A DNA stretch of 64,000 nt from Alitta virens (taxonomy: Eukaryota > Annelida > Polychaeta > Phyllodocida > Nereididae), in the NCBI GenBank assembly GCA_932294295.1, contig OW028574.1, forward strand, positions 29,520,145 through 29,584,144, written 5' to 3'. The stretch's first letter is position 1, and each line of letters begins with the position of its first letter. Shown here piece after piece: positions 1 to 64,000 of the stretch. A program made the translations under genes and the position numbers. A model generated the notes under the pieces. That model was given only the letters and a program-made list of their open reading frames with translations. It did no database searches and was not told the DNA's origin.

Positions 1-330
1 CCGCCATTACGCTAAAAGCTACATCTCCGCAGGCCAGTCAAGTTCATTAGATATTGGATATTGGAGATTCGTGGAATCAACGAACAGTAAAGTTCATTTG
101 ACATTGGAGATTCGTTGAATATTCAACGAACAGTAAAGTTCATTGAATATCTAATGGTTGAAGATTCGCCAGGGGGAGCAAAGGAGAAGAGATCGGTGTC
201 TGGGGGAGAGAGTCACCGCGGCCCCCCAATGGCCAAACAATCATCCCCCTGCCCCCCTTGACCGAATATCAAATGAATATCTAATGGTTGAAGATTTGCC
301 AGGGGGGGCAAGGGAGAAGGGGTCGGTGCC
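1..330. repeat. Imperfect direct repeats at window start
   Basis: A stretch of about 55 bases beginning gaatatctaatggttgaag occurs at about 144-199 and again at about 272-326 with a few substitutions. Each copy ends in a G-rich run with 'gtcggtg'. Shorter copies of 'cagtaaagttcatt' lie upstream of the first. No coding frame is convincing. This is probably part of an unclassified dispersed repeat. Confidence 0.6.
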
Positions 331-1497
331 TTTTTAACACTTCCAAGTCACAGTAATTCATCTTCATCCATGTTATTTCACCTATTTATTACAATGTCGG
401 TCTTGGACTGCAGTTTGGGGAGACCAGACAGCTGATTTCTATCAGAATGACCCAGGAACTATATGTGGTAAATTCGCTCATGGCCGATCGAGTGATGGCA
501 AGGATGAAAGTGCACCCCGCCTTGCACTCCCCCTTGTTAGCAAGTTGAGGCACTACCACCATGGCATCATATTTTGGCTGATATCATACAATCAATACTT
601 ATTCATTCCGAATTTGAAATTGGGCTTGGGCAGTTGTTGTTACCAATGTTTTAACTTCTAAGGTCATTATGTAATGGATATAGAGGTTTGGTTACCTAGT
701 GCAACAGGAGAAAATAGTTTTTGAACAATGGTGAATGAGACAGGTTTCTCAAGAGTTTGACAAACTTTGACAACAGGGAGCCTGATTCAGCAAACTACTT
801 GCTGTCTAGACGACCAATAAAATTTGGCAATGTTCAACAATGCATCTGTTTATCAATATGGCAGCAATACCTTTGTCTTAGCAATGCTTCTAAAGAAATA
901 ATTTATTTATTTATTTATGGGCAATCAATTGATTCCCTAAAGTTTCACTTTTCCAACCAATATTTTTTACACAGATATAGTTTGTTCTCTCTGAATGACG
1001 ACAGGAAGTATTGTCGATGTCAGCTGAATAAAATGCGCGATATCACTGTTGCTGGGAAATGTATGCATCTGACATCAATAACAATACCTGAAATGGAGTA
1101 TATGAACCCAAACACCTAGGTATAGATCCAAAGAAGGTGTTTCTATCATAACTTAGAGTGGTGATACTTGTGATTTCAGCCAGACATGATATTTACATGT
1201 AAGTAATACATAATATCTCTGTTACTGCTATAATTGAGACCAATTACAATGTCAGAAATGGATAATTTGACCCCAAAATCCATGGTATAGACCCAAATGT
1301 GTGTTTCTAGGGTAATTTAGAGAGAAAATATTGGCGATTTTGACATCTTGAATTATGCAAAATGCTTAAGGGTGCCAGGTGGGCATCTGGCAGATTCTTA
1401 ATCTACACATTCTTAGCTTTCAAATGACACCAAGATCAAAACTATGGACAACATTTGAAGGTACCCCCTATAATTTGGGTTTGGCTGCCGGACTACA
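331..1497. other. No gene seen; AT-rich spacer
   Basis: Only short open frames occur here, and none has recognisable motifs or splice-site support. Two related blocks, near 1090-1170 and 1255-1330, share phrases such as 'tatagaYccaaa' and 'gtgtttcta', which suggests an old local duplication. Confidence 0.5.
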
Positions 1498-1644
1498 ATG
1501 AATATTCAATCATTGACACTTAAAAAAGAAGCTGGCACTCAAACTTCTGTTGAAAATGGTGATTGTGTTTTTGATAATTTTTGTACAGAAGTACCAGAAA
1601 TTAGATGTTCACCTAGGAAAGCAAAGAAAAGGATTCTCGAACCA
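1498..1644 (+). CDS. Possible exon of an unknown gene (weak)
   Basis: An ATG opens a 49-codon frame that runs to a strong donor-like sequence (A|GTAAGT at 1645). The frame itself stays open to 1695. The peptide is Lys/Ser-rich with the phrases KKEAGTQTSVENGD and SPRKAKKRILEP. Such short basic stretches occur next to DNA-binding domains in some transposase-derived proteins. No second exon could be matched, so this may be chance or a relic. I do not recognise a family. Confidence 0.2.
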
Positions 1645-1937
1645 GTAAGTCCATCATCAACCAAAAACAAGAAAGAACAATTTAAAAAAAAGTAATCAGG
1701 GTAACTTTGTTAATCACAAAGAGTGACATAGAAAGAACGCAATGTTGTTTAGTTGAGTTGTGGTTTGACACTGTACTAGAAAATTAATCCAGATAAACAT
1801 TAGATTTACCTTCATTAAATATTTCCCGGTTTTCTATTTACATAGTAGCAAGCATCTCATGTACTCTCTGGCTCTCCAAGGAAAGATAAAACATCAAACA
1901 CAGGATACACTGGCTTTATGCTAAACATAGCAAATTT

Positions 1938-2145
1938 GGTTGGTTTTTTGCATGTTTCTGATGGGAAACAGCATAAATACACAGTGGCTGTTCAAGAGAA
2001 GTTGGTTACAATCGACATCAGAACAAAGAGGTTGTCCTGCCCTTAGAGCACATTTTGCATGTTTTCTTATTGGAAGCAGCATAGATGCACAGTGGCGGTC
2101 CAAGAGAAGTTGATAAAAATCAACATCAGGACACACTGACTGACG
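1938..2145. repeat. Tandem duplication, about 105-bp unit
   Basis: Two adjacent imperfect copies (about 1938-2035 and 2042-2145) share 'tttttgcatgttt', 'aaacagcataaatacacagt' / 'agcagcatagatgcacagt' and 'caagagaagttg'. The open frame on the minus strand across them only mirrors the duplication and is not taken as a gene. Confidence 0.6.
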
Positions 2146-2199
2146 TTCTGTCCTTGTATTAGAAAACAAAATTAACACAGACTGGCTGTTCTACACAAC

Positions 2200-3050
2200 A
2201 GAGAGTGCTGGCCAACCAAAGTAAGCTGGGTGCCCACATTCCAGCCAAACTTGATATTTGAATCAGCATTGAGACACACTGGCTGTCTGATGGTAGTTTA
2301 TGGATGGATGTATCATTTCATTTACATTTTAATCAATTCATCATTCTCATTCACTCAGTTTACACTTATATACATACACATGCACATATCATAAAGTCAC
2401 ATATCAAAAATACATAATATTCATACATATGCACTACATATGGAATTGAATGGAGGCTGATACCCAAATGGTATATTTGCCCTCAGGTTATGGAGATAAA
2501 GATAAATTATTGTCTAGAATATTATATCATATGGTAGAATAAATTATATAATATAAATAAATAAATACACAAATAAGAAAATAAAACAGTATGGTAAAAA
2601 GAAAGGAAAAATGATATAAATATATACACATTTTTTTAAGCACTCCCTTCTTCAATCATATGTACATAACCATGAATTGGGTAATAATTAATATCAAATT
2701 TTAAGTGCAAAAAATATTTGTAAAGATTAAATCATGATTATAATCATTATAATGCACACTTGAAATATGCAGAAATCAGAATTCCATTTTATTGTTAAGT
2801 AAATATAACTTAAGCCTTTTTTTAATAAAGTATGAAGGCTGCATCTTCTGTCTAGTAGCTTATCAAAAGCATAGTAAAATTTCACAAATATTTCCTCTTT
2901 TTGTGTGTGAAAATGTCGTAGTACACATAGGAATTTGAAGTTGGTGTTGAATAGTTACTTTAGTCGGCTTTATATTCATACATGAATATCAGAACTGAAT
3001 AAACATGCAATTTCTGGATGTGCAATATTTTAGATTGTAAGAACAACTAT
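2200..3050. other. No gene seen; AT-rich spacer
   Basis: Very AT-rich DNA with short A and T runs and no coding, RNA or terminal-repeat signal that I can support. Confidence 0.5.
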
Positions 3051-3054
3051 TTAG

Positions 3055-3510
3055 AAGGCCCCATTAAACCCATATGGGACTCCCATTTGGGAATTGCAGG
3101 ACTTGGAGGAGTTATAGGAAATGCTGGAATTAGATAGGCCTTGGAGGACCTCATGGGACCCATATGGAGATAGTGGAGTTAGTGGAGTTATTAAGGAGGA
3201 TAGGAATTGCAGAACATTATGTGGCTTATTGGGAATTGCATGCTATCATAGGGACTGATGGGATTTACAGCAATAAAGTAGGACTTTACAGAATTATTCA
3301 GGACATGACATAAGGGACTTATGGGACTTAGCAGGGGCTTATTGGGAGTTGTGGGACACCACAGGGAAATATGAGACTTGCGGGAATTACATAGGATTTG
3401 GTGGGACTTGTTCAGGATGTAAGGGAAATGCAGAATGCTACAGGACGTAGAAGGAGTTATTGGGAATTGCCGGACTTGTGGGATTTACGGGAATTATGCA
3501 GAATTGTTCA
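3055..3510. repeat. Cryptic GGGACTT/GGGAATT repeat tract
   Basis: About 450 bases are built from variants of 'gggactt', 'gggaatt', 'ggaattgcagg' and 'ttatggga', spaced irregularly at about 10-25 bases, with strong purine bias on the plus strand. This looks like a decayed minisatellite. The 80-aa open frame starting at 3398 is a by-product of it. Confidence 0.6.
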
Positions 3511-3999
3511 CCATCATCTATACTATTATATAATTTTCCTAAGCATGATATTGTTTTACGCAACCCCCACGAAACCACAGACTGTAGCCTTGATCACTAA
3601 AACTTTCATTTGGGCACCTCAGCTGATGAAGCGTCCTTAGCTCATTCTGTACTTAAAAAATTTGGCTGGAACACATACAATTGTGAGTCGCACAAAATAC
3701 TTTTGTCGAAGGTATTGTAGTTACTTTGGGCAAAAGGTGTCCATCAGCTGGGCAAGCGGGACTGATGGGCTGGCAGCACACTTTGTTCTGGAACATAACA
3801 CCAACACTGTTGCATGCACATTGATATATATAGTCTCATTGACATGTCTAAGCTATGTTTTATGAAATTTATAATTTTTTTTTCTGAAGCAGAACAGTGA
3901 CGCTACTGCACCTACATGATTGCAACTTTGTCATAATATGTCAAAAATTATGGTAATGGTGAAAAAACATGAAAATTTCATAATTTTCTTAACATACAC

Positions 4000-4535
4000 A
4001 TCTCAACTAATATCATACCTATATACATAATGTCCATGAGATTTGGCCATAATTTGTCTAAATCATAGTGCTTTCACTTTCTAAACTTCTTGTTGACATA
4101 ATACCTTTTTTTTTCATAATAATGGACAATATGAAAAAAATTGCTTAAAATTGTGTCGTTTGACACGTTCCCTAAACCGTGGCACTCTATGTTTAGAAGT
4201 GAATATATGTATATTTTTTAAATTTGATAACCATATGGACATATTATTTATATTTAGGACATATGGTGAGGGGAAAAATGGGGTAAATTCCTATTATTCC
4301 ACACCTCTCCATCTCAACTACTATTATGCCTAAATACAAAAAGTATAGGTTTTAAAATGTCTAAATCATAGTACTTTTACTTTCAAAAGTGTATCCTTAC
4401 TTTAATGTCATACTGTTCATTATAATGGAAAATGTGCAAAAATGCTAAAACTGTTGTTTGCTACATTCCCTAAACCATGACTGTATGTTAACAATGACAT
4501 TCATATTATTGTAACGATAAAGTGTATATATTTTG
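4000..4535. repeat. Imperfect tandem duplication, about 300-bp period
   Basis: Block 4000-4240 is repeated at about 4305-4535. Shared phrases include 'tgtctaaatcatagt', 'ataatggaMaat' and 'ttccctaaaccRtg' in the same order. The copies are well diverged. Neither contains a coding frame. Confidence 0.6.
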
Positions 4536-5127
4536 AAAAGCCACCTGTCATGCTATTTAAGACATCATATTTTATGAAAGAAATAAAAACCACCTTAATA
4601 ATTTTATATAATTATAAGGAAATAATGATAACTTGCCCTTTCGCCTATTATTTAATAAATAACGTTTAAAAGCACTACACTAATTATTAATTATTGTCTA
4701 TGCAACGGTAAATTCCAAAATTTTATTGCAATATATTTCTCATTTTGGGCTTTTACCATAAATAAGTTCACAGTTTTACTGTCAAATTTCACACTTAGGC
4801 CAGTATCAATAATTTAATTCTCTCAAATTTGCCGAGGGTATGCTGCTGCAGCAGCTTAGGTTTCTAAAATGTCTTTCGACAAAAAAAAACACAAATTTTT
4901 CAGGTCAATACCCTTAGGCTTTTGGAAAACAAAAACTCATAATATACACTTGGAAATACAATTCAATCAAATCACTTAAAAAAAAGGATAAAGTTTAAAC
5001 TCCCGGTCCTTCAAATAAAACAAAGAAACCTTTTGGCACAGCAATCTGCGATCAGACTTAACTGTCTCAGTGGTGACAATGTGTAGTGCAGAAGCTGTGG
5101 ATCTTATAGGTCTAGAGATACCAGAAG

Positions 5128-5300
5128 TTTACCGGTCAAATTATTTTCATAAAGTTATTCTTGAGATTTTTTGTTGCCATTTCAATTGAGGTCATTTCAA
5201 TTGAGGTCAAACAACATAAAAAATCTATTGTGTGCATTTTGCATATATATTGACTGTCAACAATTAAGGACAATAGAATGAATAACAATACACTACTATC
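5128..5300. repeat. Dispersed repeat copy 1 (see 7541-7690)
   Basis: Shares an ordered set of phrases with 7541-7690: 'ccagaaNtttac', 'tttcaatYgag', 'aaacaacataaa', 'ctattNtgtgcatt' and 'gacaataRaatgaa'. Both copies face the same way and flank a recombinase relic and a gypsy relic. They could be old terminal repeats, but I cannot show element ends. Confidence 0.45.
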
Positions 5301-5819
5301 CAATAACTGAAGATCAAAATAATTTACTCTATTTCGTCAGACAAAACAGGACCTACACTGTGTAAAACAGTTAGTTTTACATAGCCATCTCCCTTGTTTG
5401 CTCTTAATCGGACTGAACTAATTCCTAAACAGATTAGTCCCTCTCTTTGTTAGAGGGGAACCCCTGCCTGGTATATATAGACCTCCTCAATCCTACATAG
5501 TCACTTTTTCCCAGCATTCCTGTTCTTCTGGACTGGACTAGGGGAATGTTTAAGTACCTAATTTTCCTAACACAGAGCAATGCACTATGCCTTTGTTTTT
5601 TTTATTCCCATGGTGTCGCTAGGCTCTGTGCTGGGCTTTGCTCATGGCATTGTATGTTACTGTTTTGTTCCAATGCGGTTAGTGTCTCCATTTCCAAACT
5701 CTCTGGCGGTGGACAAACTGACCATGGCATGGGAGGGGTGGCGTGCCTAAATATTTCCCCCATTTACTCATCCCGGAAGTCCTGCACAAATTCGCCCTGT
5801 CCAGCATAACCGGCCTGTT

Positions 5820-6530
5820 TACCACCTGAGGTCCAGGTGGCTGAACCTTCACGCCTGGCCATTGTCAGGCAGCACTTCAGAGAGGAGGGCCTTTTAGATC
5901 GAGCTTCGTTGCTGGCAACCGGCCACCGGCAACCTCCGGTCAAGCTCCATAGGCCTCTACTATTCACACTGGCTTGACTGGTGCAGGGGTCACCCATTGG
6001 ATTCCCAGGATCACTCGATAGTGACTCTTGTTGACATTTTGGTACATTTTTATGATGACAGGCATTTTGCCCCTTCAACCATTGCCTCGTACTGTTCATC
6101 CTTGGCTGGTGTGCAGGGCTACGCACCGTGGTGGGGTTTTTGCCTAAAGTTGCAGTTCCAGGACACAATATTGCCCCTTTCTTTGTGCCTTCTCTCGTCT
6201 CGTCTGCCGAGACCCAGAAACGAGATGACAGGTTCTGCCCAGTTGCCTGGGTGCGTCGGTACTTACAGGCATCGATGATGTTCAGGAAGGTCACCACCTC
6301 TTCCTGAAGATTTAGGGTAACTGCCTTTTCATGCTCAATCGGAGTTGCAGTGGATTGTCCAATGCATCTGATCGGCCCACAACACTGACATACCCCCAGT
6401 GCATGCTCATGAAGTATGCCGCATGGCTGCGTCTTGAGCATATTAGGCTGACAATCACTCCCTCGAGGAGATTCTTATGGCAGGGTGATGGGCCAATTCC
6501 AACACCTTTACCAGGTTTTACCTAGCTCAC
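5820..6530 (+). pseudogene. Tyrosine-recombinase fragment (DIRS/Ngaro/Crypton-like), decayed
   Basis: In shifting plus-strand frames the region reads like the N-terminal core-binding part of a retroelement tyrosine recombinase: a VRQHFREEG segment near 5860, HWLDWCRGHPLD near 5965-6000, then DILVHFYDDRHFAPSTIASY and a following SSLAGVQGY near 6030-6120. The 'F..G.APSTIA.Y.S.L' pattern is typical of YR retrotransposon recombinases (family knowledge). Several frameshifts and stops break it, and the catalytic R-H-R-Y part was not identified. The 225-aa open frame on the opposite strand is its shadow. Confidence 0.55.
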
Positions 6531-6849
6531 CTCCACCCACAGCCTGATGTTTTCTTTTCCAGCTGACACCTGTCTTGGGCCGACAGATTCCAGTCGTTTA
6601 GGGCCTGGGGTTCTCTAGTTGATTCTAGGGTCCTCCCCACTTCTGTGTTGGGATTCTGGCTTTGTGAAACTCACTGCTTTCCACAGTGCAGGTCCTGTTA
6701 CGTCTTACGAAATAGAGTGAAACCCCCATCCCTTTTTGGGGAAGGGGTTTTACTGTATTCTCTAGCATGTCACACCTCCGAGGTAAAAATTTGACCCAAA
6801 ACGAAATTTTGCGACAAATTTTTAACACCATAAGTAATAAGCAATATAT

Positions 6850-7510
6850 TATCTTTACCTAAATCTGAACTTCAAGCAACAGTTTCTCAATCGTCTGTTC
6901 TTATTCTTCATCTTACTCAAAACCCGATGGGTGGTGATCATTATGTGCAGTGAGGGGTTTCTGACCTGCATAAATGTAAACTTCATGTCTTAGACCAAAA
7001 TCAAAACCAGAAGCTCCTTCTTATTAGTTAAATAATTATTTTGATTTTGAATAAACTTTTCCGAAAGGTATGCAATAGGATATTCAACATCATCCCCATA
7101 ATCTTACTTCAACTGCACAGCACCAGCTGTATCATCACTAGCATCCACAGCTTTGAAAATGGCCCGCTGAAATCTGGTGACCTGAGCACAGGGAAGTGAC
7201 ACTACTTTGTCTTTAATTTGTCAAATGCCTTTTGGCAGGGCTCATCCAAAACAAACTTCTCGGTTTTTCATGTATGATTTGGAAGAGATAAAGTAAAGGT
7301 CTTGTAGAACCTTCGGTAGTATCCTACCATACCCAAAAGTTGCTTCAAAGCTTGCCTGTAGGAACAGGAAAATATAATCTGAATCATTGCATCTACTCGG
7401 GCCACTTTCTCTTGGCCAATGACATAACCCAAATATGTCCCACTTGCTTGGCCAAACGATGGCTTGATTGACTCAACTTGACTGTTAAGTTGACCTCAGA
7501 CAACCATCCA
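6850..7510 (-). pseudogene. Ty3/Gypsy pol relic (RT end and RNase H)
   Basis: Read on the minus strand with frameshifts, the order matches gypsy pol: GYVIGQEKVA near 7430, then LLGMVGYYRRFYKTF near 7330, CQKAFDKLK near 7220, VDASDDTAGAVQL near 7120, EYPIAYLSEKF near 7060 and NYLTNKKELL near 7025. These correspond to the RT thumb/connection and the first RNase H motifs of Metaviridae pol. Stops interrupt it repeatedly. Gag, protease and integrase are not visible next to it. It is unrelated in sequence to the intact element at 24862-34743. Confidence 0.7.
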
Positions 7511-7540
7511 TTCTAGGGGTTGACACCAGAATTTTACAGA

Positions 7541-7690
7541 GTTATTTTCTTGAAGTTATGCATTTCAATCGAGATTAAACAACATAAACAAGCTATTTTG
7601 TGCATTGTAAAAGCAGTTATGTAATATTACATTGATTGTGAACTATCAACTATTAACGACAATAAAATGAACTACAATACTAATATATAC
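7541..7690. repeat. Dispersed repeat copy 2 (see 5128-5300)
   Basis: Second, diverged copy of the block at 5128-5300, in the same orientation. It lies directly beyond the upstream end of the gypsy pol relic. Confidence 0.45.
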
Positions 7691-7699
7691 AATGGTTAC

Positions 7700-8520
7700 A
7701 TCACATTTGTGTACAAGTTAAATATTAATTAACAACTAAGGATCCAAAAGATATGTTATGCACTATTATTTTCATTCCAACCTGCTACAGTAGTATTGAT
7801 ATTAATATTATGGTACTTGTAAGGAATTATTTGCCCACAAAGACAGTTAAAAAATATTTAAATTTAGTAAGCACTTAAAAGACCCTAGTTTAAAAACAAT
7901 ATATAACAGAAAAGCATGCCATGCCTTGCCATGGTAACTTGGCCGACCATATAGGGAAACTATGTACTGAATGGTGACAACAATAGTTAAATAGATAAAT
8001 AATGTAATGATCGAAGTAACTCAAAATGCATTGCACACAGCTGTTAGAAATACATCTGATCCCCTTATCTCAGTTACCATTTGTCCAATCATCACCAAAT
8101 GTCTTACTGAACGGATTAGACATAGAAGTATAAATCACTGTTTTCAACATGCATTTATGCAACAAATTGTTGCATGAAATATAAAACATCAGGAAAATTA
8201 CCACTATTTCACATGTGGCCTTGACATTTGACCTTATTTACCTTGCAGGGAAACTTGACATAATAGTTTAAAGAACATTAAACCATTGCAATAAATTTGT
8301 TAAAAAATTTAACCTTGAAATAAAATCAAGATATGAATTTACAACATTTTAAACCTGACCTTTGGCCCAAGTTCACTCATATTGCACAACTTTATTGCTC
8401 TACCCTGAAACTATATACAGTTGTACTTCTGCTAAAATTAATCCATTCAATCAAAAGTTGTCAATGTTTTCAGTGTAATATGGAATTTTTTAAGTGCCAT
8501 ATTTCCCTTTCACACATCAA
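7700..8520. other. No gene seen
   Basis: AT-rich sequence without a supported frame, RNA gene or terminal repeat. Confidence 0.45.
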
Positions 8521-8531
8521 CACCATGGTCT

Positions 8532-8550
8532 AGTGTGTGTGTGTGTGTGT
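8532..8550. repeat. (GT)n microsatellite
   Basis: Uninterrupted GT dinucleotide run of about nine units. Confidence 0.9.
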
Positions 8551-8614
8551 GGTAGTTGTGGTTCTTTACATTTTGGATCATGATTGGTTTCTCAGTAAAA
8601 GCCCAGACAACATG

Positions 8615-8830
8615 CAGACATTGGGCAAAAGTTGGAAGACAACATTGGGCCAATGTCATTTTGTACAATGGTGAGGCGTTGGCCCAACATCTTTGCCAAA
8701 CGGCAATGTTGGTATCACATGCTGCCCAACATTGTTGGTATAACATGTGCATACAGTGGCAATGTTGGGCACAGCATGGTACCAATGTTGGTGTCTGATG
8801 TTGGGCCAACCCCTCGCCAACTGCAGTACC
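8615..8830. repeat. CAATGTTGGGCCA repeat in both orientations
   Basis: 'caatgttggg', 'acattgggcca' and 'ttgggccaac' recur about ten times in both orientations within about 215 bases, giving strong potential to fold on itself. Overlapping short open frames exist in four frames only because the repeat lacks stop codons. It is probably a foldback or MITE core. Confidence 0.6.
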
Positions 8831-8869
8831 CATGGGTCCGGTCATATCCTGGAATTGTGCATTGTCCCC

Positions 8870-10060
8870 AATGACACTGGCCTTGTGGTAACAGAACCAT
8901 TGTCAGACTACTTCTTGTCAGATCATACCTTCATAAGTTTCAAGGTAGATGTTCCCCATCCTCCTCGTCAGAAAGTGATGACTCAGTTTCGTCATGTAGC
9001 CAAAATGGACAAAATGCATTTCGATATGATCTTCAAGCAACTTCCAACACACTATTGGATATGCAAGGTGCAAATTTAGCTAAACAATATAACCTTAAAC
9101 TTTCTGAAATTTTGAAAAAACATGCACCTCTTATAACCAAAATTATCATTCCTAGGCCAAAAGTAGCATGATTTACTAATGAGGCAAGAATATTAAGAGC
9201 TAAAGTACGGAAAAGAGAAAAGATTTGGAGAAAGAGTAGTTCATCATTTGCCTTTGATGATCTGAAGTTGGCAGGTAGAAAAAGATTGGTCTTCCGTTAG
9301 CTTTAAAAAACTATAGGCCTGTAAGCAACCTGTCTTTCCTCTCTAAGATTGTTGAAAAAGGTGGCATCAAACAAATAAATCATCACATGGATAAAAACAA
9401 TCTCCACTCAGTTCATCAGAGTTCTTACAAAGCTAACTTCAGCACTGAAACACCATTGTGCTTCTTAATGAATAATCTTTTGTGAGCCATGGAAAAGGGG
9501 AAGTATCTATCATGGTAGCATTAGACTTGAGTGCTGCATTTGCATTGGTCAAGACTTGGGTGGCTATGCAGACGCCCACTATATCAAAGACAGTTTTGTC
9601 TCATCTGCACTGCATTCAGAAAATCACCGTGTGCAGCGAATTGAGAAGTCCATCGGAAATATCATTAACTGGATGTCTGCCAACTATCTTAAGATAAACC
9701 CAGAAAAGACAGAGATTACTATAATTGGCAGTCACCAATTACTGTCAAAAATGTAAACAAGGCATCTCAGTATTGGTCAATAGCAGGTGTCTGTAAGTGA
9801 TGCCATCAAATATCTGGGAGTGTACTTAGATAGTGGATTAACTCTACAAGATCATATTACGGCTAAATGCAGAACTGCCATCTGTAACATCCGCAAGATC
9901 AAGCAGATTAGGATATTCATTGAAACAAAGACAGCAACAACATTAGCATCATCGCTGGTACAAAGTCACTTGGATTACTCCGACAGTGTACTTTGTGGTC
10001 TTCCTGACAATACCATTCACAAATTACAATTGTACCCTCAGCAATGTAAATTTTGGTACC
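8870..10060 (+). pseudogene. CR1/Jockey-like LINE pol relic with internal deletion
   Basis: Plus-strand fragments follow non-LTR retrotransposon order. The end of the AP endonuclease comes first (LSDHTFISFKV near 8915). The RT start follows (NYRPVSNLSFLSKIVEK near 9310), then HQSSYKANFSTETPLCFL near 9415 and VALDLSAAF near 9510. The frame then jumps to the region after the YADD box (YADAHYI near 9565, INWMSANYLKINPEKTEI near 9665), followed by IKYLGVYLDSGLTL...H near 9810. Motif A joins almost directly to the YADD region, so the RT core between them is deleted. Multiple stops and frameshifts make it inactive. Confidence 0.8.
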
Positions 10061-10301
10061 TGTGAGATTGTGGTTATGGGCGCAATTTGGCGGGGGACTG
10101 GTAGTTTCTTCTGAAAGGCGGCACTACGATCCATTGCAAAGCATCGGCCTTTCTCATAACCAATTTGCCGCTCCCCTGAAATCGGGGAAATACTTCTGCC
10201 TGTCGTCTGAACACAAAGTAGTGCGTTTACTAAGCACATTTTGTTTTATTCACGAAGCAACTCACTGCAAAACTGCTGAATAATGTTTCTTTCGCCCAAA
10301 A

Positions 10302-10905
10302 CTAAATCAGCACAACGAAATTGCACAAATTTAAACAAGATTTCCAACCACTTGTAACGGCGTTGTGGCGTCGTTTCAACAATCTTTTTTTTACCGTATC
10401 CCTCTGTTCTTTGCGTGAGGTATTAGAAAGACCGGTGCTACACACCGGACAAGCACCATATAATATATTTTGTCTGCATTTACTATCAGTCTTTGCACCA
10501 ATTCTATGAACACGTTCAAATTTGATGGCTTGTTTATTGGGTACCTTCATTGTCGTGAGCAGAGTGCGAATTTTGTTTTCAGAAATACTCCAGGATTCGA
10601 TTGTGTCTTCACTTACACCATCAAAAAGCAGATTTTCTTGTCTGGACTGGGATTCTAGCTGGAGCAATTTACTTCTCATCTCATCAATTTCACATTTTAA
10701 TGAGGTGTTTTCTAGAGTCAGACTGTTCACTTGGGTATTGGCTTGCTGGGCGGAAATGTGTGCACTTTATACTCTTGTATCTTTCAATTCTGAGGTTATG
10801 TTTAATTACAGTGATAGGATACCAGCGATATCTTCACTTTTGAGAACCAGGGAGTCTCTGGTGCAGGGTAAAATGGCGGGGAAAAAAGTCCTCAAAGTCC
10901 TCAAG
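10302..10905 (-). pseudogene. L1/Tx1-like LINE ORF1 relic
   Basis: Minus-strand reading gives a coiled-coil-like heptad stretch (NSLTLENTSLKCEIDEM, near 10725) that leads into LLQLESQSRQENLLFDGVSE and then IKFERVHRIGAK near 10510. This is the layout of LINE ORF1 proteins: coiled coil, then an RRM-like 'E..SR..NL...GV.E' segment, then the 'HRIG' box. Upstream the same frame carries two stop codons, and the downstream part ends in unrelated residues. It is a pseudogene, oriented opposite to the LINE fragments on both sides. Confidence 0.7.
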
Positions 10906-11462
10906 TGATGTAGGCCTAATCAAATGATCCAATGCTTTATCTTTGTTTTAAAACAGTGAGAACAACTTTCCACAAGCTATTGAATTTGCCCAGCCAACCA
11001 AGAGATTTGACAAACAGAGAGATTATCCCAATATGCAGATTACTGTGTTTTGTAAACATTCATGGTTGGTTGGAGGTATTCAATGACCTATGACAGGTTA
11101 AAATTACAAACAATAGCAATCAATATGACGTGGCAGAATCACTTTGAGAGACAGAAAAACTTGTATTGTTTGTCAATTTGCAACGTCATGATGAGTTATT
11201 GCCAACTCTTGAAAATTTTTAAGCAGAGACCAAGAAGTCGTATTCATTATGGTGCCTAAAAAATATATAGGCTATATATATATAAAGGCTATGGTGTGGT
11301 TAAAAATATTCTAATCTCCATCTCAAATTAGTCCGAAGTGAACAAAGTGAATCTCAAATAGTCGTACCTTCTGTCACAGCAATCTCAAATAGTCGTACCT
11401 TCTGTCACTGATCACAGCACACGTGACAACAGTGATGAAAATGTATTACGAACTTTCAACCT

Positions 11463-11900
11463 GTGTCAAACCTTGGATTTATCTCTAAGATCTTGGAAAA
11501 GATAGTAGCTAACCAACTAACTGCTTATTTAAATGACAACAACCTGACTGAACCATGCCAGTCAGCATACCGGAAAGGGCACAGTACTGAAACTGCACTT
11601 CTGCGTGTCCAAAATGATGTCATCCATGCCCTAGGTGAACAGCAAGCCGTACTACTTGTGTTATTAGATCTATCTGCGGCATTTGACACTGTCAACCACA
11701 CACTGCTAATCACCACCCTTCAACAAATCGGAGTGTGTGGAACTGCCTTGTCGTGGTTCTCATCATATTTGCATCAGCGTCAACAAGTTGTGAAAGTGTC
11801 CACTGAAACATCTAGCCCCCAACATCTGGCTTGCGGAGTGCCCCAGGGCTCGGTCTTGGGGCCCCTGCTGTTTACAATCTACACAGGTTATACACGTGAT
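11463..11900 (+). pseudogene. CR1/Jockey-like LINE reverse transcriptase, 3'-truncated
   Basis: A continuous frame of about 145 codons carries RT motifs in order: LGFISKILEKIVANQL, EPCQSAYRKGHSTETALL, LVLLDLSAAFDTVNHTLL (motif A, with its catalytic Asp) and GVPQGSVLGPLLFTIY (motif B). It breaks off immediately before the YADD box, where unrelated DNA begins, so it cannot be active. The frame itself is intact, which makes it younger than the relic at 8870-10060. The upstream half (endonuclease) is absent. Confidence 0.85.
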
Positions 11901-12300
11901 TGCGCCCTCTAGCTAGAGGCTTTTAACATGACTTTGACCACTGTAAATAGAGGGTCAAGAGACGTCTCTCAACCTCTTGAGAGATGCCAAGATATGGTCA
12001 AAACACTGTTACACGAGATAGACGCCTGTAAGCTCCTATATCGGATAGCCACGCATTTTGCTGGTCCATTTGAGCTTAATTATAATGTATGATGATTCTT
12101 AAACGTAATACTGGTCAACAAATTACTGATACAGAACCATAAAAATAGGCCTACAAATACATGTAGGTTAATTAATAATATTAATTAGGCCTATATTCTT
12201 ATCTGTAGGCATGTTCCTAGTACTTTGTGCAGAAATCAGATAATCTGATCCCTTTTATCTAAAAAGAAAAAAGAAAAAAAGAAGGGGTGCGAGGGAGGAC
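11901..12300. other. No gene seen
   Basis: Spacer between the truncated RT and the tRNA-like sequence. It contains several 'taggcctaNa' words typical of this DNA and no coding frame. Confidence 0.45.
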
Positions 12301-12303
12301 TGT

Positions 12304-12400
12304 TCTAGATGAAAAAGAGTGGGACTCGAACCTACGACTCATGAATGCCTTCCTTGTGCTAATTTCTACCATCTTCCCAGCTGAGCTACCACGTCATGTA
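12304..12400 (-). repeat. tRNA-derived SINE head or tRNA pseudogene
   Basis: The minus strand contains perfect-looking RNA polymerase III boxes: TAGCTCAGCTGG (A box, about 12372-12383) and GGTTCGAGTCC (B box, about 12317-12327). They lie 44 bases apart. The T-stem has one mismatch and the sequence expected for the 3' acceptor strand does not pair with the 5' strand, so a functional tRNA is unlikely. The downstream T-rich stretch fits a SINE body or tail. Confidence 0.55.
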
Positions 12401-12470
12401 TGTCTAAGGGAGAAATCATTGCTATCTATCTGTAGTTCTATATATGAATAGGCCTAAATACTATTACTAT

Positions 12471-12472
<2 letters not shown>

Positions 12473-12542
<70 letters not shown>
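12473..12542. repeat. (TA)n microsatellite
   Basis: About 35 uninterrupted TA units. Confidence 0.95.
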
Positions 12543-12545
<3 letters not shown>

Positions 12546-12669
12546 TATGGTTATATTTCATATATGCAAAACATTCTCAATCAAAAAATGATACTCTGTA
12601 CAATACATGCTAGGCCTAGGCCTATATATCATTAAGGATATTTCTGATCATGCTGGTCGTAGTCCTGGT

Positions 12670-12747
12670 AAAATTATATGGCTATATAATACAAAATTAT
12701 ATGGCTATATAATACAAGTAAAATTATATGGCTATATTAATACAAGT
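12670..12747. repeat. Short tandem repeat, unit about 25 bp, three copies
   Basis: Three near-identical copies of 'aaattatatggctatatNa' followed by 'atacaa'. Confidence 0.8.
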
Positions 12748-12749
12748 TA

Positions 12750-15070
12750 GGTTTAAGCAACAGCCAGTTTGATATGATGCCTAAACTTCAGTTAGGCCGG
12801 AGTACACCAAATAGTTATGACTCCAGGTGTCGCCACTTGTACAATGAATTGCAAACTGTCTTGAAGCTTGTCCAGCAACTTCCAGAGCCTTGTGAACATA
12901 ACACCAGATGACAGCACAAAACATATAACCATGATGGAATACCTCATAGGGAGCGCTGTAGTAGCAATTAACGGAAGATATATATATTACACTACCCAAT
13001 GAAAGTGAGGATCTGAACAGGGTAGCTCAGCCCCCCCCCCCCCACAAATTAACTCAACAGCAGTGGGGCTCAACCCCTCCCCCCCCCCCCCCAACCTGTA
13101 AAATTTCCTTTGCCCCTCTGTAAATCTAACTTACAAATGTAATGACCTTATCACGAAAAAGTCTTTATTGTTAATTGGCACTTTCCTCCTTCTCAAGCAG
13201 CAATACCCTGCCTACGCCACTGACTGAACTCCCCGTCCCCACCACCCCACAGTACATGAGCATTGCAGTACTGTTAGTCCTACTTCTGTACTGCCCAATG
13301 GTGTAATTAATGTTATTACTATGATATATCTTGAGTATATTGCTTATGCCACACTTTCATATTTTGAAGCTTCTCAGATCGGCCCTGCGCCGACTGACTA
13401 ATAAAAAAATAACATGTCCCATGTTATTTAATATGAAATTGTCATTATTGAAATGAGTGACCCTTTAAAAAGTTATAGCTAACGACCTCACATACACAAT
13501 GAACTCGAGACCAATTCAATGTCAACAGTTTATTTCAAAATTACCAATATTTATTGATACATGAACTTAGATGTATTTTATATAATATTTGTGCATACAC
13601 ATGAAACAAAGTAAAAATATCCGGGAATAAATTCACATAATTTATTTTCAAATATATTTAATAATTTCTTGAACAATAGCAAGCAATAATAGAGAATGTA
13701 TTTCAAAATAGTTTATACATAAAATGTATTTGCATAAAATAAATAAATATCTTTGGAATTTTTATAGATTGCACAGATATACCGTAACATACATTTATCA
13801 GCACAGATGAAACATTCCATAATGGAGACCAGATCTGATAACAGTAGGTCCAGAGTACGTGCCACTCAGGGCAGACACTGATAAAGGTGACCTCAAAGCT
13901 TGCTAGGGCCCTGGTCATTGGCATAACACTGTCTCATATATTGTTTTTTTGCTTTTGTAAACTGCTACCATGTAACTCTGGTATCTGGTCATATACAACA
14001 TGTTAAAATACCTACCATAAATCCTCAACACAACACAATACAATACAATACAATACAATACAATAATAACATATGAGCCACTTGCTTTGGGCCATTTTGT
14101 ATATTTAATTGTATTAAAATAAGTCTATGGTAATTAAACAAGAGAAGTAGGGTGAGCAAACTTCTATATGCGGTACATCTATCAATAATAAAGATATGTA
14201 CAAAACGCTGTAACAACCAACACATGCACAGCAAAAAATTATACCAGCATTGATTACATGTATATGTAAAGGAACAACATTAATTTTGGTTTTTCACTGT
14301 GTGTACGTAGCGCTGCCCACCCCACCAAATAGCAAACATCCATATAATGTACAACGACTTTTCGAACTGATTGGAACATTTGATAAGAATTAAATCACCC
14401 CAACATTTGGGCAATAAATTAGTTTTCACCTCTTTTGACCTAACAAGTTCACTCCAGTATTCTTGTAGACTAATGGTCTGAATAACATAGGCAAGTAACT
14501 GAGGACATATACAGCTGTAACTGTTGTAACCATCATAAATTTACAGAGCAATAAAACACTAAAGAATTCCTGTCAGGTTGTCCTTTCATATGAGTATTTC
14601 ACTGGAACTTACCCATGACAACACCTATTTTGATGGTGAAAGTTTGGTTGGATGCAATCTATTTTTTTCATCAAGCTGGATGTACTTTTACAAATTCACC
14701 TCAGTTTAGGTATGTCAATATTTTTCATTTATACTGAAAGTCAACGTGGGTTCATGGCTGGCAGCGACTGCCTAGATAGCACTAGACATTGTTTTGACAT
14801 CGGCCCTAAGTGGGCGACCTCAGGCCATATATTTTAAATACTTGTTTTGTTTAAAAAAAATTGCTAAGTATATGATATTAGTCGTGTCATTCACGTAAAC
14901 TCATCTTTAAATGGTATCAAATATGATATAAATTGGTGTCGCAAGGAGTCTGGCATGTCAAAGAAAATCGGCCGACAATCACCATTCACTGGCATCCAGG
15001 GGCCTGTTCAGTATTAATTTCTGACTTTTAACTGTTCCTCTAAGGTCAAGCACTCTAAAAGAAGTAGCCA
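12750..15070. other. No gene seen; microsatellite at 14026-14066
   Basis: AT-rich spacer with two poly-C runs (near 13032 and 13079). One lies close to the 'ctacgccactgac' word at about 13203, which recurs elsewhere as 'gtggcgtag'. An (ACAAT)n run occupies about 14026-14066. No frame here has recognisable motifs or convincing splice sites. Confidence 0.5.
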
Positions 15071-15074
15071 TATA

Positions 15075-17384
15075 CAGTTGAATCTCTACCTGAAAGACCA
15101 CACTATCATGGGTCCCAGTCAGTGTCCGCAATATAAACATTCCCCCTATTCAATTGGCCAATGTGTTCAGTGGGAGGGGCATTACAGTTTTACTTTAATT
15201 TGATTGGTTAATAGGTCAATGACTTACAGATTATGTAACAAGTGTTTGCAGTGATAGTTTGATTACCATGTAACCAAAAAGTAGCATAAACAATGTCTGA
15301 AAATTTTGCAGGAACTGCACTTGACTTGACCTTTCACCTGCATCTCTTATATTTATAATGATCACAGAACTGTATCTCACATAACTCCACTTCTAGCAAT
15401 AATAAAATTATGCAGTTTTCTGCAAATCATATATTATGTTTTGTGCATAACTATTATATAATCCTTTTATTCATTCATTACAGCATTACTTTTTGTTTTA
15501 ATCAATTGTAGCCTGGGAAAAAATCAGATTGGGGGGGGGGGGGATTCGGTCAAAGGTCATGCTTCTAATTTTCTGATGTTCACTTTAGTAAACAAGTAAT
15601 ATTTATATTTGGCAAAATTCTAGCTCTGACTAGCACAACCAGATTGAAGTACACACAGAAAATATGTCATATGTAGATCTATCTGATTTTGCTTTCAGCA
15701 GAAATTAAAAATGCATCTTCCAGCAGAAATTAAAACATCATAATTTTATCATTAGAAGTGAAGTTTTGCCAACAATCCAAGAAAATAAATTCAATATCAA
15801 TTAAATTGAATGTAAATACTTGAATAGCTCAACTGATAGCTATTGATCACCAGCAAAATGTCTGACATAATTTGCGATCTTGACCTTAAATGTATGAAGT
15901 TAAACAACTCACGTGATTAATGAATTAACAGCGATGTCAATCATTAATCACAGCATGTCAATCAAACTTAAGCTCCACCCCCTGCAGTGACATAATGACA
16001 CTGAAATGATTACGCAATGTGAGCGGGCCCAGTCAAAACACCAACTAATTGTAACAACTGTTAACTGAATAGCCAGTCAAGTGTAATTGTTTACCAAGCG
16101 TCTAATAATGCAAACCATGCCTAGACCTATATAGATGATCGACAGCTCAGTTTTGTTGGGTTCAATGAACTTTTGACAGTTGTTGATTATATATTATTTA
16201 GCAAAAAGTGAGCAGTTTCTGAATATAGGCCAAGATTTAAGCCAAGGCAAAAAGTGTTTCTCACTCACTGAAGTGCAAAATAAATGTCATGCTAGTAGCT
16301 AAACAGTAAAATAATGATGAATTCCAGGTGTGTAGAAGGAAGACATTAAATTTTTGTTAAATAGTGTTAATTATACAAGTTTGCCTCAGCAGATTTTTGA
16401 TGTCAAATATATTAACCTGAGTGCCACTAATATTATAAAACATGAAAGGATTTTGTGTCTGACACTGTCTGAGTATTGAGGGCCATGCAGCAGTCTTCAT
16501 ATTTTTTCGTTGGATTATTTATAAAAACTTAACTTATCATTTTCAATGATGTGAAATGGTGAACCATCAAATTTGATCATTTCGTGCAATAGTCTTTCTA
16601 TGCACTCAGCTGGCTGTAGTGACAAGGGCACAGCTCAAATGTCCCCCCCCCCCTCCGAAAAAAACAAAAAAACAATTACTTTCACAATGTAGACAATATA
16701 TACACAACATGGTGGTGCATGCCAAATGTTGGTAACATACATCATGTCATTCATAAGCATGAAAATATTTTGATATTAATTATAATCAGGAGTCTATGTA
16801 AACCATCTGAAAACAGTGACAATTAAGCATTTAACTTCCAAACACCCTTAACATAAGTGTATAGTACTTAGCTGAAAGAAACATTGCTAACCCCCCCCCC
16901 CCCCTGTAGCTATTGTTTAGGTATATTGCACTGCACATAATATATAGGTCACTCCCTCTTTTTTCTGATCATAGGCCTAATATATTATAATCATTCAAAA
17001 CATGTATATTTTGTAGGTAATTATCATCCACGCTGTTTTGGTATAATTTTTTTTGTGGTTGCTATCATTTTTAAATGAAATTCTGCTAGATATTTTCCAC
17101 TATATGACTGAACTGATATCCTTCTGTAACTGTGTGATTATTATTAATAAATATGAGAATGGCATGTGATCTTGAAAGTCAAATGCAAACGCCTGCAAAA
17201 ATTTCCAGACATAGTTTATCTAAACCATAATTTCTTTGCTATTTTGTGCAGTAACACTCAATACTGTTACTATGTAGATTCAGTAAAATAAAATAGTTTT
17301 ACAAACCTGTCAATCACAACATAATATGCCTATTATAAACCAGGTGTTAGATGTAGTGTGGTCTTTAAGCTAGAGATCCAACTG
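15075..17384. mobile_element. TA-flanked element with diverged 30-bp terminal inverted repeats
   Basis: The left end (15075-15105) begins CAGTTGAATCTCTACCTG and the right end (about 17350-17384, reverse complement) begins CAGTTGGATCTCTAGCTT. Both continue into AAGACCACACTA. The 2310-bp segment is bounded by TA on each side, as in Tc1/mariner-type insertions. The ends differ at about five of 31 positions and no transposase frame is visible inside, so this is an old non-autonomous or decayed copy. A poly-G run (15532-15543) and poly-C runs (16641, 16891) lie inside. Confidence 0.6.
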
Positions 17385-17983
17385 TATTATTATGCTGGCA
17401 CAATGCCATATACATGATATATTACCCCCCTTAAGCACTCATCTGCAACTTTGCAAAATCGGCTGGAAAAATCGCGTAGTGTGAGACTGTGCGACAAATC
17501 GGCGCAAAAATCGCCAGCCCCGTGTTGGCCGACAAAATTGCATAATGTGAGCCCAGCTTATATAATATATATTATATAAAGCTATTTGTGAAATAAATAA
17601 TCTACAAAACAATGATTCTAACATTCAGTATATAAGTACTGTTCCAAATATGAACCGTAATAGATATCACTCATAAGGAAAAGAAGAGGCACTGATTGCC
17701 TAATCATTATAAATTTCCTAAATATTTTATGCATGGCAATAATACAAGACATATGAATTTCGGACATCACAGCATAATACTGCGGTACTGGGGTCACTGG
17801 TTACAGATGTTGCTATGGCAAAAATGACGTTTTGTGCAATTAAGTTCTAACAGCAAGCAGCTAAATGATGCTGCTCCATGAATATTCAACATTCAGAAAC
17901 ACGCCTAGAATTGATAATTTAATTAAAAACTCGAATTTGAGGTATTTCTTGTTTGTTTTCACTTGAACATATTAAAATATATA

Positions 17984-19022
17984 CAGTCCTAGGAAATCCT
18001 GCACACTGAGCATTTTACCCCTCTGCCACCACAAGCCCCACCGTTAAATTTAATGGTTTTACCAGATGATGCCACATGTGTGACACAACATATAGGCACT
18101 GTTAATGGAATTATCAGAAAGAAAGTCTAAGAAATATTTATCAAATCTGGAGGATACAAGCCATATTTGCTTTAAAATATTTATTCATGTCATTTCATCA
18201 AATTAAAAAAAATCACCACATACAAAAAAAATTAAATTATTTTTTCATGACATAAACATAAGCATTTATCCACGAACCTAAATGAATTTAAGCAATATTG
18301 GCACTATTACAGTTTTAAGTATATAAAAATAAGTACTTTATCATGTAATGTTTAAGACAGAAAAGGTGCATTCATTGGCACACTATAATATTCATTATTG
18401 GTGTGCAATGTTTTACCCTTCTAATAGCAGAAAAAAATAATAAAAATACAGGCCATTAAAAAAAATATTTAGTAACAGTAAAGGTGTCACAAAACTCGTG
18501 ACAATAAGCTCAGAAAAGCTTGGATAAATAGAGATTTATCCATGATTTTTATATATGAAAATCAATACACATTTTGGGCTTGATGTTCTAAAAAAAAAAA
18601 AAAAGACTTATTTGAGAAGTTATGCAATTATTAGCAATTCTTATAACTGAGTTAATTTGATAATTTCATAGTAAAATACGGTAAGTGACAATACATGCAT
18701 GCGACAAACAACTACTTCTATAATAGGCAAACTAGCTGCTTTTTATTTTGGTCAATGACTCAAATCATGGACGTAAAAGCTTTTACATCCATGCTCAAAT
18801 GGAATTTTATAAGGGTTAGTTGCAAACTTGTAGTACAGTACTAAATGGGGTTCTAAGTACTGACATGTATACTTCCTACTCTTGGGTGAGAGGGTTGTGG
18901 TTTTTCCATATGTGTCAACATGCAATTATAATGACATAAATCCGTGTTAAAAGTGACAAGGGTTACCTATGATGAAACAACCGCTCGCTGAGAGCGGTCC
19001 TCTGCAGGATTTCCTAGGACTG
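17984..19022. mobile_element. TA-flanked MITE-like element with identical 20-bp TIRs
   Basis: CAGTCCTAGGAAATCCTGCA at 17984-18003 is repeated exactly in inverted orientation at 19003-19022. A TA dinucleotide lies outside each end. The 1039-bp interior is AT-rich and has no transposase frame. The ends and TA duplication fit a Tc1/mariner-type non-autonomous element. Perfect TIRs suggest relatively recent mobilisation. It lies just downstream of the 3' end of gene B. Confidence 0.75.
18766..18793. repeat. 28-bp near-perfect palindrome
   Basis: An inverted repeat beginning catggacgtaaaagc, with one mismatched pair. It lies inside the MITE-like element. Similar palindromes starting 'catgga' occur at 42397-42425 and 44071-44098. 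Confidence 0.7.
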
Positions 19023-19206
19023 TATATGAAAAAAAATCCAACCTAGTTTAAATGACCAGTCAATCAGATTCCCAGCCTGACGCTGGCAAGTGTTCTCAAC
19101 AGTAGACTGCTGTTGTATCTTCAAGATAAAATTACCAAGTCATAATTAACAATGATTAACTATATCTAGGGTCAGTTATAACACTGACTAGCTAGCTAAC
19201 ACCCAT

Positions 19207-19230
19207 GAGATAGATAGATAGATAGATATA
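19207..19230. repeat. (GATA)n microsatellite
   Basis: About five GATA units. Confidence 0.85.
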
Positions 19231-19618
19231 TAGTTGTCTATGTAGTTGTTATACAAACACTTCAGTTATACTCTAAAACCAATACTATATATTTATGTAT
19301 ATCACAACATAATAGTCATATTTTAAAATGTAGGCTTTATCATTGGTGACGTTTTTTAATGAGTGAAATACAGAATATATGTAGGCCTTATATAATTAAA
19401 TATACTGTTTACTGTGTATGATAGTCTATGAACACTAAATTGATATTAAAACAATCATTACAAATTTCCTAGCATTCAGAATCGGTTTAAATTTTGACAA
19501 AATGTTTACTGGAAGTGAAGTAATCAGTATTTAATGTTTTATTGCCACAGTGCTTTTTATATGGAACCGAGAGGGGTACGGCGGGCGTATGGGTAGGGAG
19601 CAGGGGCTGGCGGGCAGG

Positions 19619-19624
19619 TTTATT
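19619..19624 (-). terminator. Candidate poly(A) signal of gene B
   Basis: AATAAA on the minus strand, about 150 bases past the gene B stop codon. A second AATAAA lies at 19538-19543. The assignment rests on position only. Confidence 0.35.
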
Positions 19625-19776
19625 GCCGGCCCCTGAAATGTCCGATTGGTGTGGTGAGATTAAACTTACAATACAAATAATAATAAAGAAACATTTTTCT
19701 TGTCAAATCGGATGTTAAGATAACTTTCACTGAGCAATTGTTGACTTTCATTTAACAGCAGAAAAAATAAATACAG

Positions 19777-19997
19777 TTAATCACAGAGTTCACATATAAA
19801 CGTTTGGCCATCTGAAGATGAGCACTCCATATGTGCCCATTTATGGCAAACCTGACACTTAATCCATGTGCCTCCAGTGGTCAGGTATGACATGGCACAA
19901 TAGAGGCACATGGCATCTTCTTCCTTCGCATCCTTTTTTGAAAGGAACTTCCTCTTCCTTGATTGCCTGTTTGCCATTTTCTTGGCATATGCCATTG
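19777..19997 (-). CDS. Gene B last exon: PHD-like C4HC3 finger
   Basis: Acceptor ttcttttcag|CA, phase 1, then 73 codons to TAA. A basic stretch (KKMANRQSRKRKFLSKK) suits a nuclear localisation signal. It precedes a finger with ligands CLYC, KCQVC, H-x2-C in KWAHMEC, and ICELC at the very end. Compact PHD-like fingers of this form often sit at the C-terminus of transposase-derived proteins (family knowledge). A chromatin-reader role is only inferred. Confidence 0.75.
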
Positions 19998-22900
19998 CTG
20001 AAAAGAACATTATACCTGCATATATATGTACTTGCATTTGTTGCAGGTAGGTTCTAGTTCATCCAAGATTGAACAAAGACCTGTCACAGAGAAAATCTTT
20101 CAGAGTGGTTTTGAATGAGATTCTCAGAATTTCCTTTATTTTGCTCCAAAAGATTAACCTCCATTTAAACCATAAAAAATTAGGTCAGAATTCTTAGGTT
20201 GTATTTTTTTTTCTACAGGAGCATCTCAAGGCAGTTGCCTATCGGAGCCATTATTCTCATAAATTTGCTCTGCCGCAACAGCAAGATCTATGAGGGTTCA
20301 TTAAATAAATAAAACTCCCAGAAGTTGTATAAAATGACGATTTACCGTTTTGTACAAGAATTTTTTTTTTTTTTATAAACTTTTAGGTTACGGCATCATT
20401 TGTACTATGTTGACATGGCTTTTTGTAATCGGCGCCCAGCGCCCGCTCCCAGCGCCCAGTGCTTTGATTACCCCAGCACATAGAGTACTCTTGTCTCCAT
20501 GCCCTAGAATAAAGTGTGACTGACCACTTCATTTGAACAACACTAAATCCTTTTCAACTCACTATATGCTATATTACATGACATTATATTTTGTATTTAT
20601 ATATGTGCACATGCTGTCTGTATAATTATAAAGCAGTGGCGTAGCCAGGATGTTGTTTGCCCTAGGAGAGAGGGGGCAACTGGTGGGGGGCGGGGGCTTT
20701 GGTTTGGCCTAGGAGTTATTAGTACTAATTACATAACTCGAATTAGATTCGTGCTGCCAGCTAGTCAAGACTAATAATTAATAGGCTTGTTTTGATGTTG
20801 ACTAAAATTTCTGTGTGGGGAAACCCTTGAAAACTATCTGAATAATATCTAAGAAGGATAAGATGGTAAGAATTTTGGGGTAACATCAGCAAAATATGGG
20901 CTATTACGGACTTTTAAGGAGTGAATTGCCCGAACAAACTATATTTTTCTGTAATTTTGATAAGATTTAACAAAATTTGCTTAAAACCCGTGCCCCCCTC
21001 ATCTATGACACTGCCCATGTGTAAAAGCAACTGTACATATGCTGTAGTTGAAAAGCAAATTAATGCTTAAAAAGCAGCATAATTTCCACAAAACGTTAAA
21101 GGGTCATTTTGGAGTGGGCATTAGGTGTGGGATTTGGGTGCTGGGCGCGGGCGCTGGGTGCCGATTACAAAAAGCCGCTGACATCCTAATATCTTTTATA
21201 CTATCACTTTCATCTGCCCTGTTTCTTAATAGCCAAACACTTTAATTTAGGAAATCAGGTGTCAAATGCGTATGAATTTTTTGATTTCAGGGAAATACTG
21301 TGAATGTGAATTTCACAATTTTTTTATTTCTGCAACATTTAAAAAAAAACAAGTAAAAAGAAGACTTATCGTATGGTTCTTTTGCAATAAAATAATTTAT
21401 TTTTTCCATATTCTGTTTCAAATAGTAATATCATTTGTATTTGATAGTATTATCATATAGTGATGATTTTTTCTGGCAAAAGAAAAGAGATGAAAATATG
21501 GTGCGCCAAGTGCTGCTTACTGTTGGTCAAGTAAAATAAATGACATTTTTCCCAGATTGCATTCCAAATCGGCCCAGCATCGTTTCCATGTAGCCCACTG
21601 TTGTAACAACATTAACACGCCAACATCTCGCCAAGGTTAAAACGATTTGGAATGCTATCTGGGTTGTGACGCAAAATATATAATGGCTTGGCATTAAAAA
21701 TCTACTGATAATACTCCAACTGAAGGTGCACTATATTCCTGCTATCAAGTTTTACTTCTTCATATTGGTAATTGTGTTATGTTAAAAAGTAATCTGAGAT
21801 GGTCATCCAAACCATTGCCCTAATTTTGCATGGTTTTCTCTGAGACAGGTCATTAAATATTATCTGGAGATCAGTGCCTAATTAAACAATGGTCACAATG
21901 ATCAGTTGCAGATAACGTGTATCCTAAGTGCATTAGAAAATCTTCAGAAATACAAAATATTTTGCTGCCATGGCAAACCATTGCATCTTATTTAGGTCAT
22001 TTTGGAGACCTAGTCAGGGAATTAGATAAAAAAGAATTTATTTTGGTTTTACAAAGTGCATAAAAATCATATGACACAGAGGCATTATTATCATGTAAAT
22101 ATATATCGTGAGTTTACCTTCAGATACACTGGGAACATTTTCAAGCTCTACTTCTGCAGACCTGGCAGTTTCTGCAATGAATTTCAAACATTACTAGTTA
22201 TTATGAAAGTCCTATGGGTGATATTACACAAGAAAATAACAGTTTCTGATTCTAAATTAAATAAAATGTAAATATTAGTTGCTATGAAATTCTAAGTCTT
22301 GTCTATGATACAGATTAATCATTGCCCTTAGAAACAACAAAAATGTTTGGCCTGTGTTACCTGACCTTTGCAGATTAACTGTGTTGCTGGCAAAGGGATT
22401 AATTACTTTAAATACTATGACAAAAACCATTATATTGTATAAAATATAATTACCTTCATTTGTCACCACAAGGTCATTGGTAGCCGCTGAAATTGATTAA
22501 AATGGAAAAATTACTTATGTAACATAAGTCTTGTCTATGATATACAGCATTAGATTAATCATTGCACTTATAAAAGTTTATATTGTATAAATATAATTAC
22601 CTTCATTTGTCACCACAAGGTCATTGGTAGCCGCTGAAATTGATTAAAATGGAAAAATTACTTATGTAACATAAGTCTTGTCTATGATATACAGCATTAG
22701 ATTAATCATTGCACTTATAAAAGTTTATATTGTATAAATATAATTACCTTCATTTGTCACCACAAGGTCATTGGTAGCCGCTGAAATTGATTAAAATGGA
22801 AAAATTACTTATGTAACATAAGTCTTGTCTATGATATACAGCATTAGATTAATCATTGCACTTATAAAAGTTTATATTGTATAAATATAATTACCTTCAT

Positions 22901-25900
22901 TTGGCACCACAAGGTCATTGGTAGCCGCTGAAATTGATTAAAATGGAAAAATTACTTATGTAACATAAGTCTTGTCTATGATATACAGCATTAGATTAAT
23001 CATTGCACTTATAAAAGTTTATATTGTATAAATATAATTACCTTCATTTGTCACCACAAGGTCATTGGTAGCCGCTGAAATTGATTAAAATGGAAAAATT
23101 ACTTATGTAATATAAGTCTTGTCTATGATGTACAGCTGTAGATTAATCATTGCACTTATAAAAGTTTATATTGTATAAATGTAATTACCTTCATTTGTCA
23201 CCACAAGGTCATTGGTAGCCGCTGAAATTGATTAAAATGGAAAAATTACTTATGTAACATAAGTCTTGTCTATGATATACAGCATTAGATTAATCATTGC
23301 ACTTATAAAAGATAAAGGTTGTCTTAACCTTGGCAGATTAACTGTGTTCCTGGCAAAGGGATTAATTACTTTATATATTAGTATTTATTACTATAAATAA
23401 TAGGACCAAAACAATTATATTTTGTAGTTACAGCAAGGTTATTAGTAGTTGCTGAAATTAATTATAATGGAAATATTACAGCCAGGAAGAGGTGGCCACA
23501 GCTGTATATTGTCGACCATATTTTATATAACTAACTGTATTAACTGAGAGAAGTCCAAGAATTTACAATCTTTTAGCACTTTTTTTTATTAAGATCTTCA
23601 CATTTGTTTAGTGTCCTTCATTGCACTTAAATATGAGAGGCCCTCCTCGAATATAGTCCCACTTCATATAAAAGCCCTGCATAAATGCTGTCTAAAATAA
23701 AACTTTTCCCCCAAATATAACCTGGCAAGGTAGGACTGGCTTATATGGCCATAGGTGATGATGAAACATAAGTCGTCAGATGTGTTAATATGATGTGATA
23801 TATACTGATTGAGATCTTGTACAAGAAATATATATCTTACCAATGAAGTTAATTGGAGCTGCCAGAATAATTTTCAACTGATGAGTGCCCATCCTGTTGA
23901 GCTCCCTAATGGTCATATTTTGAGGCATTCCAGCAATAGCAAAGTTACATTTCCCTAATAGAAAATCCTTATATGGAAATTTGGCTTGCTTTCCCACGAA
24001 TTTACCTGAAAAAGAAACAATTCTTCATATATCAATTTAAGTATTTAGGTATTGGTAAACCAAAGTGTCTTTTCATTTGCAGACATTCTTTCAAGAGCTC
24101 TCAAGTATTATTATATCAAAACATATCAAGGCTTTCAAGTCTTGCATATCCATGATAACTGACAGAGAAAAAAAGGATTTACAATGCATTTATTATATCG
24201 GCAAATATGTTTGCATTTCAAAAGGCTACTTACTGTACTTCTCATTTAGAAGTTGTCTAACTTGTGCCTCCAATTTGCGCTTCTTTGCTGCCCGATTTTC
24301 ATGATCGCCATCTTGGGGGACAGCACTACCTTCTCCTGCTGTAAAAAAAGGTGCATCATCATATCATTTGTTGTTTTTTGCAGCAATTTTCAAGAACTGG
24401 GTTCAAATCTATATCCAGTATTGATCTCAGATATATTTGTTAATTTCGAGGATGCTCAATCCCATCCTAAAACCTGAAAGATGTCTAAAGTTTCCAAATA
24501 ACATGAAAATGCTTACCAAATTTTATTGCAAACTTGTCCCAAAAATTAGGCACGGTGTTGTCGATAAACTTGACAGCTTCGTTAGAACCACCTTTGTGGC
24601 ATTCACCATTTTTTACTATCACAAACATGATATGACCTCCCATATCTTCTACTCTCCGTGACTGAAACCACAAAGATTTCCTAAACATCTCAATTTCATC
24701 TACAATTGTTATTTATACCATGAAATTTAGCTTTTAAAAATTCTAACATATTGTTTTATTACTATGCTGGAAAGTCTTCAGTTTTGAACCATACAGTATT
24801 TCAATATCATGGAGATTACTTCCAGTATTGACAATTATACAAAATCATTACAAATATGTACTGTGATGGCCCCAGGTCACTGACCTTACTAGGTCAGTGA
24901 CCGACTTTGACGCGCACTGGGTGACCCGGACCACGTGACCACGGGGTCTTGGCGGGAATACACCCAGACCGCGTCAGTAGCTGAAGAAGCAGAGGATAGG
25001 CAGGCTGTGCGGCGGGGCAGGGCAAAATAAACTTTAAAACTGGAATACCAACGCTTTGTCTTTCTTGGGGAACCTTACAAATTGGCGCCCGATGTGGGAC
25101 TTGAAGAATCGGATGTAGGGTTCCCCAATTGGATAGAAGACATGGACGACGCATGGACAAGGACATAAAAAACGTTTTGAACCTTTTGAAAAAAAAACAT
25201 GACTTCGCCACGGCCACGCTGGATAAAGGTGCCAGCGACCGCGTGGTTTAGTCAGTTGCAGCGGAGCACAGGAACCGTCAGCATCTACATTGAGCGTCAG
25301 CAGCAGCGACGTTGCGACTTCAAACTTCAAGCTACACATATCTACAGTTAAGTAGAATTCACGCTACAATACTCTACCTTGTTTAGTGTGTTTTAGCCCC
25401 ACGCATAATGCCTGCAAAGTTGCGTAAGAGGCCTGGCTTGGTATCAGCCGACACGAGTGAGCCCGCATCGACTCCGGTGCCGGGCCCCTCGCAAACGGCG
25501 GATGAGTCAGCTCTACGTGCTTCGACTAGGAGTAAAGTAGTGCGAACGCCGGGACGCCCTCGTAGACGAGAGGCCACGGCGGATAGGACTCCAAGTCCTG
25601 GACTCGCATTCACGAGTCAGGAAAATACGCGGACAACCAGCGATCGAGGGCGCCGAAAGGAGCCCTCGCCAGCTGGATATGAGTCGAATGATTCATCCGC
25701 GTCGACGCCTGTTTCCTCGCCTGATGGGCGGCCCTCCGTGGTTGAGCGTGCGGAACCACGTGGCTCAGCCCGGGCTGTCATGGCGGCCACCAGTACTCCG
25801 CAACGGAGTCTGGGTTCTTCGGGGTACAGGCGGAGAAAAGAAGCTATTCCTCCAAAATATGACGGCCAGGGTACGGCCTTCATAGACCACTTAGACGAAT

Positions 25901-28900
25901 TTACTCGAGTCGCCACTTTCAATAAGTGGACGGACGAGGAGAAATGTTTTCACCTTTGGACCAGCGTCACTGGTCAAGCTAAGTTGAAAATGCGGCCCCT
26001 AACTTATCGGGACGATTGGAGAGAGATGGTGAGCCAGTTGACGGCTCTGTTCTGCTCGAATCGTGCCCTCGATGCGTACAGAAATAAATGGTTTAATGCA
26101 AAACGAGGCCCAGAAATGGACCTCGAGACGTATGGGTTGTTTTTATTAGATCTCTCCAGGAAAGCGAACCCCGCTTCCGCCCCCGCCGAGCAGGAACGCT
26201 TTGCAAAAGAGCGTTTCATGGAGACGGCTGGGTCTACTAGTATGAGATTTTGGTTGGCGGCTTTAAAGCCACCCACCCTGCAGGAGGCCATTGATCTAGC
26301 AGTGCAGTACGAGGCAGCGTACGAGGCCACGAAAACGAGTAAGCCTGACGTCGGGCCGGCTGGCGCTATCGCTTTGCCAATACTGCAGCCCGAGGCTTCC
26401 GTGGCTGCTACTGCTTCAGCGTCTATACGTGGCGGCCCGTCCTCTGAAAAAGAGGGAGCCATCACGAGGCAGGATTTGAAGGATTTGGTATATTCGATAT
26501 TAGGCGAGGTTATGTCCAAAGACAAGGGGAAGGTTTATAGTAATACTCGCCGGCAGGACCACGATTATTCACCTGAAACACGGAGGTGCTACCGGTGCAA
26601 GAAGACCGGGCATCTCCGCAGGGATTGTCCTAAGCGAAATGTTGATGATGATCGCTCCAAGAAACGAGCGCCCAGCAGGGACAGGGAACACCGATCGAGT
26701 AAGCACGGTGATAAACGGTCCCAGGGGCGGAGCGATCAGGGCAAAAAGGGGGGAAAGGATAAGAAGGAGAGGAAACACTCGGAAAACGAGTAAGGGTGGA
26801 GGAAGTATCCACGGATCCTTCACCTGCTGAAAAAGCGGCCCCTCAGCCTGCTGAAGAAGCGGCTCCTCAGCCTCCGGAATGTTGGGAAGGGGTGAAAGTG
26901 GGACAGCATTGGCCAAGACAAGTGGCCATGCAGAATTCGAGCGCATCCTGGTATATTACGATTAGTGTAGGGACACGTCACGTGGATCTCCTGATCGATA
27001 CCGGTGCGCAGGTGTCTCTGCTGAGTAAGCAGGAGTACGATGAGATACCTGGCGTGAAACGAGAGACTTTAAGACCTGTGGAAGGCAAGATCTCGGCGGC
27101 AAACGGTGGACCCATCAATATTTATGGTAAGGTGGAGCTCACTCTCTGTCTAGAGAGAGTGCTTTATCCTTGTGAATTTTTGGTAGCGGATATCGGAGGT
27201 CTCCCTGGTCTACTGGGGATGGACTTCTTGAAGAGACACGGTGCATTGCTAATGTGTTCAGTAGGAATGCTGAGACTGGGAGGCGTTGATATCGCGTGTA
27301 GAGAAGGTCGCCCTGGAAAAACAGGCCGAGCAATCTTACACGAAGACGTCCATATACCAGCTCGCCACGTGTCGCAGGTCTCAGTCAATTTGGTGTCCTG
27401 GGGCGTATCTAACGGGGGCGACCTCGTATTCGAGTCGTTGCCCACGGTTTGCCAGGATTTACACATAATGATACCTAGAGGATTATTGGCATCTCAATGC
27501 TCTGGGGCTCACGTGTGGATAGCCAATCCCACGACTGAGAGTGTTCATATTGCAAAGGGTCAAGTGGTAGGTCAATTGAGCGAAGTCGAAAAGGTGGATT
27601 CACCGAAAACGGTGAATGCTGCTGAGGTCAATTTTGAACTCAAGCAGAAGAACACTGAAACACGACTGCCCGTTCATTTGCAGCCTCTTTTGGACGAAAC
27701 TGACGATCTGACCGCAGATCAAAGGTCAGAGCTCCGAAAGGTCTTGATGGAGTATGAACATTGTTTTGAGGGAGGTAAATACGGGCTGGGACGTACGAGT
27801 CAAGCCACGCACAAGATCGATATGGGTGACAATCGGCCTTTCAAGGTGCCGACCCGGAGATTAGGGTGGGCTCAAAACAGGGCGCTGTCAGAGGAAGTGG
27901 ATAAGATGCTGAGACTCGGAGTGATCGAGCCCAGCAGCAGCCCCTGGTCTAGTCCCCCTGTGTTGGTTAGAAAGAAAGATGGAACTTTCAGGTTTTGTGT
28001 GGATTATAGGAAATTGAATTCGTGCACTAAAAAGGATGCTTATCCTTTGCCACGCATTGATGACTGTCTAGACACTTTATCAGGGGCAAAATGGTTTTGT
28101 ACCCTGGACCTGTCATCTGGCTATTGGCAAATAGCTATGGATGACAGAGACAAAGAGAAAACCGCATTCACTGCTCCCAGAGGACATTTCCACTTTACAG
28201 TGATGCCCTTTGGTGTTACAAATGGACCAGCTACACTGGAACGTTTGATGGAGCTAGTGCTAGGAGGATTGGACCTGTCCACTTGTCTATGTTACATGGA
28301 TGATATAGTGGTACAGGGGCCCACATTCCAGAAGTGTCTAGGTAACCTGATAGTTGTACTGAAACGCATTAGCCAGGCTGGGTTAAGATTAAAAGCTAGC
28401 AAATGCGAGTTATTTAAAAGTGAGGTCTCCTTTCTAGGGCATGTGATTTGTAGAGAGGGTGTGAAACCAGATCCTAAAAAGATAAAGGCGGTGCGAGAGT
28501 GGCCAGAGCCAACTACAGTGCAGGAGGTGCGCTGTTTTGTAGGCTTCGCATCGTACTATAGAAAGTACGTGCGTGACTTTGCTGGACTAGCAGCACCACT
28601 ACATGCTTTAACAGCGCACCAGGCCGTCTTTAAGTGGGATGAGACATGCAGCAACGCTTTTAAAAGGTTAATCAGGGCCCTCACGACTGCACCAATATTG
28701 GTGCTCCCACGTGAAGGGTGCCTTGTCATCCTAGACACGGATGCCTCTGATCTTGCGATAGGAGGTGTATTGTCGCAAATAATTGAGGGGGAGGAGCGCG
28801 TGGTTGCCTACGCCTCGCAGTGTTTGTCTTCATCGCAAAAGCATTATTGCACTACGTACAAGGAATTGTTAGCTGTGGTCAGAATGGCGAAAATATTTCG

Positions 28901-31900
28901 GCCCTACTTGTATGGACAGGATTTAGTGCGTTTGCGCACTGATCATCGTGCTTTGGTGTGGTTGCAGAACTTTAAAGATGCGGAAGGAATGTTGGCGAGA
29001 TGGATAGCTTCTCTGACTGAATACAATTTTGTAATCGAATACAGAGAAGGCAAGAAACACGCTAACGCAGATGGCTGCTCACGTATCCCCGTGAGGGCCT
29101 GTAAGCGCCAGGAATGTCCTGACCAAGGTCATGGTCAGAATGTTGACCTTGTGGCTTCCATCACGCAGTGGAACCAAGTACGAGGCTTCCGCACGATTAC
29201 GTGTGGACAGCCTCGAGAGGCGACTGGAATCAGCCCAGGAGAGGCTGAAGGACCCCAGGTGCGAGTGTATATGGCGGAGACAGCTGGAGAGACAGCTGGA
29301 GAGACAGCTGGAGACGGCAGTGAGAGATCTCTGGATCCAAATTGGATAGAGTCTTTCACCTTGGAGGAAATACGGTGTGCTCAGGGCCAGGATATGGCCC
29401 TAGCTACCGCCAAGAAGTGGTTAGATGCTGGACAGCGACCGCCTTATCACGCTATTGTCACGCACTCGGCCCAGGTGCGAAATATATGGGCCCAGTTTTA
29501 TTGCTTGAAATTGCAGCGAGGCATCGTGTATCGAAGCCATAAGCTGCCTACTGGTGAATTGGTGACGCAAATGGTAGCCCCAGCCAGCATCAGACGCAGC
29601 ATCTTCAGCCAGCTTCATACGTCTCGCCTTGGTGGCCATATGGGGATCAACAGCCTCATATCCAAGTTGAGACGGAGGTTCTATTGGCCTGGCTACAAGG
29701 AGGATGTGATACGTTGGATAGGTTGGTGCGATGTGTGTCAGAAGCGGAAACAGGGCGGCCTGAAAAAGGCTCCCCTGCATCAGGTGCCAGTAGGAATGCC
29801 GATGGAAAGGATGGCCATTGACATAATGGGACCATTGCCTGTCACCAAGTCCAATAACAAGTATATAGTAGTCGTTGCCGACTACTTTACTAAGTGGACA
29901 GAAGCCTTTGCTCTTCCTAATCAAGAGGCTTACACGGTGGCTGATTGCTTGGTGACCAATGTGATTTTGCGATTTGGAGCTCCCTATCACTTACATAGTG
30001 ACCAAGGGACTAATTTCGAATCGAAATTATTCCAAGAAATGTGCAAAATATTGGGGATTAATAAGACCAGGTCCACGGCTTATCATCCCCAGAGCGATGG
30101 GTTGGTGGAACGCTTCAATAGGTCATTGGGTGATATGCTATCGAAGTTGGTGAACGAAAGGAGAGATGACTGGGATGACATGCTTCCTTACGTGATGTGT
30201 GCCTATCGGGCTACGCCCCATAGATCCACGGATATCACGCCAAATCGAATGATGTTGGGCAGAGAAGCAATGCTCCCTGTAGATCTGATGTATGGCCACG
30301 CACTCCAACATAAGCACCACTGTCCAGTGGAATATGTAGAGTGGATACGTGAAGCCATGGAAGAATCCTTCGAAAAGTGCAGAACCCAGATGAAGAAAGC
30401 GGCCCAGAAGCAGGCGAAACATTACAATAGGTTGGCAATGGAGCAGTCCTTCCATATGGAAGACTGGGTCCTATTGTTTTATCCGCCCCTGGCTAAACAG
30501 AAACTGGCCCTGAAGTTTCTAGGACCTTACAAGGTGACGAGGAAGATGGGAGAAGTCAACTATGAGATAGAGGCCCCAGCCTCTGGGAAGAGACGCATAG
30601 TTCACATTAATCAGCTCAAGAAGTACTTAGCTGAGGTGACTCCAGATGACATGATTCGGATCCCTGACATCCCATCAGACGATCCGTATTTGGACCCATC
30701 GTTGTATGAGGACGGAGCGAGTGCGACCCCCCTAGACGAGGGGCGGGATCCGCCCTTGCCCGGAGAATTGAGTGGCGACGCAGCGCAGCCTTGGTCTGGG
30801 CAGCCAGAGCGGGGCGGAGCTGCGAGGACAGGAGAACACAGGGGGCGCGGCTTGCAAACACGCGATCCCCTGGATACGAGAAGAGTGGCAGATTCGCGTT
30901 CGAATCTGGATACAGCTCCTTTTCTGGACTTGGAGCTGTCCTCAGCTCCTTTTCCGGATTTGGAGCTGACCTCAGCTCCTTCTCGGGAATTGGATCCGGA
31001 AGCGGCTCCATTTCTACCAGGTAGGCTGAGGAAGCCACCTGATAGGTTAGGCCACAATGTAGGCTACCAGTGAATTTAAGATTCTGGTTGCTGCATATCA
31101 GAGGGAAATAGCACTTATTGCTTGACTTCTGGCACTTTGTTTTTGAGAGTCTAGTGATATCACATGTTTATACAATAAATACCAGTTGTAGCTTCATTTA
31201 GACAATATATAGTTTGATTTTACGTAGTCTTCCCCATGCAAATGATTTTTATTTATTTTTATTAAAGATTCTCTCAAACAAGTGGTAAATGTCGACATAC
31301 TAAAGCGGCGCGTCGCTGCAGTCACTTTCTAGTGACTGGACATTTCGTGTACCTGATTCTCTGGACTGAACACGTGGCCGTGTCCTGCAGAGTGGGTTTT
31401 TAGACGTGCCACCCAAATGGTCGCTACAGGTGCAGCCCTTTTTGAATAAAAGAGGGAGGAATACTGCAAAGGTAGAATTTGGGCACTGCTGGTTAAAAGC
31501 AGGGGCAAAACACGAAATTAGGTAATGAGAATGGTTAAAATGCCTCATAACACTGGAAATATCAGCAAAATAACTTAATTAGCAAGAATTAAGGGCTGTA
31601 GTGGTTATGGAAATGTTTAAAGTACCATGATAAACTTTATATATAGCAAGTTGGGTAATCTGGAAAGGTCAGCAAAAGGGATATAGTTTGCTGGATTATG
31701 GTTACAAGGACAAATGGTTATTTTCTCGTGGTATTGTCATTTAGTGATAAGGAATTGGCTATTTGTCATCATGGAACGTGAAACGTTCCTGATGGTTTGT
31801 TTTATTTGGCTGATAGCAATTGCTGGATTATACATTTAGCAACTACAAAATTCTCACTTTCTGTGTCTTGTGAAACTGTGTCACTGATTCTAGTGACCTG

Positions 31901-34900
31901 CATTCACTGATTCCAGTGACCTGCATTCATGGAAAATTTCCACTGGGGGAAAAGGTCACCAAGTTCGAAACACGAACAGGCACCCCTTTGTATTAATTTT
32001 GTCATTTTCGGTGCAATCCTCAATTAAGAAATTTTATGAGGGGGGGGGGGAGAAAGGGTCAACTGGTCAACAAAGTGATTAGGGTCACATGACCTGTGAT
32101 TCTGGTCACCTGACCTGTCACATGACCTGTCACATGACCTGTCACATGACTCAGAAAGTGCGGCAAAAAGCTGGAGAGCGTGGGGCGCCCTGTCTCACAC
32201 CTTCTGAAACCAGCAGAGAAGACACATCAAGACAAACAGAATTTTAGCGTTTCGAGGACTTAACCAGCACAACTTGGGAAATATAAGGATGTCTGCTACG
32301 AATACAAACAGTGAGGAGGCTACTGCTATGCCAGCAGTGCCCCTGGACAGCGTAGTGGAGGACGAGGGACCTCAGCTGACATCGGCCCAGACGGACATGG
32401 TATTAGCTGCCATGGAGGCAGCGGGCCTCGAGATTGGAGCCGAGCTGGAGGTCTCTGCCAGCGACGCTGAGGTGGCTGCCGTTTGCGGCTTGTCACCTAC
32501 AGCGGAGCTCCCAATCTCCCTGGCCCCGGATTATTGGAGCCCGCAGCGATTGGGTCTCCTGCACCTGGACATGTGGGCTTACATGTCCAGGAAGGAGTAC
32601 GAGCTGGAGGATCCAGCAGTGGAACGTTACGGGGCAGCAGAGCTGCCAGAAACGGCCAGGATGCGGAGGTATCTTCGTCTCCTTCCACGGAGAGAGGATA
32701 TGCCCATTCTGAGTGGATGGATTATTGGAGACCTGGGTGTAGCGACCACCCAGGAGGAAGTGCTGGAAAATTTGAAGAGGCGACCTTGGTACGCCAAGGA
32801 GCGAGTGGCCAGGCCCAGCGTAGAGGGCGAGGTCTCTCCCACCAGGGCTACCAAGTCGCCTGCAAGGGAACAACAGGCAGCTCCGCTTACGGAGTCTGCC
32901 ATGGAAGACGTGAGAGCCACTCCAGCCAGGACCGAGGAACGGCCGCAGGGAGGGAGGCTGGAGGAAATGGAGAGCGAGGGGACGACGGACGATGGGGGGA
33001 CGGAGAGTGACGTCTCGGCCCCAGAGACCACGACCCCAGAGACCACGACCCCAGAGACCACGCCGAAAGTCGTCTTGCCGGCCGCGCCACAGGGTGTAGA
33101 GGGCTTGAATTATATTTGCGCCACGTGCGGAAAGCGCGTGAGAGACCGGAAGTCTCTCACTCGCCACGTGAGCGTGGCCCACGCAGAAGCCTACGTGGGC
33201 TTCCAATGCCCTGTGTGCCCCGCAGCGTTGCCCTCGGACCGGAGGACCAACTTCAGGCGTCATCTGGAGCGGTCCCATGGGTACACCCGTACACAGGCGG
33301 AGGAGCTAACAGCAGCCACACAGCCGACAACAATCCAGGGACCTAACTCCGATGGATCCCTGCCGGCGACGCCGGAGACGAGGACCCTGGTCAGCAGGGT
33401 GCCTACGTCACAGGAGACAGCATCTCCAAGCACCAGGGTGGTGCAGCTGCGCCGCGTTGAAGCAGCTTCAAGCGTGACGCCCCGAAGCCGCCAGACAAGG
33501 CCAAAGCGGCCTCACCCAGCAGCAGCAGCCACCAGGACACCAGCAGCAGCAGCCACCAGGACACCAGCAGCAGCAGCCACCAAGACGCCAACAGCAGCAG
33601 CAGCCGAGGACATGGTGACCAGGGCCCAGTACCAGGACATCGTTCTGGAGGTCCATAGGGCCAGGTCCCAGACGGCTGCAGCAGCTCGAGAGAACGAGGA
33701 GCTGAGGGCCAGGCTTCGCGCCGAAACGGAGCAAAGCGAAGCCAAGGCCCGGCAGTCGGACCTCCTGTATCAGGAGGTGAAGCGGCTGACGGCTGACAGG
33801 AACAGGTGGATGGAGGAGGCCAGGGCTGCTGGATCCTCATCTGCAAGGCCTTGAACGCAAGGTCTTGCAGAGGACTGAACACGACGACGACCTGGACCAC
33901 GCCCCCCACTTAACGAAGCCTGGATACGGACTGGACTTGAACGCTGGACATCAACACGAAATGACACCTAGGCACAACGTGAACGCTGGACATCAACACA
34001 TCGTGCAGGGGCGGACCCAACGCCCTGCGGAGAGTCAGGAGACAATGATGGTAACGAGTGGGACAGTGACTTTTATAATGGCCGCAGTTAGAAACTGTGA
34101 ATAATTGGAAAAATTGTGTCACGGCTAATTATAAGAATGTCCTCACTCGGAAATTACGAGCAGCTGATAAAAGACCTTGCAGAATCCAGAAATGGATACT
34201 GGCCTGTGTCCAAGGCAAAGATGGACTCTGATAAAATTGATGGACTCTATGTGTATTGTTATGTGTTGAATGTTGTGTTTGCAGCGGTGCCAGGGAGTCA
34301 ACCACGTGGATGATGGCTGGGGAAAAAGCCAGCCTCCGGGGCGGACGTGACAGCTTCCTAGTGTCACGCCGCAGGGCGATGGTTGCTGATTGATTATATG
34401 TAATAATTGTGATTTTTGTGATTTAATGAATCTCGTTGATTTTGTGTGGTTCTGATCGTCGTCGCACAGCCTACTGAGTGTATTAGTTTGAATATGGGGG
34501 CATATTCCCAGTAAGAAGGGGGTAATGTGATGGCCCCAGGTCACTGACCTTACTAGGTCAGTGACCGACTTTGACGCGCACTGGGTGACCCGGACCACGT
34601 GACCACGGGGTCTTGGCGGGAATACACCCAGACCGCGTCAGTAGCTGAAGAAGCAGAGGATAGGCAGGCTGTGCGGCGGGGCAGGGCAAAATAAACTTTA
34701 AAACTGGAATACCAACGCTTTGTCTTTCTTGGGGAACCTTACAGTACCTACAATACGTAGAGAATTATTTGTTTAATTTGTTTTTAGCAAATTCATAAAA
34801 CAAACATACCAGTTGTGACATCTGTCTGGCAAAAGATGAAATCCGGCTGCTCTGGTCTTCTTCAGAAAGTTCATTATCTGGCCTTTCTCTGATTTTTTTT

Positions 34901-37900
34901 GCTTCCAGGGCTAATTCTTCTTTTCGTGCCTGTGGCTGCTCTTTCCAGCTTTCATGCATACTTTTAAGATAATTTTCTCTATCTTCTGCAATGACCAAAA
35001 AAAATAAAATAATATATTGATTTACAAAAATTCATTAGAAATTGGAAATGCTTTTCTATAAACTTGTATGTAATTGCATAAATTGCCATTAGATTTGTTT
35101 TTACCTGCAACAAAGCCCTTAGCAAACAGGGATATGGCAGATGGACCTCGTGTAGGACCCTGACAGTGTACCTTCTTAGTTTTAGGGGTTTTTTTTGTCC
35201 TTGCCATTACACCGATCTTGTTCTGAAACAAAAGAATTTATATAAACCTAATATTTGGCATACTCTATTTGGGTGAAAAATACATTGCATTACCCTTGGC
35301 TGGGAATTCTCTATAGAATCAGAAGACACACATGAAAACATTTTGTTGCATTTACCTTAATTTCTGCCAAAGAATGTCCAGTTCGTTCGGTTGCTTCTAA
35401 CATGTAAGGCTGGTGGCAAGATGCCGTAGATGTCATACCTCTATCCCACAGCTCATTCATTACCACATTTTGTTCTGGGGACCAGGTTGTTGCCTGTAAA
35501 ATAGAATTAACATTTGAGTGTACAAACTAAACAGAACAAAAATTAACACAGCGTTCCATGTTATCCATCCCTTAAACCATTCTATAGTGATAACTAGTAT
35601 TTACAAGCAAACCTAACAGGCATTTGTTATTCCTCATCGAATCATTTGAATGTACTTAGAAGAGGGTAATTGTTTTCACTGACAAACATTCATGCATGTC
35701 CTTCCTTGAGATACTTTTTTTCTGGAGCAGAACTTACACACTAATGCAATTACACAAACCAGATTTCTTACAGTAATAATCTATGTGGCGTAGATGTGTC
35801 TTTTGATAGCCACTTACATAATATGTATTGGCTATGTTTTACAAAATTTGGAAAAAATTAATTCAGATGGGTGCAGAATAACATGCAAAGATTGGTCTGG
35901 GTGCAGAATAACATGCAAAGATTGGTCTGGCCTGTAAATACATGTTACACAATTTTTAGCATTTTTCCAGAATTTACATTAAGCATAACATGGATGTCCA
36001 AGTTAAGTTCATAAGTAAAATAACTTTAATTTAGATAAGTTATATGGAAAATTTCACTCATGTGCGATTGATTGTACTTTAGACAGGAATTTTTGAAGGA
36101 ACAAGAGTTGTTCTTACTTTCACCTTATTATACTTCAATTTCGAATTATAAATAGTCATGAGGCCCCCAAAAGGCACATCAGCATTTATTCTGGCAAGTT
36201 TTGGGTATCTAGGTGCACTAGTGTGAGAGTTCTGCTCCGGCAACAAATACAATTTTTTTTTTGTCAAACTTTGTAAAACATATGCGAGACATGTCAATGT
36301 GATCATCAAATTGCACAACTAGGCCATATAGAGTATTTTCCCTAATAATAATAATTTTGGCCCATGAAAACCCAAAAGGCACTACTACACTATATACGAC
36401 ATATTAAGGGTTTTTTACCCGATTAAAACATTGCTCACATATAAATATATAAATCTTGTTTTTGTTATTATATTGTTCGGTTAAAAGCTACTGTATCATA
36501 TATTTTTTGTTTTATTGTCACCACCGACCTTACATAGCTAGATTTTCTATTACCCAAATGTTTGTACATGATTGGGAATCATGAGTCTCTTCACCATCAT
36601 GGTATTGACTGGCATGATGGGACATTTAAAACAGAAGTCTTTTGATTTAAATGATGCATTTCAGAATACTCCAGAATGCAGACTTTCATAAATAACAAAT
36701 GTAATATTTTGAAACTTTTCCTGGAGCATGCCCCCTGACCATGTCCCCATGTCCTGACCTCACTATGTTAAATCTTCATAAAAGGTAACGACCTTCTCTA
36801 TAACTGTAATTCTCGTATCAATACTATTGTAAGTTTCATTTTTCAATAAATTCAACAACAGTTTGATATCCCTCTTCTAGACACCGCAAATTAATCATAT
36901 TCTTGTTCTAATTGGCCAATAACACAAGTAAATAGGTGGCTCAGTCCTTCAATTTGATTATCGTGTGACAGGATTGTTAATTTTATTGATTGGAACAGAG
37001 AATTTAAGAACATTGATGTAAGGGCATAACGCTCGGGACACCCATTTTCTATTTTTGTTGGGCTCTAACTACATTAATTGGTTACATAAGGAATTTTTAA
37101 AAGGCTGGCATGATATGATCAACAAAATAATCTTCCCTCTAATTCATAGATACCAGTGACACAAGGAAAAAGCTATTTAAAGTTTGAGTTGCAGATATTT
37201 TAACAACTATTATTACTATCTTTCTCCATAATTTCAGCAATCTATATGCTAAATTACTTGCATAATTTCTTCAACAAAAACTTAAATATGAAATTTTTCC
37301 TAATTTTAGTATGAAGAGTGTCTTTTGTGAAATGAGCAGTGAACAGGCAGAGCAAAGAATAAATGCAAAATTATCTTAGTTTAAAATGAGTAGGCTAAAT
37401 ATACATTAGAATATCATAGCCTGGGATATTGAATTATTAGCACAAATTATTGAAATAAATCAAGGATATTTCACTAATTTCAAAATGTAACACTAAAAAG
37501 GCAAAAAAAAATGCTGTTTTTTTGCAGCTCTATCTGTTATGAAAATTGACTTTGAGTTTTCTGATAAATTTCACTACATCTACCAAACATTTGATGAATA
37601 TAATTAACAACTGTAGAGCTAGTAGTATAGCTGTATTTTATGCGAGACTTTATTTCAAAACTCTCATGCTTTCAACAGGGCAAGCACTATTGGACCCTAT
37701 ACAGCTCTTAAAGATTCTTCCCTCTGAACTGCTCATTTTTGATTTTAATTAATAGAATGAACATCACATAGGTAATTGCATTTAGGCAGTTAAAAATAGA
37801 TTAAGAATTATGATTACGTTGCTAGAAATTAATTATAAGATATCTAATTTTCGTTATTTTCGAGGTCATAATGACCAATAATTAGATTATTAACTTTATT

Positions 37901-40900
37901 TTGTGTGTGTTATCACTTTTTTTGCCAACTTTTGGGGCAAAAACACCTCATCTTAGATCATAAAAACATTTTGCCCTATTGCCTGTTACTCTAACCAATT
38001 AATGACCTTGACAATGCAACCTTTAATCCACAACAATTTCTACATTTGTATTAAATAACTAATTAGCAAATTAGTATAGGTCTTTGAAACTCCACAGAAC
38101 TAAGCTATGACTGTTATAAAGATGATCTGAGAGTTTTTTTACCGTCTCCCCCCATGCACACTCTGTAAACAAGATAAAGTGTTAATAGCATGCCTATAAC
38201 AGGCATTATAATAAATGCCATCTGCTTGTGATATTGATAAGCCCCAAAAAAATATTCAGATATATCTAAATTACATGTTATGAATCACTGGTAACCAACG
38301 GCTTAATGTAGTTTTACTTATCATCATTCTGGCAAGCCGATTATAGCAAGGATGTATGACATCCATCACTACAGTATTCTTTTTGGAACGTTACTAAAAA
38401 AAAAAATTAGTGGGCTGGTTAATTGGGTAATGTTATAACTGTTAATTATCAAAAATATTGTACTACAACCTTATCTGTGGTGGAACAGTATATGCAAATA
38501 GTCATTGCCTAAAATAGTGCCACAGACTTTAAAAAAAACTTGTGTTTGTTTATTTATAATGTGGCTGCTATGTAAACATCTGCCACTGGTTTTGCTTTAA
38601 ATGTATCTAATTTTCTTGTCCATTTCCACACAGACGCAGTATGCTTGGGGATCCTAAAATAATATTATTAAAATGCACGGCGGGCGCATAGCAGCAGGCC
38701 CCAAGTGTTTGGCTGGGGGGGGGGGGGGGGAGCAAATGGCAAAGATGCAGGCTGGCTTTTTCCCCATCCTAAAGAATTTTTGGGAAATATAAGGGAAAAT
38801 GTAGGTGCATGCTTGGCAGTTTTGCCAAGTTTTCTTAAACCTGGCAACATCCATCTCACTTATGACATCTTACAATTGGGGATAGATCAGACATATATCT
38901 TTGATCTATCCCCAGAAATTCTTTGACCTCATATACTAAAATTTTCCCATCCAGGATTTCCACAAACCTAAATTTTAGAATTTGATTAATATTGATAATA
39001 TATCAACATGGTTTTACCTAGCTCATTTTTAGATAATCAGTCCTAATTAATCTTCCAAGGGAATTTTGTGGTTGTATACTCCCCACCAAAAGGATATGCA
39101 TTGGATTTTGTAAATAAATATGTCAGCCATATTTCTGCACATAAACGGTACATGCAATTAGCAAAAATTTTAAATTAGAGGTAGTAAAATTGTATTTAAA
39201 GTCGTTTTAAATCATGGTGTCACATTCAATGTAATACAAAATATATGACCCAAGCCGAAGCTTCTGTACGACCTATTAGGAATAATAATATACAGTTTGG
39301 AAAGTATAAGTTCTGAATTAATCTATAATTAATAAAATTACAGTGATTAAAAGAGTTTATACCTGTTTTGCAGGGGTTGTTTTTTTAATACTGACTACAT
39401 GTTTTTTTGTAGTAGTGGTATGATATAGTGAATGTTTTCATCGATTACATAGACTTTCACCAGATAATCACTGAATTTGCTGAAATTAACCCTGGCCAAC
39501 ATTCCGTCAAAAAATCATTCAATATCAAATGGTCAGCTGAAACACAGGGAGACTTTTAGTGGGGCAATAAAATCAGTGAAATTAAATCAATATTTAAATC
39601 CTATTATCAGATGTTAATTTGCAGAGTATGTAATTCAAATTATATTGTTAAATGATAATTCATTGAGCAAACTTAATATAATATAAGTTCCAAAAACAAA
39701 TAGCCAAATGTTACTATCTAATCATAAGAAGTATAGCATTTTCAGGCCTGTATAAAGCTGCAAGTTTTGGTTTTACCCCCTATTCCAGCCTTATCTTTTG
39801 GTAATGATTACTTTATTGGATCTGAAGTTTTCCATATGTGGGCATACCCCATTTCTCCAGATGGTTGTGGTTTGTGGTTTTTTCTGTGCAACTACATACA
39901 CTCACAGACAACATAAGCACAGACAACATACAGATGTTTCACTCCCATTTCCCGCCATTCAACTGACAGGTGCTGCCCTCTTTGGGCTGGTGTGGAGCAG
40001 GCAGGGCTGTTGTATCATTTGTATGTGATATACAAGCATGAAAACACTAAATCTTGCAAAAACATGTGATGAATATTACAAATTCTCCATAACCAGAGGT
40101 TAATAGATTTAAAACACAGTTTCCAGCTGCACTGTATAGTCTGTAGCAGCACATAATAGTTATTTATCTGTCAAGTCAAGCATAAATCAGAGAGCAGAGG
40201 ATCCAAGATCAAAAGGCTGGCAGGGACTGTAGGGAATGTTTGTCAACCCCTAACATTTTCATTCAACCTCAGTTCACTCTAAACCATATAACCCTTGTAA
40301 TATTTACGACTTGTAGCAAACAAATTTAACCTAGTAGGTTATTCAGTCTGTCTTTCCTGAAGCAAGGATATGTTGAGACCAACAGTTCCAGCCTTGGAAT
40401 GTATTGCTATTGATTTGTAACAATTTTGAAGTTGAAAGGATACAGATTTCCAAACTTGTTAGAGAAAATAAGATGAGTTTTTAGCTTTTGTTAATTGAAA
40501 AAACAAATTATGTTGACTGTCCATTTCAAACTGTCAATCATACATGTGAACAATCTGAAATACAGTTTTCTTTTTAATTCTTCCCTTTCATTGAAAAGCA
40601 AAGAATTAATGTAAGAGTTAAATGATTAAAACTATTTTAATAGTGCAAAAAGAAATTTTAATTTTAATTTAATTCAACTGCAATCCATGCATATCTGAAC
40701 ATAATAAACTTATTCAAAGCTTGTTAATTAACTTAATACTGCTTGATTATATCTGTATGGTAATCAGAATCTCAAAAACATGCTAAGATTTGGTTTTCTG
40801 AGATGATGCAATAGCTTCACAGCAACATCAGTGATAGGTTGAAGAATGGTCATAAATCAGATGCCGTTGAAATCTATCTACAGATATGTGGGTGGGGGGG

Positions 40901-42567
40901 GGGGGGGGTTAGCAAAAAATGAGCTATTTTTTAGACTAGACTCAGACTCTGTTTATTTGTCTTATATATGAGAGGTTCAACGTACTTTTTCTAAGCGCAT
41001 TGGAGACCCCTCAAAAAGTTAATTGCTGGCCAGCGATACAAGAGACTTTATTGGAATACGTAAATAATTATATGCATAATAATGATAATTTGAAAATATG
41101 GTATAATATATTTGCGAAAAGCACTACTGAGATAACCTTGTGAATATTTAAGCATAAGGGGGATATTCTTATTTCTGATAGTTGGTATAAAATCTGTCAT
41201 GGGACTCTAAACTCAACATATGTATGTATATATATATATATTATTTACCCATGAACATAATTTATTATGTGCAATCTTTTTATTTTTCCTAACTCTCATA
41301 ATTTGAATTATTCTTTTTATCTTTCATAATTTTTCATAACTCATAATTTGAATTATTCTTTTTATCTTTCATAACTTTCATAATTTGAACCATTCAATAT
41401 TAAATTTCTTACTATAATTGTATGTATATACTCTTCTACATCATGGCTTATCATAATATTAGAGCATCATTTACATTTCTGATCTGGATTTTAGAAATTA
41501 TTAATTGTATGAGACATTCTTATGTATCTCCTGATCAACCCAAGAATATATTCTTGAATCTTGAATATATTGTATTTCCTAAAATAAAAAAGAGCCATTT
41601 CTTTAATGCACAGATTTAGAACAGATATGTTCATAGTAACAAGTTCATCATGTACTTAGTATATGGTGGTTATATATTACATATGGCAGTTAACTCACTA
41701 ATAGCAGCTCATTATGACTGTATTCTAAGGTGAATCAAAGGATGTATAACTAGAATACTTGTAGTTGTTTCACTGACTATATCAAGTTATTGTCAACCCA
41801 AGTGATAGTTCATGAATAATTATATCATAATAATGTTGTGTATGCATATTTATGTTTAAATATTTTGAGCATAATTATTAATCCCCCCTCCCCCAGTGGT
41901 TGTGGTTGTCATACTTGATCATTGGTCATGAATGACATGTAACAGCTGTCTTTTGATATCTTTTCCCCATATATATTAACACCCTGCCTCAGCCTGCTCC
42001 ACACCACCCACTAGATGTCGCTATCTAGGTCAGTGGCACTATAGGTTTCAATGGGAGTGAAACGTCTGTATGTTGTCTGTGCATAAGGAAGGTACTGGCC
42101 AATGGGGTAGTTTCAGCTCGGAAACTTTAAACTAGAGTTGTTCAAGGTTTCAGCATTCAAACAAACGAAGGACCTAGCTTAAAGCATGCTTAAAGTGAAT
42201 CATCACAACAGTGAATCCACCTTTACATAAGACTGAATTCCGTACCTTGTATGATTGGCATTTTGACTAATAATCTAATGTTTATTAATTGCACATAATG
42301 AGTGATTAACTAGTCAAATATTAAAATATGAGGTAAATTATGTTTGAAAAATACAACTAAAGCATAGGGGAAAATAAGCCAATTTTTTGCCTTTACCATG
42401 GATGTATCAGTCTGATACATCCATGCTTTTACCAAGGACCTCAACCACCCCCCCCCCCCCAAACAAAGAAAAAAAAAGAAGAAAAAAAGGTCTTTCAAAC
42501 TCTTTTCATTCACCTTCAATCCACAGTATTTACCCACTGTTTCTTTGATGTCCATTGACTTGGCCAT
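19777..42567 (-). CDS. Gene B: homeodomain/HMG-like, PHD-finger protein with tandem micro-exon array
   Basis: Inferred minus-strand exons in transcript order: 42514-42567, 35356-35493, 35105-35222, 34810-34985, 24517-24661, 24234-24338, 23841-24005, six micro-exons (23189-23221, 23042-23074, 22895-22927, 22748-22780, 22601-22633, 22454-22486), 22118-22171 and 19777-19997. All have AG/GT borders and compatible phases, and the lengths total 1374 nt (457 codons plus stop). Residues about 19-75 resemble a homeodomain-like helical unit (WSPEQNVVMNELWDRGM ... LAEIKNKIGVMARTK). Residues about 85-135 resemble an HMG box (GPSAISLFAKGF ... MHESWKEQPQARKEEL). A Lys/Arg-rich segment and the 11-residue repeats follow, and the C-terminus is PHD-like. 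Nuclear DNA or chromatin binding is inferred, not shown. The first exon is the least certain. I do not recognise a named family. Confidence 0.7.
20417..21176. mobile_element. Inverted-repeat pair bounding a 760-bp segment
   Basis: The left end (20417-20460) starts GGCTTTTTGTAATCGGCGCC and continues through CAGCGCCCGC. The reverse complement of 21134-21176 starts GGCTTTTTGTAATCGGCACC and continues the same way. The ends are GC-rich while the interior is AT-rich and non-coding. It lies in the last intron of gene B. It looks like a non-autonomous DNA element, and no clear target duplication was found. A 'gcagtggcgtagccagg' word near 20635 may mark a second element nested inside. Confidence 0.55.
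22118..22171 (-). CDS. Gene B exon, 54 nt, acidic linker
   Basis: Acceptor ttcattgcag and donor GAAG|gtaaac. This is a symmetric phase-1 exon of 18 codons. Only the phase-1 frame is open (TARSAEVELENVPSVSE). It joins the micro-exon array to the last exon without a frame break. Confidence 0.65.
22293..23460 (-). repeat. 147-bp tandem array carrying six copies of a 33-nt micro-exon
   Basis: Six micro-exons start exactly 147 bases apart: 22454, 22601, 22748, 22895, 23042 and 23189 (33 nt each). On the minus strand each has acceptor 'atcaatttcag' and donor 'GAAG|gtaatt', separated by 114-bp introns. The exons are symmetric, phase 1, and only that frame lacks stops. Each copy encodes AATNDLVVTNE, and the copy at 22895 would have Pro for Thr. 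Differences between units are few. A seventh decayed copy lies at 23419-23451, and the outer flanks share a block (cagattaactgtgttNctgg) missing from the inner units. The array would add or remove 11 residues per exon without breaking the frame. Confidence 0.85.
23419..23451 (-). pseudogene. Decayed seventh micro-exon copy
   Basis: Homologous to the six array micro-exons. The acceptor (ttaatttcag) and the phase-1 frame (about TTNNLAVTTK) are kept, but the donor GAAG|gtaatt has become AAAATATAATT, so it should not splice as an exon. It probably reflects the ancestral outer copy. Confidence 0.6.
23841..24005 (-). CDS. Gene B exon, 165 nt
   Basis: Acceptor gtttctttttcag and donor ATTG|gtaaga. 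Symmetric phase 1, 55 codons. The peptide includes KQAKFPYKDFLLGKC and a helix-rich MTIRELNRMGTHQLKIIL segment. I recognise no domain. The phase matches both neighbours. Confidence 0.7.
24234..24338 (-). CDS. Gene B exon with bipartite basic segment and NAGNAG acceptor
   Basis: The acceptor is a tandem CAG|CAG, so splicing could include or skip one codon. The donor is TACA|gtaagt. Phase 1, 35 codons. ENRAAKKRKLEAQVRQLLNE combines a KKRK basic cluster, a possible nuclear localisation signal, with a short amphipathic helix. Confidence 0.7.
24517..24661 (-). CDS. Gene B exon directly downstream of the gypsy-bearing intron
   Basis: Acceptor ggtttcag|TCA (phase 0) and donor TTTG|gtaagc (phase 1), 145 nt. 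The peptide starts SRRVEDMGGHIMFVIVKNG and ends FWDKFAIKF. It is in frame with exon 34810-34985 across the 10.1-kb intron. Confidence 0.7.
24862..25079 (+). repeat. 5' LTR, 218 bp
   Basis: TG...CA ends. It contains two IR-1-type nuclear-receptor-like sites (AGGTCAcTGACCT at 24874-24886 and AGGTCAgTGACCG at 24891-24903). These together form an 11-bp inverted repeat with a 6-base loop. An E-box CACGTG lies at 24932-24937 and an AATAAA polyadenylation signal near 25025. Confidence 0.95.
25083..25100 (+). promoter_or_regulatory. tRNA primer-binding site
   Basis: TGGCGCCCGATGTGGGAC lies three bases after the LTR. The first ten bases equal the primer site complementary to tRNA-Lys 3' ends, and the rest only partly fits, so the priming tRNA is probably a lysine isoacceptor or a relative. 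Confidence 0.75.
25101..25407 (+). other. Gypsy 5' leader
   Basis: Untranslated region between primer-binding site and gag ATG, with an A-run near 25188. No frame is conserved. Packaging signals would be expected here by analogy but cannot be seen. Confidence 0.5.
25408..26793 (+). CDS. gag: Gag protein of the gypsy element, 461 aa
   Basis: Structural protein that assembles the virus-like particle and binds genomic RNA. Residues 1-145 are Ser/Pro/Arg-rich and probably disordered. Residues about 148-310 form a capsid-like retrotransposon Gag region (YDGQGTAFIDHLDEF, then FHLWTSVTGQAKL, then alternating Trp/Phe/Leu helices). A CCHC zinc knuckle follows at C394-C397-H402-C407 (CYRCKKTGHLRRDC). 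The tail after 415 is highly basic (Lys/Arg/Asp/Ser). ATG at 25408 is the first in frame and the length suits Metaviridae Gag. It ends in TAA at 26791 and overlaps the open pol frame by 31 nt. Confidence 0.93.
   Translation: MPAKLRKRPGLVSADTSEPASTPVPGPSQTADESALRASTRSKVVRTPGRPRRREATADRTPSPGLAFTSQENTRTTSDRGRRKEPSPAGYESNDSSASTPVSSPDGRPSVVERAEPRGSARAVMAATSTPQRSLGSSGYRRRKEAIPPKYDGQGTAFIDHLDEFTRVATFNKWTDEEKCFHLWTSVTGQAKLKMRPLTYRDDWREMVSQLTALFCSNRALDAYRNKWFNAKRGPEMDLETYGLFLLDLSRKANPASAPAEQERFAKERFMETAGSTSMRFWLAALKPPTLQEAIDLAVQYEAAYEATKTSKPDVGPAGAIALPILQPEASVAATASASIRGGPSSEKEGAITRQDLKDLVYSILGEVMSKDKGKVYSNTRRQDHDYSPETRRCYRCKKTGHLRRDCPKRNVDDDRSKKRAPSRDREHRSSKHGDKRSQGRSDQGKKGGKDKKERKHSENE
26781..26787 (+). 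promoter_or_regulatory. Candidate gag-pol -1 frameshift site
   Basis: The pol frame is open from 26763 and lies -1 relative to gag, so a -1 shift inside 26763-26793 would fuse them. GGAAAAC at 26781-26787 is the best heptamer-like sequence, but it is not canonical because the P-site codon re-pairs poorly. No downstream pseudoknot was modelled. Reinitiation is an alternative. Confidence 0.3.
26796..31073 (+). CDS. pol: Pol polyprotein: protease, RT, RNase H, integrase
   Basis: Numbering counts the GTG at 26796 as residue 1. The first ATG is residue 45, so translation probably begins by frameshift from gag. The protease has DTGA at 68-71 and LLGMDFL at 139-145. RT follows from about 365, with catalytic YMDD at 500-503 (most gypsy elements have YLDD or YIDD). 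RNase H starts at LDTDASD 646-652. Integrase has a zinc-binding H941-x6-H948-x29-C978-x2-C981 and the catalytic triad D1009, D1069, E1105 with 35 residues between the last two. A GPY-type motif (FLGPYKV) lies near 1245. The tail holds a Ser/Pro-rich region with three APF-D-LEL-like repeats. All catalytic residues are present, there are no internal stops and there is no chromodomain. The enzyme should be functional. Confidence 0.95.
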   Translation: MEEVSTDPSPAEKAAPQPAEEAAPQPPECWEGVKVGQHWPRQVAMQNSSASWYITISVGTRHVDLLIDTGAQVSLLSKQEYDEIPGVKRETLRPVEGKISAANGGPINIYGKVELTLCLERVLYPCEFLVADIGGLPGLLGMDFLKRHGALLMCSVGMLRLGGVDIACREGRPGKTGRAILHEDVHIPARHVSQVSVNLVSWGVSNGGDLVFESLPTVCQDLHIMIPRGLLASQCSGAHVWIANPTTESVHIAKGQVVGQLSEVEKVDSPKTVNAAEVNFELKQKNTETRLPVHLQPLLDETDDLTADQRSELRKVLMEYEHCFEGGKYGLGRTSQATHKIDMGDNRPFKVPTRRLGWAQNRALSEEVDKMLRLGVIEPSSSPWSSPPVLVRKKDGTFRFCVDYRKLNSCTKKDAYPLPRIDDCLDTLSGAKWFCTLDLSSGYWQIAMDDRDKEKTAFTAPRGHFHFTVMPFGVTNGPATLERLMELVLGGLDLSTCLCYMDDIVVQGPTFQKCLGNLIVVLKRISQAGLRLKASKCELFKSEVSFLGHVICREGVKPDPKKIKAVREWPEPTTVQEVRCFVGFASYYRKYVRDFAGLAAPLHALTAHQAVFKWDETCSNAFKRLIRALTTAPILVLPREGCLVILDTDASDLAIGGVLSQIIEGEERVVAYASQCLSSSQKHYCTTYKELLAVVRMAKIFRPYLYGQDLVRLRTDHRALVWLQNFKDAEGMLARWIASLTEYNFVIEYREGKKHANADGCSRIPVRACKRQECPDQGHGQNVDLVASITQWNQVRGFRTITCGQPREATGISPGEAEGPQVRVYMAETAGETAGETAGDGSERSLDPNWIESFTLEEIRCAQGQDMALATAKKWLDAGQRPPYHAIVTHSAQVRNIWAQFYCLKLQRGIVYRSHKLPTGELVTQMVAPASIRRSIFSQLHTSRLGGHMGINSLISKLRRRFYWPGYKEDVIRWIGWCDVCQKRKQGGLKKAPLHQVPVGMPMERMAIDIMGPLPVTKSNNKYIVVVADYFTKWTEAFALPNQEAYTVADCLVTNVILRFGAPYHLHSDQGTNFESKLFQEMCKILGINKTRSTAYHPQSDGLVERFNRSLGDMLSKLVNERRDDWDDMLPYVMCAYRATPHRSTDITPNRMMLGREAMLPVDLMYGHALQHKHHCPVEYVEWIREAMEESFEKCRTQMKKAAQKQAKHYNRLAMEQSFHMEDWVLLFYPPLAKQKLALKFLGPYKVTRKMGEVNYEIEAPASGKRRIVHINQLKKYLAEVTPDDMIRIPDIPSDDPYLDPSLYEDGASATPLDEGRDPPLPGELSGDAAQPWSGQPERGGAARTGEHRGRGLQTRDPLDTRRVADSRSNLDTAPFLDLELSSAPFPDLELTSAPSRELDPEAAPFLPGRLRKPPDRLGHNVGYQ
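31074..32288 (+). other. Gypsy internal spacer between pol and ORF3
   Basis: About 1.2 kb of DNA without a conserved frame. It holds a doubled 'agtgacctgcattca' (31890-31930), a poly-G run (32040-32050) and a TGACCTGTCACA tandem (32100-32150) close upstream of ORF3. The length leaves room for an internal promoter, or for a splice acceptor feeding ORF3. Confidence 0.6.
32082..32152 (+). promoter_or_regulatory. TGACCTGTCACA tandem upstream of ORF3
   Basis: Three 12-bp units plus partial copies carry repeated TGACCT half-sites, the same half-site found in the LTR, and CACATGAC words. They lie about 140-200 bases before the ORF3 ATG. A regulatory role is inferred. Confidence 0.4.
32289..33854 (+). 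CDS. ORF3: C2H2 zinc-finger coiled-coil protein in env position, 521 aa
   Basis: ATG at 32289 is chosen because the frame upstream offers only a TTG. Residues 1-110 are acidic and Ala/Glu-rich. Residues about 80-180 may be folded (YWSPQRLGLLHLDMWAYMSR and a Trp/Leu-rich continuation). Residues about 180-270 are low complexity, with ETTTP repeated three times. Two C2H2 fingers follow: C277-x2-C280-x12-H293-x4-H298 and C307-x2-C310-x14-H325-x4-H330. A TPAAAA(T)-type repeat lies near 408-437 and a probable coiled coil at about 440-515. No signal peptide or membrane span is present, so it is not an envelope protein. Nucleic-acid binding is likely; targeting, RNA packaging or host-silencing interference are only possibilities. 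Open, GC-rich and codon-structured like gag and pol. Confidence 0.85.
   Translation: MSATNTNSEEATAMPAVPLDSVVEDEGPQLTSAQTDMVLAAMEAAGLEIGAELEVSASDAEVAAVCGLSPTAELPISLAPDYWSPQRLGLLHLDMWAYMSRKEYELEDPAVERYGAAELPETARMRRYLRLLPRREDMPILSGWIIGDLGVATTQEEVLENLKRRPWYAKERVARPSVEGEVSPTRATKSPAREQQAAPLTESAMEDVRATPARTEERPQGGRLEEMESEGTTDDGGTESDVSAPETTTPETTTPETTPKVVLPAAPQGVEGLNYICATCGKRVRDRKSLTRHVSVAHAEAYVGFQCPVCPAALPSDRRTNFRRHLERSHGYTRTQAEELTAATQPTTIQGPNSDGSLPATPETRTLVSRVPTSQETASPSTRVVQLRRVEAASSVTPRSRQTRPKRPHPAAAATRTPAAAATRTPAAAATKTPTAAAAEDMVTRAQYQDIVLEVHRARSQTAAAARENEELRARLRAETEQSEAKARQSDLLYQEVKRLTADRNRWMEEARAAGSSSARP
33855..34512 (+). other. Gypsy 3' untranslated region
   Basis: Non-coding. The phrase 'gaacgctggacatcaacac' occurs twice, near 33938 and 33980. 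No frame has recognisable motifs. Confidence 0.6.
34513..34522 (+). promoter_or_regulatory. Polypurine tract
   Basis: AAGAAGGGGG ends three bases before the 3' LTR. This is the expected plus-strand primer for reverse transcription. Confidence 0.85.
34526..34743 (+). repeat. 3' LTR, 218 bp
   Basis: No difference from the 5' LTR was seen on base-by-base reading. It is followed by GTAC, the downstream target-site copy. Confidence 0.95.
34810..34985 (-). CDS. Gene B exon: HMG-box-like helices
   Basis: Acceptor ggtcattgcag|AA (phase 1) and donor CTG|gtatgt (phase 0), 176 nt. The peptide DRENYLKSMHESWKEQPQAR and the next residues KEELALEAKKI give the charged helical pattern with a central Trp seen in HMG boxes. 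The preceding exon supplies GPSAISLFAKGF. The domain call is by pattern only. Confidence 0.65.
35105..35222 (-). CDS. Gene B exon: end of homeodomain-like unit and start of HMG-like unit
   Basis: Acceptor tttgtttcag|AAC (phase 0) and donor GCAG|gtaaaa (phase 1), 118 nt. A basic linker (MARTKKTPKTKKVH) follows NKIGV. Confidence 0.7.
35356..35493 (-). CDS. Gene B exon: homeodomain-like helices
   Basis: Acceptor ctattttacag and donor AAG|gtaaat, symmetric phase 0, 46 codons. WSPEQNVVMNELWDRGM and then GHSLAEIK resemble helices 1 and 3 of homeodomain-like folds. The similarity is weak. Confidence 0.65.
35871..35930. repeat. Exact 30-bp tandem duplication
   Basis: Two identical adjacent 30-base units that begin gtgcagaataacatgcaaag. 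Confidence 0.95.
39918..40006 (-). repeat. Dispersed repeat, inverted partner of 41982-42082
   Basis: Its reverse complement shares 'cctgctccacacca', 'aatgggagtgaaac' and 'tctgtatgttgtctgtgc' with 41982-42082 in the same order. Probably two SINE or MITE copies about 2 kb apart. Confidence 0.6.
41296..41395. repeat. Tandem duplication, 45-bp period
   Basis: Two copies of a unit that starts tcataatttgaattattc. Confidence 0.85.
41982..42082 (+). repeat. Dispersed repeat, inverted partner of 39918-40006
   Basis: The same ordered phrases as 39918-40006 in opposite orientation. The middle part differs, so the copies are old. Confidence 0.6.
42397..42425. repeat. 29-bp perfect palindrome
   Basis: Two 14-base arms (catggatgtatcag) flank a single central base. 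It lies in the gene B first intron, 90 bases from the candidate first exon. Confidence 0.85.
42514..42567 (-). CDS. Gene B candidate first exon
   Basis: ATG at 42565-42567 opens 18 codons (MAKSMDIKETVGKYCGLK) that end at AAG|gtgaat in phase 0. This matches the phase-0 acceptor of the next exon at 35493. No competing start was found closer, but the choice rests on phase and position only. Confidence 0.45.
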
Positions 42568-42599
42568 TGAAAAATAAAAAAATGTTATTCTATTACACT

Positions 42600-45500
42600 A
42601 ATTTGTATGTTATGTCAGCCAATATGTAGTTTTTGGTAATTTCACAAATTATGCAAAGATCACCAATTTTTTTTCACCTGGGTGTCCTTCACAAGTTTGT
42701 GAACCTTGATATATAACAGCCAAGTTTTAAGTTTTACAGTACTACTAATAGACCAGTTTATTATATACTGTTAAACAAAGACTTGCTCTAACTGATTAGA
42801 TAGCATTCTGACTGACTCCAGAATGTGGCCATGAAAACGAAAAAGAGTTTTCTTATCTGTGGCTCAGATGGTTTCCTGATGGAGCAATAAACATAATCAC
42901 ATTGTAAATGTCATGTATGTCTAACTATATTAATTGGGAATCCTTTTATTAATTTTTACTCATGTATGTACCGACATCCATCAAGATTAAAGTATCTATC
43001 TATAGCTCGTTTTGCCATACTCCAGCATACTGGCATTATGGTATACAAGTGAACCTCAACGTTAAGATCGCCCATCGTCCAAAATAATGCCATCATAATG
43101 GTCAGGCAAAAACACAGAATTCTTATAGCGAGTTGTTCTGATGTTCACTTGTATTATGTTCAAGTTGTTACATCTAATGAGCTAGGCATTATTTACTATT
43201 ATGTATTACAAATTTTGCCATCATTAAAGATAAGTTGGTCATTCCGTGTCAATTCAACAAATTTCTGAATTATTTCACACCTGACCATCTCAGATTTGTC
43301 TTAAAAAATTTGGAGGGAAAGCTACATTAGTATATAGAAAGTGTGCACAATTTTAGATTAATATCTCTTGTCGTTTTAGCAATTTTTTGCACTCGTTTTG
43401 GCAACGTTATATGAAATCCAGTTTTTAAATGATTATATCTCAAAAACTATTGAACTTATGACCTTCAAATTAGAAATGCTTTAGTTTTGGTACAATTACT
43501 CTTGTTAGACAAACTTTGAGAGGTACAGGTTGAATTTCCATAATACTGTGTCTGCTTGAAATTGCTTTTTCATTTTGAGCTTTTTTCTGAAACCCCATTT
43601 CTGAATGGCTATAACAAGAAGAAATTTTCATGTAGAAGGTCACAATTTTATATATGACTTCTATAATATGGGCTTCATTAGTACCAGGAATAAAATGTGT
43701 ATCAGACCTGCAGTTTCAAAGAAAATGGGGTGCAAAGTCTGGGGAAAAAAGGCAATTTTCAATAAACTCAACGTCAAATTGCCCATGAATGACAACATGC
43801 ACTAACCTGAAACCTAGATTATTCTAAACTCAATATTTTTGTCAATGTTCTGTTAAAATTCATTGTGGAATGACTCAAGTACCTCAAAGTAGAAAGCTAT
43901 ATTACACACCTGAACTATAAATAATGCTTATCATGGGGTACCGCTCATGGGTACTGCATGATACCACTAAGTATACAATGTAATTATGTGTTATTGTCAT
44001 TTTCCAATTTCCGTATTTACAAAGATTAAGTTCATGATTTTTCCTCCTTCTAGCAGTAGCTCTGTTATATCATGGAGTCAAAAGCTTATAACTCCATGGT
44101 TATATCCGTATTACCCCAATGGATTGTACCAGATCATTTTACAGTGATTAGAAGACTGAATGCAAACACAACATGTGCAACAGGACCTTAAGGGTGATAA
44201 AGCTGTCACCAGAGTGTGACAAACCACCAGATTTAACCAGAAGGGTGAAATGCGGTGAGATGAAAGGAGGGCTCGAACGGAGCCCTTCCTCTGCAGCTTT
44301 ATACAGGCCTGATATCAAATGAAATTTCGCCAATATAACCACTTATAACTGGAACAGTACGTCTGAACAAAAAGAACCCTAGGTTCAACAATAGGGCTGA
44401 GACTAGAAAACAAATTATAACCATATAATCAAGTTGCCTAATTAAAGATTTAGCATGCATATGATTGCATAATGTTATATGATAATTTGATTATCTGTAT
44501 CTTTTATTAATTTGATTATCTGTATCTTTTATTAATACCATAAATTATTTCTCTGAGAAATTGTGTGATGCTTGCATATTACTTTTATGTCCTGTGCCGA
44601 TATATAACTGACATATTTACTGGCGTTTCTAAAATTTTTGAGAGCAGTATATGAGTACAACTACCCAATGATTTTTGAAAATCTTAAACTTCGCCCCCTC
44701 CATTTTTTTTTTTTTTTTGTTTTTTTTTTTTGTTAAAGACAGAATGGCATCTGTTTTGTTAATAAACTTGGACTGGGGTGGGGGGGGGGGGGGCTGGCAG
44801 CTCAACCACAGACCTACTATCATGAATAAAATAGTCAGATACATATAAAAAACAAAAAGGTGTAATTTAGCCTTATTGACATACATGTAATGGCAAAACA
44901 TAAATATTGAAGGTAAAACCTGAGGTTATTGCTCTTGAAAGAAACATACATGCAGTTTAATCCTCCAAACTTCTATGGATATTAGTGTAAACATGGGTGA
45001 TACAGGATTTACTGTCCCATATTTTTGCACCAGATAGGCATACTGGGTTAGGGGAATATTGCAGATGAACAAAATTTTCAGCAATTATTATTTACATTTT
45101 ACATTATTAAAAATGTGTAAAATATATGTCAAAAAAAAGTTAAAAACTATAATTTTTACCGTTTAAAACTTAATTTCATGTATGTAACGATAACATAAGT
45201 GTAGTTTCAGATTTATGGTCCGGAAACAATAATTCATGTTTTCTCGATGCCGTAAATATAATTGTTACATGTCAATGAGACTATCCAAAAGCAGAGGTCA
45301 ACCATAGAGTCTAATTAAATACAAAATTATATCGATGTACATACAACAGTGTTTGCTCCAGAAACAAATTGTGCTGACTGCATATCAGCCTAACTGACCA
45401 CACACCCACCTGGCTTACGGACAACTTTTGACCTTAGTAGCTACGATACACTTAGGTAATATGTACATCAAGTTTCTGGTAAAATTTTGAATTAGCACAA

Positions 45501-46065
45501 AGAAGTAATGTATAGCACATGAGCCCCATTATGCACATGACACCTTCACGATCATTACATTTCGACATAGCTCTAGATATTCCAACCTATGTCCAGGATA
45601 CCCACTGATCTGAATACTGAATTAGTAAATGCATAAAGTGAAAAATAGCACTGCAAGCGGTGATGAAATCTGTCTGTTGTATGCATATTACATGCTTTAC
45701 ATTGTCCAGGGTCATTGTTTTTACAATCTGTTCTTTCAGGGTCTGTGGGGTTATTCTAACAAATAAACATACAAAGTAAATTCATAACATCTAACTTATC
45801 ATAAATTAATTACCCAAAACTACCATAAAAGTTTTGCAACATGTAGGTAACACCCTGTAGAGTATACCAACCAAATTTGAAGCAATTGAAATCACCCACA
45901 CAGAAGTTCTATCATTTTACCCCATCATAGGGTATAATTACCCTGTAGAAGACAACCATGAAAGTTTAAGTTTCTTCACTGAGTCATGACAATACCTCAT
46001 CTGTTAGACCAACAGACGAGCTAAAAATGCCAACAAATTAGCATAGGATCTGCATTGATACTGAC
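42600..46065. other. Spacer between genes A and B; no gene seen
   Basis: AT-rich DNA with a 25-bp exact tandem duplication (44486-44535), a 'catggagt' palindrome (44071-44098), a poly-T/poly-C run (44700-44800) and no supported exon. The promoter of gene B should lie in its upper-left part. Confidence 0.5.
44071..44098. repeat. 28-bp imperfect palindrome
   Basis: Arms catggagt and actccatg surround an AAGCTT centre. Same general design as the palindromes at 18766 and 42397. Confidence 0.6.
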
Positions 46066-46452
46066 TTATGCATAACAGCTAATGTCATCACTATCACTTT
46101 GAAGATCGAGTTCAAAATCCCCGTGGATTTCATCTTCATCATCCATTGTTCTCGCTCCACTTTCATTGTTACTTAAAAGGGTTACACTTAACCCATCATG
46201 GACTGGCGTGTCAACAACAATCTCTCGGGAAAAGAGATCATTTATGGTTGCTGCCACATATCTTTGATATGCCTCAAGGTTCAACAACTTCACGGTGATT
46301 ACTGTTCTGTGACCTTCTTGATGTATTGTAGAAAGTCGATCCTTTAGTGCTTGGGCAATACGATGATGATGGCTGAAGAGGGCTTGGAGTTCCTTATCAG
46401 AGGCATCTATCTCCTCCTCTGACCGGAGCCTCAACATTAAATTGTCGATTCC
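46066..46452 (-). CDS. Gene A last exon: acidic C-terminal tail
   Basis: Acceptor gcttttaaag|GGA, phase 0, 129 codons including TAA. It ends in an Asp/Glu/Ser-rich stretch (MDDEDEIHGDFELDLQSDSD). The conserved catalytic core lies upstream. Confidence 0.8.
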   Translation of the reverse strand, partial: GIDNLMLRLRSEEEIDASDKELQALFSHHHRIAQALKDRLSTIHQEGHRTVITVKLLNLEAYQRYVAATINDLFSREIVVDTPVHDGLSVTLLSNNESGARTMDDEDEIHGDFELDLQSDSDDISCYA

Positions 46453-49400
46453 CTTTAAAAGCAATATGCAATAAAAACTACATTTAATAGTGAATGACAA
46501 GTACTCAAAAACAATCATCTTTTGTAATATGTTTTTTTAAATGCTTAATTCTGGTAACAGTATAATACAAATAACGACCTTGCAATGTACCAGGTTAAAA
46601 TTTATAACGTATGCTGAGGCATATAATTTTTAACTAATTCTTTGGTCTGACTTGTCCTTTTGTCAAGCATCAATACTATACATAATAAAACAGTTACCTT
46701 TCTATGAATGGGGTATGGCACTTCAGAGATTGCGGGAAGATCTTGATAGACATCTCCATCATGTTTTTTGGCTTCTTGGAAGGTTAGTGTCTCAGTGCCT
46801 GCGAGCTTATTGTACTGCTGTAAATACTTTTCAAGTTTCTGACCAGCAGATTTTAATCCCTTAGAAAATTTTTCCGCTTCGTGAGACGACTCTGCAAAAA
46901 ATATATATTGCAGATACATATGTTATAGTAGCATTTAATGGCACCGGAGAGGTTCCATCACTGTTAATATCAACTCAGTATTCTGTTTGGCTTACTTGAT
47001 TTCTCTTTGTGGTGGATAAGATAGTGCATGTGCACAGCCTCTATCTGCATTTGTTTCCGGAGTTTAGCTTCTCGGGATAGCCTGGCTTTGTGTAGAGCAG
47101 CGGTGTAATGAGCATTGTCTTCTTCCCATCTCGGGGTCAGCTTGTGCTTATTTTCAATGCTGCACAGTTTCTTGTTGAGCCTAAACAAACGACAAAATAG
47201 AGTAAGCCTAGTTATAAAATTAATTAGCCACAATTTCATGGTCTAGTTAGGTTTATCATGAAACAAGGTTGTCTTAAATCCAATACATACGGGGTAAAAT
47301 TAACAGAGGCCAGCACACTGAAAGTCTCTTTGTGGGGATGGATAGTCAGACCAGTAAATATCTTCAATGACTTTAAACATTCTGACTGTAACTACCCTCA
47401 TAGCCATTTCTGACAAGTAGGTCAGCCTCAGTCACTATCATATATATATATATAAGACATTATAAGTTTATAATGAATACCTCATTAGTCAAAATCTTTT
47501 CTCTTTTGATCACTTTGACTAATACTGAATATGTTGCATCATTATACATTTATGTTTACCTGTCAACATCACTTTCAATAGAAAGGTCATCATCAGTTAC
47601 AGAACCTTCCACCAGTTTTTTCCTGTGAATGGAATACATGAATGATATTTCACACTTTGTTATGATACGACAGAAGTAAAAGTAAAAAAATTTTTATTAA
47701 CCTCGTGACTCTGAGTAAACGAGTGGTTGAAATGTTTCAGTTATGCTTCACTTGTAAAAATTGAATCCATATTGGAATGAGATTGCTGAATACTTTTTTA
47801 AATTCAACTTTCAATTAATAGTATATTGATAATTTACACCTGTACCTTAGACAGTGCCACTTGTGAAGAGTGACAGCATACTCTTCTTGCCACCCTCCTG
47901 AAGTTAGAATATACCAAACATGAAACTCAGCAATTACATGCAATCATAACTAGTAAACTGTAATTGAGAAGTCATCAGTTTTTTTTTACATATTGGATTT
48001 TTGATGGCATAGAGAGTCAGTGAAGTTGAATCCAGCAAAGTTCTGGATGGTAGGTAATAAGTAGTTTGAAGACAAAGAAGTAAATGCAATACGACTTTGG
48101 CCACTGTCATATTGAGTGACAATCCAGCTTTAAGTAAGGCCATGTTATTTCATTAGTATTATTTGAGAATATGTACTTTATTTATTGGATTGTATTTGAT
48201 GAGTTAATTGCGCATAGTTTTAGGCATGTGACCTTGATTCAGTAGTCAAGGTTATCTGTTATCTTGATCTTCATCCGAACTGGTTGCATAAGATATATAG
48301 TGCTGTACCCCAGTTGGGGGAAATTTCCCATTGATGTCATAAATGATATGAGGTTGACCCAAATATTGGTCAGTGTACTGGAATCAGTGCTGAGAGTTAT
48401 AAATAATACTGACAGAAACAATTCTGAAGCCCACCTTAATGGAATATAAAACAAAGTGTCATACCATTTTTTGATGCACGGCATGTCTGCTGACTGGCCA
48501 TAGCTTCTTCTTTCTTTGCCCATTCAAGTATGGTCTGTTCAGACACACCTGAAAGAAAGTTTTGTGTACGCCAGCTGCCTGAATATTACAGAGTCCGATA
48601 TAATCCGGACTGAATAATTACAGAAACTCAGGTTGTCCAATCACAAATTTTAAATTAGATATGTTACAGAACTTTTCTAAAATTAAATGACAAAAGTGTG
48701 AGCATTTCACATGATACTTTTTAATTGTTTCTTTCAGATACAGTTTTTAACATTACACATTGAGAATCTGAATGTATTCACAGAGTTGATTGAGCTTATG
48801 GTCATGAACACTGCAGTTTATATTTGTAAACATTCAATTAATCACCAGCTAAAGTTGTCAATATAATACACTACCATGCACAAACAGGCAACATATCAGA
48901 AATGTCTTAATATTGATAAATTTTTTAATTGGACAGAAATACACACCTGAGAATTGATGATAAATTTCTTTTAAAGCTTTATTGGCATCTTCAACAAACT
49001 GGCGAGCCCTTCTCACTCTTTTCGTTATGGTGTTAGCTGAATTGAAATAATATAAGCACGTGTGAACTGCTCCAGTGCATGGTCTATGTATAGTCAGGGT
49101 GATTGTATACATTCTTACCAATCTGGGTATCATTGTAATTGTGTATAAGGTAACTGCTATGACAGAGTAATAATACTTAATCTGTGAATGCTACATATGA
49201 ATGATTGATCATTTTATTTTAAATTTTGCACTCAAACTAGATTTATCTGCCGCGGTATATTAGTGAATTAAAATTAAAATATACATACGTGCTTCATTGA
49301 TGACACGATTTCCATAATTTAGAAAAACGAAAGCCAAAACATCCTGTCTATGAGTTTTGGTCATTGTGCGACTGGTTCTGCTAAAGTTGTCCATATCAGA

Positions 49401-52400
49401 CCAAAAGCGTTCAATATTTTCCCCATCTGCGAGGCGAAAATCTGCCTTTCTTTTAGGATTGTACAATATCTGGAAGATATCAAACTCTTGGTGATCAATG
49501 TCATTCACACAAAGCCAAAAAATGTGATGTGAGTATGTATTATTAACTATCATAAAGGTTACCTGACACTTTGTAATGTGGGCAAAACAATGAAAAACAG
49601 GGATGGCTACATCCACTTCCCCAAGAAGTTCGTTTTCGTTTTTCTGAAATTTAATAAGATATTTACAATGCTCTCAATTAATTGAGAATGAAATTGCCAT
49701 GCATTACTAAGTGTATAAGTTTGATGACAAACATGTAACCATGGATTTACCTTCAAGTGGGCCTCTAATTTGCAGGCAACATCATAGAGCACTTTAACCT
49801 TACCCACACCATCATCTTGCAGCTTCCTCAGAATTGTTTTTGCATAAGCCAAACTGAAATATTAACTTAAATATATATAGAAAGAATTTGCACTTGACTA
49901 TTAGGTCATTTATTATATATAAATGCTATTTAAAAATAGGGGAGACCAGTTTACAGTGAATCAATATTCTTATAACTATGCATGTTGAGGTTTTTGTCTC
50001 AACAAAGCCCATAAAACTCCCTTAAATGTAATTTTAATGTTTAAAGGTTGTTCAGAGGTATTAAGCTCAGCTTCAGTCTAGAAATATTGAGGAAAGAAAA
50101 TAGAACTCTAGTTACTCACACAGAAAGCAGCTTTGCTTACCATTACACCACAGATGCCACTGCTCCTGGTGATGATTCAAGGATCGAAATTAAGCAGTTC
50201 TATAATTTATAGTTTTTATAAGCTGGCCAGTAATCAATGAGCTTAGAAGCCATTCCAAGCAATCAGGTCTCTGTGGCCAGTTGGCTGATATACTGGCTTC
50301 TGAATACCATAAGCAAAACCTTCATGAGTTCTAATCCATGCACTAGTTTTTTTTTTCTTTATCTTACAGGAGTATTTCATTTCAATTCTAAATACCTAGT
50401 GGTGGGTTCCATGTGGGACCTTGTAGGGTTTTGTTATTGTGACAAACCGAAAAACCGAGTTTTGTTCTATGTGGCACCAATTTTTCTAAAGGGGGATTCG
50501 CATTGTCAATATAAAACCTACTAGTGACCTTGGACGTGAAAAATAGGCATCCGTCAAATACTTGCTGAAAGTCTGTCGCCAAGCATCAGTGAGGCATTCG
50601 TGGCATCCGTGAGGTGCTTGCACATCGCCCGTGCAAGTAGTTCAAGAGTGAATGGATAGGCTAACACGGCCACGGATGGGCACGGATGGGCACGGATGGG
50701 CACGGATGGGCACGGATGGCCCCGTACATACGTAGAACATATATAGAACGCTCGCTCAGTGGATCCCAAGCGAGTTATTAACTAATGTAAATAATACACT
50801 CGTAGACCGTCAGCCAAATTTTTTTAAACTTTTAACATGTTTAAATATTTTTGATCTCATGGATGCTCACAAGTGATCTAGCGCTTCTAGGAGCGTCCTA
50901 TGGATTAGCGGAGCGGGTATACGTAAAAGACTAGACGAGTAAATCCATATGATCAAGTACGACCAAGAGCAAAACATTTGTTTCATCCGTGGTCATACAT
51001 AGGTCTTATAAGTGACAGCGTGAATGCCTTGTTTGTGTACCTAGTTACTTTTTTATTCCCGAAAAACATTTACTGTAATTCTACTGTATTGGATTCAGGC
51101 ATGGTACCTGTAAAAACATACTAAGGGCATGTATCTGGAAACTCCCCGCCTCAAATTGGCTGGGGGTGATATACAGATTTAAATGGCAGAGACATCTCAT
51201 TAAATCCTATAACATTCTAAAATTTCCATGCCCCGGTTTTCAATATACCCATTGATTCACCATGCCCTGGTCTCCCCTATGTGTCTCACCTTTCACCACT
51301 GTCCATATCAATGAAATACTTAGGAAAGTTGTGCACACAGATGCACCCGAATATCCCTGTTATATCGAATTTTTTCGATTTAGCGGTACTGATGATCTTG
51401 CCAGCTTTGAAATTATGACACTCCTGCGGAAAAATGAATATTTAATGAAATTCAACACTTTGCTTACCTCTGCAATAATTATTTGAGCAAAATTAGCTGC
51501 GTCTGACAGAACCTGAGTACATAAGATTACCTCATTGTGCACATCATCTGAGGACCCGGTACTGTTCAACTTTTCTATAAAAAAGTGACCAGAGTGGTAT
51601 GGGGCATATGGGCTAACACCAGCCCTTCGGCGCACAAGTCTGAAATTCCCATCAAGTGAATAAATTTTTGGGAGATCTGGGGTCTGAAATACAATGGTGG
51701 ACAAAATTAGTACATAAAGTATAATTGAAGAAAAAAAGTTTAGTATATTGAAAGTCATCAACACATAAACTTACATTTTCACAAATGGGACATTGTGTGC
51801 CATCAGGAATAATATCATCACAGATGTCTGTAAATTTGTTGATGTGATCTCTGAAGATGTGAAATTGATATCCACTCTCTCCGGAAAAAATGCGATACAG
51901 GTCAACCTGAATGACGAGAAAAACTGGTAATTTAAAAAAAGGACTTTAAAATGCTTAGATTGAAAAAATTTGCGCAAGAAAGAAATCATAATTACATTGT
52001 CAGGAATATTATCGAATTTCCCTTTGAAATGACTGATGGCTCTGCAAAATGCATTCATTGGCATTTGATTTTCCATCAACATGCTTTCATAGAGCACCAG
52101 CAGTTTCTGGTCAACAGCAGTTTGAGTTGTGACGGGCGAGGCAGGCCACAATCCTGATGCCACCATGACCTGTTGGCTACTTTCGTGGTGACAACTAAAT
52201 ATTTCTACTTCATGTTGTCTCCCTAAAGAAGAGAAAATTTTACTATTTTTAAATTAATCGGAAAAAGGCCAGTTGTGAGGATGTGGAAGTCTCAATTGTT
52301 TATGTACAACTCACCCATTTTATCAATGACATTGATGTTTATTCTTGTAGATGACTCACACTGGCTTTGGTGTGGTGTTTTTAATCTCTTGGTCCATTGA

Positions 52401-55400
52401 CGGGGAACAAAAACTGATCCCTGTCATAGAATATGGTAACATTAAAAAAATGTGGGGATAATCATCAAAATTGGTGTCACTTGCATGTGTATACTAAAAG
52501 AGGCATTAGTAATGCTACTTCTTTCAATTACTTGCAGTCTTTAAAAAACTGTAATATTTGTAGCTGGGTGAGTATTTACAAAAAAGCATTTTAATGGTAA
52601 TGGTAATGAAAGCAGCCAGATAATGCTGTGTTAATCCTAAAGTTAGATACCTACATGCAGATGACACTAAAATTTGTAATATATGAGAACTTAATGCAAA
52701 GCTGCGAAATTGTGTAAATAAGTTCGAAAATTATATAAAGAAAATAATATCTATGGTGTAAATGCAGTAAGGCGCATTTCTGATTTTGATATTACACTAT
52801 GTGAAATGATTATTTAAGAATCAGTGTGTCAAGACCTCTGACTTAGCTAATTGCTTATGATGTCAAAATTCATAATTCAACTAAGCAGCCTAGTGTAGAT
52901 TATATATTTTCAGCTTGGTTATACTAGCCAGCCAAACAAATATTAATAAAAAACAACAATTACAAAGGTATGAGTATGTTCAGCATAGAGAGGTATCAAC
53001 TTAGTTCCATTTTTGGATATATGACGGTAAAAAAACTTTATTTTTATTTCCAAACCTTATTAATATTAAATGCTTTCTATATCTCAAATATACAATCTCC
53101 GGTACCTCTAGTGTTTAATGAAATCATTGTTTTATATTTATTTGTTATAATGATGATATTGAAATTATAAAATAACAAGGAAACATGATATGCATTTATG
53201 TTTGCCAATTCCGGAGAGTGCATTTTAGTAATTGTTTTTCTATGGAGGAGCCAGAACCTTGAAGAATTTGCCAAGTAATTTAAAAGAATGTCATAGTTTA
53301 GAAAAATGCATGGCGCATCATCTCTGTATTGATGTATTCATCTAAAGATACCATAGCATATACAGCCCTATCTGAGTTTTTGGCCTTTAGAGTAAATGAA
53401 TGTTATTGCTCAGTTATAGGTTGGTCCATACAGTCCAAATTAGTCATGCATATCCATTATTTCATATATGGAAATATTGTGTGTCAAATGATTATTTTAT
53501 GGAATAACTATACATCTTGTGGACTAGAATTTGATCTTTTTAATGACACCAGTCACACCATGATCAGGCTAACTGAATTAATTGATCATGTAGAGTGATA
53601 CTTGGCTGTTGCAGCAACATTATGCAATGGCATGAATGCTCGTAACACCAGTCACATGTTAAGGTAGACTTGATTAACTGTACTGTATGATTGATTTCAT
53701 ACTACATCTACTATAGGGAAGTAAAAGTACTGCAAGGTCATTAGGTTAAAAGGCATATAGAATAACCCTAGTTCTCATAATACTAAACTAACTAAGAATA
53801 ATAGAAGAGTACTTAAAACTCTTTGAGACTCTATACACAATTTAACCTTAATTTTCCACAAAAAAAAAGAAAGAAATATATATATATACATTTGTATATA
53901 TATATTAACATATTTAAGGATACATAGCGTCAGAAGTATACAGTCACACACAATTTCAAAGATATAATATACATTTCTTTTGAAGACTAAATAAAATATA
54001 CAGGGATTAACAATTCAGCCAGGCGCTAGGACTAATTCCATTGTGACTGAATGTAAAACACACACAGGTAGATGCATATGCAGTGTCAGTGCATACTGCT
54101 CTTTAATGTGTAGGCAAACAACATTACTGAAAATAATTTATTATATGAATATACGTCACCTGCCACTTGTAAGGTCTGTGCAATATGGCAACCTGATGAA
54201 TGTAGTCAGCACAAGTAAGGCACATGTAAGCCATTGGGCCACAGTCGCTGCACCAAATTATTTCGTCTTCATTTTTGGCACAGAAGGCACAGGTTGAAGT
54301 TGCTGGAGCACTGTAATTGTAATGTGTCATCAACAAACCAGACATGGATCTCGTCCAATCCAAGTGGCATATCTCCTGGCGAATAGAATGGCTGGTGATT
54401 TCATCTGAAAATATTTACATAGTCTGAAAATATGTTTCTGCTAGAAACTGACAGTACAACAGTGTCTTTTATATAGCAAAATAATTTGACTACAGACCAC
54501 ATGACAAAAACGCTTTTTATCTCCATACATTTCATTTAAAATACGTGGTTGTCCATGTTAATTAGTATAAAAAAAAAACTTCTCCACTAATCTCCTTGCA
54601 ACAATATTTTTTTATAACTCTATCCTCCTAACCCTTATAAACCCCATCTCTGTTCCCAATTAACTGCGTTTCCTATCTTTCCAACAATATTTTTTTCCAT
54701 CTGTTCATCATTTAATATGGCCATTTATTGAAACCATAGTTGACCACTTCTTATAGCTAATGTTAGGCCCAAACACTTTACAGTCATTGAGCAGAATACA
54801 ATCCACTATCAACAAAATAAAAATTGAGCTCTCTTTATATTCAAACATCGATTCTAAGCGTTTTCATGGGATGGGGGGGGGGGAGGTTTAATAAATTGAA
54901 ATGTATTGCAGAGACCCCAAAACCAACATCCCATAACCCCCCCCCCCCCCCTGATTCTGCAAAGGACCTTCTTTTCACTTGGTGGTGATTTTATCAAAAA
55001 TTTCAGTTATAATAATACATGACTAATGTATATGAAATCTAACTCAAATAAATTATTTCAATGATGGTATGCTGAACAATTTTGCTATTCAAACCATTTG
55101 ACTTTAGAGTAAGACAAAAACTAACCAATATAGTATTAAATAACAATAAATATCCAGATGGCACTGACATCTGTCATGCTATCATTTTAAGCATGGACAT
55201 AGAAGAGGAGGTAGAATAGGACGTCCTTTGTCTGTAGCATGAGTAATAATGACAATGTGGAATATGACACCATTGGTTTTGAATTGTTCATCATTTTACT
55301 CTTCCCAGTATATGCTTTTTACCCCCTCCTCTACTGATAATTTCTTTAAAATTTAACTTAATATGTTTGCACTTTTAATACTGTGAGAAACTCAAATATG

Positions 55401-58400
55401 TGCACTTATTATAAGCACATTTATTGAAATTGATTCAAGATGGCTGCTTAAAATTAGGTCTAATAGTATTATTATAATTGATCAAGTGATGCAGTTAACC
55501 TTGGTCTGTAATAATTTATGCTATTGCAATTTTACATGTGCCACCAAAAAGGTCAACTTGTGGTCTTCAAGACAGTTACAGTGTATCTAATAATGAAATT
55601 GTAGCAATCAGTTTTTACATATATATATGTTTATTGCTTGAGCTGTTTAGACACACCTCATACATCACAATATGGTGTATTTGCAAAATATTAATTAGAT
55701 TCATATAAATGATGAATCAAATTGTACAAAAGTATATCAACATGTCAGTGTGTGAATCTGGATCCACATAAAGTTCTTGGTTTCGTAAATCCCCGATTAA
55801 CTGTATAAAACAGTGATCTTCAGTAGAGCATTTCAATAATTGTGTATATCTATGCTATAGAGGTTTAAAAGTGTTTTTAAATCCTAAATAACACAAAATA
55901 TTACGATTAGAACAACAAACAAAAAGAAAATTAGAGTGCTTAAAAGGTTTCATAACTTGCTCTAATTTTTTTGATAAGAAAGAAAATGTAACTGATATTA
56001 TAATTTTAAAGTTTTAATTCTTATTGAAGATCAATAACTAAAAAAAGGGTATACAGCGCTGGAGAACATCAAAAGTTGTGATGGACCATTGACCAATTAG
56101 GGATTTTGGGGCCAGCTCAGCATGTGGGCGGACTAGAAAATCTCGTAAATATCAGGCTAAATGAAAATGAAGACACCACTGATAAGGGAGTTTCCAGTCC
56201 TATTCTATTACTTCCGTGTGTTAAGGATGTAGGTCCACTGTGATGTTTGCATGAACATTTTGTTTTAATTGTAAACATATGAGCCTAAATGAGGTAGTAC
56301 GGACAAGAAATCGGTAATTAAGATTAATTACCTGAGTGCCAGTAAACTGGTTTGTTGTTGATAAGGCTGCTAATCAGTAACATTCCTTAACATACTTTAG
56401 TACCCTCACAACCAAGTGCAAGTTGTATTAATATCTACATGTACTTGCATTATAAGACCCACTGATATTTTGTTGAATCTACGTACAATGTAACCTTACT
56501 CGCAAAATTTTGGATCCCTAATCCTAATGGTTGCTATGGAAAGGGGGGTGTTTCATATATCTGACTGGAGCTCTACAAGTAACAAAAATAATTGAGAAAT
56601 TTGAACAAAAATAATAAGATGCTAGTTAAAATATAACCAGCCATGGTTTTCTGTCTTTTCATTTAACATGTCACCTGGGCTCATATTATCCCAGTGAGCT
56701 GTGCTGGAGGCATGAAGTAGACACAATGTGTACAATATGCGAAGGTCCGAACTTTAAAAAGTTTATTCTATTTGTGCACTATATACAAAAATAATAAATA
56801 AAGTGTGATGTCTTTAATAAATTTCTATAATATAATCATGGTGCTCTTATAATATTTTATTCCTATTATCATTTAGTCATTTGACATCATTGCGTAAGAA
56901 TTTAAACAGGCTTTAAAATAATAAAGACATCAGTCATGAATATGACTCTTAACAACAAGTGGCAAGTCAACTGGAGTTTAGGGAGGATGCCAAGATGTAT
57001 AATGAATAACTCAACAAGAAGGGGCATGGCCCATCTTGTGTTACCCCTAAAAATCAACTTACATGTATATCTATGAGAATTTTTGTGGGATTTCACCAAG
57101 CTTTGTATACATTGACAAATTTATCATATATGATTTTACTGTGTCCATAAAAGCATGTATATATATATATGTATATATTCTTTGATAACTTCTTAACTAA
57201 TTATGTTGCAATTGTTGCAGTTTCAGCTGGAATTTCACCTAAGATTTTATTGCCTTAAAGGTGCACTGTCTGTCGCTTTTTGTACTAACAAAAAAGCTAT
57301 TCAAATGAAAGAAAATGCTTCTTACTGATGAATTCGATAACCCAAACTCTATAAATTGTACTAAATTATATTTATTAGATCGACTTTGTTTACATTTTAA
57401 GTTAACTATCCATTGTAATGGAGAGCGTCGCCAATTCGCGATTTTAGTCATTTTATGCACAATTGAGGTCAGAATTGTTTCAATTCATGCAAATCGGACT
57501 CATGTTTTTTTTTATTGGGCTCTGAGCAAAAAACTTGTGATCAATTGTCATACCAGCAAGGCCATTTTGGGTTATTGAGGGATATGTTACACTAACCACA
57601 GCCCCCCCCCCCTCACCCCTTTGTACTAACATGGAGTCATGACTCAATGGTACAAACCATGGAGACAAGTGTACTCTCAGTGGCGCAGATCTGACATTTT
57701 TCTAGGGCAGGGAGTAAATCCATTAAGAGCATTAAAACCATAAAACTATATAAAATATGAAGTCAAGGGGGGATTTATCTCCTCAGCAGGGCTGTTATAG
57801 TGTTTAACTGTAGACAGCCTGACCTCAGAGCGTAGTCAACTAAGACCCCCCCCCCACCCCCCTTCTGTGAATTCTGTAGCAAACAACAGACAATCATACA
57901 CTTCATTTGTCAACAATCCCTGCGGTGACCTTTGGTACACAGTCTTTCACCCCAAATCGCATGGGGAAGATGAAAAAAGTGACTCCTTGTAATAATTTTA
58001 TTTACCTTTCTGTGTTTTCCTACATCTCGTAATATTTTGCATAAATGTTAGGGTTTAAAGAGTTAAGGAAGTGAATTACCCACTGACGGATTTTGCATAA
58101 GGCCTTGTTTGACATTTTATCAACAACAAAAAACAGCAAGTCCTAAATGCTATTCAGTAGAATTATGCATCAATCTTGGAGGACATTGTAAACACCCTCT
58201 ACCAAGGCTGTTTTTATCAGATGCTTACCACCATCTTGATAACAGCAGAAACCAACATGTAAAAGTTATTAAATCTCTAATTTTCTGTCATAGCTATTTT
58301 ACAATAGCCTGGCTATTATTTGGCCAATCTGTATAAACTTACAGAGGGGCAGTTCGTGGATGTACATTATTACATAATCAGCTTCGTTTAAAGATTCAGA

Positions 58401-59190
58401 CTTGAAAAGTGATTTTATTGGCTGAAGTTCACCCTGCATGACTTCCATTTCTTTCCTAAATTGACAAATTGGTGTAGGCCTATATTGCGATAGTTATGAC
58501 CACAATCTGGATAACATCATTGTATTTGGACAAGGTTAATCATCATGTTTATATGTTCTAGACAGCATAAGCTGGTACTAACTGTGATGTGAAATAACAC
58601 AGTAACATAATAACAATGATAGTCCATAATTGGAACATTATTTAATTGCATAATAAAACTGAATCACTTAGAAAATATCTTAGACCTGAAAGTCAGTTAA
58701 ATGTGCAAAACTAAAATGTAGTTTTTGGGTATGACTACCCACCACAGGGGTTTTAAAAAAATACTTTTTGCAATCGTGTGCACCCAGGCCAAAATGGCCC
58801 TTGAGTGGACATAATTATGCTGTGGTCCCCATTGCTCCAGCTATGTTACTTTCACTGCATGTATAATATTGTATATCAAGTCCCAAATGGAACTTAGAAA
58901 AAAAAAGGTCTTCAATATTACAGGTGATGGATGTGCCCCCCCCCCCCCTTCACCCAAATCCGTAACTTACCTTGAACAAAAGACTGATGCACGACTGTGT
59001 TATCTTGCAGGGCAAAGTCATCTGGTTGTGTTGTGTAGGTTGATGCTAGTCTATCTTTTGAAGTGGTGTCAGGCGTAGATAAAATATCCAAATATTGTGT
59101 GCTGGTCCTGTAGCCACGTTTATTATTCCTATGAATGGTCACTTTTAACTTCGGTTTGAAACTGGTACTACCTTTACGTATTCGACCCAT
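46066..59190 (-). CDS. Gene A: KDZ-superfamily transposase-like protein, 18 exons, 935 aa
   Basis: Exons in transcript order: 58971-59190, 58343-58450, 54160-54404, 52315-52420, 51996-52222, 51775-51906, 51468-51683, 51290-51423, 49751-49853, 49563-49643, 49289-49469, 48947-49036, 48465-48548, 47846-47897, 47560-47622, 46996-47180, 46698-46891, 46066-46452. Introns keep GT-AG borders and compatible phases, and the total is 2808 nt, exactly 936 codons. Features: CxC cysteine cluster (148-179), SGLWPASP segment, SLDGNF (D357), YDVAC (D487) and DGENIERFW (E541/E544), the acidic residues expected of the KDZ RNase H-like core. The C-terminus is charged and helical, with an acidic tail. Family role: cut-and-paste DNA transposition. 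With an intact frame over 18 exons it is either a live element gene or a domesticated gene. No terminal repeats were found. Confidence 0.85.
46698..46891 (-). CDS. Gene A exon 17
   Basis: Phase 1 to 0, 194 nt. Lys/Glu-rich helices (GLKSAGQKLEKYLQQYNKLAG). Donor AAG|gtaact. Confidence 0.75.
46996..47180 (-). CDS. Gene A exon 16
   Basis: Phase 2 to 1, 185 nt. 'LTPRW' followed by long charged helices rich in Arg, Lys, Glu and His, as seen C-terminal to KDZ cores. Confidence 0.75.
47560..47622 (-). CDS. Gene A exon 15
   Basis: Small 63-nt acidic exon, phase 2 to 2 (KKLVEGSVTDDDLSIESDVD). Borders ttcacag and gtaaac. Confidence 0.65.
47846..47897 (-). CDS. Gene A exon 14
   Basis: Small 52-nt exon, phase 1 to 2 (GWQEEYAVTLHKWHCL). 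Borders acttcag and gtacag. Confidence 0.65.
48465..48548 (-). CDS. Gene A exon 13
   Basis: 84 nt, symmetric phase 1 (VSEQTILEWAKKEEAMASQQ). Borders ctttcag and gtatga. Confidence 0.7.
48947..49036 (-). CDS. Gene A exon 12
   Basis: 90 nt, symmetric phase 1 (TITKRVRRARQFVEDANKAL). A basic helix right after the catalytic exon. Confidence 0.7.
49289..49469 (-). CDS. Gene A exon 11: catalytic GENIERFW box
   Basis: Phase 0 to 1, 181 nt. LADGENIERFWSDMDNFSR followed by TMTKTHRQDVLAF matches the KDZ signature 'GE..ER.WS.l......M....R.d.L'. It carries the last catalytic acid (E541 or E544). Confidence 0.9.
49563..49643 (-). CDS. Gene A exon 10: P-FH-H-C segment
   Basis: 81 nt, phase 0 (VAIPVFHCFAHITKCQ). 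It has the conserved His/Cys spacing seen between the second Asp and the GE box in KDZ proteins. Confidence 0.8.
49751..49853 (-). CDS. Gene A exon 9: YDVAC box
   Basis: Phase 2 to 0, 103 nt. VKVLYDVACKLEAHLK carries the second catalytic Asp (D487). Confidence 0.88.
49854..51289 (-). other. Gene A intron 8, about 1.4 kb
   Basis: No exon needed, because the phases of exons 8 and 9 fit. It holds the CACGGATGGG minisatellite and otherwise plain AT-rich DNA. Confidence 0.5.
50671..50720. repeat. 10-bp minisatellite, five copies
   Basis: Five adjacent copies of CACGGATGGG, the last ending in C. Lies in gene A intron 8. Confidence 0.95.
51290..51423 (-). CDS. Gene A exon 8
   Basis: Phase 0 to 2, 134 nt. 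KKFDITGIFGCICVHNFPKY followed by DMDSGE corresponds to the KDZ 'D..Gv.g..C.H...f.d...GE' block. Confidence 0.82.
51468..51683 (-). CDS. Gene A exon 7: SLDGNF box
   Basis: 216 nt, phase 0. IYSLDGNFRLVRRRAG carries the first catalytic Asp (D357). Confidence 0.88.
51775..51906 (-). CDS. Gene A exon 6: CPIC pair
   Basis: 132 nt, phase 0. The peptide ends DGTQCPICEN, the CxxC that normally precedes the DGN box in KDZ proteins. Confidence 0.8.
51996..52222 (-). CDS. Gene A exon 5: GLWPASP segment
   Basis: 227 nt, phase 1 to 0. EIFSCHHESS, VMVASGLWPASPVTTQTA and a following helical stretch match the KDZ N-terminal conserved block. Confidence 0.85.
52315..52420 (-). CDS. Gene A exon 4
   Basis: 106 nt, phase 0 to 1 (GSVFVPRQWTKRLKTPHQS). 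It continues the HRPYKWQ end of exon 3. Confidence 0.75.
54160..54404 (-). CDS. Gene A exon 3: CxC cysteine cluster
   Basis: 245 nt, phase 1 to 0. Ligand pairs C148/C151, C161/C164 and C171/C174, then H179 and H185 before RPYKW. This is the zinc-binding CxC-type cluster characteristic of KDZ transposases. Confidence 0.9.
54405..58342 (-). other. Gene A intron 2, about 3.9 kb
   Basis: No exon needed or seen. AT-rich, with poly-G/poly-C runs (54871, 54938, 57602, 57846) and a 'cagtggcgcagatctgac' word near 57678 that resembles DNA-transposon ends. Confidence 0.5.
58343..58450 (-). CDS. Gene A exon 2 (acceptor uncertain)
   Basis: The only open frame (MEVMQGELQPIKSLFKSESL) needs phase-1 entry. 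This is met by acceptor gaaag|AA at 58450. The more usual-looking acceptor tttag at 58455 would give phase 2 and break the join to exon 1. Donor CTCT|gtaagt joins exon 3 in phase. A small unseen exon between exons 1 and 2 is an alternative. Confidence 0.6.
58971..59190 (-). CDS. Gene A first exon
   Basis: ATG at 59188-59190 (MGRIRKGSTSFKPKLKVTIH), 220 nt, phase-1 donor CAAG|gtaagt. A basic N-terminus suits DNA binding or nuclear import. Another in-frame alternative start lies just upstream, but the ATG is preferred. Confidence 0.75.
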
Positions 59191-60184
59191 TGCCAATTAA
59201 ACCATGTAGTGCTATCGATTGAAAATAAACTGTTCAAACAAAGTGATTCATCAAGGCTACAAGCTCATAGTATACATGGACGTGCATCTAATCTCAGCTG
59301 GAGGTTGTTGATAAGTCTGCCTCGGACTAGAACTGCCCATGGTGATGGAATTCTTTGTATGTCAGGCAAAAATTACCCGCCCCCCCCCCCCCCTCAAAAA
59401 AAGTGATATATCGATAAATAATGATAATATAAAGTCTTGTTTTTCAAATCAAGCAAAAGTTGACTAACACCTAGTTAATTTATATTTATAAACAACGCCA
59501 CTGGTGGATCCAAGGGAGGGGGAGGAGCCCCTCCGTGGCAGCGTTAAGAAAAATATTTACATTATTCATTCTGGTTTTATTGTTTTACCTTGGAGCAATT
59601 AAATTAATTTCTCCAATGTTTTATGTGATATGGACATGTATACCACATAGGCTATACCACATTGCTTATATAACTGGTGCTGATTTTTTTTCACAAAAAG
59701 CTAAAAGCTAAGACACTAAGGGGGCAGATCAATTCATTATCTTATAATGTTATATTATTGTGAATGCATGTATATATACACACAGCTTACAGTCAAAATT
59801 GACACAAAGCAATATATTTACCCATTGGTTTTGTCTAGTAGCCATAAGCTCCATAAACACAAGTAGGACATGCCTCCCCTCTCCCCCACCCTCCAAGGAC
59901 CCAAAGCCATAATGGAAATTATAAGAAATAAATGACAAAAACCCGATTCATCCCACTAAAAGTATACAGGAAAAATATAGAAATAAGTAGTAAGGTTAAG
60001 CGAGCTGGCAATATGTATAGCAGGCTTCTTGTGGAATGTTTTTCCAAATTTTAAGGAAGCAACACCTCCTCCCAGCTAGGTCAGTTCTAAGTATGCCCCT
60101 GCAGGTTACATAATTCAACTAGGTACAAATAAGGGGGGGGGGGGGCAGCAAAGAAACAAAAAGTAATTTTAATAGTATATTTTA

Positions 60185-60391
60185 CAGTGCTCCACAAAAG
60201 TACTAGAACAGCCAGTGCACATGTATTTTGCCAGCATTGCTGTCTCCTGATGCATTTCTGTTTCATGAGAAAAGTTGGTGCAAGAGTATATAGAGACCCA
60301 AAATTGTTTCATGTATAAGAAAACCGTTGTCCAAATACCTTTGTGAAATTACATGCTGAATTAGGTGTCCAAATACTTTTATTGAACACTG
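60185..60391. mobile_element. 207-bp TA-flanked MITE, Tc1/mariner-like ends
   Basis: The left end CAGTGCTCCACAAAAGTACT and the right end (reverse complement CAGTGTTCAATAAAAGTATT) form imperfect TIRs of about 30 bp that continue into 'WGRACASC'. TA lies outside both ends. Non-coding. Confidence 0.65.
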
Positions 60392-60619
60392 TATATATGT
60401 AAAAATATTGGAAACTGATGCCAACTTTAATTTTACCAATTTAGTAGATCTTATGGATACATTCCTGGTTGACTGTAATTATTAGGATCCTAATGATTGT
60501 GTTGCCCAAAATGAAACATAATCTTAATATTCATAGTATACCTAATAAGTATGAAGATCTACTTGATTTACTTGAAAAGCTAAATGAAAAAATATTCTAC
60601 CTGATGTCCTTTTGGGATG

Positions 60620-62238
60620 TGAAACTTTTCTAAATGAGAGAAATTATGATTGATTTTCATTTTCAACTTGCAACCTTATAGGTGAATATAGAAAAAATAA
60701 AACCAAAGGTGGAGTTTCAGTAATGATAAATCACACTTGAAATATTATATAAGGGAAGATCTGAAGATTCCTGAAGAAGGAAAGTTTGAATCATTGTTCC
60801 TAGAAATCCCACAAAATTACCAGCCAAATATTGTTATAGGAGAAATTTTTAGGGTTCCTGGCACAAATGAAGCCGAATTCCTCCATACTTACGAAAATGT
60901 GATATATAAAATTAAGAACATAAGAGAATTATTATTGGTACTGACCAAAATCTAGACTACTTGAAATCAATGTCCATAATAATACTAAGAAATTCTTTGA
61001 CATAAATTTGACTCATAACCTTATACCAACTATACGCAAACCTACACGAGTAACTCACAATTCAGCCAGGTTAATAGATAATAGATAATATATATATTTA
61101 TGCTTCGCAATGTGAAATCTCATATCATAGTTACGAACATATCAGACCATTTCTAATGTATGGCTGTTGTTAAAAACAGTACATTAATAAATACCTCACT
61201 AGATAGTTATACAACAAGGAGAATTAATGGTAGTGTGTTACGGGATATAAGTGGAGCTCTGATGAATAAAGATTGGAATATCTTGAACAACTATCAGTTA
61301 ATGGAACAAACAATTCCCCTAATACAGAGATAAATAAAACAATAGAGCTCCATGGATCACAGCAGGATTAAAAACTTCAAGTGTCTAATGTTTAAAAATT
61401 TACAGGAAGGTTCTACACAGAAACACGTGATAGTGAGGAATACAAAACATACATTAAGAATGATATTATCTTAAACAACAGAAGAGATTCTTAAAAGCTT
61501 TAGGCTGTACTAAATAAAATTACCGGAAAAACTAGAAATAAACATGATATCACTGATAAATCATTGTAAATGGTATTAGAGAAACAAATGAGGCTACAAT
61601 TAGCAATCCTTCTACAGTGAAATTGGAAAACAATTAGCGGGGAAAATTTGTGAGAAAGGTGACTCTGTTGACCCCATAGTAAATACCAAGCACAGGATTC
61701 CATATGTTGAAAGTTATTTATCCAAGTATATTACGTCCTTTATGGATTCTTTTCAATAAGTCATTGAGTGCTGGTGAATTTCCTGAAGACATGAGATAAG
61801 CGATTATTAAAGCTAAAAATAAACATGAAATAAATAATTATCGACCAATTTCTATTCTTCCTGTGATTTCGATAATGTATTATACGAGGGTCAGTATGGG
61901 TTCAGAAAACAAAGAAGTACAATGGATGCTATATTAGCAGTGATTAGATTTTACTGGTAATTTATTAGATGGTTTCAACAGGTAATGTATATAATAGGGT
62001 TATTTCTAGATATGTCCAAAGCCTTTGATAGTATAAAACATGACACTCTACTAACTTAACTGCAAATATATGGTATCCGAGGAACCACCCTAAACTGGCT
62101 TTAATTCAAAAAAACATTATCCCACAGATTTTCTATGAGTTTTGGTGCCCCCCAAGGGTCAGTTTTGGGACCGTTATTGTACATATTGCTTGCAAATGAC
62201 TCCTAACTGTTCAAAATCCCGTTTTTATCATTATTATC

Positions 62239-62260
<22 letters not shown>
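60620..62260 (+). pseudogene. Decayed LINE with endonuclease and RT parts
   Basis: Plus-strand fragments in order: an AP-endonuclease-like part (YYIREDLKIPEEGKFESLFL near 60740, IVIGEIFRVPGTNEAEFL near 60830, then an 'IGTDQN'-like box near 60940 and TRKPTRVTHNS-like residues near 61040). RT pieces follow: NNYRPISILPVIS near 61840, QYGFRKQRSTMDAIL near 61890, GLFLDMSKAFDSIKHDTLL near 62000 (motif A) and FGAPQGSVLGPLLYILLAND near 62140 (motif B). Stops and frameshifts are frequent and the sequence ends before the catalytic YADD box. It differs in sequence from the LINE fragments at 9-12 kb. Confidence 0.75.

Positions 62261-62269
<9 letters not shown>
62241..62269. repeat. (TA)n microsatellite
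   Basis: About 14 TA units followed by a T run, at the 3' end of the LINE relic. Confidence 0.9.
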
Positions 62270-62277
<8 letters not shown>

Positions 62278-62299
62278 TTATAATACAAAAATTAAGTCC

Positions 62300-63765
62300 A
62301 TTGTTTATTTTTCATTTTTCTCATTTTTTTGTTGACTTGTTTCAAATATCCTGTATTTTTGATTCAGTAAAACAATTTTTTTTTTGTACTGGGGGGCATC
62401 CACCCTTTGAGTTACTGTATATTGTTATAATCAGGTGTACCCCCATTACCAGTCAGTTTTGTGATATTCATGTTTATGTAACATAAAGTTGTGAAATTGT
62501 ATTTGCAGAGATTGGAAAAAATAATTAAAATCTCTAAACTTATGTATTAGCCGGTATATATAAAGGAAAAGGTGCAGTATAGCGGGCCCAAATTTATTAC
62601 CATATTCAGTGAGCTTCGGTGCTATGCTATTCAAATGCTTTTATTAAATGTATGACTTCATAAACAAGTGATGCGGGGTTACATTTTCAAAACATGGTTT
62701 ATTATTTCATTTTCTCGGGGAGCTACTGCCCCCAAACGCCTGCTATGCAAAAATAGACCAGCCTATTGTAACTGATATACAGTGCAGGGGCGGATCCTGA
62801 AAAAATGTGCACGTTGGTTGGATGCAGCCATGGACAGAATTAGTAATTATTGGTTATAATTGGTGCACAGATAGTGCTGTGTGTTCTGCCTTGAATGCTC
62901 CAAAATGCTAGCACCATATTTTTAAAAAAATCGTAAATATATTTTTTTAATTTTTAAGTTGTTTCACGGGTGTGGTACACTAGCACAGTAATATGGTAAT
63001 AATATTACATTAACCCTATGTTAACTGGCATATTACGTTTTGGTGACATTTCATATTTTTGGGGTTTTTTTTTTTGTTACTGTTACCTGTCAGCTAAAAG
63101 CTTCATAGCTTATGTTGTTGGGTTTACTGTATCACCTCCAATGTTAAAATAAAATGTTAACTAACTTCATAGTATTTTTAGGGCACAGCAATTATGATTT
63201 CAATATTGCGAATATGCAATCAAATTTGTTTACGTTTATTTCAATGAATTAAAGTAAGCATAGTATTAGTAGTACCGTAAAGGATGGTGTTATCGACAGG
63301 GCAAAGGTATTATCCACACCCACCTTAGAATCTTAACAATTTGGTTAACAAACTAATTTAAGTGTCGATAATACCCACCCATAACATCAATAATGCAAGT
63401 CCATACAAAATTTATCAATTGTATTCATGAAATCATAGATGTCTGAAAGGTGCTGTGACTATATTACTTTGTTAGATTGTAACTTGGGGGAGACACAGTC
63501 GACTATATAACATCAGAGGTTCTTGTAGCCCAATGGAGACCTCTACTGTGACCGATGTGAACTTGACACATGAGGTGCATCTGTCTGCCCTCTGGCACAC
63601 AATGAGCAAACTACCTGGAGGTTGGCAGCCAATGCTCCCAGAGGCCGCCTCTGGTGTTAGTGGCATCTGATTCTATAAATAGTATTTCAGGCATGCACTG
63701 AGACCCGGCCAGCCTGGAGAGCAGGGGGCGTGGCCTACATAGTATCCCAGAATCCCCTGCTATAG
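62300..63765. other. No gene seen; hAT-like end motif near 62785
   Basis: AT-rich DNA. CAGGGGCGGATCC at about 62785 resembles the terminal motif of hAT-type DNA transposons, but no partner end was found. Confidence 0.4.
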
Positions 63766-64000
63766 TTGACCACAGTGTTACAGTCTTTTGACCATATTCT
63801 GTACCTCTCAAGAGGTCAACATACGTCTCTTGACCCTTTACCAGCTGCAGTCAAATTCTTGTTAAAAGTCTATAGCTATAGTAAATTTGACGTGTATGAG
63901 GTGTTCCATGATCAGTTTGACACCGACACTTTCACTGGCGACGAAGCATGCGAAAATGACAGTGATCCAACAGAGTTTCCCCAGCTTGATACTGATGTCA
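63766..64000 (+). CDS. Open frame running off the window, possible exon
   Basis: After a TAG at 63763 one frame stays open to the window end (78 codons). From about 63835 it reads like coding sequence: AVKFLLKVYSYSKFDVYEVF followed by an acidic, Asp/Thr-rich run. There is no ATG. An acceptor could lie near 63774 (gaccacag). No family recognised. Confidence 0.3.
   Translation, partial: MTTVLQSFDHILYLSRGQHTSLDPLPAAVKFLLKVYSYSKFDVYEVFHDQFDTDTFTGDEACENDSDPTEFPQLDTDV

Follow-up and report, generated by a model that had tools for sequence, protein, structure and literature searches.

The window, a stretch of 64,000 nucleotides, was compared with the 671-Mb, 23-contig assembly that contains it. Positions 11884-63903 were found to recur on contigs C3 and C12 as pieces of 95-99 % identity with indels between them. 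The features of this recurring segment are as follows.

11884..63903, minus strand: KDZ DNA transposon copy of 52.0 kb with CA..TG ends and imperfect terminal inverted repeats of ~133 bp; bounded by the limits of homology to the C3 and C12 copies
49260..49616, minus strand: part of a KDZ transposase (PF18758; E 9.4e-12, 45.5 bits against a cut-off of 26.6)
49610-49861, minus strand: weak further KDZ part (E 0.076)
51774-52253, minus strand: CxC1 part (E 9e-5, below its cut-off)

The position of the left end base (11884) was assigned manually on the basis of the aligned termini. All three aligned copies (window, C3 and C12) have the imperfect inverted termini of ~133 bp, and inspection by eye revealed a 7-bp target repeat next to CA..TG ends at one of the three, the C3 copy, and none at the other two. 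About 3.3 kb of the transposase region (50497-53793) is missing from the C12 copy. A gypsy-type insertion (about 24862-34743) lies in the X1-E1 intron of the gene described below in the window copy and is absent from the C3 and C12 copies. A host gene with a private array was ruled out, as the surrounding 52 kb recurs elsewhere in the genome.

The array studied here belongs to the second gene of this large DNA transposon with a KDZ transposase, the transposase being located upstream of this accessory gene on the same strand. The accessory gene was modelled with 14 exons from 35493 to 19777 on the minus strand, with GT-AG at each intron, consistent phases and a stop codon at the end; its 5' start was not found upstream of X0. 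The exons outside the array are listed below.

35356..35493, minus strand: exon X0 (GT-AG, open, phase fits)
35105..35222, minus strand: exon X0b (fits the 14-exon model)
34810..34985, minus strand: exon X1 (fits the model; identical in the C3 copy)
24517..24661, minus strand: exon E1 (fits the model; relative present in a second family, B)
24234..24338, minus strand: exon E2, where the GTF2I-like repeat begins (PF02946 on the E1-E4 peptide, E 2.2e-6)
23841..24005, minus strand: exon E3, remainder of the GTF2I-like repeat (PF02946 match; fits the model)
22118..22171, minus strand: exon E4, symmetric phase 1 (54/54 identical in the C3 and C12 copies)
19777..19997, minus strand: last exon, which encodes a PHD-like zinc finger and ends in the stop codon (Pfam matches under cut-off; fits the model)

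When compared with PF02946, the E1-E4 peptide scored 28.3 bits, above the cut-off of 27, and the 439-residue gene model 26.2 bits, slightly below it. In the case of the last exon, the scores for PHD (E 7e-4; 20 bits, cut-off 24) and zf-HC5HC2H (E 4e-4; 21 bits, cut-off 29.1) are both under the curated cut-offs, and the finger is thus termed PHD-like only. No homolog of the protein was found at E up to 0.01 among 8000 candidates scored. The earlier note on this DNA did not mention the KDZ transposon context of the gene.

Between E3 and E4, TRF reported a 147-bp tandem array of 6.0 copies with 98 % match. On the minus strand, each unit is composed of one symmetric phase-1 exon of 33 nt, bordered by AG and GT, and its intron.

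22430..23311, minus strand: VNTR array of six 147-bp units (TRF)
23419..23451, minus strand: degenerate copy 0 of the micro-exon (12/33 mismatches; acceptor kept, donor lost)
23189..23221, minus strand: micro-exon 1 (AATNDLVVTNE; core match, borders and phase, as for micro-exons 2, 4, 5 and 6)
23042..23074, minus strand: micro-exon 2
22895..22927, minus strand: micro-exon 3 (T to P; one residue differs from the other five)
22748..22780, minus strand: micro-exon 4
22601..22633, minus strand: micro-exon 5
22454..22486, minus strand: micro-exon 6

The six exons show at most one mismatch each to a common core, and are bordered by a pyrimidine-rich acceptor with cag on the 5' side and by gtaatta on the 3' side; the introns inside the array are 114 nt. 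Only one of the three frames of the core is open (peptide AATNDLVVTNE), and it is the frame demanded by the phases of exons 24005-23841 and 22171-22118. The earlier note had described six 33-nt micro-exons at a 147-bp period on the minus strand, each with its own acceptor, donor and 114-bp intron, and a single stop-free frame required by both flanking exons. These points were borne out, and the two flanking exons have good borders and fit the 14-exon model of a minus-strand gene. The span it gave (22293-23460) is too wide for the array, as it takes in the degenerate copy at 23451-23419 and part of a relic of the 147-bp unit that trails the array at about 22334-22253. With the degenerate copy before it and the relic after it, the array looks like a young core flanked by older copies.

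Further array loci of the same family (A) were found when the genome was searched with a 474-bp piece of the array. Nine element copies carry 6 (window), 8, 11, 2, 17, 9, 11, 2 and 8 units, a count of element copies within one assembly and not of alleles or individuals. Among the 74 units with four or fewer mismatches to the core, AG and GT borders are present in 74/74 and a stop codon in 0/74; copy 0, wherever present, and the decayed unit of a tenth locus (L048; 7 mismatches, shifted donor) were left out of this set. Unit spacing is exactly 147 in 64 of 65 cases, and the arrays span only 0.3-2.5 kb. Length variation in steps of whole units, as put forward in the earlier note, thus holds across element copies (2 to 17 units), the variation found being between copies and not between alleles.

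Two pairs of sibling copies were compared more closely. L043 and L047 have a common internal deletion and carry 17 and 8 units, respectively, and L044 and L045 have another common deletion and carry 9 and 11. The sampled flanks are identical within the two pairs (400/400 and 377/377 bases; 800/800 and 370/370). Since the flanks are identical but the unit numbers differ, turnover of the array seems to outpace base substitution, unless exchange between copies homogenises the flanks. Unit order is also altered between the siblings of each pair, which suggests block duplication. Five of the nine counted arrays (L043, L044, L045, L047 and L046) are located in internally deleted copies without E1-E3 in the stretch read. 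Growth and turnover are therefore properties of the DNA that need no working gene, and are not proof of selection on a protein.

Five loci match the E3 exon of the second family. In four of them (L012-L015), E1, E2 and E3 were recognisable (E at most 2e-4), E4 weakly so (E 0.7-0.9), and the last exon was recognisable in two of the four (E about 0.5). Family B and the window share 45 % identity over E2-E3 and 40-43 % over E3 alone. The two B loci of C6:15.65-15.70 Mb (2/5) have a same-strand KDZ match ~19 kb upstream; at the other three, no KDZ match is found nearby among the matches listed. The E3-E4 interval of L014 contains nine units of ~160 bp, each with a 57-nt phase-1 exon (DDGQGTAVGLIEGATLTNE type) and its own acceptor and donor. 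L013 also has nine units, L012 three and L015 two. Among these 23 units from four loci, AG was observed in 23/23, GT in 22/23 and a stop codon in 0/23; the fifth locus, outside this set, has by eye two units, one of which has lost its donor. Most donors are AAG|GTAAGT. The units are ~91 % alike and their peptides differ. L013 and L014 show 99.7 % identity over 7.8 kb, but the first three units are not the same in the two loci. The occurrence in two families of unlike exons with the same place, phase and architecture is, at the level of sequence, the strongest argument that these are real and non-accidental exons.

We do not claim a common origin of the A exons, the B exons and E4, for which the support is weak. 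P values for DNA similarity were 0.03 (A-B), 0.024 (B-E4B), 0.064 (E4A-E4B), 0.066 (A-E4B) and 0.30 (A-E4A), and those for peptide similarity 0.017 (micB-E4B), 0.027 (E4A-E4B) and 0.063 (micA-micB), with the other cross pairs above 0.2.

Fourteen GTF2I matches were found genome-wide. At least five of them, in addition to families A and B, have a same-strand KDZ match 14-22 kb upstream. The 14 other GTF2I loci (L029-L042), read to ~1.5 kb on each side, contain no comparable array, and none was found in 2.5 kb lying upstream of a related last exon on C13. The 33-bp repeat at L033 reads in the opposite direction to its GTF2I match and contains stops in several stretches.

We consider it probable that the locus is a whole-exon VNTR, with a micro-exon and an intron in each unit, in the accessory gene of a KDZ transposon. 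We infer from borders and phase that the array exons are probably spliced into mRNA, and likewise how many of them would be joined at once. When the window was compared with the C3 copy, the eight non-array exons showed 2/1122 differences, both silent, against 54/5095 in neighbouring non-coding sequence (Fisher one-sided P 0.0012). This contrast speaks for purifying selection on the flanking exons. The contrast with the C12 copy is weaker (7/1121 in flanking exons and 56/4748 in non-coding sequence; P 0.066), and in that copy X0 is interrupted by a stop codon and the last exon by a one-base gap.

The main rival explanation, which we regard as unlikely, is an ordinary intronic minisatellite with strong cryptic splice sites, whose exons would be skipped and would contribute nothing to the protein. 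Its case comes from within the arrays, where exons are not more conserved than introns (pi 0.019 and 0.016, respectively, in A; 0.105 and 0.078 in B). The amino-acid changes look neutral, being as frequent as without constraint: in A, 1 of 25 possible silent and 5 of 70 possible amino-acid-changing changes were observed, and in B 6 of 43 and 17 of 121. No signal of selection on the exons was detected within the arrays, where the number of possible changes to stop codons is too low to give power. That the arrays vary also in copies without E1-E3 fits this explanation as well. Against it stands the rarity of chance pseudo-exons. When the rest of the element (~42 kb, both strands) was scanned with thresholds that the array itself reaches (acceptor tract with at least 8/15 pyrimidines, donor at least 8/9, length 20-70 nt), 3 open symmetric phase-1 candidates were observed, or 0.0053 per 147-bp unit; the loosest thresholds tried (7 and 7) gave 31 candidates in the same ~42 kb, or 0.055 per unit. 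A minisatellite would also have to account for the second family, which has a different exon array in the same phase and place and mostly the donor given above, and for array introns of 114 nt, only slightly shorter than the gene's next shortest intron (119 nt by the model coordinates).

Mutually exclusive exons, of which one would be used at a time instead of all being joined, are considerably less probable. The units have common borders and phase, and the differing peptides of the B units would suit an alternative choice, but the unit peptides of A are nearly identical, and a choice among them would yield little new. Errors of assembly in a short array are the least credible source of the copy-number differences: all copies do come from one single assembly, but the A arrays are short and vary not only in unit number but also in unit order and in point variants, and the B units are divergent enough to be easily placed.

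We therefore return to the whole-exon VNTR. The accessory protein would consist of a GTF2I-like repeat, an array linker gaining 11 residues per unit, and a C-terminal PHD-like finger, such that its two ends would remain constant and the repeated linker between them would vary in length. Because each unit brings an acceptor and a donor of its own and a symmetric phase-1 exon, its gain, loss or skipping leaves the frame intact. Unequal exchange, slippage or gap repair could add or remove units in the DNA, and skipping of units during splicing would also be frame-neutral. The second protein of the element thus probably differs in length between element copies. The repeats may form a flexible or multivalent linker. 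It is likely that the GTF2I/PHD-like protein acts at chromatin or DNA in aid of the element, the array serving as a linker of variable length or a run of multivalent motifs; that the repeat peptides are SUMO-interaction motifs is only an idea. We put forward more tentatively, as a doubtful extension, that KDZ elements of this genome keep a diversifier of accessory-protein length, based on recurrent amplification and homogenisation of a splice-ready micro-exon, such that insertions, even those almost identical to one another, differ in the number of a short motif and binding to host or chromatin partners is tuned or diversified, and that it arose or was renewed separately in at least two families. 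If the whole-exon VNTR is true, protein length varies here through whole exons and not through repeats inside an exon. The many sibling copies in one genome make this array variation directly comparable.

RAG2, a protein with a PHD finger, offers a first comparison. RAG1 and RAG2, a transposase and a separate partner protein, are reported from one transposon (PMC4411706). In the mammalian GTF2IRD2, a GTF2I-like repeat is joined to a transposase-derived, hAT (Charlie8-like) part (PMC10641963). The GTF2I-like repeat is common to TFII-I/GTF2IRD2 (PMC10641963) and the present protein, but here a KDZ element carries it in a gene distinct from the transposase gene. The element resembles KDZ (Kyakuja-Dileera-Zisupton) transposons in PF18758, the CxC1/CxC2-like stretch and the terminal inverted repeats. 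The CA..TG ends and 7-bp target repeat of the C3 copy are also described for two fungal Kyakuja families, and a target repeat of 8 bp for Zisupton (PMC12730594). These two Kyakuja families are described as having no inverted repeats, whereas the element here is 52 kb with long imperfect ones (PMC12730594). Some fungal KDZ elements are described as carrying a TET/JBP gene; the second gene here has instead a GTF2I-like repeat, a micro-exon array and a PHD-like finger (PMC12730594). Multi-exon genes are also described for nematode Zisupton (PMC9297572). None of the full-text literature matches listed has a KDZ name together with GTF2I, and the present finding ties KDZ transposases to a GTF2I-like repeat gene.

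The LPA kringle IV-2 repeat is a whole-exon VNTR in which each unit contains complete exons and the repeat number sets protein length. The array here is like it in having complete exons in the unit, and unlike it in its exon of 33 or 57 nt, its transposon carrier and its two families with different exons. Schistosome micro-exons are symmetric as well, and are not known to form near-identical tandem copies with a constant period. Dscam exons are longer and more diverged, whereas those described here are tiny and near-identical. Many very short exons are found in schistosome micro-exon genes (PMC10526429), as here, the likeness being one of architecture. Dscam-type arrays likewise consist of tandem duplicated exons, which are described as picked one per transcript, whereas the exons here are in frame when all are joined (PMC1397879). 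A recurrent whole-exon VNTR within the accessory gene of a transposon is the reading that we favour.

Among the five element copies that retain arrays of 147-bp micro-exon units and, over the sequence read, lack exons E1-E3 of the accessory gene (L043, L047, L044, L045 and L046), three distinct internal deletions were found, and one breakpoint of each lies within the array region. Three different deletions breaking there suggest that DNA breaks or switches template at the array, an observation subject to ascertainment bias as these loci were retrieved via the array itself. A KDZ match was listed nearby for four of the five copies (L043, L044, L045 and L046), and for L047 none was among the matches listed nearby.

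When the 7-bp stretches flanking the window copy of the KDZ element were compared (11877-11883 and 63904-63910), no matching target duplication was observed. The left flank consists of reverse-transcriptase sequence and the right flank of unrelated sequence. Thus, this copy may be recombinant. Two of its accessory-gene introns carry further features:

24862-34743, X1-E1 intron: Gypsy-type LTR retrotransposon with gag- and pol-like ORFs, present in the window copy and missing in both other copies compared (C3 and C12)
32274-33854, within that retrotransposon: 526-residue ORF that, judged by eye, seems to contain C2H2 zinc-finger-like motifs
20417-21176, E4-last exon intron: 42-bp inverted arms spaced 676 bp apart, resembling a small inserted element

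In family B, the sister family with a 57-nt micro-exon array, two copies on C6 (L013 at 15.65 Mb and L014 at 15.70 Mb) lie about 47 kb apart in mutually inverted orientation and share 99.7 % identity across 7.8 kb.

The pairing of KDZ with a GTF2I-like repeat is recurrent outside family A, to which the window copy belongs, and family B. Five of the 14 GTF2I matches in the genome (L029, L030, L031, L036 and L040; contigs C7, C12, C6 and C11) have a KDZ match 14-22 kb upstream on the same strand.
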